A stretch of 57,486 nt of DNA from a virus: IMG/VR virus record IMGVR_UViG_3300042298_002341, positions 1-57,486 of that record, one strand, 5' to 3'. Positions within the stretch are counted from its first letter, which is position 1; each line of letters starts with the position of its first letter. Position numbers and translations under genes: made by a program. A model generated the notes under the pieces. The model saw only the letters and a program-made list of their open reading frames with translations. It did no database searches and was not told the DNA's origin. Of the stretch, positions 1 to 57,486 are shown in pieces.

Positions 1-176
1 ATGTCGGCTTGCTCTGCCGACGTAAACATTGTACCACATGCCTGTTTTGCCCTAAATTCCGTCCACGTTTGGACCCCACCCACCGGGGAGGGCCCCGTGT
101 GCTGCGTGGCGTGGCGGCGTGGCGCAGACAGTGTTTCGCACAACCGCTCCCCCGTTTTGTAAAATTTGCTACTATC

Positions 177-192
177 TTTTGTCAAAAGTCAA
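177..192 (-). repeat. Direct repeat copy 1 (leftward TTGACTTTTGACAAAA)
   Basis: This copy and the one 97 bases to the right agree at 15 of 16 positions. On the minus strand it carries overlapping TTGACT and TTGACA boxes followed by AT-rich sequence, so it may be a leftward promoter or an operator for an early regulator. A partial third copy is the TTTTGTAAAA at 155-164. Confidence 0.5.
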
Positions 193-273
193 GCCGTCAG
201 CTTCACCAGCGCTTCATCGCCCCTCAAGCTCAATACACAACACCCCCACCCCCTATAAAAATTTCACCCCACG

Positions 274-289
274 TTTTGTCCAAAGTCAA
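274..289 (-). repeat. Direct repeat copy 2 (leftward TTGACTTTGGACAAAA)
   Basis: Second copy of the 16-base repeat, with G instead of T at one position. Reading leftward it is followed by GTGGGG and then an AT-rich run containing TTTTTATAG, which could serve as a -10 element. Confidence 0.5.
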
Positions 290-307
290 ATGCCGGCTTT
301 TGGGCGT

Positions 308-341
308 AAAAAAGCCCCCGAGCGCAGCGCGCATCGGGGGC
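308..341 (-). terminator. Rho-independent terminator facing left
   Basis: Stem GCCCCCGA (314-321) pairs with TCGGGGGC (334-341), and an inner GCGC/GCGC stem extends it. On the minus strand it runs directly into six T residues (313-308). There is no T-tract on the plus strand. It would stop leftward antisense transcription coming from the late genes before it reaches the repeat/promoter region. Confidence 0.65.
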
Positions 342-435
342 AACCCACAGGAGAGGAGACAATCGGCGTTGCACCAACGCCCGTTCCAAGTGTACAGTAC
401 GGCGCTACAGCACGCAACAGCCTTGAGCGAGCCCC

Positions 436-1131
436 ATGTTTGAAAATCTCATGCGATTCGAGCCCGAGCCGGAGGTCATAGGCGACGCCCGCGACGTGGA
501 AAACGTCTCGACAACAGACCTTCTCGGCGCTCAACTGAGCACGGCACAATGGTTGGACGAGTTGGGGGTGCCATCTGACGTAGAAGTGGACGCAAAACGG
601 CAGACACAGGCGGCATGCGAAGCATTTGCAGCCCTTGCAGGGCTCGATTCTATCCCTGAACCGACCAAAAAGCTGACTAAAGCGGGCGAAAAGCAGGACG
701 AAGCGAACAAAAAGAGCAAAGTGCTGGCTGTGCGCACACCTATGGGTGTGCATCAGCTGCACTCCATGATCAATGAGTATCAGTGGGAGTTCGTAGAGCA
801 GGCAAAGGAGCTTCGTAGCTACACAGTGGCCAAGATTCTGGAGGAAACCACGCATCCCGACGCCAGAATTCGGCTCCGGGCGCTTCAGATGCTAGGCAAT
901 GTGACCGAAGTGGGCCTGTTCACGGAGCGGATCGAAGTCACCAAGAAGGACGCCACGGAAGCTGAGATCGAGGCGCGCCTGCGCGAGCGTCTGAGCCGCT
1001 ACGCCATCGACGTGACACCCACCATGATCGAGTCAGCACCCCCGGCGCTCACACACAGCCCAGCTGAGACAGCCCAAGTGGTCGATCTGGACGCCGAGAT
1101 CAGCGTCGTCGCGGAGCGCAGCAATGCTTGA
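436..1131 (+). CDS. terS: Terminase small subunit (probable)
   Basis: Probable DNA-recognition subunit of the packaging motor. It lies directly upstream of the large terminase gene and overlaps it by 8 bases, the usual order of the terminase pair. The 231 residues have an acidic N-terminus, a helical middle and a charged C-terminus. The stretch LGNVTEVGLFTERIEV (about residues 153-168) resembles small terminases of related podovirus-like phages as I remember them. No helix-turn-helix is obvious by eye. The ATG has only a weak upstream GAGCGAG. The call rests on position and family resemblance rather than a catalytic motif. Confidence 0.7.
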   Translation: MFENLMRFEPEPEVIGDARDVENVSTTDLLGAQLSTAQWLDELGVPSDVEVDAKRQTQAACEAFAALAGLDSIPEPTKKLTKAGEKQDEANKKSKVLAVRTPMGVHQLHSMINEYQWEFVEQAKELRSYTVAKILEETTHPDARIRLRALQMLGNVTEVGLFTERIEVTKKDATEAEIEARLRERLSRYAIDVTPTMIESAPPALTHSPAETAQVVDLDAEISVVAERSNA

Positions 1132-2656
1132 GAGCCTGTCAGCGCAGGAAGTGCAGGCGCTGCTGGCCAATCTGGACAAGATGCCGCTTGCCGAGAAGCA
1201 GGCGGTGCTGGAGAGCCTCGACGAGCTTGAGCGCAAGCGCCGACTGCGCGAGTGCCGCGAAGACTTTCTGGCCTTCTGTCGGCACGTCTACACTGACTGG
1301 AAGGAAGGGCCCCACCACCGCTTCCTCAAGCCCATACTGCACAAGGTCCGAGACGGCTCTGAGCGCCGGCTGACCGTTTCCATGCCCCCGCGCTTTGGCA
1401 AGTCGGAAACCATTGCCTACCTGTTCGTGGCGTGGTATCTGGGGCACTTCCCACATCACCATGTGATGATGGTGACACACACGTCTGCCCTGTCGGCAGA
1501 CTTTGGCCGTAAGGTGCGAAACCTCATAGGCAAGCAGGAGTACAAGGAGATATTCCCAGACACTATCGTGTCGGCGGACAAGTCGGCAGCTGACAGCTGG
1601 ACGACAAGCAAAGACGGCAAGTACCTCGGGTTGGGTATCGGCGGCAACGTGGCGGGCCATGGCGCGCATCTGCTGATCGCAGACGACTTGGTCTCTGAGC
1701 AAGCCGTGCTGGCAAACCCTGACCACGCATTCGACGTGGCGTGGAACTACATGCAGGTGGGCCCCCTGCAGCGTTTGATGCCCGGAGGCCGCATCATCAT
1801 GATCGGCACGCGCTGGGGCAAGCGTGACCCTATCGGGCGCGCGCTACGGTGGGCCGACGACAACCCCGAGGCCGAGCCGTGGCATGAGGTGCGATTTCCT
1901 GCGGTGCTGCCGTCAGGGCGCTCGCTGTGGCCTGAGCAGTGGCCGGTGGAGCAGTTGCTGGCCAAGAAGGCCGGCATGCAGCCGCACTACTGGGCGGCGC
2001 AATACATGCAGGAGCCCACCTCCGAAGAGGGGGCGCTGCTCAAGCGCGAGAGTTGGCGCATCTGGCCCAAGGAAACGCCGCCACTTGTTGAATGGGTGCT
2101 CCAGACATGGGACACCGCGCACGACACCAAGAGCATGAACGACTACAGCGCCTGCACGACGTGGGGCGTGTGGTTCAACGAAGAGACGGGGCGGCAGGAA
2201 CTGATCCTGCTCGACGCGTGCCGGGGTCGGTGGGAGTTTCCCCAGCTGAAAGCCAAGGCGCTCGAAGCCTACAAGGACTGGTCGCCTGAGTGCGTGCTGA
2301 TCGAGAAGAAGGCGGCAGGCGCGCCCCTGATCCAAGAACTGCGGCAGATGGACATCGCCATCGAGGAGTTCAGCCCCTCGCGCGGCACGCGGCTGGTCTC
2401 CAACGACAAGCGGGCGCGTGTGCACGCTGTTGCGCCGATACTACACGATGGCATCGTCTGGGCACCTGACAGGCTGTGGGCGCACGAAGTGATCAATGAG
2501 TGTGCCGAGTTTCCCAACGGCGAGCACGACGACCGTGTAGACTGCGTCGTGATGGCACTCAATCGCTACCGAAACGGCGGCTTCATCGCACTGTCGGATG
2601 ACGCCAAGGACGAACCGAACTGGACGCGCCGCACGCGCCGGTCAGCTTACTACTGA
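1124..2656 (+). CDS. terL: Terminase large subunit
   Basis: Packaging ATPase and nuclease that pumps and cuts concatemeric phage DNA at the portal. The N-terminal ATPase shows a Walker A variant PRFGKSET (89-96) and a Walker B strand LLIADDLV (183-190). The C-terminal RNase H-like nuclease shows QTWDTA with D330, an IEKK stretch near 394, and the acidic cluster HDDRVD (468-473). Length (510 residues) is normal for the family. The start codon sits inside the end of the small-subunit gene, implying translational coupling; the portal gene follows seven bases after its stop. Confidence 0.95.
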   Translation: MLESLSAQEVQALLANLDKMPLAEKQAVLESLDELERKRRLRECREDFLAFCRHVYTDWKEGPHHRFLKPILHKVRDGSERRLTVSMPPRFGKSETIAYLFVAWYLGHFPHHHVMMVTHTSALSADFGRKVRNLIGKQEYKEIFPDTIVSADKSAADSWTTSKDGKYLGLGIGGNVAGHGAHLLIADDLVSEQAVLANPDHAFDVAWNYMQVGPLQRLMPGGRIIMIGTRWGKRDPIGRALRWADDNPEAEPWHEVRFPAVLPSGRSLWPEQWPVEQLLAKKAGMQPHYWAAQYMQEPTSEEGALLKRESWRIWPKETPPLVEWVLQTWDTAHDTKSMNDYSACTTWGVWFNEETGRQELILLDACRGRWEFPQLKAKALEAYKDWSPECVLIEKKAAGAPLIQELRQMDIAIEEFSPSRGTRLVSNDKRARVHAVAPILHDGIVWAPDRLWAHEVINECAEFPNGEHDDRVDCVVMALNRYRNGGFIALSDDAKDEPNWTRRTRRSAYY

Positions 2657-2663
2657 GGACATC

Positions 2664-5123
2664 ATGGACAAGAGCCTGTACCAAGCCCCTGCCGGCATCG
2701 AAGCGCTGGCCGCAGACATTGCGCCCGAGGAGATTGAAATCGAGATCGTTGACCCGGAGGAGGTCAACATCCGCGCAGATGGCTTGGAGGTCACGATTGG
2801 CAAGGAGGACGAGGAAGGCGACATCCCGTTCAGCGCCAACTTGGTAGAGCACCTTGACCCGTCGTATGTGCAGTCGATGGTCAGCGAGTTGATGTCAGAG
2901 ATCGACAACGATCTGCAGGCGCGCAAGGACTGGGAGCGTACTTACATCGACGGCATCCAGCTGCTGGGGCTCAAGTACGAGGAGCGTACCGAGCCGTGGA
3001 CGGGCGCATGCGGCATCACGCACCCTGTCATCACCGAAGCGGTCGTGCGCTTTCAGTCGGAGACGATCACGGAGACGTTCCCTGCCGCCGGGCCGGTGAA
3101 GTCGAAGATTGTGGGCAAAGAGACGCCCGAGAAGAAGGACGCCGCTGCGCGCGTGACGGCGGAGATGAACTACCAGCTGACCGAGCGGATGCCCGAGTTC
3201 CGGCCCGACCACGAGAAGCTGCTGTGGAACCTGCCGGGGACGGGGTGCGGCTTCAAGAAGGTCTACTACGATCCCAGCTTTGGACGTCAGACATCGGTCT
3301 TCGTGCCGGCTGAGGACATCATCCTGCCCTACGGCGTCTCGGACGCCTATACGTCGCACCGCGTCACGCACCAGCTGCCCAAGACCAAGAACGACCTCGT
3401 CAAGCTGCAGAACAGCGGGTTCTACACCACGGTTGATGTGGGTGATCCCGACAGGATGTATAGCGAGATTCAGAAGGCCAAGGATGAGGAGACCGGGTTC
3501 AGGGACATGAACGACGGTCGGTTCATGTTGTACGAGTCGTGCGTTGAACTCGACATCCCCGGATTTGAAGACAAGGACGAGGATGGCGAGCCCACTGGCA
3601 TCGCGCTGCCGTATGTGGTGACGATCCTGCGTGGGTCGGACATCTGCCTGTCGATTCGGCGCAACTGGCGGCAAAACGACAAGCTCAAGCTGCGCCGGCA
3701 GCATTTCGTTCAGTACAACTACATCCCCGGCTACGGGCCCTACGGCTTCGGGCTGTTCCATCTCATTGGCAACTTCGCGCGCGGCTCCACGTCGATCCTG
3801 CGCCAACTGGTCGATGCCGGCACGCTGGCCAATCTGCCGGGGGGTCTGAAGAGCCGAGGGCTGCGCATCAAGGGTGACGACTCGCCCATCGCACCGGGGG
3901 AGTTCCGCGACGCCGACGTAGCCTCGGGCGTGCTGCGCGACAACATCCTGCCCCTGCCGTACAAGGAGCCCAGCGCCACCCTGTTCAACCTCCTCAACCA
4001 GATCGTGGAGGAGGCACGTCGCTTCGCGTCAACGGCCGACATGAAGGTGTCGGACATGTCGTCGCAGGCCCCGGTGGGCACCATGCTGGCCCTGCTGGAG
4101 CGCCAGCTGAAGGTCATGACGGCGGTGCAGTCGCGGGTGCACAACTCGCTCAAGCAAGAGCTTGGCCTGATCAAGGACATCATCCGGGACTACGCCTCGG
4201 AAGACTACGACTACGAGCCGGAGCCTGAGACCGACCGACCGCGCGCGCGAAGGCAGGACTTTGCCATGGTCGATGTCATCCCGGTCAGCGACCCCAACGC
4301 CTCCACGCTGGCGCAGCGCGTGGTGCAGTACCAGTCGGCCATTCAGCTGTCGCAGATGGCCCCGCAGATCTATGACCTCCCGCACCTTCACCGGGGCATG
4401 CTGGAGGTGCTGGGCATCAAGAACGCCGAGAAGCTCGTTCCTCTACCCGAGGACATGAAGCCTATCGATCCGGTCAGCGAGAACATGAACGTGCTCAAGG
4501 GCAAGCCCGCCAAGGCGTTCATCCACCAAGACCATGAGGCCCACCTGTCGGTGCACATGGCGATGCTCAACGACCCGCTGATGGCCCAGACGCTCGGCCA
4601 GAACCCGCAAGCACAGGTGATCGTCGGCGCGCTGCACGCCCACATCGCAGAACACCTTGGGTTCGCCTACCGCGTCAAGATCGAGGAGCGCCTTGGCATG
4701 CCCCTGCCGGAGCCGGGGGAGCCCGTGCCGCCGGAGGTGGACAAAGCGCTGTCGCCGATGCTCGCACAGGCTGCGCAGCAGGTGCTGCAGAACAGCATGG
4801 CCATCGCTGCCCAGCAGCAGGCTCAGCAGGCGGCGCAAGACCCGGTGCTGCAGCTGCAGATGCAGGAGTTGCAGCTTAAGGCGCAGGATCTCCAGATCAA
4901 AGCGCAGAAGATCGCCGCCGACGCAGCTGCCAAAGCGGACGAACTTGACCTTCGGCGTGAAGAAGTATCTGGCCGGCTGCAGTTGGAAGCGACCAAGCTC
5001 GGCGCTCAGATTCAGGACAACCGCACCAAGCTTGCTGCAGAACAAGAGCGAGAGGGTGTTAAGATGGGCATCGACATTGCGAAGTCCAAACAACAGTCTG
5101 ACTCCAAAGGCCAGAAGAAATGA
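2664..5123 (+). CDS. Portal protein
   Basis: Forms the dodecameric channel at the head vertex through which DNA enters and leaves. The 819 residues fit the large P22-like portals. The core includes EPWTGACGITHPVITEA and the stretch around YDPSFGRQTSVFVPAEDI, seen in portals of podovirus-like phages. From about residue 690 the protein becomes Q/A-rich and predicted helical, like the barrel or coiled tail of P22-type portals. I chose the ATG just after the terL stop, with GAGGAC upstream. An upstream in-frame ATG would add 22 residues that overlap terL and look unlike the family. It overlaps the next gene by four bases (ATGA). Confidence 0.9.
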   Translation: MDKSLYQAPAGIEALAADIAPEEIEIEIVDPEEVNIRADGLEVTIGKEDEEGDIPFSANLVEHLDPSYVQSMVSELMSEIDNDLQARKDWERTYIDGIQLLGLKYEERTEPWTGACGITHPVITEAVVRFQSETITETFPAAGPVKSKIVGKETPEKKDAAARVTAEMNYQLTERMPEFRPDHEKLLWNLPGTGCGFKKVYYDPSFGRQTSVFVPAEDIILPYGVSDAYTSHRVTHQLPKTKNDLVKLQNSGFYTTVDVGDPDRMYSEIQKAKDEETGFRDMNDGRFMLYESCVELDIPGFEDKDEDGEPTGIALPYVVTILRGSDICLSIRRNWRQNDKLKLRRQHFVQYNYIPGYGPYGFGLFHLIGNFARGSTSILRQLVDAGTLANLPGGLKSRGLRIKGDDSPIAPGEFRDADVASGVLRDNILPLPYKEPSATLFNLLNQIVEEARRFASTADMKVSDMSSQAPVGTMLALLERQLKVMTAVQSRVHNSLKQELGLIKDIIRDYASEDYDYEPEPETDRPRARRQDFAMVDVIPVSDPNASTLAQRVVQYQSAIQLSQMAPQIYDLPHLHRGMLEVLGIKNAEKLVPLPEDMKPIDPVSENMNVLKGKPAKAFIHQDHEAHLSVHMAMLNDPLMAQTLGQNPQAQVIVGALHAHIAEHLGFAYRVKIEERLGMPLPEPGEPVPPEVDKALSPMLAQAAQQVLQNSMAIAAQQQAQQAAQDPVLQLQMQELQLKAQDLQIKAQKIAADAAAKADELDLRREEVSGRLQLEATKLGAQIQDNRTKLAAEQEREGVKMGIDIAKSKQQSDSKGQKK

Positions 5124-5317
5124 ACGATTCGTTTGTAGAAGCGCTTAGGAAGCTCATCCGTGCGGACATGAACAACTACGCGGACGACCTTGCAACAGGC
5201 ACTTGCAGGTCGTTCGAGGATTACAAACACCTTTGCGGCGTCATTCAGGGACTGGCGTACGCGGAGGCCCACCTGCTGTCCCTGCAAGAAAAGGCTCGCC
5301 GTTCCGATGATGACTGA
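5120..5317 (+). CDS. Conserved small phage protein of unknown function
   Basis: A 65-residue helical protein (YADDLATGTCRSFEDYKHL, then GVIQGLAYAEAHLLSL) of a kind often found next to portal or head genes in podovirus-like phages. It starts within the portal stop (ATGA) and its own end overlaps the start of the GroES-like gene, so the three are translationally coupled. No membrane segment or catalytic motif is visible. A role linked to head assembly is inferred from position only. Confidence 0.7.
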   Translation: MNDSFVEALRKLIRADMNNYADDLATGTCRSFEDYKHLCGVIQGLAYAEAHLLSLQEKARRSDDD

Positions 5318-5741
5318 ACAACTCACCCTACCCGGCATCGACGTGCCGGAACCTATCCAGCCGTTCGATACACCGCCGGAAGGCGCATCCGACGAGGACA
5401 AGGGCAAGCAGCTGCCCAAGCCAACGGGTTGGAAACTGCTATGCATGGTTCCTGACGTGGCAGACACGTTCGAGAACTCGCGCATAGTCAAAGCCGACAG
5501 CTTCATGAAGATGGAGGAGCACGCCACTACGGTGTTGTTCGTCGTCGAAGTGGGGCCGGAAGCGTACAAGGACACCACCAAGTTCCCGTCGGGGCCGTGG
5601 TGCAAGAAGGGTGACTTCGTACTGGTGCGTACCTACTCGGGTACGCGGTTCAAGATATACGGCAAGGAGTTCCGTCTCTTGAACGATGACCAGATCGACG
5701 CAGTTGTCGAAGATCCGCGTGGCATCACACGCGCAGCTTAA
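5307..5741 (+). CDS. GroES-like co-chaperonin
   Basis: Resembles phage-encoded Cpn10/GroES homologues, which cap the host GroEL chamber so that capsid proteins fold. The match covers residues ~35-144: an opening GWKLLCMVP strand, the pattern VVEVGPEAYKD, GPWCKKGDFVLVR, and FRLLNDDQIDAVVEDP near the end. The mobile-loop region (about 55-70) is short. Its place between portal and scaffold fits a role in head folding. Two adjacent ATG codons (5307 and 5310) are possible starts, and neither has a strong ribosome site; translation is probably coupled to the gene before it. The call is family-level recognition and could be tested by structure prediction. Confidence 0.7.
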   Translation: MMTEQLTLPGIDVPEPIQPFDTPPEGASDEDKGKQLPKPTGWKLLCMVPDVADTFENSRIVKADSFMKMEEHATTVLFVVEVGPEAYKDTTKFPSGPWCKKGDFVLVRTYSGTRFKIYGKEFRLLNDDQIDAVVEDPRGITRAA

Positions 5742-5750
5742 GGAGCTAAC

Positions 5751-6686
5751 ATGGCAGAGCCGCAAACCAATGAAGAGACCATCGAGAGCACCGTAGGTGC
5801 GCCTACGGACGAGTTCGAGATCGAGGTCGTTGACGATACGCCGGAGCAGGACAGGGGGCGCAAGCCGCTGGAGAAGCCGGTCGAAGAGCCCACGGACGAC
5901 GAGCTTGCCTCGTATTCCGAAGGGGTGAAGAAGCGCATCAAGGAACTCACCCACGCCCGTCATGACGAGCGGCGGGCCAAAGAGTCCCTCGCGCGGGAGA
6001 AGCAGGAGCTTGAGCGACTGGCTGCGGCCATGATCGACGAGAACAAGCGCCTGCGGCAGCAGAACGCTGCGGGTGCACAGCAGCTGGCGACGACTGCGCT
6101 TAGTGCGGCAGACGCCGAGGTCGAAGCGGCAAGGCGCAAGCTCAAGGAAGCACACGACTCGTTCGACACGGACGCTATCGTGGCGGCGCAAGAAGCTCTT
6201 GCCGACGCCAAGATCAAACAGCAGCAGATGCGCAGTTTCCGTCCTGCCCCTTTACAGGAGACGCAGGATGTGGTACAAAATCAACCAGCTGAGGCACCCA
6301 AGCCCGCGCTCGATGAGCGCACCCTGCGCTGGCAGGCAAAAAACCAGTGGTTTGGTGCTGAAGGAAACGAGGAGATGACCTTGTACGCGCTGGGGCTGCA
6401 TCAGCGCCTCGTACGCGAAGGTGTCGATCCTCGCACTGAGAACTACTTCGAGCAAGTTGACGCTCGCCTTCGCAAGACGTTTCCCGATTTCTTCGGCACG
6501 TCTGCCACCCCCAACGCTGATAGAGCCGAATCGCGGCCAGCGCCAGTCGTCGCACCGAGTACCCGCATGTCGGGTGCCAAGAAAGTACAGCTTACGCCTA
6601 CGCAGCTTGCGCTGGCTAAGAAGTACGGACTCACCCCTCAGCAGTACGCGGCCGAAGTGATCAAACTGGAGCGAAACAATGGCTGA
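5751..6686 (+). CDS. Capsid scaffolding protein (probable)
   Basis: Internal scaffold that directs procapsid assembly and then leaves the shell. It shows the expected layout: a very acidic N-terminus (residues 1-60), a long charged coiled coil starting near YSEGVKKRIKELTHARHDER and running to about residue 155, a proline/alanine linker, and a basic C-terminal helix-turn-helix-like end (about 275-311) that would bind capsid protein. Length (311) is close to P22 scaffold. A strong AAGGAG lies five bases before the ATG. It sits two genes upstream of the decoration and capsid genes and overlaps the following gene by eight bases. Confidence 0.75.
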   Translation: MAEPQTNEETIESTVGAPTDEFEIEVVDDTPEQDRGRKPLEKPVEEPTDDELASYSEGVKKRIKELTHARHDERRAKESLAREKQELERLAAAMIDENKRLRQQNAAGAQQLATTALSAADAEVEAARRKLKEAHDSFDTDAIVAAQEALADAKIKQQQMRSFRPAPLQETQDVVQNQPAEAPKPALDERTLRWQAKNQWFGAEGNEEMTLYALGLHQRLVREGVDPRTENYFEQVDARLRKTFPDFFGTSATPNADRAESRPAPVVAPSTRMSGAKKVQLTPTQLALAKKYGLTPQQYAAEVIKLERNNG

Positions 6687-7119
6687 TCAGCGAACCCCTC
6701 GGGAACTTGTGTCCCGCGAGAAGACCCAACGGGTCGATTACAAACCCCCGAGCACGCTGCCTGATCCGACCCCTGTGGCCGGCTGGGCGTTCCGGTGGGT
6801 TGCCACACACATCCTTGGTACGGCGGACCCCCGCAACACCTCGCAGAAGTTCCGTGAGGGCTGGGTGCCGGTCAAGGCGGAAGATCACCCCGAGATTGCT
6901 GTCCCCGGCGCAGTCAATGCCAGCGGCAACATCGAGATCGGTGGTCTGGTTCTCTGCAAGATCGCTACGGAGGTCGCCCGAGCGCGTGATGAGTACTACG
7001 CTCGTCAGGCAAACGCTCAGATGGACTCTGTGGAGAACACCTTCATGCGCGAGAACGATGCCCGCATGCCGCTGTTTTCGCAGCGCAAGTCGGAAGTGTC
7101 GTTCGGACGTGGGTCTTAA
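6679..7119 (+). CDS. Conserved head-region protein of unknown function
   Basis: A 146-residue protein beginning MADQRTPRELVSREKT, with the pattern GWAFRWVATHILGTAD and KFREGWVPVKAEDHPE. Similar proteins sit between scaffold and capsid genes in marine and freshwater podophages. No enzymatic motif is visible; the C-terminus is charged and predicted helical. Position suggests a minor capsid or assembly factor. Its start overlaps the scaffold stop. Confidence 0.7.
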   Translation: MADQRTPRELVSREKTQRVDYKPPSTLPDPTPVAGWAFRWVATHILGTADPRNTSQKFREGWVPVKAEDHPEIAVPGAVNASGNIEIGGLVLCKIATEVARARDEYYARQANAQMDSVENTFMRENDARMPLFSQRKSEVSFGRGS

Positions 7120-7134
7120 CATCAGGAGTTACAA

Positions 7135-7989
7135 ATGGCTTACCCCTTTGTGGACGGCCCGTACGGGCTAAAGCCTGTCAATCTGATTGGCGGCCAAGTG
7201 TTTGCCGGTGGGATTCGACAGTACCCCATTCAATACAGCTACGGCACTGACATCTTCTATGGCGATTTCGTCAAAGTGTCGGCGTCGGCCCCCGGTGGCA
7301 TGCTGCAGCGTGTGTCCATCTCCAACACCACGTCGTCCAACGCGGTGACGGGCGTGTTCCTCGGCTGCTCGTACACCAATCCGCTCACCAAACAAAAGAC
7401 TTTCAGCCAGTATTGGCCGGCGTCTACGCTCGCGGGCGATGCGGTTGGGTACGTCTGCGATGACCCGGACACCGTCTTCAAGGCGGCTGTCTGCTCGGCT
7501 ACGACCGTGATGGCCTCGGGTGCCGTTGCTATGATCGGCAACAACCTGAGCATGATCAACAATACCGGCAACACCAACACCGGCAACTCGCGCAACGCGG
7601 TGCTTGCACCGACAGCTACTCCGGTGACCACGATTCTGCCGGTTCGCTGTGTCGGCGTGGTGGATGATACGGCCATCGTCTACTCGGCTAGCGGCTCGTC
7701 GTCCTCGACCACCATCACCCTGACGGGCACCGGCCTGCCGGCGGCGATCCCTGTTGGCACCAGCGTGGCCTATCTGGCGGCGAATGGCCAAGTCATCGAG
7801 ACCGGGTCTTTTGTCACCGCTGGCGCTTCTGCCGGTGCCACCAGCATCACGATCAATGCGCAGCCCAACGTCGCTGGATCGGGTACCAACATCCCGGCCT
7901 CGTCCACGATTATCTTCACCGTCTACCCTGAGATTCTGGTGAAGCTGAACGTGCTGACTCACGGCTACTACAGCAGCGTCACTGCGTAA
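7135..7989 (+). CDS. Head decoration protein (probable)
   Basis: A beta-rich 284-residue protein beginning MAYPFVDGPYGLKPVN, with GVFLGCSYTNPLTKQKTFS (about 78-97), typical of a family found directly upstream of the capsid gene in related podophages. Residues ~185-265 add a serine/threonine/glycine-rich beta segment (SSSSTTITLTGTGLPA). I infer a capsid-surface decoration or cement protein. A good AGGAG precedes the ATG, and the capsid gene follows after nine bases. Confidence 0.55.
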   Translation: MAYPFVDGPYGLKPVNLIGGQVFAGGIRQYPIQYSYGTDIFYGDFVKVSASAPGGMLQRVSISNTTSSNAVTGVFLGCSYTNPLTKQKTFSQYWPASTLAGDAVGYVCDDPDTVFKAAVCSATTVMASGAVAMIGNNLSMINNTGNTNTGNSRNAVLAPTATPVTTILPVRCVGVVDDTAIVYSASGSSSSTTITLTGTGLPAAIPVGTSVAYLAANGQVIETGSFVTAGASAGATSITINAQPNVAGSGTNIPASSTIIFTVYPEILVKLNVLTHGYYSSVTA

Positions 7990-7998
7990 GGAGTTATC

Positions 7999-8910
7999 AT
8001 GGCTATTACTCGTGCCCAGCTACTGAAGGAACTCCTTCCTGGCCTCAATGCCCTCTTCGGTCTGGAGTACAGCCGATACGGCGAAGAGCACAAGGAGATC
8101 TACGAGGTCGAAACCTCCGAGCGTTCGTTTGAAGAGGAGACCAAGCTCTCCGGCTTCAGCGCCGCTCCGGTGAAGACCGAGGGCTCCGCAATCCAGTACG
8201 ACAACGCGCAGGAAGCGTGGACCGCCCGGTACAACCACGAGACCATCGCGCTTGGTTTCTCGATCACCGAGGAAGCGGTGGAGGACAACCTCTACGACAG
8301 CCTCTCGGCTCGCTACACCAAGGCGCTGGCCCGTGCGATGGCCTACACCAAGCAGGTGAAGGCGGCGGCTACCCTGAACCAAGGCTTCTCGTCTGCCGTG
8401 ACCTACGGCGACGGCGTCAGCCTGTTCAGTTCCGCGCATCCGCTGGTGTCGGGAGGCACCAACAGCAACCGGCCGGCTACCGCCGCTGACCTGAATGAGA
8501 CCTCGCTTGAGGCCGCTGTCATTCAGATCGCTGCGTGGACCGACGAGCGTGGTCTGCTGATCGCTGCCAAGCCGAAGAAGCTCATCATCCCGCCGTCGCT
8601 GCAGTTCGTCGCGACCCGCCTGCTGGAGACTAATCTCCGTGTTGGCACGACCGACAACGACATCAACGCGCTGAAGAACAACGGCTCGATCCCCGGCGGC
8701 TACACGATCAACCACTGGCTGACCGACACCAACGCGTGGTTCCTCACCACCGACGTGCCCAACGGTCTGAAGCACTTCGTTCGTACCAAGCTGACCAACA
8801 GCATGGACGGCGACTTCGACACCGGCAACGTCCGCTACAAGGCGCGTGAACGCTACAGCTTCGGGGTCAGTGATCCTCTGGGCGTCTTCGGAAGCCCCGG
8901 TTCGTCCTAA
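7999..8910 (+). CDS. Major capsid protein (Mu gpT-like, HK97 fold)
   Basis: Shell protein of the head. The 303 residues match the Mu-like major head subunit group: MAITRAQLLKELLPGLN at the start, ERSFEEETKLSGFS (about 41-54), a helical spine region around ALGFSITEEAVEDNLYDSL, then SLFSSAHPLVSGG and the C-terminal KARERYSFGVSDPLGVFGS. TAAGGAG lies eight bases before the ATG. The gene is followed at once by a strong intrinsic terminator, as expected for a highly expressed capsid gene. Function is well supported by family and position. Confidence 0.9.
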   Translation: MAITRAQLLKELLPGLNALFGLEYSRYGEEHKEIYEVETSERSFEEETKLSGFSAAPVKTEGSAIQYDNAQEAWTARYNHETIALGFSITEEAVEDNLYDSLSARYTKALARAMAYTKQVKAAATLNQGFSSAVTYGDGVSLFSSAHPLVSGGTNSNRPATAADLNETSLEAAVIQIAAWTDERGLLIAAKPKKLIIPPSLQFVATRLLETNLRVGTTDNDINALKNNGSIPGGYTINHWLTDTNAWFLTTDVPNGLKHFVRTKLTNSMDGDFDTGNVRYKARERYSFGVSDPLGVFGSPGSS

Positions 8911-8932
8911 AAACCGTCTAGCGCGGTTTCGG

Positions 8933-8962
8933 AAACGGCCCCCTTGCGGGGCCGTTTCTTTT
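8933..8962 (+). terminator. Rho-independent terminator after the capsid gene
   Basis: Stem AAACGGCCCC (8933-8942) pairs with GGGGCCGTTT (8948-8957) across a five-base loop and is followed by CTTTT. A weaker AACCG/CGGTT hairpin lies just before it. The terminator should lower transcription of the downstream minor virion genes relative to capsid. Confidence 0.9.
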
Positions 8963-9055
8963 GTGTTAGCCTCCTCCCATCCGAGACCCATCACAGCCCG
9001 CCGACTGACTCGGCAGACCTCCCTCAAGGCGGCGGGCGCAGACTGAGGATAAGCC

Positions 9056-9535
9056 ATGGGCTTTTCGACCTTCTCCGGCCCGATCCGCGCAGGCACGGTG
9101 CGTGAAGGTGCGGCCGAAAATACTGGCCTCGTCATGCTGACGCAGGCGTATGACACCGGCAATCTGACCAACCCCACGCCTACCGGCAACTACGACGCGC
9201 TGCTGGGCTACCTGCCGGCCGGTGCGCAGATCATCAACATCCTCGTGGATCAGGTTGTTGCGGTGGCCGGCGGCGCGACCATGACCATCTCGGTCGGCTC
9301 GACCTCGGGCGGCGCTGAGCTTATGGCCGGCGTCTCTACGGGTGCTGGCGGGCGGTTCGTCGGGACGGCGACTGCGGCTACGCAGCTTGCGTGGCAGACC
9401 TCCACTTCGGCCGATACGCCGGTCTATGTGCGCAACGCCATCACGGTCGCGTCGGCTACGGCGGGGCGGGCCATCGTCACGGTCGTGTACGTCCAACGGG
9501 CCCCGGATGGATCGCGCAACCCGGTTAGCGCGTAA
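9056..9535 (+). CDS. Small virion protein, probable head or fibre component
   Basis: A 159-residue beta-rich protein starting MGFSTFSGPIRAGTVREG, with the core LPAGAQIINILVDQVV and a short-strand, Ala/Thr/Gly-rich second half ending RAIVTVVYVQRAPDG. Proteins with this start and the PAGAQI motif are common among minor structural genes after capsid in podophages. The fold is probably a small beta-sandwich. The exact position in the virion is unknown. GAGGA lies upstream of the ATG. Confidence 0.6.
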   Translation: MGFSTFSGPIRAGTVREGAAENTGLVMLTQAYDTGNLTNPTPTGNYDALLGYLPAGAQIINILVDQVVAVAGGATMTISVGSTSGGAELMAGVSTGAGGRFVGTATAATQLAWQTSTSADTPVYVRNAITVASATAGRAIVTVVYVQRAPDGSRNPVSA

Positions 9536-9548
9536 GGGCTGACGTACC

Positions 9549-9878
9549 ATGAGGCCGGTTGTCTACACCATCACGGGGACGGGTAGTTCGGCGGTTTTTC
9601 CGCCAGACCACTACATCTCCCCTTTCAACGTAACGCTGGGCGTTACGATATCGGGTACGGTCAACTACACGGTCCAATATACGTTTGACAATGTGTTTGC
9701 TTCCGAGTTTGATCCATCCACCGCAAATTGGGTGGATCATCCCTCGCTGACAAGCCAAACGGCTGCCAAAGACTCAAACATTGCGTACCCTGTGACCGGC
9801 ATCCGTCTTTTGGTGAACTCCGGCACGGGCACTACGCGGTTGACCATCATACAAGCGGGCGGTGGAGGTAGAGCATGA
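9549..9878 (+). CDS. Small virion-associated protein, function unknown
   Basis: A 109-residue beta-rich protein (MRPVVYTITGTGSSAVFPPD; core VNYTVQYTFDNVF; end TRLTIIQAGGGGRA). Companion genes of this type follow the preceding gene in related phages. The pattern of alternating polar/hydrophobic strands suggests a compact beta domain used as a virion decoration or adaptor. It overlaps the next gene by four bases (ATGA). Confidence 0.6.
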   Translation: MRPVVYTITGTGSSAVFPPDHYISPFNVTLGVTISGTVNYTVQYTFDNVFASEFDPSTANWVDHPSLTSQTAAKDSNIAYPVTGIRLLVNSGTGTTRLTIIQAGGGGRA

Positions 9879-10441
9879 TCGCCACTAACATCGATGGTAC
9901 GACTGGCAGTGGAGACGCTAATCAGGTTTTTAACCTGTTGGCGGTAGTTGCTAATCCTGACATGTACGCGGAGAAAGTGCGTACATTGCTGGAGGCTACG
10001 GCAGAGCATAAAAAGTTCCTTGCGTTGGTAGCTCCGGCTAACGAAATTCTTGCCATCCGGCAGCAAATCGATCAAGACAGGGCCGAGGCTGCGGCAGAAC
10101 TCGATAAAGCGCGTGCAGACGCGGCACAACTCGTAGCAGCCGCCAAGGCCGACGCGCAAAGTATCGTGGATGCAGCCAAGGAGCAGGGAGCAAAGACCAC
10201 CGCTGCCGCCAAGAAGGTTGAGAAACAAGCTGCGGACAAGATGACCGCTGCAGCGGAAACGGAGCGAAAGGCGGCGGATGCGTTGGCGGAAGCCACGGCG
10301 CTTCAGAAAACTCTTGATGACCGCATCAAGGCGACAGATGTGCTTCGTGCTGAAGTTGAGAAGCTGAAGGCCGAGCACGAAGCCATCAAGGCTGCACTGA
10401 TTGCCAAGCATAAGCGGCATTTGCAGGAGCTTGAGGCATGA
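9875..10441 (+). CDS. Coiled-coil virion-associated protein
   Basis: 188 residues. After about 60 N-terminal residues (PDMYAEKVRTLLEATAEHKK) it is almost wholly alanine-, lysine- and glutamate-rich coiled coil (about 65-185). I recognise no catalytic motif. GGAGG precedes the ATG and both ends overlap neighbours by four bases. A structural spacer or assembly role is inferred from composition and position. Confidence 0.6.
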   Translation: MIATNIDGTTGSGDANQVFNLLAVVANPDMYAEKVRTLLEATAEHKKFLALVAPANEILAIRQQIDQDRAEAAAELDKARADAAQLVAAAKADAQSIVDAAKEQGAKTTAAAKKVEKQAADKMTAAAETERKAADALAEATALQKTLDDRIKATDVLRAEVEKLKAEHEAIKAALIAKHKRHLQELEA

Positions 10442-11010
10442 CGGGAATTGTAGATTTCCGCACCGAGCTTCTTGACGAGACTGGTGCCCCGATCACTTCC
10501 AGCAATCCTCTGCCTACTACGGGTGGGGGTGGTGGCGGCGGTGGAAGCCTTTCCGATACTGTGTTTGTGGATTCCACAGGCCAGTTGTTTGTTTATCGGG
10601 ATACAGGCTCTGGTACACCGAGTGCCTATGCTATCCCGGCTTGGACGCTGTACACCCCGTCGGGGGCGGTTACCGCATCGCCAGTTCAGATAGACAACAC
10701 CGGCTCCAATCCTGTTCCTGTTGAGTCGCAAGCACTTACGGTGCTGAAACGGATCGCGGCGCTGCTCAAACCGTTGCAGCAGATTACAGGCGGGGGCTCT
10801 AATCGACTCTCTATTGACGTCAATAGCGGCACTGTCACTACGGTTGGCACAGTCACCGCAGTCACCACAGTCACCACCGTTACTACTGTTAGCACGGTAA
10901 GCAACGTAGCTGCATCCACGTTGACCAACATCGCAAACGTCTGGGGTTTTGATACCGCCAAAGCCATATCGCGGCAGGCGTACAATTCCGGAATCAGACT
11001 AAGGTTGTAA
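10438..11010 (+). CDS. Virion-associated protein with Gly8 linker and TV repeats
   Basis: 190 residues. A short N-terminal segment (MTGIVDFRTELLDETGAPIT) is joined by eight consecutive glycines to a central domain. A run of GTV/TTV triplets follows (about 140-158), encoded by 9-base tandem repeats, and the C-terminal WGFDTAKAISRQAYNSGIRL may dock to a partner. The layout (anchor, flexible linker, repeated beta rungs) suits a small fibre or trimeric tail-associated protein, but no family is certain. Confidence 0.55.
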   Translation: MTGIVDFRTELLDETGAPITSSNPLPTTGGGGGGGGSLSDTVFVDSTGQLFVYRDTGSGTPSAYAIPAWTLYTPSGAVTASPVQIDNTGSNPVPVESQALTVLKRIAALLKPLQQITGGGSNRLSIDVNSGTVTTVGTVTAVTTVTTVTTVSTVSNVAASTLTNIANVWGFDTAKAISRQAYNSGIRLRL

Positions 11011-11011
11011 A

Positions 11012-13849
11012 ATGCCCAGCACGATTGTTCCAGTATTGGACCTTCCGTTTTTTGAGCTTTGCAACCAAGCTCCTGTTGCATCAGGCGCTACGGCTGCTTT
11101 TTCAACTGCGGAAGACGGTACTGACAGGTTCATCTACTACCTTAGCGGTTTGACGTTTTACCGCTACGACACCGAGCAAGACACATGGCAGCAACTCGCT
11201 AACCCCGGCGTTGCCCCTGTTACGCTTTTGTCGATGCGGCACACCAAGCGGCGCGGGTATCATGGGCGCGTTATTTCTGCTACGGCGTCCTCTGTTACGT
11301 TGCCTAACCTGCGCCAGAGTGAACTGACAGGGCAGACAATTCGGATCGAGTACGGCACTGGAGCAGGGCAAGAGCGCACGATCACATATACCAGCGAAAC
11401 AACGCATGATTTTGGCGTTGTGACTGCGGCCACGGGTCTTGTGCTGACCGACTCAACAAAGAAGTGGCGCGTCAATCAATGGGCCGGGTACACCGTCGCC
11501 ATCACTTTTGGCACGGGCGTGACCCTATACCGCAAGGTGCTGTACAACGACGCCACCGCGCTCACCATCAGCGACGTAAACCTGATGCCGCACGACCCGT
11601 GGAACAACACGGACGTAGTGGCGGCAAGCCCTTATGCCGTCCCCGTGGCGACTGCGGGTTCTCAGTCGATGTACCGCATCCTTTCAGCGAACTTTTCGCT
11701 GAACTCAAACTGGACCGTAACGCCAGACGCAACTTCGTACTTCACCACGCTGTCAGGCGGCATCTATCTGGTGTCGTCCGCCGCCGCTGCGCCGTTCTTT
11801 ACGCTGCAGTATTACGACATTCTTGCAGACTACTGGTATAGCAAAACTTGCCCTCAGGGCCTGCTTCTTGCGGCACTTGGCACGGACATATCAATTGAAC
11901 GTCTTGCCAAAGTTAGTACGCCTTTGCTGGCTTCCACTGCGGTAACGTCTGCAACCTCTCGTACTGTTACTGCTTCCTCTCTGACGCTTGCCAATGACCG
12001 CTGGGCTAACTGCCGATTGTTGATTGTTGGCGGTACTGGGGTTGGCCAAAACAGACGTATTGTGGGGAATAACGCCACGACGTTCTGGCTTGCTCGTCAG
12101 TGGGCAACTACGCCAGATGCTACGTCAACTTTTGAAATTTGGCCCGACTGGGATCGTTTGTACATGGTTGGGGGCGCGGCTTCGGCCATGTATGCCTACA
12201 GCCCCGAAAACGATTATTGGATGCAGGGGCAGGCGTTTGACGACGGGGTGACGACAAACATCTCTGCGTCTTTGGGTAACGTCTGGATGCCTGTGGGCGT
12301 TTCAACAGGCGTTCGCATTGCTGCAGGCGTTACAGGAGTAGCCTCTGCTCCGACGGCAGGCGGAACCAACTACGTCATTGGCGACGTTCTGACCTGCTCG
12401 GTGGGTGGCACGGGTGCTCAGGTCATCGTGACCAGCATTGCCCTCGGTGGCGTAGTGACGGGTATTGAGCTTGTTAACAGCGGCACTGCGACTGGCTTTA
12501 CGGTTGGCACTGGCCGTGTGACAACGGGTGGTACTGGTACTGGATGTACGATTGAGATTACGTCTGTTGGTGCGACCGCAACGATCACTACGGCATCCGC
12601 GCACTTTTTCCGGACTGGAGATAGCGTAACTTTTGCCGGCTGCTCGGAAGCTGCGTGGAACGCCGCGCACACAGTGCTGGGTGCTCCGTCCACCACCACG
12701 TTCTGCGTGGCCGTGACGGCAACCGCCAACATGGCCGCGAGCAACTCGCAGTCCACCACCGCCATCGTAGACCCCACGAAGAACTGGACGACGAACGAGC
12801 ACGTTGGCCGAGTGGTTGCACTGAGCGTAGCGGGTCGCGCACCTACGACCCAATACCGCTGGATTACGGCGAACACGGCCACGACGCTGACTGTTGCCAC
12901 CATCACTGCAGCAGTGAACGGCACCAGCAAGTACGTCATCCACGACGCCAAGGCGTTTGGGGTAGACGACCAGCGGGCCATCAGCGGGCAGGAAGCCTAC
13001 GGATGGGCCACAGGCGGCAGCACGACGACTTTGGTGGACAGCACGAAGTCTTGGGTGCCGAATCAATGGGCAGGCTACCTGTTCAAGATCGAGACAGGCA
13101 CGGGCTATGGCTCGGGTCGCATCTCGATCATCAGCAACACCGCCACCACGCTGACCTACGCCACGCAGACCTTCACGCCGGATGCCACCACGAAGTACGA
13201 GATCGCGGACACATGGGGGCTAGCGAGTGCATCGACCACAACGTCGATCACCGAGGCCACCAGCAAGAACTGGGCGGTAAATCAGTGGGCGGGTAAGCGT
13301 GTTCGTATCATCGCTGGAACGGGCGCAGGTCAGGAGTCTACGGTTGCGTCTAACACAGCGACGGCGCTGACAACAGGCACGATCACGGCGGGTGACGCAA
13401 CTTCAGTCTACGCCATATACGGTATACCGGCGCGTGGAGCCGGTATTGAACTGCTGTATCCGTTCGATGCAACAGTGGATCGCGGTAAGTACATCGTTTC
13501 AGTCCGTGGCGGCGGTACAAACGGTATTGACCTGTTCAATATCCAGACCGGGCGCTGGGATTACGGCATTCACTTTCACCCACAGAACGAACTGTTTACG
13601 ACTGGAAGCAGCTACACCTACGGCGGCGGCAACAAAATCTTGCTTACCAGAACGGCCACTACGTCGGTTGTTCGCGTGCTTGAGTTAGATCTGGAAACGC
13701 GAGAAATTGTGGGTCGTGGGACAACCACGTTCTTGTCTGGGACGGTAACGATTGGTAACATTGTAGAGGCCATCACTTCCGGTGGGTACACGTTTGTGTA
13801 CGTTCTGCAGTCAGGCGGCACGCTAATGTCACGGGCAGCACTGATATGA
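11012..13849 (+). CDS. Large repeat-containing virion protein (probable tail/fibre)
   Basis: 945 residues, beta-rich, no catalytic motif seen. The N-terminus contains kelch-like strands (FIYYLSGLTFYRYDTEQDTW) and another appears near residue 385 (YAYSPENDYWMQG). In between and after lie at least five copies of a ~45-residue unit of the form K-x-W-x-x-N-Q-W-A-G-[YK]-x-[VF]-x-I-x-x-G-T-G ... SNTATTLT (encoded near 11461, 11994, 12779, 13048 and 13267). Each unit looks like a small beta module. I infer a virion surface or tail protein. A gene overlapping its stop follows. Confidence 0.65.
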   Translation: MPSTIVPVLDLPFFELCNQAPVASGATAAFSTAEDGTDRFIYYLSGLTFYRYDTEQDTWQQLANPGVAPVTLLSMRHTKRRGYHGRVISATASSVTLPNLRQSELTGQTIRIEYGTGAGQERTITYTSETTHDFGVVTAATGLVLTDSTKKWRVNQWAGYTVAITFGTGVTLYRKVLYNDATALTISDVNLMPHDPWNNTDVVAASPYAVPVATAGSQSMYRILSANFSLNSNWTVTPDATSYFTTLSGGIYLVSSAAAAPFFTLQYYDILADYWYSKTCPQGLLLAALGTDISIERLAKVSTPLLASTAVTSATSRTVTASSLTLANDRWANCRLLIVGGTGVGQNRRIVGNNATTFWLARQWATTPDATSTFEIWPDWDRLYMVGGAASAMYAYSPENDYWMQGQAFDDGVTTNISASLGNVWMPVGVSTGVRIAAGVTGVASAPTAGGTNYVIGDVLTCSVGGTGAQVIVTSIALGGVVTGIELVNSGTATGFTVGTGRVTTGGTGTGCTIEITSVGATATITTASAHFFRTGDSVTFAGCSEAAWNAAHTVLGAPSTTTFCVAVTATANMAASNSQSTTAIVDPTKNWTTNEHVGRVVALSVAGRAPTTQYRWITANTATTLTVATITAAVNGTSKYVIHDAKAFGVDDQRAISGQEAYGWATGGSTTTLVDSTKSWVPNQWAGYLFKIETGTGYGSGRISIISNTATTLTYATQTFTPDATTKYEIADTWGLASASTTTSITEATSKNWAVNQWAGKRVRIIAGTGAGQESTVASNTATALTTGTITAGDATSVYAIYGIPARGAGIELLYPFDATVDRGKYIVSVRGGGTNGIDLFNIQTGRWDYGIHFHPQNELFTTGSSYTYGGGNKILLTRTATTSVVRVLELDLETREIVGRGTTTFLSGTVTIGNIVEAITSGGYTFVYVLQSGGTLMSRAALI

Positions 13850-14010
13850 CAGTCGAACAGTTGATTGTAATGTTCAGGTCGCGGGTTGAGTTTCTCAACC
13901 GGCTTATTGAAACTGCGACACATCAAGGCGATGTGTCGCGGGTAAACGAGCTTAGTGCTGATAAAGAGCAAACACAACTCACGCTGGATAGACTCTTGAC
14001 TTTGGTGTAA
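13846..14010 (+). CDS. Small helical protein, function unknown
   Basis: A 54-residue protein that starts within the stop of the large repeat protein (ATATGA overlap). The sequence MTVEQLIVMFRSRVEFLN... through LTLDRLLTLV is amphipathic and helical throughout, with no membrane span. The tight coupling argues that it is real and works with the preceding virion protein, perhaps as a chaperone or minor component; that is inference. Confidence 0.55.
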   Translation: MTVEQLIVMFRSRVEFLNRLIETATHQGDVSRVNELSADKEQTQLTLDRLLTLV

Positions 14011-14015
14011 TTTGT

Positions 14016-14270
14016 ATGGCTAAATCTCCGGCATGGCAGCGCGCTGAAGGCAAGAACCCCAAAGGGGGTTTGAACGCCAAAGGCAGGGCTTCGGCTAAGG
14101 CGCAGGGCATGAACCTGAAGCCACCGGCCCCGAACCCCAAGACGGAGAAAGATGCGGCCCGCCGAAAGTCGTTTTGTGCACGTTCCGCTGGGCAGGCTAA
14201 AATGTTCCCTGAAGCCGCCAAAGACCCAAACAGCCGACTGCGAAAAGCGAGGAAAGCATGGAATTGCTGA
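14016..14270 (+). CDS. DUF6321-like basic protein
   Basis: An 84-residue basic protein with the opening SPAWQRAEGKNPKGGLNAKG and later RRKSFCARSAG, matching a short family (DUF6321 as I recall) often found in phage structural regions. Function is unknown; the charge suggests nucleic-acid contact. Its last 13 bases overlap the homing endonuclease gene, but its C-terminus (LRKARKAWNC) looks complete. Confidence 0.6.
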   Translation: MAKSPAWQRAEGKNPKGGLNAKGRASAKAQGMNLKPPAPNPKTEKDAARRKSFCARSAGQAKMFPEAAKDPNSRLRKARKAWNC

Positions 14271-14764
14271 CTGAACGATGGGCTCCGGTTAGAGGGTACG
14301 AAGGTATGTACGAAGTCAGTGACTTCGGCCGCATGAAATCAGTACAGCGTTTTCGTCGTGGTAGAGCCGGAAGTCTCGTCCCCGTGCCGGAACGGATCAT
14401 GACGCTTACGCCAAAGAAACGCTCCGCCGACGGTAGGCAACTTCCCTACATCGAAGTACGTTTGCGAGACGGATCGCCTAGAGATATCCGTTGTAAGGCG
14501 TTCCTTGTCCATCGTCTGGTTGCCCAAGCCTTTGTTGGGGAATTGTTTGAAGGTTGTCATGTGGATCACATAGACGGCGATTACCAAAACAACCATTGGA
14601 CAAATCTGCGCATTCTGACGGCTCGTGAACATGGTTTGCTCCACCCCTGCATTGTGGATAAAGCACGAAATGCCACTATGCAAGCCGCTGCACAAGCTAA
14701 AGTACGTGCTATGAGGGCGGCTGGTGAGCTTGTTGGACGGCATAAAGTTGTTTCGGTGAGCTGA
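14258..14764 (+). CDS. Homing endonuclease, NUMOD4 + HNH
   Basis: A free-standing HNH homing endonuclease, a selfish gene that spreads by cutting related phage genomes. Residues ~6-30 are a NUMOD4 DNA-contact motif (ERWAPVRGYEGMYEVSDFGR). The HNH_3-type nuclease follows with LVHRLVAQAFVG (83-94), catalytic HVDHIDGD (101-108), N112 and NLRIL (116-120). The gene lies between two unrelated small genes in a lower-GC patch, consistent with recent insertion. GAGGAAAG precedes the ATG. Confidence 0.9.
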   Translation: MELLTERWAPVRGYEGMYEVSDFGRMKSVQRFRRGRAGSLVPVPERIMTLTPKKRSADGRQLPYIEVRLRDGSPRDIRCKAFLVHRLVAQAFVGELFEGCHVDHIDGDYQNNHWTNLRILTAREHGLLHPCIVDKARNATMQAAAQAKVRAMRAAGELVGRHKVVSVS

Positions 14765-14765
14765 C

Positions 14766-14945
14766 ATGAACACGGCGAGCGATCACGAAGTAGGTAAGCA
14801 GATTCTCGATGTGCTGTCAGTCGCAACAGTGATTGGAGCACTCGTGGACATTCTTCCTTCCATTGCGGCACTCTTCACGATTGTATGGACCGGCCTGCGC
14901 ATCTGGGAGACAGACACTGTGCGCAAGCTCACCGGGCGTGACTGA
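14766..14945 (+). CDS. Holin-like small membrane protein
   Basis: 59 residues. A polar N-terminus is followed by one long or two short hydrophobic spans (about 15-46) and a charged end WETDTVRKLTGRD. The pattern LPSIAALFTIVWTGLRIWE is close to small holins of T7-like and related podophages as I remember them. It would sit in the inner membrane and time lysis. It is away from the lysozyme gene, where a second holin candidate lies. It ends by overlapping the next gene's ATG by one base. Confidence 0.6.
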   Translation: MNTASDHEVGKQILDVLSVATVIGALVDILPSIAALFTIVWTGLRIWETDTVRKLTGRD

Positions 14946-15301
14946 TGCCGTACGCCAGTGAAAAGCAGCGTAGGCTGATGCAGGGTGTGGCGCATAGCCC
15001 TGAGTTCGCCAAGAAAGTCGGTATCCCGCAGTCTGTCGGGCGCAAGTTTGAAACACACAAAGCTGGCGGCGGTGCCGCTAAGGAGTCTGAGATGAAAGAG
15101 TCCCCCGCGATGATGAAGAAGGAAGTGGCCTTCATGAAGAAGAAGGGTGCTCCGAAGTCGATGATCAAGCACGAGATGGCTGAAGCCAAAGGGGCTAAGT
15201 ACGCCTCCGGCGGGTTTACTCGTTCGGCCGACGGCGTTGCGAAAAAAGGCAAGACCAAGGCCAAGCAGATCAAGATGGCTGGCGGTGGCAAAGCCTGTTG
15301 A
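14945..15301 (+). CDS. Lysine-rich small protein with YASGG motif
   Basis: 118 residues, strongly basic. The N-terminus (MPYASEKQRRLMQGVAHSPE, then KKVGIPQSVGR) is a short conserved motif seen in many phage structural regions. The C-terminal half carries KYASGGFTRSADGVAKKGKT (85-104), nearly identical to a segment in the next gene. No catalytic motif. Possible DNA-packing or virion-interior peptide; function unknown. Confidence 0.65.
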   Translation: MPYASEKQRRLMQGVAHSPEFAKKVGIPQSVGRKFETHKAGGGAAKESEMKESPAMMKKEVAFMKKKGAPKSMIKHEMAEAKGAKYASGGFTRSADGVAKKGKTKAKQIKMAGGGKAC

Positions 15302-15308
15302 GGTGACT

Positions 15309-15509
15309 ATGAAAAACGGAATGGAAAAGAAGGCTCCGCCTGCCCCCAAACGCAAGCGGGAACTCCCGCCCGCAGATGATGTGACGCCCCCGTCCGGTGC
15401 GCCGGGTATGCCCGGTGGCCCCCCGATGCCGAAGTACGCCAAAGGCGGATACACGCGCAGTGCTGATGGTATTGCCAAGAAAGGCAAGACCCGAGGGCGA
15501 GTGCTGTAA
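15309..15509 (+). CDS. Small basic protein with YAKGG motif
   Basis: 66 residues. A proline-rich N-terminal half (KKAPPAPKRKRELPPADD) leads to KYAKGGYTRSADGIAKKGKT (42-61), repeating the C-terminal segment of the previous protein. GAGGTGACT precedes the chosen ATG; an upstream start would read out-of-family sequence. It overlaps the next start by one base. Function unknown. Confidence 0.6.
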   Translation: MKNGMEKKAPPAPKRKRELPPADDVTPPSGAPGMPGGPPMPKYAKGGYTRSADGIAKKGKTRGRVL

Positions 15510-15763
15510 TGATGTCGAGTCGCGGCATGGGGGCCATCAATCCCTCGAAGATGCCCAAGCCTAAGCGCAAGCCGCGCCGCGACGACACGGACTTCATGCA
15601 GTACGCGGAGGGTGGTGAGGTGGGGCTGTACGCGAACATCCACGCCAAGCGTAAGCGGATCGCTGCAGGCAGCGGGGAGAAGATGCGCAAGCCGGGTAGC
15701 TCCGGCGCTCCTACGGCTGCAGCGTTCGTGCAGTCGGCCAAGACCGCGAAGAGGCAGCAATGA
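15509..15763 (+). CDS. Small basic protein with YAEGG motif
   Basis: 84 residues opening MMSSRGMGAINPSKMPKPKR, then QYAEGGEVGLYANIHAKRKR (31-50) and a C-terminal KMRKPGSSGAPTAAAFVQSA conserved among phage relatives. It is coupled on both sides by overlapping start and stop codons. Function unknown; the company it keeps suggests a virion or assembly role. Confidence 0.65.
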   Translation: MMSSRGMGAINPSKMPKPKRKPRRDDTDFMQYAEGGEVGLYANIHAKRKRIAAGSGEKMRKPGSSGAPTAAAFVQSAKTAKRQQ

Positions 15764-16455
15764 CCACATCCGGCACCACTCTGTTCGACCTAGACCTCGT
15801 CGATCTCATCGAAGAGGCGGGGGAGCGTGCCGGCTACGAGATCCGCACGGGCTATGACATGCGCTCTGCGCGTCGCAGCCTGAATCTGCTGTTTGCAGAC
15901 TGGGCCAATCGCGGGCTCAACATGTTCACGTTTGAGCAGCTGTCACAAGTGCTCACTCCCGGTACGGCGACCTACACGCTGCCGGCAGATACCGTGGACA
16001 TCATGGAGGCGGTGATCCGCACGAACTCGGGGTCGGTGTCCAACCAGACGGATATCGCTATATCGCGTATCAGCGTCTCGACCTACTCTACGCTGCCCAA
16101 CAAGCTCCAGCAAGCCCGCCCGCTGCAATACTTCGTTCGTCGCGGAGTGGATGCCCCTACGGTCACGCTGTGGCCGGTGCCCGACACGTCGCAGACTTAC
16201 ACGCTGGTCTACTGGCGGCTGCGCCGCATCCAAGACGCTGGCAGCGGCACCAACACGATGGACGTGCCCTTCCGCTTCATGCCCTGCATGGTGGCGGGGT
16301 TGGCGTACTACCTTGCGATCAAGCGGCCTGAGAGCATGGACCGCGTCCAGATGCTCAAGATGCAGTACGACGAGGCTTGGCAGCTGGCTTCGGACGAGGA
16401 CCGGGAGAAGGCGTCGGTGAGGTTCCTGCCGCGCTTCTCCCCGATGGGGAGATGA
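15760..16455 (+). CDS. Head-to-tail adaptor-like protein
   Basis: 231 residues with the pattern YEIRTGYDMRSARRSLNLLF, then LTPGTATYTLPADTVDIMEA and PTVTLWPVPDTSQTYTLVYW, as in gp4-like adaptor or tail-tube-A-like proteins of podophages. The helical N- and C-terminal parts would pack on the portal, with a beta middle. It overlaps the preceding gene by four bases. I am fairly sure it is a connector-type structural protein; the exact position in the neck is inference. Confidence 0.65.
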   Translation: MTTSGTTLFDLDLVDLIEEAGERAGYEIRTGYDMRSARRSLNLLFADWANRGLNMFTFEQLSQVLTPGTATYTLPADTVDIMEAVIRTNSGSVSNQTDIAISRISVSTYSTLPNKLQQARPLQYFVRRGVDAPTVTLWPVPDTSQTYTLVYWRLRRIQDAGSGTNTMDVPFRFMPCMVAGLAYYLAIKRPESMDRVQMLKMQYDEAWQLASDEDREKASVRFLPRFSPMGR

Positions 16456-16458
16456 GCT

Positions 16459-16842
16459 ATGCCCCAGCCGTTCGCGTCAGGCAAGCACTCTATCGCGGAG
16501 TGCGACCGCTGCGGGTTTCGCTTCAAGCTACGTCAGCTTAAGCAGCTGACGATCAAGTTCACGCAAGTGAACATCATGGTCTGCCGCGAGTGCTGGGAGG
16601 CCAGTCACCCTCAACTGCTGCTTGGTACGTTCCCGGTCAGCGACCCGCAGGCGGTGCGCAACCCTCGGCCGGATCGCAGCTACGTCGCCTCGGGGCTCAA
16701 CGTGCTGGGCAACCCCGGCGACGGCAGTCGCATCACACAGTGGGGGTGGGCTCCGGTGGGCGGTGCCCGCAACGACGATGACGGCTTGACGCCAAACTAC
16801 TTGGTGAGCCGCGCAGAACTCGGTACAGTCACGGTATCTTAG
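16459..16842 (+). CDS. Zinc-ribbon structural-region protein
   Basis: 127 residues with two CxxC pairs, CDRC (15-18) and CREC (42-45), forming a likely zinc ribbon, followed by an unstructured tail with DPQAVRNPRPDRSYV. The opening PFASGKHSIAECDRCGFRFK is shared with proteins of related podophages in the same place after the adaptor gene. Function unknown; possibly a minor connector or DNA-contacting protein. Confidence 0.65.
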   Translation: MPQPFASGKHSIAECDRCGFRFKLRQLKQLTIKFTQVNIMVCRECWEASHPQLLLGTFPVSDPQAVRNPRPDRSYVASGLNVLGNPGDGSRITQWGWAPVGGARNDDDGLTPNYLVSRAELGTVTVS

Positions 16843-16856
16843 CCTCGGAGGGCTAC

Positions 16857-17009
16857 ATGAACAAGATGAAGAAGGTCGCATCGGCTGAAGTCAAGAAGCA
16901 CGAACAGCGGATGCACAAGATGGCCAAGGGCGGTGTCACGTCCGCGATGGCTCAGCAGATGGGCCGCAACATGGCCCGCGTCAAGAACCAAGGCAAGGTG
17001 GGGAAATGA
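16857..17009 (+). CDS. Very small basic protein with MAKGG motif
   Basis: 50 residues, strongly basic, opening MNKMKKVASAEVKKHEQRMH, with KMAKGGVT at 21-28 and a Met/Arg-rich end. CGGAGGG sits seven bases before the ATG and the stop overlaps the next ATG. Members of this type occur among small late genes of related phages. Function unknown; it shares the A-x-G-G motif of neighbouring late proteins. Confidence 0.55.
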   Translation: MNKMKKVASAEVKKHEQRMHKMAKGGVTSAMAQQMGRNMARVKNQGKVGK

Positions 17010-17170
17010 AAACGCCTGCACAGAAGCCTGAGCCGACCCTCCAGAACCTGCGGGTGACGGTGGGGCCGTACTCCAACAAAGCGTGCCCGGAGCCGAAGAC
17101 TTCGGGCGTCAAGACGCGCGGCAACGGCGCGGCTACCAAGGGCACCACGGCGCGTGGACCGATGGCGTAA
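17006..17170 (+). CDS. Very small protein with TRGNGAATKG motif
   Basis: 54 residues, likely flexible. The C-terminal TRGNGAATKGTTARGPMA resembles a tail seen in small late proteins of other podophages. It begins inside the preceding stop codon (ATGA) and ends three bases before the next gene. Function unknown. Confidence 0.55.
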   Translation: MKTPAQKPEPTLQNLRVTVGPYSNKACPEPKTSGVKTRGNGAATKGTTARGPMA

Positions 17171-17173
17171 GAC

Positions 17174-17830
17174 ATGACCTACACCGAGCTTGTCGCGGCC
17201 CTACAGGGGTTCTTGGAGAACACGTTCGACACGGTGGATGTGAACACCTGCATCAAGCAGGCTGAGCAGCGCATCTACCTGACGATTGGGTTCGCCGCAA
17301 CTCGGAAGGCTGCGACGTTGACGGCCACGATCTCGTCGCCGTACGTCACCTGCCCGTCGGACTTTCTATCTGCCCACTCCCTCGCCGTGGTGCCCGCCTC
17401 TGGCGTCTACACCTACCTGCTGAACAAAGACCCCAGCTTCATCCGCGAAGCGTACCCGACGGTGGCTGCTGTCGGGTTGCCCAAGGTGTACGGCATCTAC
17501 GGGGTCGATCAGGCAGATGCGAAGGAGCTTCGGTTTATCCTCGGACCGACGCCCGATCTGGCCTACAGCCTAGCGCTGGAGTATTACCACTACCCCGAGT
17601 CGATCACGACGGCTGCAACGGGTCGGACATGGCTGGGCGACAACGTGGACTCCGTGCTGTTGTACGGTGCGCTGGTCGAGTGCTACACCTTCCTCAAGGG
17701 TGAAGCGGACCTCATCAAGCTGTACGATGACAAGTATAAGGAAGCGCTGCTGCTCGCCAAGCGGTTGGGTGACGGTGCGGAGAAGCAGGATCAGTACCGC
17801 TCAGGCTTCCAGAAGACCCCGGTGAGGTGA
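17174..17830 (+). CDS. Connector/adaptor-like structural protein
   Basis: 218 residues opening MTYTELVAALQGFLENTF, followed by CIKQAEQRIYLTI and the pattern TCPSDFLSAHSLAVVP. The later part (LEYYHYPESITTA, TWLGDNVDSVLLYGALVECY) is typical of a phage family called adaptor or tail connector in several podo- and siphophages. It probably packs between portal and tail. The product class is likely but its place in the neck is not shown by the sequence. Confidence 0.6.
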   Translation: MTYTELVAALQGFLENTFDTVDVNTCIKQAEQRIYLTIGFAATRKAATLTATISSPYVTCPSDFLSAHSLAVVPASGVYTYLLNKDPSFIREAYPTVAAVGLPKVYGIYGVDQADAKELRFILGPTPDLAYSLALEYYHYPESITTAATGRTWLGDNVDSVLLYGALVECYTFLKGEADLIKLYDDKYKEALLLAKRLGDGAEKQDQYRSGFQKTPVR

Positions 17831-17831
17831 C

Positions 17832-18260
17832 ATGCCGATCTCCCAAGGACTCACCACATCGTTCAAGGTCGGCCTGCTCACAGCGTCGTTCAACTTCAAC
17901 GCCGGCACCTACAAGCTCGCGCTCTATGGCGCGACGGCTGACATCGGGCCGAGCACCACAGCCTACACAGCCGTGGGCGAGATCTCGGGCACGGGCTACA
18001 CGGCTGGCGGGGCCATCATCACGGTCACGACTGCGCCGACCTCCACGGGCACGACGGCGTTCTTCGGCTTCAGCAACGCCACATGGACGGGCGCGTCGTT
18101 CGTTGCACGCGGCGGGCTTATCTACCTCGCCAACGGGACCACCAACCCGAGCATCGCGGTGCTGGACTTCGGTTCTGACAAGGTGGCGACTCCGGCTGTG
18201 CCGTTCGTGGTGACGATGCCGCCGCCCACTGCAACCTCTGCCCTCATTCGACTGCCATGA
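17832..18260 (+). CDS. Beta-rich minor virion protein
   Basis: 142 residues with a widely shared pattern: FKLALYGATADI-type strands (YKLALYGATADIGPSTTAYT), then EISGTGYTAGG and ARGGLIYLANGTTN with VLDFGSDKVATP. Proteins of this type are common in virions of cyanophages and other marine or freshwater phages. The fold is probably a beta-sandwich, for decoration or fibre attachment. It shares four bases with the following fibre gene. Confidence 0.65.
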   Translation: MPISQGLTTSFKVGLLTASFNFNAGTYKLALYGATADIGPSTTAYTAVGEISGTGYTAGGAIITVTTAPTSTGTTAFFGFSNATWTGASFVARGGLIYLANGTTNPSIAVLDFGSDKVATPAVPFVVTMPPPTATSALIRLP

Positions 18261-19780
18261 CGACATACACGACGAATCTTGGGCTTGCGCTGCCGGTCAC
18301 GGGCGACCTGACTGGCACTTGGGGCGACACGGTCAACAATGCCATCACGAGCCTTCTGGACTCGGCTGTGGCGGGCACGACCACGCTCAGCAGCGATGCT
18401 GACGTGACGCTGACGGACACGACGGGCGCGGCCAACCAAGCAAGGCAGGCGATCATCCTCTGGACGGCGGGGGGCACGGTCACACGCAACATCACGGCTC
18501 CGGCGCGCACCAAGGCGTACATCGTCATCAACGCAACCAGCAGCACGCAGAGCATCGTGCTGCGCGGAGCGGGGCCTACGACGGGTGTCACCGTGGTGGC
18601 CGGCGAGCGCTGCCTTGTGGCGTGGAACGGCACCGACTTCGTGAAGGTCGGATCGACCGTCTTCTCGGGCACCTTGGGCGTCGCCAACGGCGGCACGGGC
18701 GCAACCTCGCTCACGCTCAACAACGTCTTGCTGGGCAACGGCACCTCGGCCGTTCAGGTTGTCGCGCCGGGTACGAATGGCAACGTACTCACGAGCGACG
18801 GCACAACGTGGACAAGCGCGGCTGCGCCGGGTGGTGCCAACCTCCAAGTCTTCAGTTCGTCCGGCACATGGACGAAGCCTAGCGGCGCTCAGTTCGTGAT
18901 GGTGGAACTCTGGGGCGGCGGCGGCGGTGGAGCAAGTGGGCGTCGCGGTGCAACATCAACAACGCGCGGCGGCGGCTCGGGAGGTGGCGGCGGGGCATTT
19001 AATACGCGAGTATTCCTTGCTTCTGACCTGACATCGACTGTTTCCGTCACGGTTGGCGCGGGCGGGACGGGCGGCGCTGCAATCACTGCCGACAATACAA
19101 GCGGAAACAACGGCAGCGCAGGCGGCACAACTTCGTTTGGTTCATACCTGGACGCGGGAGGCGGCGGCGCTGGTGCAGGCGGCGCAACCTCCGATTATGC
19201 AGGGCTGGGAAGTGCGGGTGGAAATGGCGGCACCATCGGATCACGCGTCAACACTGCCTCGCCGGTTGTCGGCTTTCCGGGCGGGAGTGGTGGAGGTAGT
19301 ACCATATCCCAGCAGGCTGGCAATGGTGGGGGATATGGTGGCGGCGGCGGCTCGTCAACAATGGGCGACACTCTTACAAACGTTGGTAACGGCGGTGGCC
19401 GTTCGGCCTTTGGTGGCGGCGGTGGCGGTGCAGGCGGCTCGATAGCGTCTAACAACACCCCGCGTTCTCCAACGGTGGGCGGCGGTATTCTTGATTCGAC
19501 AAACAGCCAAATTGGCGGCGGCGGGGCGGTTGGCACAAATCCTAACATCAACGTTAGTAATACTGGAACCGATAGCGGCACGGCGGGTGCGGCTGGCTCA
19601 ACTAAGATTGGCGGTGGTGGCGGCGCTCCGGGGTCTGGGGACGGCGGGACGGGCGGCGCTGGTGGTGCGGGCGGTAGTCAAGGCGGCGGCGGCGGTGGCG
19701 GCGGTGCAGCGCTAAACGGTAACAATACTGGCGCAGGCGGCGCTGGTGGCGCAGGCTACGCCCGCATCTACTCGTGGTGA
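18257..19780 (+). CDS. Tail fibre/adhesin with polyglycine-rich domain
   Basis: 507 residues. The N-terminal domain (about 1-130: LGLALPVTGDLTGTWGDTVN) is a virion-attachment domain common in phage fibres. It is followed by the fibre motif GTLGVANGGTGATSLTLNN and by NGNVLTSDGTTWTSA. Residues ~210-500 are dominated by glycine runs alternating with short variable loops, ending GGAGGAGYARIYSW. Such regions can form polyglycine-II helix sandwiches, as in the T-even-type gp38 adhesins, with host contact through the loops. Likely receptor-binding protein. A fibre-assembly-like gene follows directly. Confidence 0.75.
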   Translation: MTTYTTNLGLALPVTGDLTGTWGDTVNNAITSLLDSAVAGTTTLSSDADVTLTDTTGAANQARQAIILWTAGGTVTRNITAPARTKAYIVINATSSTQSIVLRGAGPTTGVTVVAGERCLVAWNGTDFVKVGSTVFSGTLGVANGGTGATSLTLNNVLLGNGTSAVQVVAPGTNGNVLTSDGTTWTSAAAPGGANLQVFSSSGTWTKPSGAQFVMVELWGGGGGGASGRRGATSTTRGGGSGGGGGAFNTRVFLASDLTSTVSVTVGAGGTGGAAITADNTSGNNGSAGGTTSFGSYLDAGGGGAGAGGATSDYAGLGSAGGNGGTIGSRVNTASPVVGFPGGSGGGSTISQQAGNGGGYGGGGGSSTMGDTLTNVGNGGGRSAFGGGGGGAGGSIASNNTPRSPTVGGGILDSTNSQIGGGGAVGTNPNINVSNTGTDSGTAGAAGSTKIGGGGGAPGSGDGGTGGAGGAGGSQGGGGGGGGAALNGNNTGAGGAGGAGYARIYSW

Positions 19781-19785
19781 GCGAC

Positions 19786-20295
19786 ATGAGATACGCGATC
19801 ATTCAAGGCGGAATCGTCGTCAACGTGGTGCTGGCCGAGCCCGAGTTCGCGGCCGAGCAGGGATGGATTGCAGCGCCCGACGAGGTATCGACCGGGTGGC
19901 TCTACGACGGGTCCACCTTCAGCCCGCCGCCGCCCGTGGTCAAGCCGCCCGAGGAGTGGCACAAGGAGATCAAGGCCGAGCGCGACCGCCGCACACTTGA
20001 AGGCGGCTACCCCGTCGCGGGCAAGTGGTTCCATTCCGACACCGTGAGCCGCACGCAGCAGCTTGGGCTGGTCATGATGGGTGCGAACCTGCCGGCGGGC
20101 ATCCAGTGGAAGACGATGGATGGCACCTTCGTGACGATGACCCCGGCGCTCGCGCAGCTACTGTTTCAGGCCGCAACCGTGCAGGACACCACGACGTTCG
20201 CCGCCGCGCAGCAGGCCATCGCACAAGCCACCGCCGACCCGGTTGGCTTCAACTTGGCCACCATCGCGTGGCCCGCCATCTACACCCCGTCATGA
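19786..20295 (+). CDS. DUF4376-containing fibre-associated protein
   Basis: 169 residues. The start MRYAIIQGGIVVNVVLAEPE resembles tail-fibre assembly proteins. The C-terminal part from about residue 60 has ERDRRTLEGGYPVAGKWFHS and GLVMMGANLPAGIQWKTMDG, the signature of DUF4376. The gene follows the adhesin immediately, as fibre chaperones usually do. I chose the ATG five bases after the fibre stop; a GTG four codons earlier is possible. It may be a fibre chaperone or a fibre tip component. Confidence 0.7.
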   Translation: MRYAIIQGGIVVNVVLAEPEFAAEQGWIAAPDEVSTGWLYDGSTFSPPPPVVKPPEEWHKEIKAERDRRTLEGGYPVAGKWFHSDTVSRTQQLGLVMMGANLPAGIQWKTMDGTFVTMTPALAQLLFQAATVQDTTTFAAAQQAIAQATADPVGFNLATIAWPAIYTPS

Positions 20296-20606
20296 GACGC
20301 ATCTGGGCGCATCAGGTCTTCGTGGCGCTGGATCAACTGGCCAACGCCATCCTCGCCGGCTGGGCGGATGAGACCATCTCCGCACGGTCTTTCCGGCTGG
20401 GCCATCGGGACAAGAAGGCCAACCGCTGGGGGCGCTGGCGCGTCATGTGGGTGCTGGTGGATGTGCTGTTCTGGCCGCAGGATCTGTGGCTGTACTTCCG
20501 CGACGGCGCGTGGCCGCTCGTCAAACATTGCGAGCGTGCTTACATCAGCGAGTGCGACAGGCTGGGCCTGCCGCCTGAGTACCGGGACAAAAAACACCAT
20601 GCTTGA
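20292..20606 (+). CDS. Conserved protein of the lysis block, function unknown
   Basis: 104 residues opening MRRIWAHQVFVALDQLANAI, with LAGWADETISARSFRLG and a tryptophan-rich middle (WVLVDVLFWPQDLWLYF). It resembles small proteins found beside holin and lysozyme genes in many proteobacterial phages. It could be membrane-associated through the hydrophobic middle. No spanin or catalytic motif is seen. It overlaps genes at both ends. Confidence 0.6.
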   Translation: MRRIWAHQVFVALDQLANAILAGWADETISARSFRLGHRDKKANRWGRWRVMWVLVDVLFWPQDLWLYFRDGAWPLVKHCERAYISECDRLGLPPEYRDKKHHA

Positions 20607-21156
20607 GATCCTATCCTTCATCACGGGCTTTCTCGGCCCTGTCGTACCGCAGGTCTTCAAGTGGTTCGAGCGCAAGCAGGAGTACCAGCACGAACTCGCC
20701 CTGATGGAACTGCGGATGAAGCAGGGCGCTCAGGAGCACCTGTGGCGTATGGAGTCGATCAACGCCTCGGCCGACATTGCCGAGATGCAGACCCTGCGCA
20801 CACCGCAGACATCGTTCGGGGTGCAACTGCTCGACGCTGCCAAGGAATGGGTGAGCGACACCCGATGGGGCGCAGCAGTCATAGTGCCGGTGTTCTACCT
20901 GTTCGCGCTGCTGGACTTCGTGCTTGGCATGGTGCGGCCTGTCATCACCTACGCCGCGTTCGGGTTCTACATGGTCTACAAGTGGACCCTGTTCCAATCG
21001 CTCGCCGCCAACACCACCAAAGAAGCTGCCATCCTCGCCACTTGGACCGATCAGGACTGGGCGGTGCTGCTGCTCGTTCTGGGCTACTACTTCGGCCAGC
21101 GCAGCATGAAGGCGGCATTCGGTGGGTCAACCCAAACGGATAAGCGTGCCAACTGA
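20599..21156 (+). CDS. Holin, GTA-type 3TM (probable)
   Basis: 185 residues. A soluble coiled N-terminal half (KWFERKQEYQHELALMELRM) is followed by three hydrophobic spans (about 92-111, 113-131 and 153-167) and a short basic tail, the layout of the three-TM holin family first noted in gene transfer agents. It would perforate the inner membrane to release the lysozyme encoded two bases downstream. Start chosen at the ATG overlapping the previous stop region. Confidence 0.7.
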   Translation: MLEILSFITGFLGPVVPQVFKWFERKQEYQHELALMELRMKQGAQEHLWRMESINASADIAEMQTLRTPQTSFGVQLLDAAKEWVSDTRWGAAVIVPVFYLFALLDFVLGMVRPVITYAAFGFYMVYKWTLFQSLAANTTKEAAILATWTDQDWAVLLLVLGYYFGQRSMKAAFGGSTQTDKRAN

Positions 21157-21158
21157 CT

Positions 21159-21632
21159 ATGAGCGGTCGCTGGCTGCACCTCGCCCGTGATCTCGGCCAC
21201 GAGTTCGAGGGCTTGCATCGGGTCGGCAAGGATGGGTTGATCTACCCGTACCACGACCCGGTGGGGTTCCCCACGCAGGGCTGGGGCCGGCTGTTGAGCC
21301 GCAACAAATGGGAGTCGCTGAGCAAGTATCACGCGATCACCCGCGCCGAGGCCGACGAATGGTTTGAGCGCGATCTCGCCCGCCACGCTCGCGCTGTGTG
21401 GGCTCTGTGCCCGGTGCCTATGACGCCGGGGCAGTTTGCGGCGCTCACGGACTTCTCTTTCAACGCCGGTCCGGGTAACCTAGAGATCAGTGCGCTGCGC
21501 CGCCGCCTGCTGCGGGGGGACTACGAGGGTGCGGCCAACGAATTCCCGCGCTGGGTCTACGCGCAAGGTATCAAACTCCCCGGCCTCGTGCGCCGTCGTG
21601 CGGCTGAGCGCGACCTGTTCCTGAAGGAGTAG
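21159..21632 (+). CDS. Lysozyme (GH24, T4-type endolysin)
   Basis: Cleaves the glycan strands of peptidoglycan for lysis. The catalytic triad pattern is visible: E17 in HEFEG, D33 in YHDPVGF and T39 in PTQGWG. LTDFSFNAGPGNLE (about 96-109) and the C-terminal RWVYAQGIKLPGLVRRRAAE match GH24 phage lysozymes. There is no signal peptide or SAR anchor, so release depends on a holin; one lies immediately upstream. Length (157) is normal for the family. Confidence 0.95.
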   Translation: MSGRWLHLARDLGHEFEGLHRVGKDGLIYPYHDPVGFPTQGWGRLLSRNKWESLSKYHAITRAEADEWFERDLARHARAVWALCPVPMTPGQFAALTDFSFNAGPGNLEISALRRRLLRGDYEGAANEFPRWVYAQGIKLPGLVRRRAAERDLFLKE

Positions 21633-21642
21633 TCGTGCTAGC

Positions 21643-22365
21643 TTATTGCTCTGCTTTGCGCTTAGCCCAGTACGCTTTCATGGCTTCGGATTGGCGTCGT
21701 CGCTGTTCGGGGGATCTAAGCGTAGCCGCACGCTTGGCAGCGATGGTTGGATCGCTGTTAAGTACCTTGTGGTACTCGCGCATGGGATTGCTAGGATCTA
21801 GCAGTCGCTCCCTGCGGCGCTGTTTTTCTTCATCTGAGTGCAGCGGCCTTCCTAGCTTCTTGGCTAACATCATAGTGCGATACTCAGGATCAGCCCACTT
21901 AGCTTTTATTTTTGCGCGAACTTCTTCTCGTTTAGCGGGGTTGGCATCGCCTGCAAACTTCTCGCGAATATCAGCGTCTTTCATGCGCTTTGCTTGTTTG
22001 GCTCTGGCAGCTTCCCCCCTAATCGGATGGTTAGGGTCTAGTAAGGCTTGTCTCAACTTCTCTATGTGTTCGGCAGAACGAGGGTGAGCACCTTGACCTC
22101 CCGGCATCAGATTAGTAAGCGTTCCAGTGCCCATCTGTATACGCCCATACAGTTCGATAAGTTGCGTTTCCACACGAGTGCCTTCTTCAATGCTGGCCAC
22201 CGGGCGAAGTTCAACTACAATCCTGTCTACCCCAACTTCGAGCATTTTTTGCCGACACAGCCAATTCCTGTTACCTTCATTACGGGGGTTGGTGCGCCTG
22301 CGGTTTTTTGTAAACCCGACGTAGAATGGAGAGCCTTCGGGCGTTTTCCAGATGTAGACGTACAA
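21643..22365 (-). CDS. GIY-YIG homing endonuclease (TTG start)
   Basis: 240 residues on the strand opposite all neighbours. The N-terminus YVYIWKTPEGSPFYVGFTKN holds the GIY-YIG pair (YVY...FYVG), with R24-R25 and a later catalytic-type E within EEGTRVETQLIELYG. The C-terminal half is rich in basic helices like NUMOD-type DNA-binding repeats (SAEHIEKLRQALLDP; SPEQRRRQSEAMKAYW). I chose a TTG start because AAGGAG lies six bases upstream. Longer in-frame starts would run into the next gene and lack homology. Likely a mobile selfish gene inserted between lysozyme and nozzle genes. Confidence 0.85.
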   Translation of the reverse strand: MYVYIWKTPEGSPFYVGFTKNRRRTNPRNEGNRNWLCRQKMLEVGVDRIVVELRPVASIEEGTRVETQLIELYGRIQMGTGTLTNLMPGGQGAHPRSAEHIEKLRQALLDPNHPIRGEAARAKQAKRMKDADIREKFAGDANPAKREEVRAKIKAKWADPEYRTMMLAKKLGRPLHSDEEKQRRRERLLDPSNPMREYHKVLNSDPTIAAKRAATLRSPEQRRRQSEAMKAYWAKRKAEQ

Positions 22366-22404
22366 GATGTTCTCCTTGTTGGTGGCCGGTAGGGGGAGTG
22401 TACC

Positions 22405-24528
22405 ATGGGCCTTGTGAAAGTCAAATTCTCTTCCGGCGTTAATCGCGAAAATACCCGCTACACCACCGAAGGGGGCTGGTACGACTGCGACAAGATTCGC
22501 TTTCGTCAAGGCACACCTGAGCAGATAGGCGGCTGGGCGCGTATATCAGCCAACACGTTCATCGGCATCTGCCGCTCGCTTTGGAACTGGGTCACGCTGG
22601 GGGCGCTCAATCTCATGGGCGTGGGCACCAACCGCAAGTTCTACATCGAGCTTGGGGGTGCGTACAACGATGTCACGCCGATCCGCTCTACCGCCACGCT
22701 GACCAACCCCTTCACGGCCACCAACGGCTCCTCCACCATCACGGTTGCGCACATTGCGCACGGCGCTGCCACGGGCGACTACGTCACGTTCATGGGTGCC
22801 GGCATCACGGGGCTCGGCGGCAACATCACGGCTGCGCTGCTCAAAGGCGAGTTCCAGATCACGGTCACCACCGCCAACGCCTACACCATCACAGTGGGGG
22901 CCACAGCCAACGCCACGGACGCTGCAGGCTCGCCCGGCGGCGGGACGGTCATTGCGCAGTATCAGGTCAACTCCGGCGAGACGGCTACGGTGCCGCTGGT
23001 GGGCTGGGGCTCGGGCGGCTGGGGTATCTCCTCGTGGGGCGGCAACGGCCCCGCGCCGTTGAACCCGACAGCGCCTGCTCTGCGCATCTGGAACCAGCAG
23101 AACTTCGGCGAAGACCTCGTGTACGGCCCCAACGGCGGGCCGCTGTACTACTGGGATGCCACCAAGGGCGTGGCCCCGAGCACGGTCACCATCACCATCG
23201 CGTCTCCCGGCGTCGTCACGTTCGGCTTTGCGCCCAACAACGGCATGGTGGTGTCCTTCACCACGACGGGGGCGCTGCCCACGGGTCTGTCGGTCGGGAC
23301 GTACTACTACATCGTCAACGCTGCGGGCTTCACGGGGCAGCTTTCGTTGACCTACAACGGCACACCGATCAACACCTCGGGCTCGCAGTCGGGCACGCAC
23401 TCGCTGTCGGTGCGTGGGGTGCCGCTGTCGTCCATGCCCGGTGCCTCGAACACGCCGACCTTCGTGAACTACGCGCTGGTCTCGGACATCAGCCGGTTCG
23501 TCTTCGCCTTCGGCACCAATGAGCTTGGCGGGACGGTGGTTGACCCGATGCTGGTGCGCTGGTCCGATCAGGAGGATGCGGCCAACTGGACGCCCTCGGC
23601 CACGACGCAGGCTGGGTTCACTCGGCTGTCCAACGGCTCGTTGATCCAGACGGCCATCCAGACCCGGCAGGAGATCGTCGTTTTCACCGACTCGGCGCTG
23701 TACTCGTTCCAGTACGTCGGCCCCCCGTATGTGTGGTCATCGCAGATCCTGTCGGCCAACATCTCGGTCATCAGTTCACGCGCAGGCGCTTTGGCCTCGG
23801 GCGTCGTCTACTGGATGGGGATTGACAAGTTCTACAAGTACGACGGTCGGGTGCAGACCCTGCGCTGCGATCTGCGGCAGTACATCTACACCGACATCAA
23901 CCTCAGTCAGACTCCGCAGGTGTTTGCCAGCACCAACGAAGGGTTCAACGAGGTCTGGTGGTTCTACTGCTCGGCGGCAAGCAGCACGGTGGACCGCTAC
24001 GTCGTGTACAACTACGGCGAAGACATCTGGTACTACGGTACGCTGGCGCGTACGGCGTGGATCGACTCCCCGCTGCGGCCCAATCCGCAGGCTGCGACCT
24101 ACCTGAACAACCTCGTCTCGCACGAGTTCGGTACGGATGACAACGACACCGGCACGCCGGCTGCGATCAATTCGTACATCCAGTCCTCTGAGTTTGACAT
24201 CGGCGACGGGCACAACTTCGGCTACATCTGGCGGGTGCTGCCTGACATTACGTTCCGTGGCTCGACGGCCGGCTCGCCCACCGCCACGCTCACGCTGTTC
24301 ACGCTGAAGAACTCGGGCTCGGGCTACACCAGCCCTGCGTCGCAAGGCGGCACCAACACAGCCAGCATCGTCCGCACGGCCACCCTGCCGGTCGAGGTGT
24401 ACACCGGACAGGTCTACACGCGGGTGCGTGGTCGGCAGATTTCGCTGAAGGTCTCCAGCGCTCAGGTGGGCACGACGTGGCAGCTTGGCGCACCGCGCCT
24501 CGACATCAAGCCGGATGGGAGGAAGTAG
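22405..24528 (+). CDS. Tail nozzle-like protein (tail tubular protein B type)
   Basis: 707 residues, beta-rich. The opening FSSGVNRENTRYTTEGGWYD, then KIRFRQGTPEQIGGWARIS, and the later FSDSALYSFQYVG-type and GIDKFYKYDGRVQTL segments fit the large nozzle proteins of podophages (T7 gp12-like or P22 gp10-like propeller). Residues ~95-200 and ~250-345 are Ala/Thr/Gly-rich beta insertions. GGGGAG precedes the ATG by seven bases. The ribosome site overlaps the upstream region of the opposite-strand homing gene. Confidence 0.6.
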   Translation: MGLVKVKFSSGVNRENTRYTTEGGWYDCDKIRFRQGTPEQIGGWARISANTFIGICRSLWNWVTLGALNLMGVGTNRKFYIELGGAYNDVTPIRSTATLTNPFTATNGSSTITVAHIAHGAATGDYVTFMGAGITGLGGNITAALLKGEFQITVTTANAYTITVGATANATDAAGSPGGGTVIAQYQVNSGETATVPLVGWGSGGWGISSWGGNGPAPLNPTAPALRIWNQQNFGEDLVYGPNGGPLYYWDATKGVAPSTVTITIASPGVVTFGFAPNNGMVVSFTTTGALPTGLSVGTYYYIVNAAGFTGQLSLTYNGTPINTSGSQSGTHSLSVRGVPLSSMPGASNTPTFVNYALVSDISRFVFAFGTNELGGTVVDPMLVRWSDQEDAANWTPSATTQAGFTRLSNGSLIQTAIQTRQEIVVFTDSALYSFQYVGPPYVWSSQILSANISVISSRAGALASGVVYWMGIDKFYKYDGRVQTLRCDLRQYIYTDINLSQTPQVFASTNEGFNEVWWFYCSAASSTVDRYVVYNYGEDIWYYGTLARTAWIDSPLRPNPQAATYLNNLVSHEFGTDDNDTGTPAAINSYIQSSEFDIGDGHNFGYIWRVLPDITFRGSTAGSPTATLTLFTLKNSGSGYTSPASQGGTNTASIVRTATLPVEVYTGQVYTRVRGRQISLKVSSAQVGTTWQLGAPRLDIKPDGRK

Positions 24529-25137
24529 ATGGGACAGCTACTCCCGCCGCGCGCTCCTAACCTGCCGCTTGCACCCACCGACTACAGTTCTGCGCATCAA
24601 GAGAAGCTGACCAACGCGCTGCGGCTGTACTTCAACCAGCTGGACGGGTCTTTGCAGCAGTTGCTGCGCGGGTTCAACAACTACGGCACGTTCTACAGTA
24701 CGGTTACGCAGACCAACCCGGTAGCGTCAGCTGTAAACCTAGTAACGTACAACAACACGTCAGAAGCGTTCGGCGTAGACTATGACCCAGCAAATCCGTC
24801 GCGCGTGCGCGTGACGATGGCGGGGGTATACAACTTTCAGTTCTCTGCGCAACTAGACCACACAGGCGGCGGTAATGTAGATTTTTTTATATGGTTTCGC
24901 GTCAACGGTACCAATATACCTAATAGCGCGACCAAGGTGGTTGTTGCGGGGCCGAATGACGAAACCGTAGCCTCTTGGAACTATCTAACTTCTATGGCGG
25001 CTGGGGACTACTTCGAGTTGGTCTGGAGTTCCCCAAACACAGGCGCTAGAATATTGGCAGAGCCTGCCGCTGCGCCGATCCCTGCGATCCCTTCCGTCAT
25101 CATGACGGCGACTTACGCCTACCCGGCGGACAATTGA
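24529..25137 (+). CDS. C1q/TNF-like jelly-roll virion protein
   Basis: 202 residues. A helical N-terminal anchor (YSSAHQEKLTNALRLYFNQL) precedes a beta domain with the strand order of C1q/TNF-type jelly rolls: VTMAGVYNFQFSAQLDH, VDFFIWFRVNGTNIP, MAAGDYFELVWSS. Proteins of this layout serve as trimeric virion fibres or decoration knobs and may bind receptors. It begins on the base after the nozzle stop, with GGAGGAAG upstream. Confidence 0.6.
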   Translation: MGQLLPPRAPNLPLAPTDYSSAHQEKLTNALRLYFNQLDGSLQQLLRGFNNYGTFYSTVTQTNPVASAVNLVTYNNTSEAFGVDYDPANPSRVRVTMAGVYNFQFSAQLDHTGGGNVDFFIWFRVNGTNIPNSATKVVVAGPNDETVASWNYLTSMAAGDYFELVWSSPNTGARILAEPAAAPIPAIPSVIMTATYAYPADN

Positions 25138-25144
25138 GGTACCC

Positions 25145-27922
25145 ATGAGCCTCGCAACGATTGCTCAGGAACTCGCCACCAAGGGACGCCACGGCGACTC
25201 GACGCTGGTGCACATGACCCCTGCCGAAGTGGCGGGCCTTGCGGCTATCGCCCGCGCGCACGGTGGCGACATCACGATCAACCCCGACACGGGCCTGCCG
25301 GAAGCGAACTTCCTCAAGAAGATCCTCCCCGCGCTTGCAGGGGCGGCTGTGGGCAGCATCACCGGGATGAACCCGTTCATGTCCAGCCTGCTGGTGGGCG
25401 GCGCGACGGGTCTGGCTTCAGGCAGTCTGAGCAAGGGTCTCGCGGCGGGGCTCGGTGCCTACAGCGGTGCCAGTCTGGCGGGAGGTCTTTCGACGCTGGG
25501 CGAGCAGGCTATGGCTTCGCAGGCGCTTCGCGGCGCAAGCGACGAGGTCTTTGCGGAGGGACTGTCGCCTCAGCAGATTGCGGGAACCGCTAATGCTTCC
25601 CCGTTCGACAAGCTCAGCGCGGGGTTCAACCGTTTGACAGAGAAAGGCGGGCCGCAGGCGTTCGTCAACGCCATGGGCGGCAACAAGGCGCTGATGCAGG
25701 CGGGGTTGGCTGGGCTTGCCGGCGCTTCGATGATGGCCCCGCAGCGGACGGTGCCTACGGTGACTCAGCAGCCCTCGCTCATCCGCCCCATGGTGATGCA
25801 GCGCGAGCAGCGCCCGTGGTACGAGGCCCACCGGACGGGGCAGCACTTCAATGAGTCGCTCACGCCCATGACGCCTTACCAAGCGGCCGAGGGCGGCGAG
25901 GTTCCGAGCACAGATGCGGAGCCCGTGCAGATGTACGCCGATGGGGGCCAGACGCTCGACATGAACCGCCTGCGCGGCATGCAGCAGACCGACGCCATCA
26001 ACTACCTGCGAGGCATTGCTCCCGGCCAACTCAACATCACCAGTGCGCAGAACCCCAGCGAGGGCGGGGGCATGTTCTACACCGCACCGGGGGGGCTTCC
26101 CGGAGGCGGGGATATGCTGCGACCGATCTACACGGGCGGTTCAGGAGAGGGCGAAGCACAGACGCTCACAGGGTTCACACGCCCGCTAACCCCTGAGTTC
26201 GATCCGACGTATGCGGGGGGGCGCTTCGGGCAGTATTTCGGTAACTACGACCCGCAGGGGCAGCTGCGCGACATCACGTTCAATCCGCAAGAACGGCATG
26301 GTGGGTTCCTCAACGAGAACCAAGACCTTATAGCAAACTTGGCGATTGGTGCTCTGGCAGGGCCGGGGCTTGCATCCCTGTTCAACGGCGGGCTTGGCGG
26401 TGCGCTTGCTTCTGGAGCGATACTGGGAGGCGGCTCCGGGGCTATGAACGCGCTTACCAATGATCAGAACATCCTTCGCGGTGCACTGCGCGGTGCAGCT
26501 ACAGGGGCTGCAGGTTCTGGCCTGTCGTATGGGGTCGGGCAACTGACCAATAACGCCAATCTTGGAGGTGCTGACTCAGTTGGCGACGGCGGTGCGGGCG
26601 GGCCGTCGGTAGAGTCGGCTATTGACGAGGCTTTCCCTAGGGGAGACTACGACGCCTACACTCGCGCTGCGTTGGACGCTGCCAATACTGGCGCTACAGG
26701 TTCTAGTCTTACCGATCTAGCACGGCGCGCTGGCACGTCTGTTGCCGACTTCGTGCGCAACAACTCCACGCTTACGGCGCTCGGGGTCGCTGGCCTTGCA
26801 GGCGCAGCCGCAGACACGCCGGATCAGCGGCAGACGACGGGCACCGGCACGACCATCCCGACGAACACCAACCCCATCATCACATCGACGGGGGGTACGA
26901 CCAACACCACGCAGGCGGGTGGGAACCGGCCGGGCATGCGTACGCAGTCCGAGATCGCATTCGACTATCTCATGGGCCGCAGGCCCACGTCCCGTGCGAC
27001 AGAGGCGGATCTCTCGACGCAAGGGCTGATCGATCTGTACAACCAACGTGGCAACATGTCGGAGGCCGATTTCGTTCGTCTGATGCAGCAGCGCGGCGTC
27101 ACCAACGACCAACTCCTGCTGGCGCGGAACACGGCGCTTGACCGGCGCAACGCCACGCTTGCGCAGCCCACGGTGAACAGCCTCACGGATGCCTATCGCC
27201 AGCAAGTCGCTGCCGGTGGGTCGGAGCGCAACATTGTGGACAACATGCGCAACCAAGGCGTGTCGGTTGCCTCCATGAACGAAGCGCGCAACGCGATGCT
27301 GGGCCTGCCGGCCAGCACGTCGTGGGATGAAGCCAACCGACTCTATGCGGAACGGCAAGCGGCTGAACAGCAAGCAGCAGCTATTGCTGCGGCACGGCAA
27401 GCCTCTGAGCGTCAGGGGGCTGAACAGCAAGCGGCGCAGCGGGCGGCGACCTACACCCCGGAGTCGATTGCGGACGCTTACCGTCAGTCGGTTGGTACGG
27501 GCGCTGCCACTGAAGAGCAGTTCGTGGACTACGCCAAGTCGCTGGGCATCACCAAGGATCAGTTGATGGCCGCACGGGGTATGTTGGCTTCGGGTGGCAT
27601 CGCCTCACTTGCGCGCGGCGGCATGCCCCGTGACGGGCATCTTGGGGACTACTCGGACGGTGGGCGACTGCTGCGTGGCCCCGGCGATGGGGTGTCGGAT
27701 TCGATCCCGGCGAGCATCAACGGACGTCGGCCGGCGCGGCTTGCAGATGGGGAGTTCGTGTTCCCCGCACGCATCGTGTCGGAGCTTGGCAACGGGTCCA
27801 CGGAGGCCGGTGCACGGCGGCTGTACGCAATGATGGATCGCATCCAGAAGCGCAGGCGTAAGACTGTGGGCCGCAACGCTGTCGCAGTAGACTCCAAAGC
27901 GCACAAACTCCTGCCTGCCTGA
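25145..27922 (+). CDS. Large internal virion/ejection-associated protein
   Basis: 925 residues. The opening MSLATIAQELATKGRHGDST and LVHMTPAEVAGLAAIARAHG is shared with large late proteins of related podophages. Glycine/alanine-rich helices that could enter membranes follow (about 60-110 and 395-460), then Q/A-rich repeats (about 720-775). The C-terminal block LADGEFVFPARIVSELGNGS is widely conserved. The motifs AAEGGEV and MYADGGQT occur near residues 247 and 263. First of four large genes before the early arm; an internal core or ejection role is inferred. Confidence 0.6.
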   Translation: MSLATIAQELATKGRHGDSTLVHMTPAEVAGLAAIARAHGGDITINPDTGLPEANFLKKILPALAGAAVGSITGMNPFMSSLLVGGATGLASGSLSKGLAAGLGAYSGASLAGGLSTLGEQAMASQALRGASDEVFAEGLSPQQIAGTANASPFDKLSAGFNRLTEKGGPQAFVNAMGGNKALMQAGLAGLAGASMMAPQRTVPTVTQQPSLIRPMVMQREQRPWYEAHRTGQHFNESLTPMTPYQAAEGGEVPSTDAEPVQMYADGGQTLDMNRLRGMQQTDAINYLRGIAPGQLNITSAQNPSEGGGMFYTAPGGLPGGGDMLRPIYTGGSGEGEAQTLTGFTRPLTPEFDPTYAGGRFGQYFGNYDPQGQLRDITFNPQERHGGFLNENQDLIANLAIGALAGPGLASLFNGGLGGALASGAILGGGSGAMNALTNDQNILRGALRGAATGAAGSGLSYGVGQLTNNANLGGADSVGDGGAGGPSVESAIDEAFPRGDYDAYTRAALDAANTGATGSSLTDLARRAGTSVADFVRNNSTLTALGVAGLAGAAADTPDQRQTTGTGTTIPTNTNPIITSTGGTTNTTQAGGNRPGMRTQSEIAFDYLMGRRPTSRATEADLSTQGLIDLYNQRGNMSEADFVRLMQQRGVTNDQLLLARNTALDRRNATLAQPTVNSLTDAYRQQVAAGGSERNIVDNMRNQGVSVASMNEARNAMLGLPASTSWDEANRLYAERQAAEQQAAAIAAARQASERQGAEQQAAQRAATYTPESIADAYRQSVGTGAATEEQFVDYAKSLGITKDQLMAARGMLASGGIASLARGGMPRDGHLGDYSDGGRLLRGPGDGVSDSIPASINGRRPARLADGEFVFPARIVSELGNGSTEAGARRLYAMMDRIQKRRRKTVGRNAVAVDSKAHKLLPA

Positions 27923-27929
27923 GGACATC

Positions 27930-29090
27930 ATGGCTGACGCAACCACTTCAGTTGTCGAACAAACCAACATCCCGTCGTATGCGCGGCCCTACGTCGAGGA
28001 GATGCTCGGCGCAACGGCTGGGCAGATCTTCGACTATCAGATGGCTCCCAACCCGCAAACGGGACGGATGGAGCCGGTTCTGGACTCTACAGGGCGTCCT
28101 AGAATTGCTGGGTTCCGCCCGCAGGAAACCTACAGCGGCGAGCGCTTCGCGCAGTTCACGCCCCTGCAGATGCAGTCCTATCAGGGCGCGCAGAACCTTG
28201 GCGTCGCGCCTCAGTTGGGTGCCGCTACTGGGTTGGCTACCGCCGCAGGGCTAGGTGCGCTGGGTCAGCAGTATCAGGCGGGCACGTTCAATCCGCAGCA
28301 GATCGCCACGGGCACGTTCGGTCAGCCGCAGGCCGAGCAGTACATGAGCCCGTACATGCAGAGTGTCACCGACATTCAGCAACGGGAAGCGCAGCGGCAA
28401 GCAGACATCGCACGCACTCAGCTGCATGCGCAAGCCACGCGCTCGGGAGCCTTTGGCGGTGGGCGGCACGGCATCATGGAGGCCGAAGCCAATCGCAACC
28501 TCGCGCTTCAGCTTGGCGACATCCAAGCCACCGGCCTGCAAGCGGCCTACCAGAACGCGCAACAGCAGTTCAACGCGGATCAGAACCGCCGCCTCCAAGC
28601 CGCCATGGCGAACCAGCAGACTGGGATGCAAGGCCAGCAACTGGGGGAGCAGTCGCGCCAGTTCGGTGCCGGTCTCGGTATGCAGGGCGCGGGGCTCGGG
28701 CTGCAAGCCGCTGGGACGCTTGGGCAGCTTGGTCAGACGCAGTTTGGCCAGCAGACCGGAGCCCTTGGGATGCAGAACCAGTTCGGCACCCAGCAGCAAC
28801 AGCAGGTGCAGAACATCCTTGGTCAGCAGTATCAGGAGTTCATGGAGCAGCGCGACAACCCGTACAATCGTCTCGGGTTCATGTCGAACATGCTGCGCGG
28901 CCTGCCGCTGGCGCAGACGACTCAGATGAGTACTCCCGCTCAACCCAGCACTTTGAACCAGCTGCTTGGCATTGGTGTTGGCGCTGCCGGTCTTAGCCGG
29001 ATGTTTGCGGAAGGCGGTACGGTCGAAGATGACAACGCTAACGCTGGCCTGTACGACCTGATGCTGGCGCAAGTACGAGGAGCCGAGTGA
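27930..29090 (+). CDS. Q-rich internal virion protein (probable)
   Basis: 386 residues. The N-terminus (PSYARPYVEEMLGATAGQIF) is typical of a podophage late protein. The middle is a glutamine- and alanine-rich helical repeat region (about 85-310). The C-terminus holds SRMFAEGGTVEDD. GAGGACATC precedes the ATG. It probably forms part of the internal core or DNA-ejection complex with its neighbours; no enzyme motif is visible. Confidence 0.6.
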   Translation: MADATTSVVEQTNIPSYARPYVEEMLGATAGQIFDYQMAPNPQTGRMEPVLDSTGRPRIAGFRPQETYSGERFAQFTPLQMQSYQGAQNLGVAPQLGAATGLATAAGLGALGQQYQAGTFNPQQIATGTFGQPQAEQYMSPYMQSVTDIQQREAQRQADIARTQLHAQATRSGAFGGGRHGIMEAEANRNLALQLGDIQATGLQAAYQNAQQQFNADQNRRLQAAMANQQTGMQGQQLGEQSRQFGAGLGMQGAGLGLQAAGTLGQLGQTQFGQQTGALGMQNQFGTQQQQQVQNILGQQYQEFMEQRDNPYNRLGFMSNMLRGLPLAQTTQMSTPAQPSTLNQLLGIGVGAAGLSRMFAEGGTVEDDNANAGLYDLMLAQVRGAE

Positions 29091-30688
29091 TGAATAAGTT
29101 TGCCATTAGCGCGCTCATCCCTAAGCTGCAAGACGAAGTATTAAAGCAGATTGCGCAAAAACGCAACCCGCTGGAGTCCCCTCTTGCGCTTGTGGAGCTT
29201 AACCGTCGTCAACAGATGCGACTGGAAAGCGCTGCGCCCGATGCACCGTCACACGGCCCCACCGTGTTCGATAGCCAAATGTCGAGGCTTGCTGGTACAG
29301 GACTTGGTCGGATTGCGCCCAATAACGTAGCGGTGATGGCTAAAGGCGGACTGGCTGCGCTTGCTGAAGATGACGATGATGTGCCGCGCTACAACGGGTC
29401 GCAAGAGCAGCTGGTGCGTGAGTGGAACGCCTTGCCGCCTGTACAGCGAGGAGCAGCCAGTAGCTTGGGAGAGTTGTTTGGCAATCTGTTTTCTAGAGAC
29501 GATCAGCGTATCGACCCTGAGACGCGAGAGCCGATCAGCTTTGCGGAGTTCCTGCGACGTAAAGAAGCGCGGCAGCTGACGGCACCGACTGCAGGTGCAG
29601 CTGGCGGCTATGATGATACACAGCGGTTGGCCAAGCGTGCGGCAACCGCCGCTGGCGAGCGCACTACCGGCGCTCCTGCCCCTGCTCCGGCTGGGGGTCG
29701 TCGGCCTGCGGGCCCGGCACTAGCGCCGGCAGCGGCTCCTGCTGCGCCGGCAGCGGCTCCTGTTGCGGCTGCGCCTACAGACTATGGCGCTCAGTTCGCT
29801 TCTGTGCTGGGCAAGTTGCCTGATCCGTTTGAAGCAGACCGCAATGCGCAGTTGGGGCGCGAAGCGGATGTAGCACAGCGTACGCTAAGAGCGCGTGAAG
29901 CGGTAAGCGCAAGGGCCGAAGAACTGTTCGGGGAACGCGGGCGGCGTTTGCAAGAAGATGAGCGTAACCTGTCAAAGCAGCGCAATCAAAATGTGGCGAT
30001 GTCGCTCATTCAGGCAGGTGCAGCGATTGCTACGACGCCGGGCCCGGCCATGGCAGCTATTGCGCGCGGTATGGGCGTGGGTGCTAAGCAGTATGAGTCG
30101 GGGCTTGTTGAACTGAACAAGTCCCAGCAGTTGCTACGCGCGTCGCGTGAACGTCTGGAAGATGCGCGTCTCGGCAATGAGCGTGAGAAGGCAATGGCGG
30201 GCGTAGAAGCCGAGCGTATGATCGCTGAAGCGCATGCACGCCGGTTGGCCGGCATTCAGGCTGTGTATAACGTCAACGTGCAGACTGCGCGTACTATCCT
30301 GTCTGAAGGGGCTCAAGATGTCAGGCATCAAAAAGACATCACGTCGCGCGAGCAGATAGCGCGTGAAGGTCACAAAGTGCAGCGTGAAGGTCACTCAGCG
30401 CAACTTAAAGCTGCCGGTATGGGCGCTGCCCCTCGTGATGCTGTTTCGTTGCTGGCTAACTCGATGAATATTCCGTACCATCAGGCGTTCCAGTACATGC
30501 AAACCGTTCAAGGTAAGCAGGCAGCGCTCAAGTACCTGTCGGATGATTGGGAAAAGAACGCGCAGCAGATCAGGATGAAGTTCCCCAACATCCAGTCGTT
30601 TGCGGACTATGCTGCTGCGCAAGGGATGCCGTTGGCCGGCGGTGCTGCGGGTTCTTCGCTACAATTTGAAGGCAAGCTGCCCAAGTAA
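29090..30688 (+). CDS. Internal virion protein (probable), function unknown
   Basis: 532 residues. The N-terminal part contains VMAKGGLAALAEDDDD (about 83-98). An Ala/Pro-rich linker (about 195-225) then leads to a long coiled-coil region (about 240-400). The C-terminal domain has SLLANSMNIPYHQAFQYMQT. Codon and base use are lower in GC than in flanking genes, suggesting a separate origin. It starts in the stop of the previous gene and lies 12 bases before the giant gene. Ejection-core role inferred from context. Confidence 0.55.
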   Translation: MNKFAISALIPKLQDEVLKQIAQKRNPLESPLALVELNRRQQMRLESAAPDAPSHGPTVFDSQMSRLAGTGLGRIAPNNVAVMAKGGLAALAEDDDDVPRYNGSQEQLVREWNALPPVQRGAASSLGELFGNLFSRDDQRIDPETREPISFAEFLRRKEARQLTAPTAGAAGGYDDTQRLAKRAATAAGERTTGAPAPAPAGGRRPAGPALAPAAAPAAPAAAPVAAAPTDYGAQFASVLGKLPDPFEADRNAQLGREADVAQRTLRAREAVSARAEELFGERGRRLQEDERNLSKQRNQNVAMSLIQAGAAIATTPGPAMAAIARGMGVGAKQYESGLVELNKSQQLLRASRERLEDARLGNEREKAMAGVEAERMIAEAHARRLAGIQAVYNVNVQTARTILSEGAQDVRHQKDITSREQIAREGHKVQREGHSAQLKAAGMGAAPRDAVSLLANSMNIPYHQAFQYMQTVQGKQAALKYLSDDWEKNAQQIRMKFPNIQSFADYAAAQGMPLAGGAAGSSLQFEGKLPK

Positions 30689-30700
30689 GGACACGCCCCC

Positions 30701-33700
30701 ATGCAGACCTACGACGTAAAAGGCCCGGACGGACGCATCTATCGCTTCAAGGGCCCGGAAGGCGTCCCTCAAGAAGAACTTGAGGCTGCGGCGCGCAGGG
30801 AGTACCTGCGCCAGCCGGCCCCCGACAAGTCGAAGGAGGGGTTCTTTGCTGCGGCCAAGGCGGGCACTCAGCGCTTGGCTGGGGAAGCTGCGCTTACGGC
30901 CGGCAAGATGGGCATCATCGAGCCGGAGCGCGCCGAGCAGATCTACGCTGCGCAGCAACAGCGGGCGGCGGAACGGTTTCGCCCCACCGAAGATTCATGG
31001 CTGGAATCGCCACTGCTCAAGCTGAAGGAGCTTGCGGGCGGATCGGTTCCGTACATGATGGCCCCTGTGGCGGTAGGCGGTCTCGGGGCGTTGGCGGCAA
31101 CTGGTGTGGGGGCACCGGCTGCAGCGGGGATTGCTGCGCTGGGCGGTGCAGGGCTTACGTCCCTCACGCAGTTCACCGGCAGCAACCTTGCGCGTAACGT
31201 CGAAGAAGGCAAGCGTCTCGCTGAGACCAGCGGTGCGGGTGCGGTAGCAGCGGCCATCCCCCAAGCGGCCCTTGACGTTGTGTCTCTGCGGATGCTGCCC
31301 GGCATCGGGCGCATCTTCAACCGCGCAGGCGTCGAGATCAGCGAAGAGACGGCGCATCGTATTGCTCAGCAGAAGTTGCGCGAGCGCGTAGCAGACTACA
31401 CGCTGGCCACCGGCAAGGCGGCAGGCATCGAAGGCACCACGGAAGCCGCGCAGCAAGTGCTGGAGCGGCTGCAGGCCGGGCTGAGCATCACCGACGCCGA
31501 CGCGCGGAAAGAGTACTTCGAGAGCTTCATCGGCGGTGCGGTGCTGGGCGGAGCGATTGCGCCTGTCGGTACGGCGCTGGATCGTGGTCGTGCGGTGCGT
31601 GAAGGCACGCGCATGGGTGAAGAGCGGTTGAAGACTGGGCTGGAGATGGGTCCGCCAGACCTGCCCGCGCTGCTAGCTGGCCCGCCGGATCTTAGCGGTG
31701 CGTTTGGCCCGCCGACATGGGCCAAGGGGCTGGAGTCGGCTGGAGCACCTCCGCTCAAACTGGGGCTTTCCGAGACGCCTGACCAGCGACGCTCGCGTGT
31801 CGAGCAAGGGATTGCCGGCATCGAAGCCGAGCTTCAAGCGCGTGCGCAGGGCACAGAGCCCCTCACGCCGGAGCAGATCATCGCGCTCGATGCGCAGATG
31901 GAGCCCAAACGGCAGCAACTGGAAGCGCTCAAACAAGAGCTTGCCGAGATCGGCCCGCCTCCGCCGGCCCCGCCGCCCATGGCCTCGCTTCAGCAGCAGG
32001 AAACGAAGCTGCTGCAAGAGATCGAAGCGGCGCGTGGGCGCGGTGACCTGTCGCTGCAGGCACGGCTTGCGCGCAGGCTTGTCGAGGTGCGCCGGCTGAT
32101 GGGCAAGGCCCCGACCGAAGAGGCGATGCCGACGGCCACGGCGGAGACGCCAACGCCTGAAGTGCCGACCGTCGAAACGCCGCAGCCTACGGAAGCCGAG
32201 GCGCTGTATCAGCGCGCAGTCGAGGCGGTGCAGGCGTCGGGCAAGGCCAGCGTCTCCAGCATCCAGCAGGCGCTCACAATCGGGTACAAGCCCGCTGCCA
32301 AGCTGCTCAAGCAGATGGAGGAGGCGGGTGTCGTCAGCCCGCCGCAGGCCAATGGCCGACGCACGGTGCTGCAGCCTGCGCAGACGGCAGAGCCCGCCGA
32401 AGCCGTCAAGCCGGAGCCCACCGAGGCGCTGCCTGCGCCGACCACGCCTGCAGCAGAGACCACCGAGTTGACTGCGGCAGCGGAAACGACTGCCCCTGAG
32501 CCGACTGCCCCTGCCGAGAAGCCTACCAAACCCGCCAAGGCAGCACAAGCTGTTGCGCCGGCCGAGGAGCAGGCCGAAGCGCCGCTGCCGGAGTACAAGA
32601 CGTGGCCCCCGACGCAAGAGCCGGCTGAAGGTGCACCGAAAGGCGAGCAGTACTGGGGACCGCCGAAGATCACACCGACACGGGAGAAGCGCACCGATGA
32701 GTACGAGCGCAACCTGCTGGGGGCGCTGCGCCGGCTGACCAACTATTTCGAGCCGAGGAAGGGCATCAACCCGCAGACGCAGGCGGTCGAGATGATGCGC
32801 CCCGAGCCCACCGAGGCGCAAGTCGAGGCAGTCACGGAGCTTCTCACCCGAGGTCTGGAGCGTGGCAATCTGCGTGCCGAGGCACAGCGCGCAACGCGCG
32901 CGCAGGGGATGGCGGACGAGGAGCCGCGCATGCGCGGCGTCAACATCGACGCGGTCCGGGAACTCGTCAACGACATCGCCAAGAGCCCCGAGAAGCGCCA
33001 AGCCGTGCAGAAGGCGCTGCGTGACCCGGCAGGGTCCGACTTCTTCGACACGCTCAGCAAGCGCCTGTTGACGCGCGAGCGTCGGGAGTACCCCGTTCGC
33101 AAGCCGTCGCCTACACCCGCGAAAGCGGACAGCCCTGTCAGGCGGCTGAGCAGCGCGTACAAGCAGGCCGCTGGAGCCAAGCTGGGGGACGAAGACGCTG
33201 CGCTCATGCAGCAGTTGCGGCCCTTGCTGCCGCGCATCGCCACGGCTACGCCGGAGGTCGGAGATACCGACACGCGCGAGGTGGTGTCCAAGTGGCTGTC
33301 GTCAGCCGCGCAGGGCAAAGCGTCGGCCACAGCCCGCGCGCAAGTGGCCAAGATCGTGCAGTCGTACGGGGAGAAAGCCCCGCCCAAGCCCACCAAGGCG
33401 CAGCAGGTCGCTGAGAAGAAGCGGGCCGAGGCGCAGGCCAAGGCCGACAAGGAACTGGAGCAGGCGCACGCGGCGCTGGAGAAGGCCACCGCACCGCTGA
33501 AGGAGAAGCTCGCTGCGCTGCAGGATGCAGCCGCCAAGCTCGTGCAGGCGCGTGACCTTGAAGGCAAAGCCGCTGCGCAGAAGCGCAACGAGGCCATCAC
33601 CGGCCTGATGAAAGCCGAGAAGGCGTTGGAGCAGCTACGTCTGGAGATTGCCGCGCCGTTTGCCAAGCAGGCGTCCAAGGTGCTTCCCGGCTGGCGTGCA

Positions 33701-36700
33701 CAGGCCATGAGCGCCGACTACTCGGCCGCGCAGCAACTGATCCGCGTCTTCGAGCGTGCCACTGAGCAGGCGGCAGAGCAGCTGTTCACTTCGCGCTCGG
33801 GCATGACGGAGGCGCAGCTTCAGAACAGCATCTCCCTGCGCGAGGCGATCTCTGAGCTTCGGCAGGCGTACGAGTCCCCGGACAGCACCGCGCAGATCCG
33901 CAGTGATGCCGTCAAGGCGGTCGAGAACGCGCTGACCTACGTCCGCAACGCGGGACTGCCCAATGACAGCGTGAAGCGCATACGGCGTTTTGACGAGATG
34001 CTGGAGCTTGCGGACAGCGCTGCGAAGCGCTACGTCGAGCGTATGGGTCGGTTTGCCAACATCCAGCAGACGCTGCGTGACATTGACGCGGCGCGGTTCA
34101 TGGCGCTGTCGGTGCAGCACGCTGTCACGAAAGGCAACGCGGACAGGCTGATCGAAGCGCAGGAAGCGGTGGTGCAGGCCAAGCAGGAGGCCGACCTTGC
34201 GCAAGAGAGCATGAACGCTCTGGCCACGCAGCCTATGGAAGAGCAGCTGGGGCCGCTCCGCAAAGAGATTCGTCAACTGCGTGCCAAGCTGGACGACGCT
34301 GTCAAGGCCCTGTCAGTCACTCGCGACAAGAAGTCTGGCCCGCTCAGCGGCCAGCTTGGCAAAGCGCTGCTGCAGCTGAACGAAGATGTCATCATCGCCA
34401 TCGATCCGTTGAAGCCGTCCGAGATGACGAAGACGGATGATGGATGGGCGCTGAACTTCGAAGAGCGCACCGTCCGCGCGATCATGCATACGGCGTCTCC
34501 GCAGGCTATTGCCCGGCTGGAAGCCAAGTACGGCAAGGAAGCGCGTGAAGCTGACGAGCAGGCAGTGCGCCGCGTGTACGGCGATGTGTACGGCGCTGAC
34601 GGTGTTACGCCTGTTTCTAGGCGACGTATTGAGTTCCAGCGCGGGCTTTCACCTAAAGAAGAGGCGCGTATCGCTGCGCTCGAAGAAAAGTATGCAGACC
34701 TGCTGGCTCAACGCTTTACTGGCGATTCTGTCAATGACAAGCTGCTCAGCGAAGCGCGCGAAGCAGTAAAAGCCAAGATTGAAACGTACAACAACAAGGC
34801 CACGGAGCGTCAGAAAAAACTGGAGAACGCTTATGCAACGATGATCGCCTCGCGCAAACAACTGGAAGATGCCTTCGCTCAGACCACCACAGAGTTCAAT
34901 CAAGAACGCGACCCGCTGCTTGCCGAAAAAGACAGGCTACTGCAAGAACTAACTGTTGAACGCACGGCTGAGCAGATCAAAGCCATTCTTGGGCTCAAGA
35001 AAGACTTCTCGCTGGAGGTGCTAAAGGCGCGTCTCGACGCTAGTTACGCCAGCCGCATTGACAAGCTAGACGCCAAGATTAAAAAGTTCGAAGACGCGTA
35101 CAGTGCTAAACAGGACAAAACCATCACAGAGCTAGCCAAAGTCAATACGGCTTTTGAGCGAGATCGTGGCGTTTTTCGTACTACGTTGCCGACACGCGCC
35201 GAAATCGCGGCTGCACGCGGTAGCGTGACGCGCGCCGCCGAGAAGAAGCACATCGACGTGCTTCGCGGGCAGATCGAACTAGCTATGCTCATCACGCACA
35301 AAGCGGTAGAGCGTATTGCGGCCACGCAGCATAAACGTCGTGTCAGTTCACCGCTCATGCGTAAACTTAGCACGCTTGCCCAGTTCTACACAGGCGTAGG
35401 ACGCTCTCAAAAAGGCGGCGATGGGCGCGGGCGGCTGCTTGAAAGCACACGCGTTAGTGAACGAGACGTGCCGTTTAGCGCGTTTGAAATTCGACAAATC
35501 AATGAGCTTACAGACGCCATCACTGGCAAACCCGCACTTAAGCGTTCGGAAGCGCAAGCGCCGTACGTCGCAGGCGAACAGCCGACGATTAAGCGCGCAG
35601 CCGCCACGACGCTTGAGTCTTTCTTGACTGAAGCCGAAGCAACGGTGCTGGCGCGTACAGACATCAAGATGTCGGAAGTTAGCAGCATCATCACTGACGC
35701 AATCGATCTGACAACAGAACGCAGTTCAGCAGTTGGACGTGCTTTCTTTTCTGGCAAGCTGAATAAGCTACTGACCGGCCCCGCGCTTAAAGGCGAATCG
35801 GGCTCAGCCGTCGAGGCAGCCCTGAGGCGTTTGTACTCAATAGCGGCAGGTGAAACTGCCGGCACTCGTAGACCGCTGACAGAAGCCGAGCGTCTTGCAC
35901 AAGATGCTGAATTCTTGTCAAGTTCAGCCGTTGAACGACGTGCGATGTCCGTGGCACGGCAGCAGAAGATTGCCGAGCGTATGAAGCCTCGACCTATCAA
36001 TGACGAAGAAGCCAGCGCGCTGCGAGACGACAACGACTTCTACGCTCGGCAGACTGTCAATGATGTGAGCGCGGATGTGCAGCAGGCGTTGGAGAGCAAC
36101 GACCTGCCCGCAGCGCTTCGTCTGCTCAGCGAGAACGCCAGCAGCCCTGAGAACCGCGAGACGGCGCGCCGCCTCCTCGACAACATCGAGGGTGTGCGCG
36201 TGGTGGTCGCCGACGAAGTGACGCTCGATGGCAAGGCGGTCGAAGGCAAGTACAACCCGCAGTCGCTGACAATCACGCTCGACCGGGCACTGCTGAGCGA
36301 AGAGACGCTTCTGCACGAGGCCGCGCACCCGGCCACACTGAGCAGCCTCGACGCGCCGAAAGGCGAGCAGGCGCAGGCGGCGCGCGCCGAGCTTGAGAAG
36401 CTCTACAGCGAGGTCAAGGCCGATCCGAAGTTCGCCAAGGAGTACGCCTCGACCGACCTCAAGGAGTTCGTCTCCGAGCTTCTGTCCAACGCCGATCTGC
36501 GCAACAAGCTCGACGCCCGCGAGGGGCTGCTCAAACGCGTCTACAGGGCGCTGATGCGCCTGCTCGGGTTCGACACCCAGACCGCGTCGCAGAAGGCCAT
36601 GGCGCAGGCGTACAAGCTGTTCCAGCCGGCAAGCGCCGCGAGCGCCGATAAAACCATTGGCTCTGCCGGTAGAGTCAAAGACGCTGCAGTTACTTTCAGG

Positions 36701-39691
36701 GGGCGTCGAGGACACGCAAGCAACGAATCGGTTATCGCGTCTTTGCGCGTTATTGACGAAGATGACGACATAGCGTTTGAGTACCCAAAGCGTGTTGGCG
36801 CAGTAATGTTGGAGAACATCTATCGAGTAGACAAAGGCGAAACCGGACGAGCTACTCCACTACTGCAGTCAATAGCCAACTGGGCAGACGCTAACGGTAA
36901 AAAACTGGTGTTGATGCCGTCTGGGGAGATTGCTAACTCCAGAGCCGCGTTAAAAAATTGGTATGAACGCAACGGCTTTGTTTCAAAAGCGGACGGAGCC
37001 ATGGAACGTGAACCTGTCCGACGTGTTCTTGCTTCTGCCGTACGCGCGCGTGGCATCAACGCTGTGATGAACGGCGTCTTCCCCGGCACCAAGCCGGTTG
37101 CTGCGGCCAGTGTCGGTTCTGATGTCGCGGATGCGGTCTCGCGGGTTGTGGGGCGCAACGCCTCGCTGGGGGACAAGTACACAGCCTTCACTGCCGGCCT
37201 CACCGTGCGGCAGGCCATGTTGGATCGGTGGGCGTCTGTCGAGCACATCCTCAAGCAAGGCATCGCCAAAGGCAAGATCGACGAGACGCGTGCCCTGCAG
37301 CTGCGCGTTAACATGCGACTGCACGACCAAGTCAACCAGATCACGAGCGCTGGCCTGACGCGTGGTGGCATTCAGTTGACAACGGACAAAGAAAGCAAGG
37401 GGGTCAAGTACGTCGAGGCAGTTGGCGGAGCCAACGCCATCCAGATGGCCAACGCGCTGCGCAAAGCCAAGGTAGGCAACGAGCAGTTCACCGAGCAGCT
37501 GTTCACGACGTGGCTCGCTGTCAAACGCGCCGAGTCCATGGAGGGCGGCTACCGCAAGCTGAACTTCGGTGTTGATGCGAAGGGCAATCGCCTGTTTGAC
37601 GCGCAAGACGGTGCAGCCATCAAGGCAAAGGTCAACTCCGACCCCGCCACGCGTGAGGCGTTCGAGGAGGCTCGGCGCATCTACCGCGAGTACAACGACG
37701 GTCTCATCACGCTGCTTGAAAAGTCTGGTGTGATCGACTCGACCAAAGCGGCGGAACTGAAGAAGGGCGACTTCGTTCCGTTCTATCGCATCTCGGGCGA
37801 CGTGGTGGAACTCGACATCGGCGCGTCGCGTCCTGTCACCATCGGCAACGTCATCGACCAGCCCTACCTGCGCGAGCTTGTGGGCGGCGAAGACAAGATC
37901 ATGCCTGTGTTCTCCAGCATGGCGCGCAACACCGGGCTGCTGGTGCAGCTGTCCCTGCGCAATCTGCAGGCCAAAGACGTGGCCAACATGCTGCAAGAGA
38001 CGGGGCTTGCCACCATCGTCTCCAAGCGCATTGAACAGAACGGACGCATCATTCGGTTCAAGTACGGCGGCAAAGAGTGGTCTGCTGTGCTTGACGCTGC
38101 GGCTTTCAAAGAGCAGGGCCTGACGCCTGAGATGGTTGTGCAGGGGCTGCAGGGCGTGAAGACCGCCATCCCTGCGGTGGTTCAAGCGATGTCCTACCCG
38201 GCGTCGCTGCTGCGCAAGTCCATCACACGCACGCCTGTCTACGTCGTGCGGCAGATGATCCGTGACCCGCTCAACGCGTGGCTCACCACAGGCGGGGACA
38301 TCAACCCGCTGAAAGTGGCGGCGGGCGGCATCAAGAACATGTTCTCGACCAAGTCCACGAAGACAGAGGACACGCTCAGCCGGGCCGGCGTAGTCAGCAG
38401 CCACGTCTTCAGCAACAGCCCTGAGGATGTGGCGCGCATCCTCCAGCAGATCACCGCTGGCGGGTCGAACTGGAACGCGGCCATGGCCAAGCTCGATGGC
38501 ATGGCTCTGAAGGCTGACGCGCAGACGCGGGCGGCGGTCTACGACAACTTCCGCAACAAGGGCATGACGCACGTCGAGGCGCTGCTCAACACGCTGGAGT
38601 CGATGAACTTCACGCGGCGCGGAACCTCCGCGTCGATGCTGTGGCTCTCGACCATCATCCCGTTCTTCAACGCACAGGTGCAGGGCCTCGACATCTTCTA
38701 CCGCGCGCTGCGCGGCGACGTGCCCTACGAGCAGAAGATGCACGCCCGCGCTGAACTGCTGAGGCGCGGTGCGATGGTTGCCGCCGGCACCATGGTCTAT
38801 GCCCTGCTGATGCAGGAAGATGAGTCCTACAAGAACGCGACGCCGGAGGAGCGGGCCATGAGTTGGTTCGTGCCCATCCCCGGCGGCGGGTCGTTGCGCG
38901 TGCCCATCCCGTTCGAGTTCGGCATGCTCTTCAAGTCGCTGCCTGAGGCGCTCATCAACACCGCGTTCGGCGACACGCGCGTCTCCGAGGCCATGGGGGC
39001 GCTGGCCAAGCAGCTGACGATGTCCAGCCCGCTCTCGCTGCCCACCGCCATCCAGCCGATCATCGAGCTTACGGCGAACTACAGCTTCTTCACCGACCAG
39101 CCCATCGAGTCTGCGCGTGAGCGCAACCTCACGCCGGGCGAGCGCTTCCGTCAGAACACGTCGGAGATCGCCAAGCTCATCGGTGGAACCCTGAACGTCT
39201 CGCCCATCGCCATTGAGCACCTCGTGCGCGGCTACACCGGCTCGACCGGCATCCTCGCTTTGTCGCTGATAAATCCGATACTGCGCCCGTTCTCTGCCCA
39301 AGAGATGGGGGAGCGTCCCGAGCGATCGCTGAGCGAACTGCCCATGATCGGCTCGCTGGTGCAGCCCGAGAACGGCCGAGGGCTCATCAACGCGGCGTTC
39401 GACGACATCAACCGCATCCAGCGTGCAGCCAGCACCTACCGGGAGATGATCGAGTCTGGGCGGGTGGACGACGCCCAGTCGTTCGCTGAGCGCTTCTCGC
39501 GTGAGATGGCGCTGACCTCTACCGGCGGTGCGTTCCGCCAGCAGATGGGTGAGCTTGCTCAGCAGAAGCGGATGATCGCAGCCAGCGCCGGCCTGTCAGG
39601 CGAGCAGAAGCGTGCTCAGATCGACGAGATCAAGAAGCTGGAGATCATGATGGCGCGCCAGATCCGCGATCTGGTCAACGCGTCCGAGTGA
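30701..39691 (+). CDS. Giant polyvalent ejection protein with LPD38
   Basis: 2996 residues, the largest gene. In order: an N-terminal motif PDGRIYRFKGPEGVPQEEL (about 9-27) typical of phage ejection proteins; glycine/alanine-rich hydrophobic stretches (about 113-165, 280-300) able to enter membranes; an FtsK-gamma-like winged helix (500-557); a Pro/Ala/Glu linker; very long coiled coils (about 890-1700); a zincin motif HEAAH (1872-1876); a GNAT-like segment (about 1985-2110); and a long C-terminal region with YVVRQMIRDPLNAWL (about 2510) that I recognise as LPD38. Polyvalent proteins are delivered with phage DNA, so this one is probably injected. GC content drops over residues ~1300-1750 and ~1985-2110, suggesting mosaic assembly. 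Its 3' end overlaps the first leftward gene by 17 bases. Confidence 0.8.
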   Translation: MQTYDVKGPDGRIYRFKGPEGVPQEELEAAARREYLRQPAPDKSKEGFFAAAKAGTQRLAGEAALTAGKMGIIEPERAEQIYAAQQQRAAERFRPTEDSWLESPLLKLKELAGGSVPYMMAPVAVGGLGALAATGVGAPAAAGIAALGGAGLTSLTQFTGSNLARNVEEGKRLAETSGAGAVAAAIPQAALDVVSLRMLPGIGRIFNRAGVEISEETAHRIAQQKLRERVADYTLATGKAAGIEGTTEAAQQVLERLQAGLSITDADARKEYFESFIGGAVLGGAIAPVGTALDRGRAVREGTRMGEERLKTGLEMGPPDLPALLAGPPDLSGAFGPPTWAKGLESAGAPPLKLGLSETPDQRRSRVEQGIAGIEAELQARAQGTEPLTPEQIIALDAQMEPKRQQLEALKQELAEIGPPPPAPPPMASLQQQETKLLQEIEAARGRGDLSLQARLARRLVEVRRLMGKAPTEEAMPTATAETPTPEVPTVETPQPTEAEALYQRAVEAVQASGKASVSSIQQALTIGYKPAAKLLKQMEEAGVVSPPQANGRRTVLQPAQTAEPAEAVKPEPTEALPAPTTPAAETTELTAAAETTAPEPTAPAEKPTKPAKAAQAVAPAEEQAEAPLPEYKTWPPTQEPAEGAPKGEQYWGPPKITPTREKRTDEYERNLLGALRRLTNYFEPRKGINPQTQAVEMMRPEPTEAQVEAVTELLTRGLERGNLRAEAQRATRAQGMADEEPRMRGVNIDAVRELVNDIAKSPEKRQAVQKALRDPAGSDFFDTLSKRLLTRERREYPVRKPSPTPAKADSPVRRLSSAYKQAAGAKLGDEDAALMQQLRPLLPRIATATPEVGDTDTREVVSKWLSSAAQGKASATARAQVAKIVQSYGEKAPPKPTKAQQVAEKKRAEAQAKADKELEQAHAALEKATAPLKEKLAALQDAAAKLVQARDLEGKAAAQKRNEAITGLMKAEKALEQLRLEIAAPFAKQASKVLPGWRAQAMSADYSAAQQLIRVFERATEQAAEQLFTSRSGMTEAQLQNSISLREAISELRQAYESPDSTAQIRSDAVKAVENALTYVRNAGLPNDSVKRIRRFDEMLELADSAAKRYVERMGRFANIQQTLRDIDAARFMALSVQHAVTKGNADRLIEAQEAVVQAKQEADLAQESMNALATQPMEEQLGPLRKEIRQLRAKLDDAVKALSVTRDKKSGPLSGQLGKALLQLNEDVIIAIDPLKPSEMTKTDDGWALNFEERTVRAIMHTASPQAIARLEAKYGKEAREADEQAVRRVYGDVYGADGVTPVSRRRIEFQRGLSPKEEARIAALEEKYADLLAQRFTGDSVNDKLLSEAREAVKAKIETYNNKATERQKKLENAYATMIASRKQLEDAFAQTTTEFNQERDPLLAEKDRLLQELTVERTAEQIKAILGLKKDFSLEVLKARLDASYASRIDKLDAKIKKFEDAYSAKQDKTITELAKVNTAFERDRGVFRTTLPTRAEIAAARGSVTRAAEKKHIDVLRGQIELAMLITHKAVERIAATQHKRRVSSPLMRKLSTLAQFYTGVGRSQKGGDGRGRLLESTRVSERDVPFSAFEIRQINELTDAITGKPALKRSEAQAPYVAGEQPTIKRAAATTLESFLTEAEATVLARTDIKMSEVSSIITDAIDLTTERSSAVGRAFFSGKLNKLLTGPALKGESGSAVEAALRRLYSIAAGETAGTRRPLTEAERLAQDAEFLSSSAVERRAMSVARQQKIAERMKPRPINDEEASALRDDNDFYARQTVNDVSADVQQALESNDLPAALRLLSENASSPENRETARRLLDNIEGVRVVVADEVTLDGKAVEGKYNPQSLTITLDRALLSEETLLHEAAHPATLSSLDAPKGEQAQAARAELEKLYSEVKADPKFAKEYASTDLKEFVSELLSNADLRNKLDAREGLLKRVYRALMRLLGFDTQTASQKAMAQAYKLFQPASAASADKTIGSAGRVKDAAVTFRGRRGHASNESVIASLRVIDEDDDIAFEYPKRVGAVMLENIYRVDKGETGRATPLLQSIANWADANGKKLVLMPSGEIANSRAALKNWYERNGFVSKADGAMEREPVRRVLASAVRARGINAVMNGVFPGTKPVAAASVGSDVADAVSRVVGRNASLGDKYTAFTAGLTVRQAMLDRWASVEHILKQGIAKGKIDETRALQLRVNMRLHDQVNQITSAGLTRGGIQLTTDKESKGVKYVEAVGGANAIQMANALRKAKVGNEQFTEQLFTTWLAVKRAESMEGGYRKLNFGVDAKGNRLFDAQDGAAIKAKVNSDPATREAFEEARRIYREYNDGLITLLEKSGVIDSTKAAELKKGDFVPFYRISGDVVELDIGASRPVTIGNVIDQPYLRELVGGEDKIMPVFSSMARNTGLLVQLSLRNLQAKDVANMLQETGLATIVSKRIEQNGRIIRFKYGGKEWSAVLDAAAFKEQGLTPEMVVQGLQGVKTAIPAVVQAMSYPASLLRKSITRTPVYVVRQMIRDPLNAWLTTGGDINPLKVAAGGIKNMFSTKSTKTEDTLSRAGVVSSHVFSNSPEDVARILQQITAGGSNWNAAMAKLDGMALKADAQTRAAVYDNFRNKGMTHVEALLNTLESMNFTRRGTSASMLWLSTIIPFFNAQVQGLDIFYRALRGDVPYEQKMHARAELLRRGAMVAAGTMVYALLMQEDESYKNATPEERAMSWFVPIPGGGSLRVPIPFEFGMLFKSLPEALINTAFGDTRVSEAMGALAKQLTMSSPLSLPTAIQPIIELTANYSFFTDQPIESARERNLTPGERFRQNTSEIAKLIGGTLNVSPIAIEHLVRGYTGSTGILALSLINPILRPFSAQEMGERPERSLSELPMIGSLVQPENGRGLINAAFDDINRIQRAASTYREMIESGRVDDAQSFAERFSREMALTSTGGAFRQQMGELAQQKRMIAASAGLSGEQKRAQIDEIKKLEIMMARQIRDLVNASE

Positions 39692-39863
39692 AGAGCACGC
39701 CCAGCTTGCCCTTGTGGATGACGTAGCGCACGGTGAGTCTGTAGCGGAAAGGGAGCGCGGTTGCAAAGCCGCGCTCCTTCACGCCATTCAAGTCAAGACA
39801 GGGGATGAAGAGGCTCTGGCCTACCTCAACGCGATCCCACGGAAAGCGTACTTGAGTCTTCAT
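39675..39863 (-). CDS. Small early protein, VGQSxF family
   Basis: 62 residues (VRFPWDRVEVGQSLFIPCLD ... HKGKLGVLFTRTR). The FPWDxVEVGQSLFIP core matches YPYETMEVGQSFFVA in the 87-residue protein encoded at 56059-56322, so the two are likely paralogues. It is the last gene of the leftward arm. It starts inside the primase-helicase gene and its stop lies 17 bases inside the convergent giant gene. Function unknown; possibly a DNA-binding or regulatory peptide. Confidence 0.6.
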   Translation of the reverse strand: MKTQVRFPWDRVEVGQSLFIPCLDLNGVKERGFATALPFRYRLTVRYVIHKGKLGVLFTRTR

Positions 39864-42846
39864 CGAGTCGATCCTTGGGCACCGTAAGGTGCATGGTCAG
39901 CACCCGTAGCGCCGGTCCATCCACACGCGCAAGCATGTCCTTGCGCACATTGAAACGAACATGCACGCCCTCAGTGTGCATCGCTTGCAGCCCACGCTTC
40001 AGATCAGCAAAGCCAAAGCTCATAGCCGCACAGTGCTGACGCAGCAGCTGCTCTTCAACGAAGAAGTCCACTAGGTGAGTGTGCGTCACCCCGTGCTCAA
40101 CCCTGCCCATGACGTTGGCTTTGGTTGAGGTCTTGCCGGTGATATCGACGCCAAGGTCCGTGAGCAGATCGCCTTCGCTGCTGCGACGGACCACCACGAA
40201 GCGCCCGTGGTACTCGCGAATGTAGGCGTTGAGCACGTCCTCGGCAGACCGAATCGACGCCTTGTAGCTGACGCGTGCGGCCTGCACCAGCGACTTGAGC
40301 GCCCCGACGACGGGCTTGATGGGTACGGACAGCAGCTGCGTGTAGTTCTCTCCCAGCAGGATTGTGGCGGTCAGGATGTTGGTGCAGGCTGCGTGCCAGA
40401 TACGCTCCTCATCAGTGAACGCGAACTCGTTGCGAACCCGTGTGTGCACCTGCGCCCAGAGATCAGCAACCTTCCGGTAGTTGGACACGCAGTAGCGTAT
40501 CCACTGCTCACCCGCCACGCCGTAGTTTGACCGCAGCATCTGCAGAACCGCCCGCTCTCGGTCGTCGAACTGCAGTTCTTTCGACGGAGTCCACTCCAGC
40601 ATACGCATGAGTTCGCCATGCGATGAGTGCTTGCGACTGCCAGTCAGCAGATCGATCATGTGCACGTTCGATGTGAGCGTGCAAGTTGAAGACCACGTCG
40701 AGTTGTTCAGCCGTTCCTTGTTGGAGCTAGACTCCATGCGCTCCTTGCCCTGACCCTCCGCGAAGTCGAAGATGAAGGCGGGGGCCCACTCCACGTCATT
40801 GCGGGCCTTGGACGTGATCTCGTCGCTGAGCAGCGGCAGGCTGTTCAGCAGGCCAGCGCGTTGCTGCATGGCCACGGGCGAGGTGCCTTTGCTGGTGCGG
40901 TAGCGGATGGGGTGGCCCCACACGCCGGCCTTCAGCGAGAGCGTGAGCGACTTGCCGGTGCCCGACGCCGTGGACCCGATGTGCCACACAAAGCCCTCGT
41001 GGTTGCTGAAGTGCATCAGCGTCGAGCCGAAGCTGTCGATGCACAGCGCCAGCATCGTCCACATCTCGCGGTCGATCAGCAAGTTCCACGGACGCCGCCA
41101 ATCCTCCACCGTACCCCGCGCCTGCGTGACGCGGTTCAGGTTCTCCAGCCCCGGCATGGGCACGATGTGCTCCGTGCCGTCAGGACGGAAGACGCGGTTG
41201 TTGTAGACGAAGGTGCGATCACGCTGCCAGCCAAACTGCACCGGCACGTCGAGCGGCTTCTTGTTCTGCGACGCTTCATTCACACAGGCGCGAACATAGC
41301 CAAACAGGTGCACATCCATGGCCGACCCACGCGACGCGTAGATGTTGTGCGCGGCCAGACACTTGAGAAGGTCGTCACGCGATACGACGGCCTTCGTCGG
41401 CATGATGATCGAGATGTAGTCTTTACCATTGCCGTCTGGCGTAGGCTTGATCGCCATCATGTGTACGCGATGCTCGCCGTCTTCCATCTTGAGCAGATCG
41501 ACGACAAACAGGTCATGGGAGAGCACTTCCACCTTTGTCTTGATTGTCACACCGGAGGCGTCGGTCTCCTTCACCTCCACATACACGCCACCGCGCTCAC
41601 CGTACATGTAGCCACGCGGTGGTGAGGGGATCTCCACTTTGCGCGTCTGCAGGACACCGGGGCCGTCGTCTTCATCGTCGTCAAGCACCGGCTCGGGTGC
41701 GTTGTCGTCCTTCAGCGTGTTCGTCGGGACGATGATCTGTCGCGGCTCAACGTGCGTCAACACGTCACGGCCCAGCGCCAACGCGTTGGTGATCTTGCCC
41801 CAGTGCGGGCAGCTGGGGCAGACGCCGGGGTTCTCCGAGTCCATCTTGATGCACGGGTACGGCCCCTTGATCTCCGCGAGCTTGGCGTGCATCCGATGCT
41901 CGGGGTAGGGGTGCAGGGCGCTCAGTTCCCGTGACGCCTCGTCGCCGTCCACGCAGACCTTCGTCCACGAGAGCAGTCCACGCCACAGCGGCTCCATGCC
42001 GTCGTCCGACGCGTTCTTGCTGTAGTGGGCCAGCTGGCCGCACCCATCCCCGCGCTCGGTGCGCAGCATGATGGTCTTGAAGTGCGTCGTCACATTGCCC
42101 AGCAAAGCCTCGGCGGCGGCGCTGCGCCGCTGCTGCGCACGGCTGGGGGCCGTGCCTTCCAACGACACCCCGTGCGCCACGAAGCTGTTGCTGATGGGCG
42201 CGTAGCGCTCCGACAGTTGGGCGCGGACGATGGCGCTGAATCGGCGCAGATCGACCGGACCCGTGCCCTCCTGCAGCAGCTTGACCCGGCGCGGCGTGCC
42301 GTACACCTTCTTGTGATTCAGCGTGTCCGGGACGCGCAGAATCCGCGCCGCATCCGCAGTGGCGGTCATGTCGATGTGGAAGCCTTCCTGCACGCACAGG
42401 CGCTTGAAGTTTTCAGCGATAGGCTTCCATGTGACGATGTCCACCGGCTCCGTCAGCGGCCAATAGCAGTGAAGCCCCCCGCCCGATGAAATGACGTGGG
42501 GTTTGCCTAGCTCAGCCAGACCCGTCTGGTCAATGAAATCATAGAGAGCAGCGCCTGCTTCTGCCTTAGTGTCATACTTGTCGATGTCGATGTAGATGGC
42601 CTTGATGGCTCGCGCGTTCTTGGCTGTTCGGCGTTCCTTCCGCATGTGCTCGACGGCGGGGTCGAATGTCGCCATTGCGAAGTAGATGTCATAGTCGGCC
42701 TTGTACCAGCGCTTGATGTGTGGGGATAGCTCCTCCAGTGTGTGAGTAAAGACATGGTACTTCCGTTCACCCGATATGGCTGCTGCGCAGTACATCCCAT
42801 TTCCGAGAGGCGGCAGCACGTCGGCCATTAGCTCCAAAGCACGCAT
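39826..42846 (-). CDS. Primase-helicase (AEP primase + AAA-type helicase)
   Basis: 1006 residues. The N-terminal archaeo-eukaryotic primase domain shows the catalytic DID (87-89, in YIDIDKYD) and the second motif SGGGLHCYW (121-129). A cysteine cluster (C332, C343, C346, H348) looks like a zinc-binding primase element. The C-terminal motor has a Walker A GSTASGTGKS (624-633) and Walker B-like LLSDE (672-676), as in DUF927/D5-like helicases. It should lay primers and unwind DNA for the polymerase encoded in the same arm. No separate DnaB-type helicase is present, which supports this role. Confidence 0.85.
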   Translation of the reverse strand: MRALELMADVLPPLGNGMYCAAAISGERKYHVFTHTLEELSPHIKRWYKADYDIYFAMATFDPAVEHMRKERRTAKNARAIKAIYIDIDKYDTKAEAGAALYDFIDQTGLAELGKPHVISSGGGLHCYWPLTEPVDIVTWKPIAENFKRLCVQEGFHIDMTATADAARILRVPDTLNHKKVYGTPRRVKLLQEGTGPVDLRRFSAIVRAQLSERYAPISNSFVAHGVSLEGTAPSRAQQRRSAAAEALLGNVTTHFKTIMLRTERGDGCGQLAHYSKNASDDGMEPLWRGLLSWTKVCVDGDEASRELSALHPYPEHRMHAKLAEIKGPYPCIKMDSENPGVCPSCPHWGKITNALALGRDVLTHVEPRQIIVPTNTLKDDNAPEPVLDDDEDDGPGVLQTRKVEIPSPPRGYMYGERGGVYVEVKETDASGVTIKTKVEVLSHDLFVVDLLKMEDGEHRVHMMAIKPTPDGNGKDYISIIMPTKAVVSRDDLLKCLAAHNIYASRGSAMDVHLFGYVRACVNEASQNKKPLDVPVQFGWQRDRTFVYNNRVFRPDGTEHIVPMPGLENLNRVTQARGTVEDWRRPWNLLIDREMWTMLALCIDSFGSTLMHFSNHEGFVWHIGSTASGTGKSLTLSLKAGVWGHPIRYRTSKGTSPVAMQQRAGLLNSLPLLSDEITSKARNDVEWAPAFIFDFAEGQGKERMESSSNKERLNNSTWSSTCTLTSNVHMIDLLTGSRKHSSHGELMRMLEWTPSKELQFDDRERAVLQMLRSNYGVAGEQWIRYCVSNYRKVADLWAQVHTRVRNEFAFTDEERIWHAACTNILTATILLGENYTQLLSVPIKPVVGALKSLVQAARVSYKASIRSAEDVLNAYIREYHGRFVVVRRSSEGDLLTDLGVDITGKTSTKANVMGRVEHGVTHTHLVDFFVEEQLLRQHCAAMSFGFADLKRGLQAMHTEGVHVRFNVRKDMLARVDGPALRVLTMHLTVPKDRLDEDSSTLSVGSR

Positions 42847-42851
42847 TGTTC

Positions 42852-42992
42852 TTACCGATCATCGTCAAGCGTCGCCTCCAGCCTCTCGAATAGCTCTTCG
42901 ACCCACCCATCGGGCGCTTCTTCGGAGCCAATCAAGGGCGCGAAATGCTTCAGGTCTTCGTCTGAAAGTCCCTCAGGCTGAACTCCGTGCAT
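42852..42992 (-). CDS. Small acidic protein, function unknown
   Basis: 46 residues (MHGVQPEGLSDEDLKHFAPL ... ERLEATLDDDR), acidic and helical. GGAGA lies six bases before the chosen ATG; an in-frame ATG four codons upstream lacks a ribosome site. It overlaps the end of the helix-turn-helix gene by 43 bases in another frame and ends five bases before the primase-helicase start. Function unknown; position in the replication operon suggests an accessory role. Confidence 0.5.
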   Translation of the reverse strand: MHGVQPEGLSDEDLKHFAPLIGSEEAPDGWVEELFERLEATLDDDR

Positions 42993-43240
42993 ATGGCTCT
43001 CCATGCGTCTTGTGTTGTCTGGGCCGCTTGCAGGCAGCGCACTATGCGCTCGACCTTGGGGCGGTATGTCGGGGTCACGTCCTTGCCGTGCATCCAGTTG
43101 TACACGGTTTGACGCGTGGCACCTGTGGCCTCTTGCAGAAGCGTCACAGGGATGTCGTGGTAGATCGCCCAGCGCCCTAGACGAACGCCTAGCGTGACGG
43201 GCAGCGATTGAACTTTGTCGATGAAGGCTTGGCGGTACAT
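42950..43240 (-). CDS. Helix-turn-helix DNA-binding protein
   Basis: 96 residues. A Cro/XRE-like helix-turn-helix is visible at about 32-51 (VTLLQEATGATRQTVYNWMHG without its last residue), followed by KDVTPTYRPKVERIVRCL. Likely a transcription regulator of the phage, or a replication-associated DNA-binding factor given its place between the putative ssDNA-binding protein and the primase-helicase. No strong ribosome site precedes the ATG. It is the clearest regulator candidate in the window. Confidence 0.7.
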   Translation of the reverse strand: MYRQAFIDKVQSLPVTLGVRLGRWAIYHDIPVTLLQEATGATRQTVYNWMHGKDVTPTYRPKVERIVRCLQAAQTTQDAWRAICTEFSLRDFQTKT

Positions 43241-43281
43241 GGCTGGCGGGGGCTGCGCTTAGCGCAGCCCCGCTGCTCCTC

Positions 43282-44316
43282 TTACTCGTCGTCCCAGTCG
43301 GACAGGGCCTTGGCCAGATCGGCCTTGGGCGGGGCGCTCGGCTTGGCGGCAGGCTTGCGCACACCCGGCTCCTCAGCGTCTTCATCGTCTGCCACGGGCG
43401 CAGCCTTCTTCGCCTTGGGCGGGGGCACAGGCTCGTCATCCTCCACCACAGGCGCGGGCTTCTTAGCCTTGGGCGGGGGCACAGGCTCGTCATCCTCCAC
43501 CACGGGCGCAGCCTTCTTGGCCTTGGGCGGCGGGACATCGTCCTCGATGACCGCCTTGGTGGCCTTCGGCGGCGTCCCATCGATCTCAGCCGGCGCGACG
43601 TTGTCTTGCTTGGCGACCGTCATGGTGACCGCCTTCAGCGCCTCCTCGGAGCCGGCCTTCTCCTCCACCGTGGCGTACTCGTCGTCCGACAGCCAGCGCA
43701 TGGCCTTGAAGACCAGCTTGGGATTGTCAGCATCAAGGTCGAAGCGCATGCGGGTGACGACCGTCTCGGGGTTGATACGTTGCGCGGCGAGCCAGCGAGC
43801 GTACTCCTGAAGCGGGCGCTTGTCTCCCTTGGCTTCGCCAAACAGCGACGTTGCCGGCAGAGCCAGCTGCATGACTGCGCCCTCGATGTCGTTGGCCAGC
43901 ACCACCGCGATGCGCTGCTGGTAGCGGCAGGCGCGGCTGTTGCCTTGCCCCGACCCGGCCACGTTCTGCGGGCACGACGCGCACGTCTTCGCCTGCGGCG
44001 ACGCCGAATCAGGGCTGGGGGTGTCCCCGTCAGCCGACCAGCAGTCCGGCGCTGCCGAGTTTTCGGGGTCGTACTTGGCGGCGTACCACACGCGGCCGAC
44101 CTTGGGCGCGGCCTTGATGACCACCACGTCGAGATAGCGCTCCTCAATGGAGGCAATCTCCTTGCCGTTGTCGAGCAGGCGGAACACACCGGCTGCGATG
44201 GAGATGCGCTTGCCACCAGCACCGCTGCCCGCGAGGGCCTTGGCGGTTTCAGAAAGCTCGGCTTTGCGCGCGAACGCGGGCACCTGCGACGGGTTGAACT
44301 GAACGACTGCGTTCAT
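43282..44316 (-). CDS. Putative ssDNA-binding/replication protein
   Basis: 344 residues. The N-terminal 215 residues form a conserved domain of podophage replication arms, with FNPSQVPAFARKAELSE, the CASCPQN cysteine pair (C113, C116) and FDLDADNPKLVFKAMRWLS. The tail consists of 18-residue repeats (VEDDEPVPPPKAKKAAPV type) and ends in the acidic LSDWDDE, much like the protein-docking tail of SSB proteins. I infer a single-strand DNA-binding or recombination role; the exact family name is uncertain. GAGGA precedes the ATG. Confidence 0.55.
   Translation of the reverse strand: MNAVVQFNPSQVPAFARKAELSETAKALAGSGAGGKRISIAAGVFRLLDNGKEIASIEERYLDVVVIKAAPKVGRVWYAAKYDPENSAAPDCWSADGDTPSPDSASPQAKTCASCPQNVAGSGQGNSRACRYQQRIAVVLANDIEGAVMQLALPATSLFGEAKGDKRPLQEYARWLAAQRINPETVVTRMRFDLDADNPKLVFKAMRWLSDDEYATVEEKAGSEEALKAVTMTVAKQDNVAPAEIDGTPPKATKAVIEDDVPPPKAKKAAPVVEDDEPVPPPKAKKPAPVVEDDEPVPPPKAKKAAPVADDEDAEEPGVRKPAAKPSAPPKADLAKALSDWDDE
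43391..43535 (-). repeat. 54-base tandem repeats in the ssDNA-binding-like gene
   Basis: About two and a half copies of a 54-base unit in exact register (the GCCTTGGGCGG segment recurs at 43412, 43466 and 43520). Each codes 18 residues, alternating an acidic block (VEDDEP) with a lysine/proline block (PPPKAKK). Copy number is likely to vary among relatives. Confidence 0.85.
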
Positions 44317-44323
44317 GAAATCC

Positions 44324-44740
44324 TCACTTGGACGGTTTACGGACAGAGATCGTGTACTCCGAATTGCTGTTCAGCCCCGGAGGTACGAGCGTTGGGTTTG
44401 CTTCCAGAAACTGCGACATGTTCTTCTGACTGATGCGTTTCTCCAGTAGGTCAAGTGCATCGTGTTGCACAACGAACTGCTTGAACGCATCCCAGTCTTG
44501 CGCGTGGTAGCGTGTCTGCAGGCCGAGAATGACCGTGCCATGTGCAGTGTTGGCGCTCTTCACGCCCATGCCGAGCAGCCGGTCTTTCAGTTCGTTACGC
44601 ACAGCGTCGCGCTGTACGGTGAGTTGCGCGACCTCCGCATCATATGCTGCGGTCAACTCTTGAATGCGCCCTTGGATCTTGCGATACACACGGGCGAGCT
44701 TGTCCAGCGGCACTTCGTCCGCGTTCGGTACATCTGACAT
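44324..44740 (-). CDS. Conserved early protein of podophages, function unknown
   Basis: 138 residues. A charged coiled coil (about 12-55: LDKLARVYRKIQGRIQELTA) is followed by TAHGTVILGLQTRYHAQDWD and the C-terminal NPTLVPPGLNSNSEYTISVR, all strongly conserved in replication arms of related phages. No catalytic motif. It is the first gene after a sigma-70-type promoter and is followed by the ssDNA-binding-like gene after seven bases. GGAGAGGA precedes the ATG. Confidence 0.7.
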   Translation of the reverse strand: MSDVPNADEVPLDKLARVYRKIQGRIQELTAAYDAEVAQLTVQRDAVRNELKDRLLGMGVKSANTAHGTVILGLQTRYHAQDWDAFKQFVVQHDALDLLEKRISQKNMSQFLEANPTLVPPGLNSNSEYTISVRKPSK

Positions 44741-44778
44741 TGTCCTCTCCTAAACGGTCGGTGGGTCCGACCCGCGAA

Positions 44779-44806
44779 AGTCTACGCTTTGTAAAGAGTT
44801 TGTCAA
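44779..44806 (-). promoter_or_regulatory. Sigma-70-type promoter for the replication genes
   Basis: Leftward TTGACA (44806-44801), 16-base spacer, then TAGACT (44784-44779); the start codon of the next gene is 38 bases further. The -35 box overlaps the last codons of the helicase gene. It would give extra transcription of the ssDNA-binding-like, HTH and primase-helicase genes. Confidence 0.65.
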
Positions 44807-46386
44807 GCGCCGTTGAGCGCCTGTCGTGCCGCAGCCTCAGCCTCGAACATGCCGACGAGCAAAGAGTGGTCGCTCACTTTGCCGGCCAGCGCCTTGAACA
44901 GTCGCTCCTCCACCGGGCTGCTCTGGATGTGGATGACGCGAACCTTGTCGGAATCCTGCCCCTTGCGGTCCGCTCGCGCGATGCACTGCAGATATTGCTC
45001 CACGCTGAGCAGCGGCCCGTAAAAGACCACCGTGTCGGCGGCTGTCAGGGTGATGCCGTGCGCCGTGGCCTGCGGTTGCATGACGAGTACGCGCGGGTCC
45101 GGGTTGCGCTGGAAGTCGTCGATGATCTGTGCGCGCTTGGAGGCGTTGACGCCGCCATGGATCTGGGCGTGGGTGATCTTGTGCTTCTCCAGACTGCGCG
45201 TGATCGTGTCGATGCTGGACAGGTAGAGCGCAAACACGATGACCTTTCGGTCCGTCTCCTCGATCACTTCCTGCAGCACTTGCAGGCGCGGTGTGGAGTC
45301 GAACTCGATGACCTCGTTGTTCTCTGAGTATGCGGCACCGCAGCTGATTTGCAGCAGTTTGTTCAACGCAACACCTGCGTTGGCGGCAGTGATCACCTCA
45401 CCCGCAGCCATGACCATCATCTGCTCTTTGAGGATCTTGTAGTACTTCGCCTGCTGCGCAGACATCGCGACATTGCGCGTCTCCACAATAACGGGCGGCA
45501 GATCAAGACACTCCTTCTTGGTGAAGCGTATGGCAGGCTGCAGCGCTTCGTGGACGATGTCACGCGCGTTGGACTTCGGTACCCACTTGTAGGTGGTGAC
45601 CTTGTTCATGACCTTGTCGCGCCACCCTGTCAGCAGCGTCGGCACGCCGCGCGGGTTGACGAGCTTGGCCAGCCCGTACGCGTCCACAGGCGACTGCGAA
45701 GCGGGGGTGCCGGTCATCATCCACAGGTACGTCTCTGGGCGCAGGATGGAAGCGAGCGCCTTCCACCTGTCCGTGTACGGGTTCTTGTAGGCGTTGGCCT
45801 CGTCCACGATGACGAGGTCGAACCGGCCGTCGTTGATGATCTCCTTGTTGATGATCTCCAGCCCGTCGTAGTTGGTGATGACAATCTCGTAGTCGCCCTG
45901 CAGCATCTCGACGCGGCGCGCTGCCTTGCGATGGTGGGCCACGATGGCGCTGCGGTGAATGACGCTGTTGGAGATGTCCGCCATCCACGCCGTATGCATG
46001 ATCGACACGGGGCAGAGCACAAGCACCCGGCGCACATCGCCGCGCAGCATGAGGTAGTCCGCCGCCCACAGCGCGCTGAGCGTCTTGCCGGTCCCCGGCT
46101 CGTTGAAGCAGAAGCCGCGTCGGTGCAGCGTGAGGAAGCTGGCGGTCTCCCGCTGGTGCTGCATGGGGCGGTAGCGCCCCGGCCACGGGTAAGAGCGCAT
46201 GATCGGACTGGGCGCGGTCTTCACGCCCAGATTGCGCAGCACCCGCATCTCGTCCAGCCCCCATGCCACGGCGACCGTGTAGCCGCCGTTGGGGAGCGTC
46301 TCCACCACCTTGGAGCGCGGGATGATGGTGTACTTCTCCGGCGAGCGCGTGCGGATCAGCACGGCCCGGTTGTCGATGATCTCCAT
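44803..46386 (-). CDS. SNF2-type DEAD/DEAH helicase
   Basis: 527-residue superfamily 2 ATPase that moves on duplex DNA. Motifs in order: Q-motif-like PMQHQRET (74-81), Walker A EPGTGKT (96-102), motif II VDEAN (194-198), motif III MTGTPAS (near 217), and the C-terminal lobe with motif VI QCIARADRKGQ. Such proteins sit in phage replication arms and may remodel forks or displace proteins. It starts two bases after the small HNH gene in the transcription direction. Confidence 0.9.
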   Translation of the reverse strand: MEIIDNRAVLIRTRSPEKYTIIPRSKVVETLPNGGYTVAVAWGLDEMRVLRNLGVKTAPSPIMRSYPWPGRYRPMQHQRETASFLTLHRRGFCFNEPGTGKTLSALWAADYLMLRGDVRRVLVLCPVSIMHTAWMADISNSVIHRSAIVAHHRKAARRVEMLQGDYEIVITNYDGLEIINKEIINDGRFDLVIVDEANAYKNPYTDRWKALASILRPETYLWMMTGTPASQSPVDAYGLAKLVNPRGVPTLLTGWRDKVMNKVTTYKWVPKSNARDIVHEALQPAIRFTKKECLDLPPVIVETRNVAMSAQQAKYYKILKEQMMVMAAGEVITAANAGVALNKLLQISCGAAYSENNEVIEFDSTPRLQVLQEVIEETDRKVIVFALYLSSIDTITRSLEKHKITHAQIHGGVNASKRAQIIDDFQRNPDPRVLVMQPQATAHGITLTAADTVVFYGPLLSVEQYLQCIARADRKGQDSDKVRVIHIQSSPVEERLFKALAGKVSDHSLLVGMFEAEAAARQALNGA

Positions 46387-46388
46387 CG

Positions 46389-46619
46389 TCAGCGCCCGTT
46401 GTCGGAGCGGTTGCTGCTGCGCGAACGCAGCCGGGTGTTGGACATCGTGCTCTTGCCGCCGGCACGCAGCGGCTTGACGTGGTCGATGTCCTTGCCCGAG
46501 CGGTCGATGCCGGCCTTGTCGTACGCCCGCCGCGCGCGCTGGCGTTCGATCTGATCCTTGGTCTCGCCGCTGGCCTTCTGCAGTTGGTACTTGTGTTTCC
46601 AGTCGCGTTTCTCAGGCAT
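46389..46619 (-). CDS. Small HNH-like nuclease
   Basis: 76 residues, highly basic. The core GKDIDHVKPLRAGGKSTMSN with RSRSSNRSDNGR matches short HNH-type phage proteins (D-H pair, then N and final N). An AGGAG lies six bases before the chosen ATG; a TTG two codons earlier is less likely. It is placed between the Cas4/RecB-like nuclease and the SNF2 helicase. Could assist DNA processing or packaging; the catalytic assignment is from motif only. Confidence 0.7.
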   Translation of the reverse strand: MPEKRDWKHKYQLQKASGETKDQIERQRARRAYDKAGIDRSGKDIDHVKPLRAGGKSTMSNTRLRSRSSNRSDNGR

Positions 46620-46621
46620 GA

Positions 46622-47287
46622 TCAACTCCTATGATGGTTAGGGTGATGTTCGCATGAAACCACAGGGCACCACGGACAAAGCGGTGACTGTTTGGGGTTC
46701 CACACGTTGTTGCTTATACAAGCAGCCAGCTTTGCCGTTCGCTCCCGATAAAGTTGCCAGTGCGCGTCTGCTTCTTCGCGCAGCATTTTCTTCTTCACGA
46801 TGTCGTTCTTGAGCGTAAAGATTAGCGCCGAGTTGACCTTGCGGATGTGGGGGAAGTGGGCAAATACCAGCAATGACATGAGAGTCAGCTGATCTCTGTC
46901 CGGGTACTTGTTGTTGCCGGTCTTCCAGTCGCCTACCCACGCAGTCAAGTTGTCGTCATCGACAACAAGAATGTCCGCTATGCCCCGCACCCACGTCTCA
47001 GGCGCGAACCACTCGCACGGCTCGATGTTGACGTTGACCGCCATCTGGTGCTCGGCCATCTTGCGCCCCGGCTTGGCGAGCATGGCGTCCGCCAGCGGCT
47101 TGTGTTGCTGGTACGCAGTAACAAACGGCTGGCCGTCTTTGATGTAAAGCTCAATGGCCTTGTGGACTGCGTTGCCGTAGATAGTAGCGGGCGTGTCCTT
47201 GCGTGGGTACTTCTTGAGAATCCGCACCTCATGATAGCGGCGCGGGCATCCCTCGAAGTCTTTGAGCGAACTGTGTGACCATTGCAT
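46622..47287 (-). CDS. PD-(D/E)XK nuclease (Cas4/RecB-like, possible Fe-S)
   Basis: 221 residues. Nuclease motifs are GIAD with D105, DWK (120-122) and a downstream Q133, as in RecB/Cas4-type exonucleases (PDDEXK_1). Cysteines at 14 (in GCPRRY) and 204, 207 and 212 (CPWCPVVSC) have the one-plus-three spacing of iron-sulphur nucleases such as Cas4 and AddB. Likely a recombination exonuclease that works with the ssDNA-binding-like protein. GGAG precedes the ATG. Confidence 0.85.
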   Translation of the reverse strand: MQWSHSSLKDFEGCPRRYHEVRILKKYPRKDTPATIYGNAVHKAIELYIKDGQPFVTAYQQHKPLADAMLAKPGRKMAEHQMAVNVNIEPCEWFAPETWVRGIADILVVDDDNLTAWVGDWKTGNNKYPDRDQLTLMSLLVFAHFPHIRKVNSALIFTLKNDIVKKKMLREEADAHWQLYRERTAKLAACISNNVWNPKQSPLCPWCPVVSCEHHPNHHRS

Positions 47288-47596
47288 CTAGAACTCCGCA
47301 GTGTCGATGGCTTGACTGAGCAGCTTGCTGAACTGCGTGACAAAGCGCTCGTCGTTGTTGAGGGCGCTGCCCATCTCGTGAAGGACGGCGTGGGTGATCT
47401 CGTGCCACAGAACCTCGTTGCGCTTGGCGGGCGGCAGCGGCTGGCCTGCGTGGCTCGTGTACAGCATGATGGTCTTGATCTGCGAGTAGCACTCGCCGTA
47501 GTAGCGGCGATGCGACTTGGCAAGGTGCAGCGTGTACCGCGACTTGCCGACCGTGATGTGGCGCGGGGCGGGGACGAGCTTGACTTCGTTGGCCAT
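47288..47596 (-). CDS. Small HExxH metallopeptidase-like protein
   Basis: 102 residues. Zincin motif HEITH (65-69) followed by the second helix LHEMGSALNND. The N-terminal half has strands as in SprT-like or minimal metalloprotease domains (HITVGKSRYTLHLA). AGGAG precedes the chosen ATG; a longer in-frame start would run into the polymerase gene in another frame. Substrate unknown; related proteins occur beside polymerase genes in other phages. Confidence 0.75.
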   Translation of the reverse strand: MANEVKLVPAPRHITVGKSRYTLHLAKSHRRYYGECYSQIKTIMLYTSHAGQPLPPAKRNEVLWHEITHAVLHEMGSALNNDERFVTQFSKLLSQAIDTAEF

Positions 47597-47613
47597 GGTG
47601 AGACTCCTAGTTG

Positions 47614-49620
47614 TCAGCCTTTCGCAAGGCCGTAGCGTCGGTGAGCGCCGACATCCGCTGCCAGAGGGATTCCCGGCATGTACTTGGGCTCCTTCGTCAT
47701 CTGCTCCAGAACCCACTTCGTTGCTTCGTCTTTCTCCTGCTCGGGCACAACGACAAGCTGCTCGTCATGCACCGTTCCTACAATCGGGTACCGCTTGCCA
47801 GTGCGTAGCATACCATCTGTCATGACGATACGCGCCAGCCCCTGCGTGATGTTGTTGGTGATCTTGCCAGCGTAGAGCTTTGTCTCCTTGTCTCCGTCGC
47901 CGTAGACCCACTCGACTCGCACCCGTCCGTTCTTCTTGACTTTGCGCGAACGCAGATTCGGATAGCGCACGCTCATGCCGTTGGGGAAAACGATCTGCTC
48001 TTTCTGAAACGTCAGGCACTTGTGGTGGTACACCTCGCCGCCGTACAGCGAGCGCTCGATCAGCTGCGAGCAAAGCTCCCACAGTCCAACCACCGGGTGC
48101 GCAGTGGCGCGGTAGATGTCGATGATCTTCTTGGCCGCTACGCAGTGGATCAGCAACTCCTGCGATGTGCAGGTGTGCGGGATCTCCGCCATCGCCTTGA
48201 GGTTGTCGTCCCAGTCGAGGAAGCGCTCGATGTAGTCACGCGTGACGCCCAGCTTGCGCGCGAAGTCTTTGTCGTAGCGTACAGGTGGAGCACCCAGAAA
48301 GCCAACCAGCAGCTGCGTGGCGAACGATGCCCACCCCAGACCGTATCCTGCCCCCAGCAGCGCCGACTTCGCGCTTTGGCGAAGATCCGGGTGCGTCTCT
48401 TTCGTCATGCCGGGTATGCCAAACATCTGCGAACCAAACATGGCGTAGGCATCTTGCCGGGACCGGAAGATGTCTAGAATCTCGTCGTAGTCGGCCAGCC
48501 ATCCCAGCACACGCGGTTCGATCTGTGAGAGGTCGCCGACCACCAGCACATGCCCCTCGGGGGCCATGATCGCCTTGCGCAGGAATGAGCCGCGCTTGAG
48601 GTTCTGCATGTTGATGGCGCTGCCTTTGGCGGCGCTCCAGCGGCCTGTGATGGCCCCGTAGTAGGAGAGGGGCACAGGCAGTCGTCCGCGTTCCGAAATC
48701 TCCATGAAGCGCTGCGCGCGTGTGCGCTCGGTGGTGGACTTCACCTTCAGCCTTGCCTCGCACAGCAGCGCCACGTCGCCGTTGTCGCCGTTGAGCAGTG
48801 CTTGGAACATGGCGTCGTTCTTGGCGAACGCGTACGTCAGGCCCTGCGGGTTGGGCGTCTTGGCCGTGGGCTTGCGCTTCTTCATGGGCGGCTCGACGCC
48901 CATGCGTCGCAGCACCTCCGCGAACTGCGGGCCGCTCGCCAGCGCATCCTCTGGGATGCCCAGCATCGCCAGCAACGCTTCACGCTGCTCCTTCTCCTCC
49001 AGCAGCGCGTGCACCAGCATGTCTTGGTCAAGCTCCAGCAGCGGGCGCGTGTACATCTTCAGCGTGAGGTCGATCAGCCGCAGTTCGCTGACCGGGTAGC
49101 CCACGCTCAGGCGCTTGTAGATCTCCTCGCACAGGAACACGTCGTGCTTGCAGTACTCGGCAAGCTCCTTCTCCTCCTCCAGCGTGATGATGCCCATCTT
49201 GCCGTCGGTGCTGTAGACCGCCTTGCCCTTGGGCGGCAGGCCGAATTCATCAGCCAGCTTGGACAAGCTGTTGCCCACCTCGACCCCGCGCAGCGCCCGC
49301 GCCATCGACAGCGTGTCGAAGATGAACGCCGGCTCGTAGCCGTAGACCCACGTCAGGATGCTGACATCGAACTGAGCGTTGTGGGCGAGCACGGCGGTCG
49401 TGCTCCAGTCGATCTCGTCGAAGATCTGGCGGATGTACTTGTAGCCGATCCAGCGCGGCGGCTCGTCGCTGCCCAAGAAGTGGATGCCTACGCCCCAAGA
49501 GGCAAAGCGCTTGTCTCGGATGTACTCCTCGGTTGTCATCTTGGAGAGCGTGTAGCCTGCCTTCGAGTCCCATTTAGTCTCGAAGTCGATTGTGAGTATT
49601 TGAGTGAATGGTGCGCTCAT
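47614..49620 (-). CDS. DNA polymerase, family A (T7-like)
   Basis: 668 residues: replicative polymerase with proofreading. The exonuclease domain shows DFET (12-15), AHNAQFD (79-85) and YCKHDV (156-161). The polymerase domain shows motif A with D363 (VGDLSQIEPR), motif B RQSAKSALLGAGYG (414-427) and motif C HDE (618-620). The exonuclease begins 12 residues after the chosen ATG, so this is the natural start, although the ribosome site is weak and the frame stays open upstream into a VRR-NUC domain. Y426 sits at the position that affects dideoxy discrimination in T7-type enzymes. Confidence 0.93.
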   Translation of the reverse strand: MSAPFTQILTIDFETKWDSKAGYTLSKMTTEEYIRDKRFASWGVGIHFLGSDEPPRWIGYKYIRQIFDEIDWSTTAVLAHNAQFDVSILTWVYGYEPAFIFDTLSMARALRGVEVGNSLSKLADEFGLPPKGKAVYSTDGKMGIITLEEEKELAEYCKHDVFLCEEIYKRLSVGYPVSELRLIDLTLKMYTRPLLELDQDMLVHALLEEKEQREALLAMLGIPEDALASGPQFAEVLRRMGVEPPMKKRKPTAKTPNPQGLTYAFAKNDAMFQALLNGDNGDVALLCEARLKVKSTTERTRAQRFMEISERGRLPVPLSYYGAITGRWSAAKGSAINMQNLKRGSFLRKAIMAPEGHVLVVGDLSQIEPRVLGWLADYDEILDIFRSRQDAYAMFGSQMFGIPGMTKETHPDLRQSAKSALLGAGYGLGWASFATQLLVGFLGAPPVRYDKDFARKLGVTRDYIERFLDWDDNLKAMAEIPHTCTSQELLIHCVAAKKIIDIYRATAHPVVGLWELCSQLIERSLYGGEVYHHKCLTFQKEQIVFPNGMSVRYPNLRSRKVKKNGRVRVEWVYGDGDKETKLYAGKITNNITQGLARIVMTDGMLRTGKRYPIVGTVHDEQLVVVPEQEKDEATKWVLEQMTKEPKYMPGIPLAADVGAHRRYGLAKG

Positions 49621-50223
49621 GTGGGTGCCTGTTAGTGACGCGTCATCTGGTCTTCGTCCATCATCGCCAGCATGTACGCTTGGGACGCTGCTTCCAGCAT
49701 CCGTACTGTGTCCTCTTCCGTCGTCAGGTGCAGTGGATAGACTGATAACTCTTCGACCCCCTCGTAGTGTGTTAAGAGTACGGCGCGAAAGCTGAAGCGT
49801 TTCTTCTGCATGTAGCACGCCGCCAACTTCTTCAGGATGAATTGAAACTCCTTCAGCGCTTGATTGTTGGACCGCAGTTCGTGGTGGACTGTGGCCAGCA
49901 GATGCACATCCTCCAGCCGCGTCTGTTCGTCGTTTGACATGATCTAGCGCCTCTCTTAGCGCAGAAAGGTTGTCTTCGTTGATCACCAACGACACGCCGC
50001 CGGCTAGCGTAATGTCCTCCAGCGCTTTCTTTTGCAGCGCTGTGGTGGTCCCTTTTCCAGCCTTGGCCTCTACCGCGATAAAGCACCCGCAGTAGCAAAT
50101 GAGGAAGTCTGGTGTTCCAGACTTGCCGTAACCTGTACCAATGGGCATGGCATAGTACGCTCCGTACTCTTTGAGCACGTCGCGTATACGCCGCTTTACT
50201 TTTGACTCTGGAGTAGCGGCCAT
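49621..50223 (-). CDS. VRR-NUC nuclease frame, open into the polymerase gene
   Basis: The first ~98 residues are a VRR-NUC domain, with GTPDFL (D39), FIAVEAKA (E52, K54) and Q64. After about residue 98 (HVKRR) the frame has no stop and no recognisable fold, and it runs in frame into the polymerase. That linker stretch is read in another frame as the 102-residue gene that follows. Either this is a genuine fusion, or the stop has been lost by mutation or a sequence error. The true end of the nuclease is therefore uncertain. A weak GGA precedes the ATG. Confidence 0.6.
49632..49940 (-). CDS. Small helical protein between VRR-NUC and polymerase
   Basis: 102 residues, helical (VHHELRSNNQALKEFQFILK; later MLEAASQAYMLAMMDEDQMT). 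It starts just after an in-frame TAG and ends 11 bases before the polymerase ATG. The sequence has the composition of a real protein, whereas the overlapping VRR-NUC frame here looks random, so I favour this frame. AGAGAGG lies upstream. Function unknown. Confidence 0.6.
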   Translation of the reverse strand: MSNDEQTRLEDVHLLATVHHELRSNNQALKEFQFILKKLAACYMQKKRFSFRAVLLTHYEGVEELSVYPLHLTTEEDTVRMLEAASQAYMLAMMDEDQMTRH

Positions 50224-50383
50224 CTTGTTCGTCCGGGGGAGATGCAGATTCCGCGCCCCCGGTGTTCGCGGTGCAGGTGGCAGGCGGAGGCAAAGCCGTA
50301 GTCAGTTCCGCCCGCCGCGACGAGAGTTCACATCTGCAAGGCCCCTCAGCGCCGCGCTCTCACCATGACTACAGGTGTTCGAT

Positions 50384-50665
50384 TTACAGCAGCTTGCCCG
50401 TGTTGCCGTCGCTTGTCAACCGGACAACCTCGGGCGACGAAGGCTTCGCCGCCGCTGCTGTTTGTTCCAAATTCTCGATCAGCTTGTCGATGTAGTGCCG
50501 CGCTTTGCGCAAATCTTCGATGCCGTTTTTGTACCGCCAGCGCGACAGATACTTGACAGCATTGCCGTCGAAATAGCCCAGTCCCCAGTCATGGATCACA
50601 TCCCACGTCTGGTACTTGAACTGCTTGTAGTGACCACCACCGTACTGAACTTCATTCGCGCTCAT
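50384..50665 (-). CDS. DUF3310 protein
   Basis: 93 residues with the full DUF3310 signature: YGGGHYKQFKYQTWDVIHDW, FDGNAVKYLSRWRYKNG and DLRKARHYIDKLIE. This is a very common phage early protein, sometimes annotated as a nucleotide kinase without proof. AAGGAG lies seven bases before the second of two adjacent ATGs. The 160 bases between it and the VRR-NUC start hold nothing I can identify. Confidence 0.9.
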   Translation of the reverse strand: MSANEVQYGGGHYKQFKYQTWDVIHDWGLGYFDGNAVKYLSRWRYKNGIEDLRKARHYIDKLIENLEQTAAAAKPSSPEVVRLTSDGNTGKLL

Positions 50666-50987
50666 CATCTTTCTCCTTGCGCATCTCCTGCGCGTAGTAC
50701 CTCAACTCGACTGTGCGCGCCGCCGCCCGCAGGCGGCTCACGCTGGTGGCTTTCATCACCTCGATGGCAATCGCCACGAAGGTCTCGATCTCGGCTCGTT
50801 CCTCGTCGCCCCAGCCGATCAGACTGGCCACCGCAGCCTGCAGCCGCTCGTCGCGCAGCTTGGCAACGCGCTCGACAAGATACTCCAGATCCTCCCGAGG
50901 CACAGCGGCGCGCTCGCGCAGCAGCGCGTGCATCCGTGCGGCCTGTTCGGCCACGAAGTCGGCGTCAGGTTTCGGGCGGCGGCTCAT
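50652..50987 (-). CDS. Helical early protein, function unknown
   Basis: 111 residues, almost all helix, rich in Arg, Ala and Glu (LEYLVERVAKLRDERLQAAV; SLIGWGDEERAEIETFV). No HTH or catalytic motif. AGGA is eight bases before the chosen ATG. Its end overlaps the DUF3310 gene and its start overlaps the zinc-ribbon gene, so all are translated as one operon. Confidence 0.6.
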   Translation of the reverse strand: MSRRPKPDADFVAEQAARMHALLRERAAVPREDLEYLVERVAKLRDERLQAAVASLIGWGDEERAEIETFVAIAIEVMKATSVSRLRAAARTVELRYYAQEMRKEKDDERE

Positions 50988-51150
50988 GGGGTGTTTCCTG
51001 CTGTACATCGCGCTGCGGCACTTCGTAGGTCGTCCATCGAGTGTTGCAGGCCATGCACTCGCGCCTGCGTGTGATCCAGCCCGTAGCGGGTTGCTTGCGC
51101 GAGTCGATGACCTTGGACTCCCACGAGTCGCAGGAGACGCAGATGGTCAT
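50965..51150 (-). CDS. NrdR-like zinc-ribbon mini-protein
   Basis: 61 residues. CVSC (4-7) and CMAC (32-35) frame VIDSRKQ and RRRECMACNTRWTTYEV, which closely follows the zinc ribbon of NrdR, the repressor of ribonucleotide reductase genes. The ATP-cone domain of NrdR is absent; instead a short Pro/Glu tail follows. It may bind DNA near NrdR boxes, or just reuse the fold. Its ATG overlaps the previous stop (ATGA). Confidence 0.7.
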   Translation of the reverse strand: MTICVSCDSWESKVIDSRKQPATGWITRRRECMACNTRWTTYEVPQRDVQQETPHEPPPET

Positions 51151-51359
51151 GGGATCTTGTTTTCGTCGAGCCGGTGATCGCCGCACCAGTCGTCGGACTT
51201 CACCGCAGGGTAGCCGCTCATGGTCGGCGCGTGCCTGCGGCATCTTCCGACCTTCCACAGATCGCCTTCTGCCATGTTGTCGTGCTTCTTGCCGACGAAC
51301 CACATGCAAGTCGTGCAGCGCATTCCTTCGCTGCGGTGCTTCCACGGATCATTGCTCAT
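51147..51359 (-). CDS. Zinc-binding small phage protein
   Basis: 70 residues. CTTC (15-18), C40 and C59 plus nearby His residues form a likely zinc site in MRCTTCMWFVGK ... GRCRRHAPTMSGYPAVKSDD. This pattern is common in early regions of proteobacterial phages; function unknown. The next gene starts within its stop. Confidence 0.7.
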   Translation of the reverse strand: MSNDPWKHRSEGMRCTTCMWFVGKKHDNMAEGDLWKVGRCRRHAPTMSGYPAVKSDDWCGDHRLDENKIP

Positions 51360-51361
51360 AG

Positions 51362-51607
51362 CTATTCCCTTGGTTGTTTGAAACCGAGCCGCCGGATGGC
51401 AAGCTCAAGCAGCATCCCGGCGTCCTCCGCCGAGTTGTCGGAGCGCGAAAAGCTGGATTGCCACTCGCCCCCTATGCGCCGACCGATCAGCCCAACGCTG
51501 ACCAAATCGCCGTTCTTGGCATCCTCAAGCCATTGCTCCAGCATATTGATGCAGTCGCTGTTGTCTGGCGTTGTGGCTTTGAGGAATGGTTTGATGTTGT
51601 CATTCAT
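51362..51607 (-). CDS. Small early protein, function unknown
   Basis: 81 residues (MNDNIKPFLKATTPDNSDCI ... LELAIRRLGFKQPRE), mixed alpha/beta. I do not recognise a family. The chosen ATG has GAAGG upstream; a longer in-frame start reads through the neighbour's 5' part without family-like sequence. Confidence 0.55.
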   Translation of the reverse strand: MNDNIKPFLKATTPDNSDCINMLEQWLEDAKNGDLVSVGLIGRRIGGEWQSSFSRSDNSAEDAGMLLELAIRRLGFKQPRE

Positions 51608-51663
51608 GGCATGGCCTTCCCGATCTCGGTGCGGGTCACTTCTTCCCCCTTGCGCGGATGAAT

Positions 51664-51966
51664 TCAGCGTAATGATCGGGCATCCAACCACTTCAGGAAC
51701 GCCGACAGTTCAGGATATTTCTTCGTGAACTCCTCGCTGGCTGCTTCGTTTAGCCACTTAACACCATGTTCCAGATCGCCTTGAAGGCGCGACGAATACT
51801 CGTCGCTGATTGCCTCGCGCTCGGCTGCGGCACCGGCTTCGTAGGCCATCTTGAAGAAGCGTTCAATATGTCCTTTAGAGGCGGTCAGGTGGCCCCACAT
51901 CTCTGCAACACCATGATCTTGGAACCCAGCCTCCTGCGCCATGCGGATGATGTCGTCGCGGTTCAT
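51664..51966 (-). CDS. Small early protein, function unknown
   Basis: 100 residues. The N-terminus MNRDDIIRMAQEAGF is a frequent start in phage early genes; the rest is helical (HIERFFKMAYEAGAAAERE, then YPELSAFLKWLDARSLR). Its ATG overlaps the stop of the upstream gene (ATGA). No catalytic motif. Confidence 0.65.
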   Translation of the reverse strand: MNRDDIIRMAQEAGFQDHGVAEMWGHLTASKGHIERFFKMAYEAGAAAEREAISDEYSSRLQGDLEHGVKWLNEAASEEFTKKYPELSAFLKWLDARSLR

Positions 51967-52166
51967 ACCATCGGCCCCAGTGCATCCCACAGGTTCTCGG
52001 CCTGCGGACGCGAATGCGTCGTGATCCCCGGATTGTCCTTAAGAGCCCAGAGCGTGGGCTTCTGCTTCAGTACCCTGTCGCGCAACTCATTTCGCTGTTG
52101 CAGGATGCACTCGGGCCTCATGCACCAGTAGTTGCAGGTGTGCAGGTTGCGGTCGTCGTTGGTCAT
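51963..52166 (-). CDS. Small early protein, function unknown
   Basis: 67 residues (MTNDDRNLHTCNYWCMRPEC, then NELRDRVLKQKPTLWALKDN). Three cysteines near the N-terminus could bind a metal. Coupled on both sides by ATGA overlaps. Not recognised. Confidence 0.6.
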   Translation of the reverse strand: MTNDDRNLHTCNYWCMRPECILQQRNELRDRVLKQKPTLWALKDNPGITTHSRPQAENLWDALGPMV

Positions 52167-52384
52167 TTCTTCCTCGCTGCCATCATGACGTCGGCCATTC
52201 TGTAGGCACGCAACGCAGTCCGAGCAAAATCGCTTTCGTGTATGCCGTCAGTCATATCTGCCTGCATCACCTTCGCCGCGAAGTAATCGCGCAGGGTCAT
52301 GCCTTCTTCGTGATCAAAGTCTGGGTTGTGGCGCATGTCGCGCATCGACGGAAACGCCGGCCCGCCGTTGTCTTTCGTGCTCAT
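52163..52384 (-). CDS. Small early protein, LRDYFAAKVM type
   Basis: 73 residues with NGGPAFPSMRDM and GMTLRDYFAAKVMQADM, a pattern common in proteobacterial phages. The ending ADVMMAARKK is shared with the next gene upstream (ADAMMAARKK), indicating duplication. Overlaps both neighbours by four bases. Function unknown. Confidence 0.7.
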   Translation of the reverse strand: MSTKDNGGPAFPSMRDMRHNPDFDHEEGMTLRDYFAAKVMQADMTDGIHESDFARTALRAYRMADVMMAARKK

Positions 52385-52581
52385 TTCTTCCTCGCTGCCA
52401 TCATGGCGTCTGCTACGTCAAACGCATACTTCGCAAGCTCAATCGTCTGGTAGTTTTCAGACGCCGATAGCATCCCCTGCATCGCCATCCCCGCATACCA
52501 GTCGTGCAGGGTCATGTTCGCCGCCATCGGCGGGAGCGTGGAAGAAATAACCGTTATCCCTTCGACTTGGACATTGCTCAT
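52381..52581 (-). CDS. Small early protein, paralogue of its neighbour
   Basis: 66 residues with MTLHDWYAGMAMQGML (compare MTLRDYFAAKVMQADM in the neighbouring gene) and the ending ADAMMAARKK. The start was chosen so that it overlaps the upstream stop by four bases; an in-frame start further upstream falls inside that gene. Function unknown. Confidence 0.65.
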   Translation of the reverse strand: MSNVQVEGITVISSTLPPMAANMTLHDWYAGMAMQGMLSASENYQTIELAKYAFDVADAMMAARKK

Positions 52582-52802
52582 TTCGCCCATCCTTTCGGCG
52601 GCTCTGCGAGGCCGCGCCATGGGTTATCCTTAAAAGGGTACGGCGTTGTCTCACAGGCCGCTTTGTAAACGGTAGTGCTGCCGTAATACCAACGCTCACC
52701 ATCCCATCGCCGATACACTACAAATCTCGGCTTTTTGGCCTGATACACCCCCGGATACGCCGGCTTAACGTCGGCGGGGAACCACGGTGTAAACTTGCTC
52801 AT
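52578..52802 (-). CDS. Small early protein, TPWFP...[12 protein letters not shown] family (copy A)
   Basis: 74 residues opening [20 protein letters not shown], with [13 protein letters not shown] and the ending [15 protein letters not shown]. It is a clear paralogue of the gene at 53672-53890. Aromatic-rich, probably a small beta domain. Widespread in phages; function unknown. Confidence 0.7.
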
Positions 52803-53062
52803 GACTTCCCCTCCGCTTTTGCGATGGCTGCGCGGGCCTTGCCAAACCCAGCGTCAAGTTGTTCCCAGCCTTTGCCGTCTGCTGCATCCACTATCTCTTG
52901 CAAAGCTCTTAGCAGTTCCGGCGCTGCGGCGATCAAGCGGGCATTTGCGGTCTGCCTCGGGGTCATATCCCGATAGCTGGTAAGCAAACACACGGTTGTG
53001 TCGTCGTCGCTGCTGATCATGCTGCCCGTGATGATCCACGGCCCCGGCGTGTGCTTGCTCAT
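52799..53062 (-). CDS. MSKHTPGPW family protein (copy A)
   Basis: 87 residues opening [13 protein letters not shown], then [20 protein letters not shown] and the ending [12 protein letters not shown]. This is a common phage early protein family of unknown function. A second copy lies immediately upstream. The start matches the family opening and gives the ATGA overlap. Confidence 0.8.
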
Positions 53063-53388
53063 TTCTTCCCCTCCGCTTTTGCGATGGCGGCGCGGGCCCG
53101 TGCAATGCGCTGACAGTGACAGCATCTTGATTGCGGCACGATTCCGTAATGACATGGGGCGTCTGGCGGCGGCATGTTCGGGGTTATCTCCTTCAACGCT
53201 TCCAGCAGTTCCGGCGCAGCGGAGATCAGACGGGCGTCGGATTCTTCCTGCTCTTTGCTGTATTCACGAGTGCTGAAGCTGCTTGGCTCAACGGCACAAA
53301 CATACTCATAAACGCCGTCTACAAGCCTCGCTACAAGATTCGGGTTGCTGTCGTCTACAACCCACGGCCCCGGCGTGTGCTTGCTCAT
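53059..53388 (-). CDS. MSKHTPGPW family protein (copy B)
   Basis: 109 residues opening [17 protein letters not shown], with [19 protein letters not shown] and an inserted CxxC-containing segment ([12 protein letters not shown]) before the shared end [12 protein letters not shown]. Paralogue of copy A. Function unknown; coupled by ATGA overlaps on both sides. Confidence 0.8.
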
Positions 53389-53675
53389 GACTTCCCCTCC
53401 GCTTTCGCGATGGCTGCGCGGGCCTTGGCTACGCAGGCCGCGACGTCTTCCGGGTCCGGCATACCTTCAAGATGGTCAGCCGCAGTACGCAACGCCGCCA
53501 GCAGTTCGGCGACCTCGGCGTGCAGCTTGGTGACCTCGGCCGCAAGCATGTCGCGGTGCTTTCGCACGCGGTGCTCGTCCCAGTAGAGCCGGCGCAGTTC
53601 GGCGGCTATTGGATGAGCGCCGGCTTTGTCTGCTTTGTCAGCCAGCAGCAGGGCTTCGGGTTGCTGGTCGCTCAT
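53385..53675 (-). CDS. MSDQQPEAL family protein (copy A)
   Basis: 96 residues opening MSDQQPEALLLADKADKAG, with IAAELRRLYWDEHRVRKHRD, a coiled coil (MLAAEVTKLHAEVAELLAAL) and the ending [12 protein letters not shown]. It is a paralogue of the gene at 53887-54108, and its last 12 residues match those of the unrelated MSKHTPGPW proteins. Function unknown. Confidence 0.7.
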   Translation of the reverse strand: MSDQQPEALLLADKADKAGAHPIAAELRRLYWDEHRVRKHRDMLAAEVTKLHAEVAELLAALRTAADHLEGMPDPEDVAACVAKARAAIAKAEGKS

Positions 53676-53890
53676 TTCGTCCATCCTTTCGGCGGCTCTG
53701 CGAGGCCGCGCCAGGGTAATTCTTTCATCGACATACCGCCGTTGTTTGCAGCGCAATCTGGGTATCTGCTTCCTAAACACCAACGCTTACCATCCCAGCG
53801 GCGATACCAAGTCATGAGTTCGTTTTGCACCTCATACACCCCCGGATACGCCGGCTTGATCTCAGGTGGGAACCACGGTGTGAGTTTCAT
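53672..53890 (-). CDS. Small early protein, TPWFP...[12 protein letters not shown] family (copy B)
   Basis: 72 residues: [33 protein letters not shown] and [15 protein letters not shown]. Paralogue of copy A. The start codon and stop overlap neighbouring genes by four bases. Function unknown. Confidence 0.7.
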   Translation of the reverse strand: MKLTPWFPPEIKPAYPGVYEVQNELMTWYRRWDGKRWCLGSRYPDCAANNGGMSMKELPWRGLAEPPKGWTK

Positions 53891-54108
53891 TTCTTCCCCT
53901 CCGCTTTCGCGATGGCGGCTCTGGCGGTCTGTTCTGCGCGTCCGATCAATTGGGGCAATGCCATCTCCAGCGCCGCCAGCAGTTCGGTGTTCAAGGCGTG
54001 CAGCCGGCGCAGTTCGGCGGCGGCTTTCCCATATCGTCCGTCGCTACTCCACTCCCACGCGGCAAGCGCATCAGCCAGCCACAGGGCTCCGGGTTGTTGG
54101 TCAGCCAT
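53887..54108 (-). CDS. MSDQQPEAL family protein (copy B)
   Basis: 73 residues: MADQQPGALWLADALAAWEW, then AAAELRRLHALNTELLAALE and the end [12 protein letters not shown]. Shorter than copy A because part of the coiled coil is missing. Function unknown. Confidence 0.7.
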   Translation of the reverse strand: MADQQPGALWLADALAAWEWSSDGRYGKAAAELRRLHALNTELLAALEMALPQLIGRAEQTARAAIAKAEGKK

Positions 54109-54799
54109 TGTTCTTCTCCTTCAACGCGGCCTTAACGGCGCGGGCGAACTGCTGTCGCGTTAACCTCAATTCGTTCAAAACCTCAATCTTCTCCTCCGTC
54201 AGCCCCTGCCACTCGCGGCGGGGTGGGTGGGTGTAGAGGCTTTCGCCATCACGCAGCCTGCGCGCCGTCTCGACCTCCGCAACGAAACGCCCATTGTGGT
54301 ACTGGCCGACCGTCTGTAGAACTCGCGCCGCCGGCTCCTGCTCCGTCTGCTCCTCCTGCTCCAGCACCGCATCGGCCACCCAACTTGCGCCTTGATACAC
54401 CCCCTTGCGCTCCGCAGCCACCGCCATAGCGGCTGCACCAATCAACAGTTCGCGCAGTTCCGGCCGCTCCGGCTGCTCCAGCGCGGCGCGGAGCAACGCC
54501 GCCACGTTGTTGATAGCGTTGAGTGAAACCGTGTCTGTCTCCAACGCCTCCAGCGCCTGCTCCAGCAAGGCGCGGAGCCTGCGGATCTCAGCCATGTGCT
54601 CGCGCAGCGATGACTGTGTGGCCTCCAGCAGCGACCAATCTATCTCCTGCTGCTCCAGCGCGGCGCGGAGGGCGGTGATGGCTTCTTGTCCAAGTCGAAT
54701 GGCTTTTGTGAACTCTAGCGGGTATTTGTGTTGCACATTCCGCTCCAACGCATCCAGCGCCTGCTCCAGCAGAGCGCGGTCAATCATGATCTTGCTCAT
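54101..54799 (-). CDS. Helical early protein with ALEQ repeats
   Basis: 232 residues. The N-terminal two thirds are repeated helices of the type LLEQALDALE ... ALRAALEQQE, with further ALEQ-containing copies. The C-terminal part has GQYHNGRFVAEVETARRLRD and LTEEKIEVLNELRLTRQQFA. Proteins like this are frequent in early regions of Burkholderiales-type phages. Its ATG overlaps by one base the stop of a small membrane protein gene. Function unknown. Confidence 0.6.
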   Translation of the reverse strand: MSKIMIDRALLEQALDALERNVQHKYPLEFTKAIRLGQEAITALRAALEQQEIDWSLLEATQSSLREHMAEIRRLRALLEQALEALETDTVSLNAINNVAALLRAALEQPERPELRELLIGAAAMAVAAERKGVYQGASWVADAVLEQEEQTEQEPAARVLQTVGQYHNGRFVAEVETARRLRDGESLYTHPPRREWQGLTEEKIEVLNELRLTRQQFARAVKAALKEKNNG

Positions 54800-54966
54800 C
54801 ACCACACCCCCAGCCAGACGCCTGTGCCATGAATCCATGCCACAGGGAAAAACAAAGCACCCGCCACCAAGAAGCCCCACGATCCGTCGGCGAGGCAAGT
54901 GATGATGTGGGTGAGCCACGATGCAAACATCCAAACGAAAAATACGATGGGCCAGATGTCACTCAT
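54799..54966 (-). CDS. Small two-TM membrane protein
   Basis: 55 residues: MSDIWPIVFFVWMFASWLTH, then ADGSWGFLVAGALFFPVAWI. Two hydrophobic spans (about 5-24 and 31-50) around a short polar loop, with a tryptophan-rich end. Similar short proteins are common in phage early arms as I recall. It overlaps genes on both sides. It could modify the host membrane or exclude other phages, but nothing here shows that. Confidence 0.6.
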   Translation of the reverse strand: MSDIWPIVFFVWMFASWLTHIITCLADGSWGFLVAGALFFPVAWIHGTGVWLGVW

Positions 54967-55478
54967 TTGATCACCTCCTCAGTGCAAAACACCCGGCGGA
55001 ACTCGGCTTCTTGTGCGGCACTCGCTACGTCACTCGCTACGGCACTCGCTGCGTCACACGCTGCGGCCCTCGCTGCGGCCCACGCTGCGCCCCTCGCTGC
55101 GGCCAACGCTGCGGCCAACGCTGCGGCCAACGCTGCGTCACTCGCTGCGTCACTCGCTGCGGCCAACTCAGCATCCGTAGCCTCACCGTCGGCGTGTCGC
55201 TCTGCCACGTCAAGGGCAGCCAGCGAGCGAGGGTCCGCCATCAGGTGCTGTACTTTTCGGGCGCACCAGACTGCGTAGAGTCGAGCCTCACGGTCGATAC
55301 CGTCGCAGGCACGCAGGCACCACAAGGCATCGTCCAGTCCGTTGGACTCCAACACCGTCGCCAGTGCGAGCGGCTCGTCGTCAGCCTGCGTCTTGCCAAG
55401 ATGCTTGAGCAGTTTGACCCAGCCGCTCTCGCGCGGACCGTGCGAGCGGATCTTGTTCAGGGTGGTGTAGACCATCAT
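54963..55478 (-). CDS. Alanine-repeat early protein
   Basis: 171 residues. The N-terminal domain (DDEPLALATVLESNGLDDAL, WCLRACDG, LYAVWCARKVQHLMADPRS) is conserved in phage early genes. Residues ~103-155 are alanine-rich tetrapeptide repeats coded by 12 tandem 12-base units. It ends EFRRVFCTEEVIK. Two adjacent ATGs are possible starts; the first overlaps the previous stop. Function unknown. Confidence 0.7.
   Translation of the reverse strand: MMVYTTLNKIRSHGPRESGWVKLLKHLGKTQADDEPLALATVLESNGLDDALWCLRACDGIDREARLYAVWCARKVQHLMADPRSLAALDVAERHADGEATDAELAAASDAASDAALAAALAAALAAARGAAWAAARAAACDAASAVASDVASAAQEAEFRRVFCTEEVIK
55021..55164 (-). repeat. Twelve tandem 12-base repeats
   Basis: Twelve units in exact register of the form (C/A)(T/A)CGCT(G/A)CG(G/T)C(C/A). 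Each codes four mostly alanine residues of the enclosing gene. Perfect register with few substitutions suggests recent slippage and probable copy-number variation. Confidence 0.9.
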
Positions 55479-55774
55479 TTGATCACCTCGTAGATGCCGG
55501 GGTTGTTGGGGGATACTGCGTTGAGCCTGCGTATCCAGCCGTACACGGTGAGATGTGCGCAGATGCTCTGCGCCTTGTTGTAGGGCAGTCCGGTGTCGCG
55601 CATGATGTCCGTCACCCTGAAGCTGCCGGGGTATTTCTCAGCCGCTGTCAGCACGCGGCCGAGGTAGGTGTTGGTGCGTGGGCGCTGGCGGTCGGGCGTC
55701 ATGGGCCGGGCGTCGTAGACGCGCCGGGGGAGGACGTAGGCCAGCCGTTCGTGGGCCTGCAGTGCGGCGTTCAT
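55475..55774 (-). CDS. Winged-helix-like DNA-binding protein
   Basis: 99 residues. From about residue 35 it reads as a winged helix: NTYLGRVLTAAEKYPGSFRV, TDIMRDTGLPYNKAQSICAH and LTVYGWIRRL. Likely an early regulator. The start codon overlaps the upstream stop by four bases; longer in-frame starts are antisense-like. The final VIK overlaps the next gene. No target site can be named. Confidence 0.6.
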   Translation of the reverse strand: MNAALQAHERLAYVLPRRVYDARPMTPDRQRPRTNTYLGRVLTAAEKYPGSFRVTDIMRDTGLPYNKAQSICAHLTVYGWIRRLNAVSPNNPGIYEVIK

Positions 55775-55974
55775 TCGCGTTCTCCGTCCCGGACGTAGGC
55801 GCTCAGGCGCGTGATCGACGCCTGATAGTACTTGACCATCTGCTGCGAGTACTCGGTCTGCGACTGATAGACCAGCAGCTGCCGCTGCGCCTCCTCCAGC
55901 TGCTTGCGCGCGATAGCCTGCGCGTTGGGCTTGCTGTACATGGTCTTGATCGTTTTGGTGATCTGCGTGAGCAT
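55771..55974 (-). CDS. Coiled-coil early protein
   Basis: 67 residues: MLTQITKTIKTMYSKPNAQA, then ARKQLEEAQRQLLVYQSQTE and YYQASITRLSAYV. Conserved in proteobacterial phages. AGGAG precedes the ATG. It is the first gene after a terminator, so its expression depends on read-through or an unseen promoter. Confidence 0.65.
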   Translation of the reverse strand: MLTQITKTIKTMYSKPNAQAIARKQLEEAQRQLLVYQSQTEYSQQMVKYYQASITRLSAYVRDGERE

Positions 55975-56009
55975 GAGAGACTCCTGTTGTCAAATGCACC
56001 CTTGCGGGC

Positions 56010-56032
56010 AAAAAAAGGGGGCCGAAGCCCCC
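56010..56032 (-). terminator. Rho-independent terminator with UUCG loop
   Basis: Leftward RNA would read GGGGGC-UUCG-GCCCCC followed by seven U residues (56016-56010). This is a textbook strong terminator placed between the 87-residue gene and the rest of the leftward early operon. Confidence 0.92.
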
Positions 56033-56058
56033 GAGTGGCCTTCGCTGCCTACGGCTGC

Positions 56059-56322
56059 TTACGCAGCACGCCAGACGCGATAGCCGATCTTGCCGTCCTT
56101 CGAGGCTTTGCCCGTACGGAACGTCCTGCCGGTTCGCTTGGCAGCAGCTGCCGATGCGCCCGACATACGACGCGCCAGCTTATGCATCGCCTCATCGCGA
56201 TCTTCGATGCTCTCATCGATGGCGACGAAGAACGACTGGCCCACCTCCATCGTCTCGTACGGGTAGCGAGCGTTGCGAGCGGCTTTGCTGGGGAGCGGAA
56301 TGTTGTCTTCGAGAGTGAACAT
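56059..56322 (-). CDS. Small early protein, VGQSFF family
   Basis: 87 residues with RYPYETMEVGQSFFVAIDES and a basic C-terminal half (AAAAKRTGRTFRTGKASKDG). Paralogue of the 62-residue protein at 39675-39863. The end KIGYRVWRAA suggests a small DNA-binding beta domain. AAGGA precedes the ATG. A strong terminator follows, so it is co-transcribed mainly with the DUF932 gene upstream. Confidence 0.65.
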   Translation of the reverse strand: MFTLEDNIPLPSKAARNARYPYETMEVGQSFFVAIDESIEDRDEAMHKLARRMSGASAAAAKRTGRTFRTGKASKDGKIGYRVWRAA

Positions 56323-56349
56323 GTGAGTCCTTTGTTGTTGAGGTTGTGG

Positions 56350-57330
56350 TCAGGTCGGCAGCAGCGCGGTCATCGCATTCAGAGCACGGGTCTTCAGGTC
56401 CGACCCCGGCCCCCACTGCGCAGAGACAAAGCGGTTCTCGTCTGAGCGAGCGCGGGTCCAGTGATCGACGTACTCAGTGACTGCGTTGACGTAGCCCCAT
56501 CCGGTTCCAAACACGCCGTCGAGCTTAGCACCCTTACCGTCGCCTTTGAACAAGTCGATGATCTTGTTGTATCCGGCCGACAGGCGCACCTTGTCGTCGC
56601 TCGGCCCCGTGCCCAGCAATGCAGCCGTCGTGATATCTGCAAGCTCATCGTTCACGGTCACGTTAGCCAGCCGCACGATCTGATGGCGGAACGCAGCCCA
56701 TGCTGCCTCGTTGAGCCCCATGAACTCCGTGACTTGCGCGGGGTCGAAAACGGAACGATGCGTGACACGCACTGACGGCTTGGCGTCCGCCATGGCCATC
56801 GCCAGCGTGTTTTCGCACACGGTGCGCACTGACGTGCGACGCACCTCGGTACCCGAGGAACCATCAGCGCTGGTGGAGACCAACAGGAAGCCCCCAATGC
56901 TGTCCTTGACGGACAGCGGGCTTGCTTCGCCGATCTTGGCCGTCGCCCAGAAGCGCTTGCCTCCGTGGATCGTGCCCGCAGCCGACAACTCCAGCCCGCC
57001 GACGCGCACGATGTCGCGGAAGAACTCCAGCACCTGTGCCGGCTGCACGATTTTGTACCGCTCGCTGACGATGCCCAGCGCCGCCTTGGTGTCACTGCGG
57101 AACAGGACGTGCTGCTCAGGCAGTTCGAGGAAGTTGGCGTCGGGGGCCGTGGCGTAGCGCACCTTCGAGCGCTTGATGCACCAGTTCATGCCGGCGGCTT
57201 CGCGCCACTCGTCGATGTTGGTGCCGTTGTCCACGGGATTGCCCAGACCATGCCAGCCTGCGCCATCAGAGCGCAGATAGGCGTACTCGATCTTGTTGGT
57301 CAGGGTGTTGGTGGTGAGTTCGTGTGACAT
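56350..57330 (-). CDS. DUF932 protein
   Basis: 326 residues. DUF932 features: AWHGLG-type motif (GAGWHGLGNPVDNGTNIDEW), LGIVSERYKIVQPAQVLEFF, and GFLLVSTSADGSSGTEVRRT with SVRTVCENTLAMAM. The family is widespread in phages and plasmids with no proven function. Length is normal. It is first after a promoter-like sequence, and AGGGAA precedes the ATG. Because it is the most upstream complete early gene it is probably expressed soon after infection. Confidence 0.88.
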   Translation of the reverse strand: MSHELTTNTLTNKIEYAYLRSDGAGWHGLGNPVDNGTNIDEWREAAGMNWCIKRSKVRYATAPDANFLELPEQHVLFRSDTKAALGIVSERYKIVQPAQVLEFFRDIVRVGGLELSAAGTIHGGKRFWATAKIGEASPLSVKDSIGGFLLVSTSADGSSGTEVRRTSVRTVCENTLAMAMADAKPSVRVTHRSVFDPAQVTEFMGLNEAAWAAFRHQIVRLANVTVNDELADITTAALLGTGPSDDKVRLSAGYNKIIDLFKGDGKGAKLDGVFGTGWGYVNAVTEYVDHWTRARSDENRFVSAQWGPGSDLKTRALNAMTALLPT

Positions 57331-57380
57331 GGTGAGTTTCCCTAGTTGAGTGGGGTTAGGACAGAAGTGACGGTAGAGAC

Positions 57381-57409
57381 ATAGTACATCAACGCTTGAC
57401 CGTCTGCAA
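57381..57409 (-). promoter_or_regulatory. Sigma-70-type promoter for the DUF932 gene
   Basis: Leftward TTGCAG (57409-57404), 17-base spacer, TACTAT (57386-57381), about 50 bases before the DUF932 ATG. Both boxes are near consensus in an intergenic stretch, so this is a good early promoter candidate. Confidence 0.6.
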
Positions 57410-57430
57410 GCTAAGCTGACACTGGCCGGT

Positions 57431-57486
57431 TTACTGAGTGCGTGCCTTGTTCACTAGCGCATGCATAGCCTCCAGCGCTTTGACGG
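57431..57486 (-). CDS. 3' end of a leftward gene cut by the window edge
   Basis: Reading leftward from the edge gives VKALEAMHALVNKARTQ and TAA. The frame has no stop before the edge, and the composition is protein-like. If the sequence is circular, the frame would continue through position 1 to a GTG near 37, giving only about 30 residues, so a short gene or no gene is possible. Confidence 0.35.
   Translation of the reverse strand, partial: VKALEAMHALVNKARTQ

Follow-up and report, generated by a model that had tools for sequence, protein, structure and literature searches.

A VRR-NUC nuclease frame that stays open into a family A DNA polymerase across a conserved small gene in a phage lineage

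Introduction

How can a nuclease domain remain conserved when its gene has no stop codon of its own and its reading frame continues, over another gene, into a DNA polymerase? This question is raised by a locus in the IMG/VR virus record IMGVR_UViG_3300042298_002341, which was analyzed over a stretch of 57,486 nucleotides, called the window in the following. Protein fusions are usually pictured as requiring the deletion of intervening DNA. A first-pass annotation, made from the sequence of the window alone, had offered three explanations for the locus, namely, a nuclease-polymerase fusion with an overprinted gene, a recently lost stop codon, or a sequencing error. The open linker between the two domains is by itself not improbable, because such stretches are open by chance in 5-15% of cases. 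The unusual feature is a VRR-NUC domain that lacks an own stop and yet is under strong purifying selection.

Results

Organization of the open frame

The minus-strand frame at 50223-47614 comprises 869 codons with zero internal stops. Residues 1-98 form a VRR-NUC/Hjc-like PD-(D/E)XK nuclease domain (49930..50223, minus strand), which is followed by a stop-free linker of 103 codons (codons 99-201; 49621..49929, minus strand) and by a 3'-5' exonuclease and family A DNA polymerase of 668 aa, counted from its own ATG (47614..49620, minus strand). This ATG is codon 202 of the frame (49620-49618, minus strand). Between VRR-NUC and polA, another frame of the same strand harbors a small gene for 102 aa (49632..49940, minus strand); its TAA (49634-49632) and the polymerase ATG are separated by 11 nt. 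Both basic observations of the first-pass annotation, the continuation of the nuclease frame past about residue 98 in frame with the polymerase and the 102-residue ORF with its own start in a second frame, were confirmed.

A Shine-Dalgarno-like AAGAGAGG (49950..49957, minus strand) is situated 9 nt upstream of the small-gene ATG, within the coding DNA of VRR-NUC, and a weak AGG (49628..49630, minus strand) 7 nt upstream of the polymerase ATG. Two other IMG/VR assemblies (L001, L002) are identical to the window across the 3,000 bases compared. A diverged sister, with a polymerase identity of 85%, is present in four assemblies (L003-L006), which are identical to one another. In the sister, too, the nuclease start opens a stop-free frame of 866 codons that continues into the polymerase, and the counterpart of the weak AGG before the polymerase start is a strong AAAGGTG. 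Three additional IMG/VR scans for further clade members gave nothing beyond identical copies and this sister, and among 84,980 genomes of bacteria and archaea a scan detected a single 70% relative, which is unfused. The relatives described below were drawn from IMG/VR and many of them are fragments, and the fused arrangement is known from two lineages.

Two other regions of the window attracted attention. At 52799-53783 (minus strand) neighboring small ORFs share segments (MSKHTPGPW..., and another one), as if duplicated in place. In an ORF of 2,996 aa at 30701-39691 (plus strand), residues 495-561 give a short FtsK/SpoIIIE-like match, and the C-terminal part of about 670 aa is common to other very long phage ORFs.

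The nuclease and polymerase domains

The catalytic pattern of the nuclease domain is P38-D39 ... E52-x-K54, plus Q64, and thus it has the PD...(D/E)xK active site and the glutamine ten residues past the lysine by which VRR-NUC/Hjc-like nucleases were recognized. T4, P5, E6, G36, D39, E52, K54, and Q64 are invariant across 13 relatives. The PHROG 93 endonuclease (phrog_93) matches residues 3-96 (E=1.3e-10), and the nuclease profile weakly matches 4qbo "Nuclease" (E=0.014). The window domain has no Pfam match at 0.01, and of the 13 relatives two are matched by the Pfam VRR_NUC model (best 0.0066) and five by Hjc (best 1.3e-5). No second VRR-NUC copy was found in the window record or in the sister record. 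The domains of window and sister share 82% identity, and their dN/dS of 0.065 shows that VRR-NUC has been kept under strong purifying selection after the loss of the stop.

VRR-NUC proteins that consist of this domain alone form dimers and cut four-way junctions (PMC4103454). The phage and bacterial representatives stNUC, saNUC, and psNUC resemble the window domain in length, in the PD-(D/E)XK motif, in the glutamine ten residues past the catalytic lysine (the equivalent pair of stNUC is K47/Q57), and in that they adjoin replication genes (PMC4103454). However, they are free-standing with a stop of their own, in contrast to the window frame, which runs 771 codons further, into the polymerase. 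Among the 60 of 68 matching annotated phage records listed, none has a polymerase annotated under the nuclease match. The closest VRR-NUC of an annotated phage among the matches listed is at 42723-43004 of OR577172.1 (Pseudomonas phage Rollin; 46.8%), where the record annotates no gene.

The polymerase part matches PF00476 (E=9.8e-23), PF01612 (E=3.8e-5), and phrog_17 (E=6e-75). The exonuclease motifs DFET, NAQFD, and HDV and the polymerase motifs DLSQIEPR and HDE are present and invariant or nearly so across the 13 relatives, and domain models and motifs together identify a family A polymerase with a 3'-5' exonuclease. Polymerases of the KPP25/Rhizobium-phage type (PHROG 17) share this exonuclease-polymerase architecture, with about 30% identity across about 670 residues, but lack the N-terminal nuclease of the window frame in the annotated relatives that were examined.

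The small gene

The sister copy of the small gene shares 48% identity over all 102 residues, which is unremarkable next to the median of 61% among pairs whose polymerases are similarly diverged, and the dN/dS between the two fused lineages is 0.37. A profile built without the fused lineages, i.e., from relatives with a normal VRR-NUC stop, matches the small gene of the window (E=3.8e-5) and the sister copy (E=1.1e-6). Of 125 distinct loci, 122 have the family at the same place. Its members are typically 89-98 residues long; at one end the gene overlaps the VRR-NUC stop, at the other it extends up to, or nearly up to, the polymerase start, and in some loci further genes intervene between VRR-NUC and polymerase. 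The predicted fold of the protein is helix-helix-strand-strand-helix (pLDDT 84.9), and family and fold or structure searches for its function gave nothing significant or convincing.

These comparisons show that the small gene is real and ancestral and that the linker frame was added later. A de novo origin inside the fusion is excluded by its presence in relatives without the fusion. That the small ORF is no gene at all and the whole stretch merely a linker has a single point in its favor, i.e., that it lies under the longer open frame; it is very improbable in view of the purifying selection, the conservation in the sister over the full length, the homologs in loci in which VRR-NUC stops separately, and the confidently predicted fold.

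The family of about 95 aa between VRR-NUC and polA is widespread and has no useful match in Pfam, PHROGs, or NCBIfam; many members end with DAPPKE(M/A)FN. In one subclade, consisting of L075 (3704-4015; polymerase at 3984), L170, and L175, the small gene is absent, and the end of VRR-NUC reaches about 35 nt into the polymerase gene, whose frame is a different one. The small gene is thus dispensable.

Origin and age of the stop loss

The order VRR-NUC, small gene, polA is common to about 120 relatives. In about 125 distinct loci of close relatives VRR-NUC has an early stop, everywhere but in the window lineage and its sister; it is located 92-131 codons from the match start, before or just into the next gene. 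A comparison with relatives, proposed earlier as a check for a conserved stop after the nuclease, thus had a mixed outcome: the stop is present in all relatives with at most 75% polymerase identity and absent in the closest relative. The two fused lineages form one clade (support 100/100).

In the nearest outgroups, with 74-75% polymerase identity (L171, L254, L172, L174, L168, L169, L202), VRR-NUC and polA are already in the same frame. Their VRR-NUC stop is at codon 95-97, and just one to three further stops follow; in L174 the frame is open from codon 100, past the VRR-NUC stop, into polA. Therefore, the loss of one stop would have been nearly enough for a fusion. In some outgroups the VRR-NUC TGA sits within the small-gene start (CTCAATGGATGA in L254). 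Codon 97 of the window (AAA; 49933..49935, minus strand) aligns with the TGA of L254 and L172, and the sister (L006) has ATC at this site; the junction alignment holds a 3-nt gap, so that the register and the codon that replaced the stop are approximate.

Shorter extensions are also found. L111 (1035-1376) keeps ELLND*, while its near-twin L110 (1471-1809) continues for 18 codons to a stop common to both. In L113 (1523-1918) a likewise near-identical nuclease continues for 37 codons into the small gene. L110 and L113 are smaller-scale versions of the stop loss of the window.

Synonymous differences between the VRR-NUC regions of window and sister are near saturation (pS 0.675), and the fraction of identical codons at shared residues (0.487) is barely above the random expectation (0.460), with an identical-codon excess of just 0.05. 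The stop loss was a single, old event that predates the split of the two lineages, because a recent loss does not agree with near-saturated synonymous sites. The proposal of a recently lost stop codon was therefore right about the loss and wrong about its age. Similarly, the proposed fusion with an overprinted gene was correct in part: both lineages have the fused frame, but the small gene, being ancestral, is not the overprint.

Selection or chance in the linker

The linker, whose predicted peptides include GVSIHPEEVGGVLHAEETLQLSR, is rich in Gly, Ser, Pro, Ala, and Arg and is predicted to be disordered. In an AlphaFold model residues 104-206 have a pLDDT of about 20-28 and no secondary structure; the model as a whole is weak (mean 59, 13 sequences, with the linker represented by two rows). 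The dN/dS of the linker frame between the two fused lineages is 1.02.

How often would such a frame be open by chance? Of the 102-codon stretches within 16 large ORFs of the window, 15.5% have no stop in the corresponding relative frame. When the small protein was fixed and its codons were redrawn, the frame of the window was open with a probability of 0.05-0.15 and that of the sister with 0.075-0.125; the values vary with the codon-usage table applied. For both lineages together the probability was about 0.012-0.014. If the window is taken as given, that of the sister was about 0.09, and this is the fairer figure, because the window was chosen for being open. Stop-creating codons were used at 0 of 26 sites, versus 13 of 114 T-ending codons elsewhere in both genes (pooled p=0.06).

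Residue similarity in the linker frame beyond what the constraint on the small gene imposes was not detected by simulation (P=0.15-0.27). Among simulations that were open in both lineages P was 0.48-0.69, and with fully independent codons it was 0.012 and 0.08. Residue-level selection on the linker frame was thus looked for and not found. For overprinting, one frame is older, with phylogenetic support, and the linker is joined to VRR-NUC in one clade only; the newer frame shows no selection as a protein in the simulations, in agreement with its dN/dS of about 1. Taken together, the frame shows a hint of selection for staying open, and the linker residues give no clear sign of any.

Discussion

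The locus is probably best explained by an obligate read-through product of nuclease, linker, and polymerase, with the small gene and the polymerase also being translated from internal starts. Ancestrally, VRR-NUC, the small protein (about 95 aa), and a family A polymerase would have been encoded by three closely spaced cistrons, and the stop of the first would have overlapped the start of the second. The nuclease stop would later have been lost in an ancestor shared by the window phage and its sister, in which VRR-NUC and polA were in one frame. Translation of the nuclease would then run through the small gene, in the other frame, and reach polA because the frame is stop-poor across the G+C-rich small gene. 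The predicted product is composed of the nuclease, a disordered linker of about 100 residues, the exonuclease, and the polymerase. The mRNA probably has three translation starts in use, the nuclease start for the fusion, the one behind the internal Shine-Dalgarno motif for the small protein, and the polymerase start for free polymerase. The small gene and polA have each kept a start, and separate products of both are likely.

Presumably, the fused protein accumulates, the polymerase is also produced on its own, and the nuclease acts as the N-terminal part of the fusion. Because VRR-NUC has neither an own stop nor a second copy, the working nuclease should, barring recoding, carry linker and polymerase or be cut free later. 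Two counterpoints have to be considered. Replication does not seem to need the fusion, because polA keeps its start and Shine-Dalgarno motif (strong in the sister). And the fusion could be a tolerated by-product, because the linker residues are without selection of their own.

Why the arrangement has persisted is addressed by two readings, both of which sit within the read-through explanation of the arrangement and its likely product. It is well conceivable that a neutral accident has occurred, in which the stop was lost, the next stop was far away by luck, and the long product is either tolerated or cleaved within the disordered linker by host proteases, which would free an active VRR-NUC. 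On this reading, the relevant polymerase comes from its own start. The near-chance openness of the frame, the weak avoidance of stop-creating codons, the unconserved linker residues, and the short stop-loss extensions in L110 and L113 are in agreement with neutrality. However, two to three stops are expected per lineage at synonymous saturation, and neither lineage has any. More tentatively, the fusion may be a selected bifunctional enzyme, in which a flexible arm tethering a resolvase-like VRR-NUC to the polymerase is useful in itself. One can speculate that it cuts branched fork intermediates or that it pairs two polymerases via a VRR-NUC dimer. The frame has stayed open in both lineages over a long divergence while VRR-NUC was strongly conserved, and the dimeric, junction-cleaving nature of single-domain VRR-NUC proteins (PMC4103454) would fit such a role. 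Against it stand the restriction to one small clade, the linker residues, which do not show selection, and a statistical excess that is weak and partly after the fact.

If VRR-NUC were ended near its terminus by ribosomal frameshifting or another type of recoding, no fusion would be made. The +1 frame indeed has stops just upstream of the small-gene ATG, but an X_XXY_YYZ heptamer is absent from the VRR-NUC frame of both window and sister and nothing conserved was seen at the junction, which renders recoding improbable. A sequencing or assembly error, the third of the original options, is practically ruled out by the identical independent assemblies and by the equally open frame of the diverged sister.

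For the probable read-through product, the nearest known cases that were found come from a polinton-like virus, in which Bro-N is fused to VRR-NUC and a helicase to PolB (PMC12721341). They, too, combine a nuclease or a polymerase with a further replication domain of a DNA virus, but involve another polymerase family and other partners, and the excerpt of that source describes no third gene in a linker. Among the matches listed for literature on VRR-NUC, phage, and DNA polymerase, no title names such a fusion. The locus also resembles overlapping or overprinted viral genes (reviewed in PMC8227390) in that one stretch is open in two frames of the same strand. In contrast to those cases, the newer frame in the window stems from a stop loss and acts, if at all, as a linker and not as a new protein. 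The components are of known kinds, and it is their arrangement that differs.

If the fusion is made, a Holliday-junction-type nuclease would be tied to a replicative polymerase, a pairing not seen among the phage records examined. That it is functional, i.e., a replication protein with three activities (resolvase-like nuclease, proofreading exonuclease, and polymerase) and a flexible linker that spans an entire conserved gene in another frame, is possible but rather doubtful. If true, one stretch of DNA would yield three products, namely, the fused enzyme, the small protein on its own, and a polymerase from its own start. In any case, the locus represents a natural example, with intermediates, of two replication genes that were fused by the loss of one stop, with the intervening gene surviving inside the linker. 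The series of relatives, with an own stop, a short read-through, the full fusion, and the loss of the small gene, makes this route testable.
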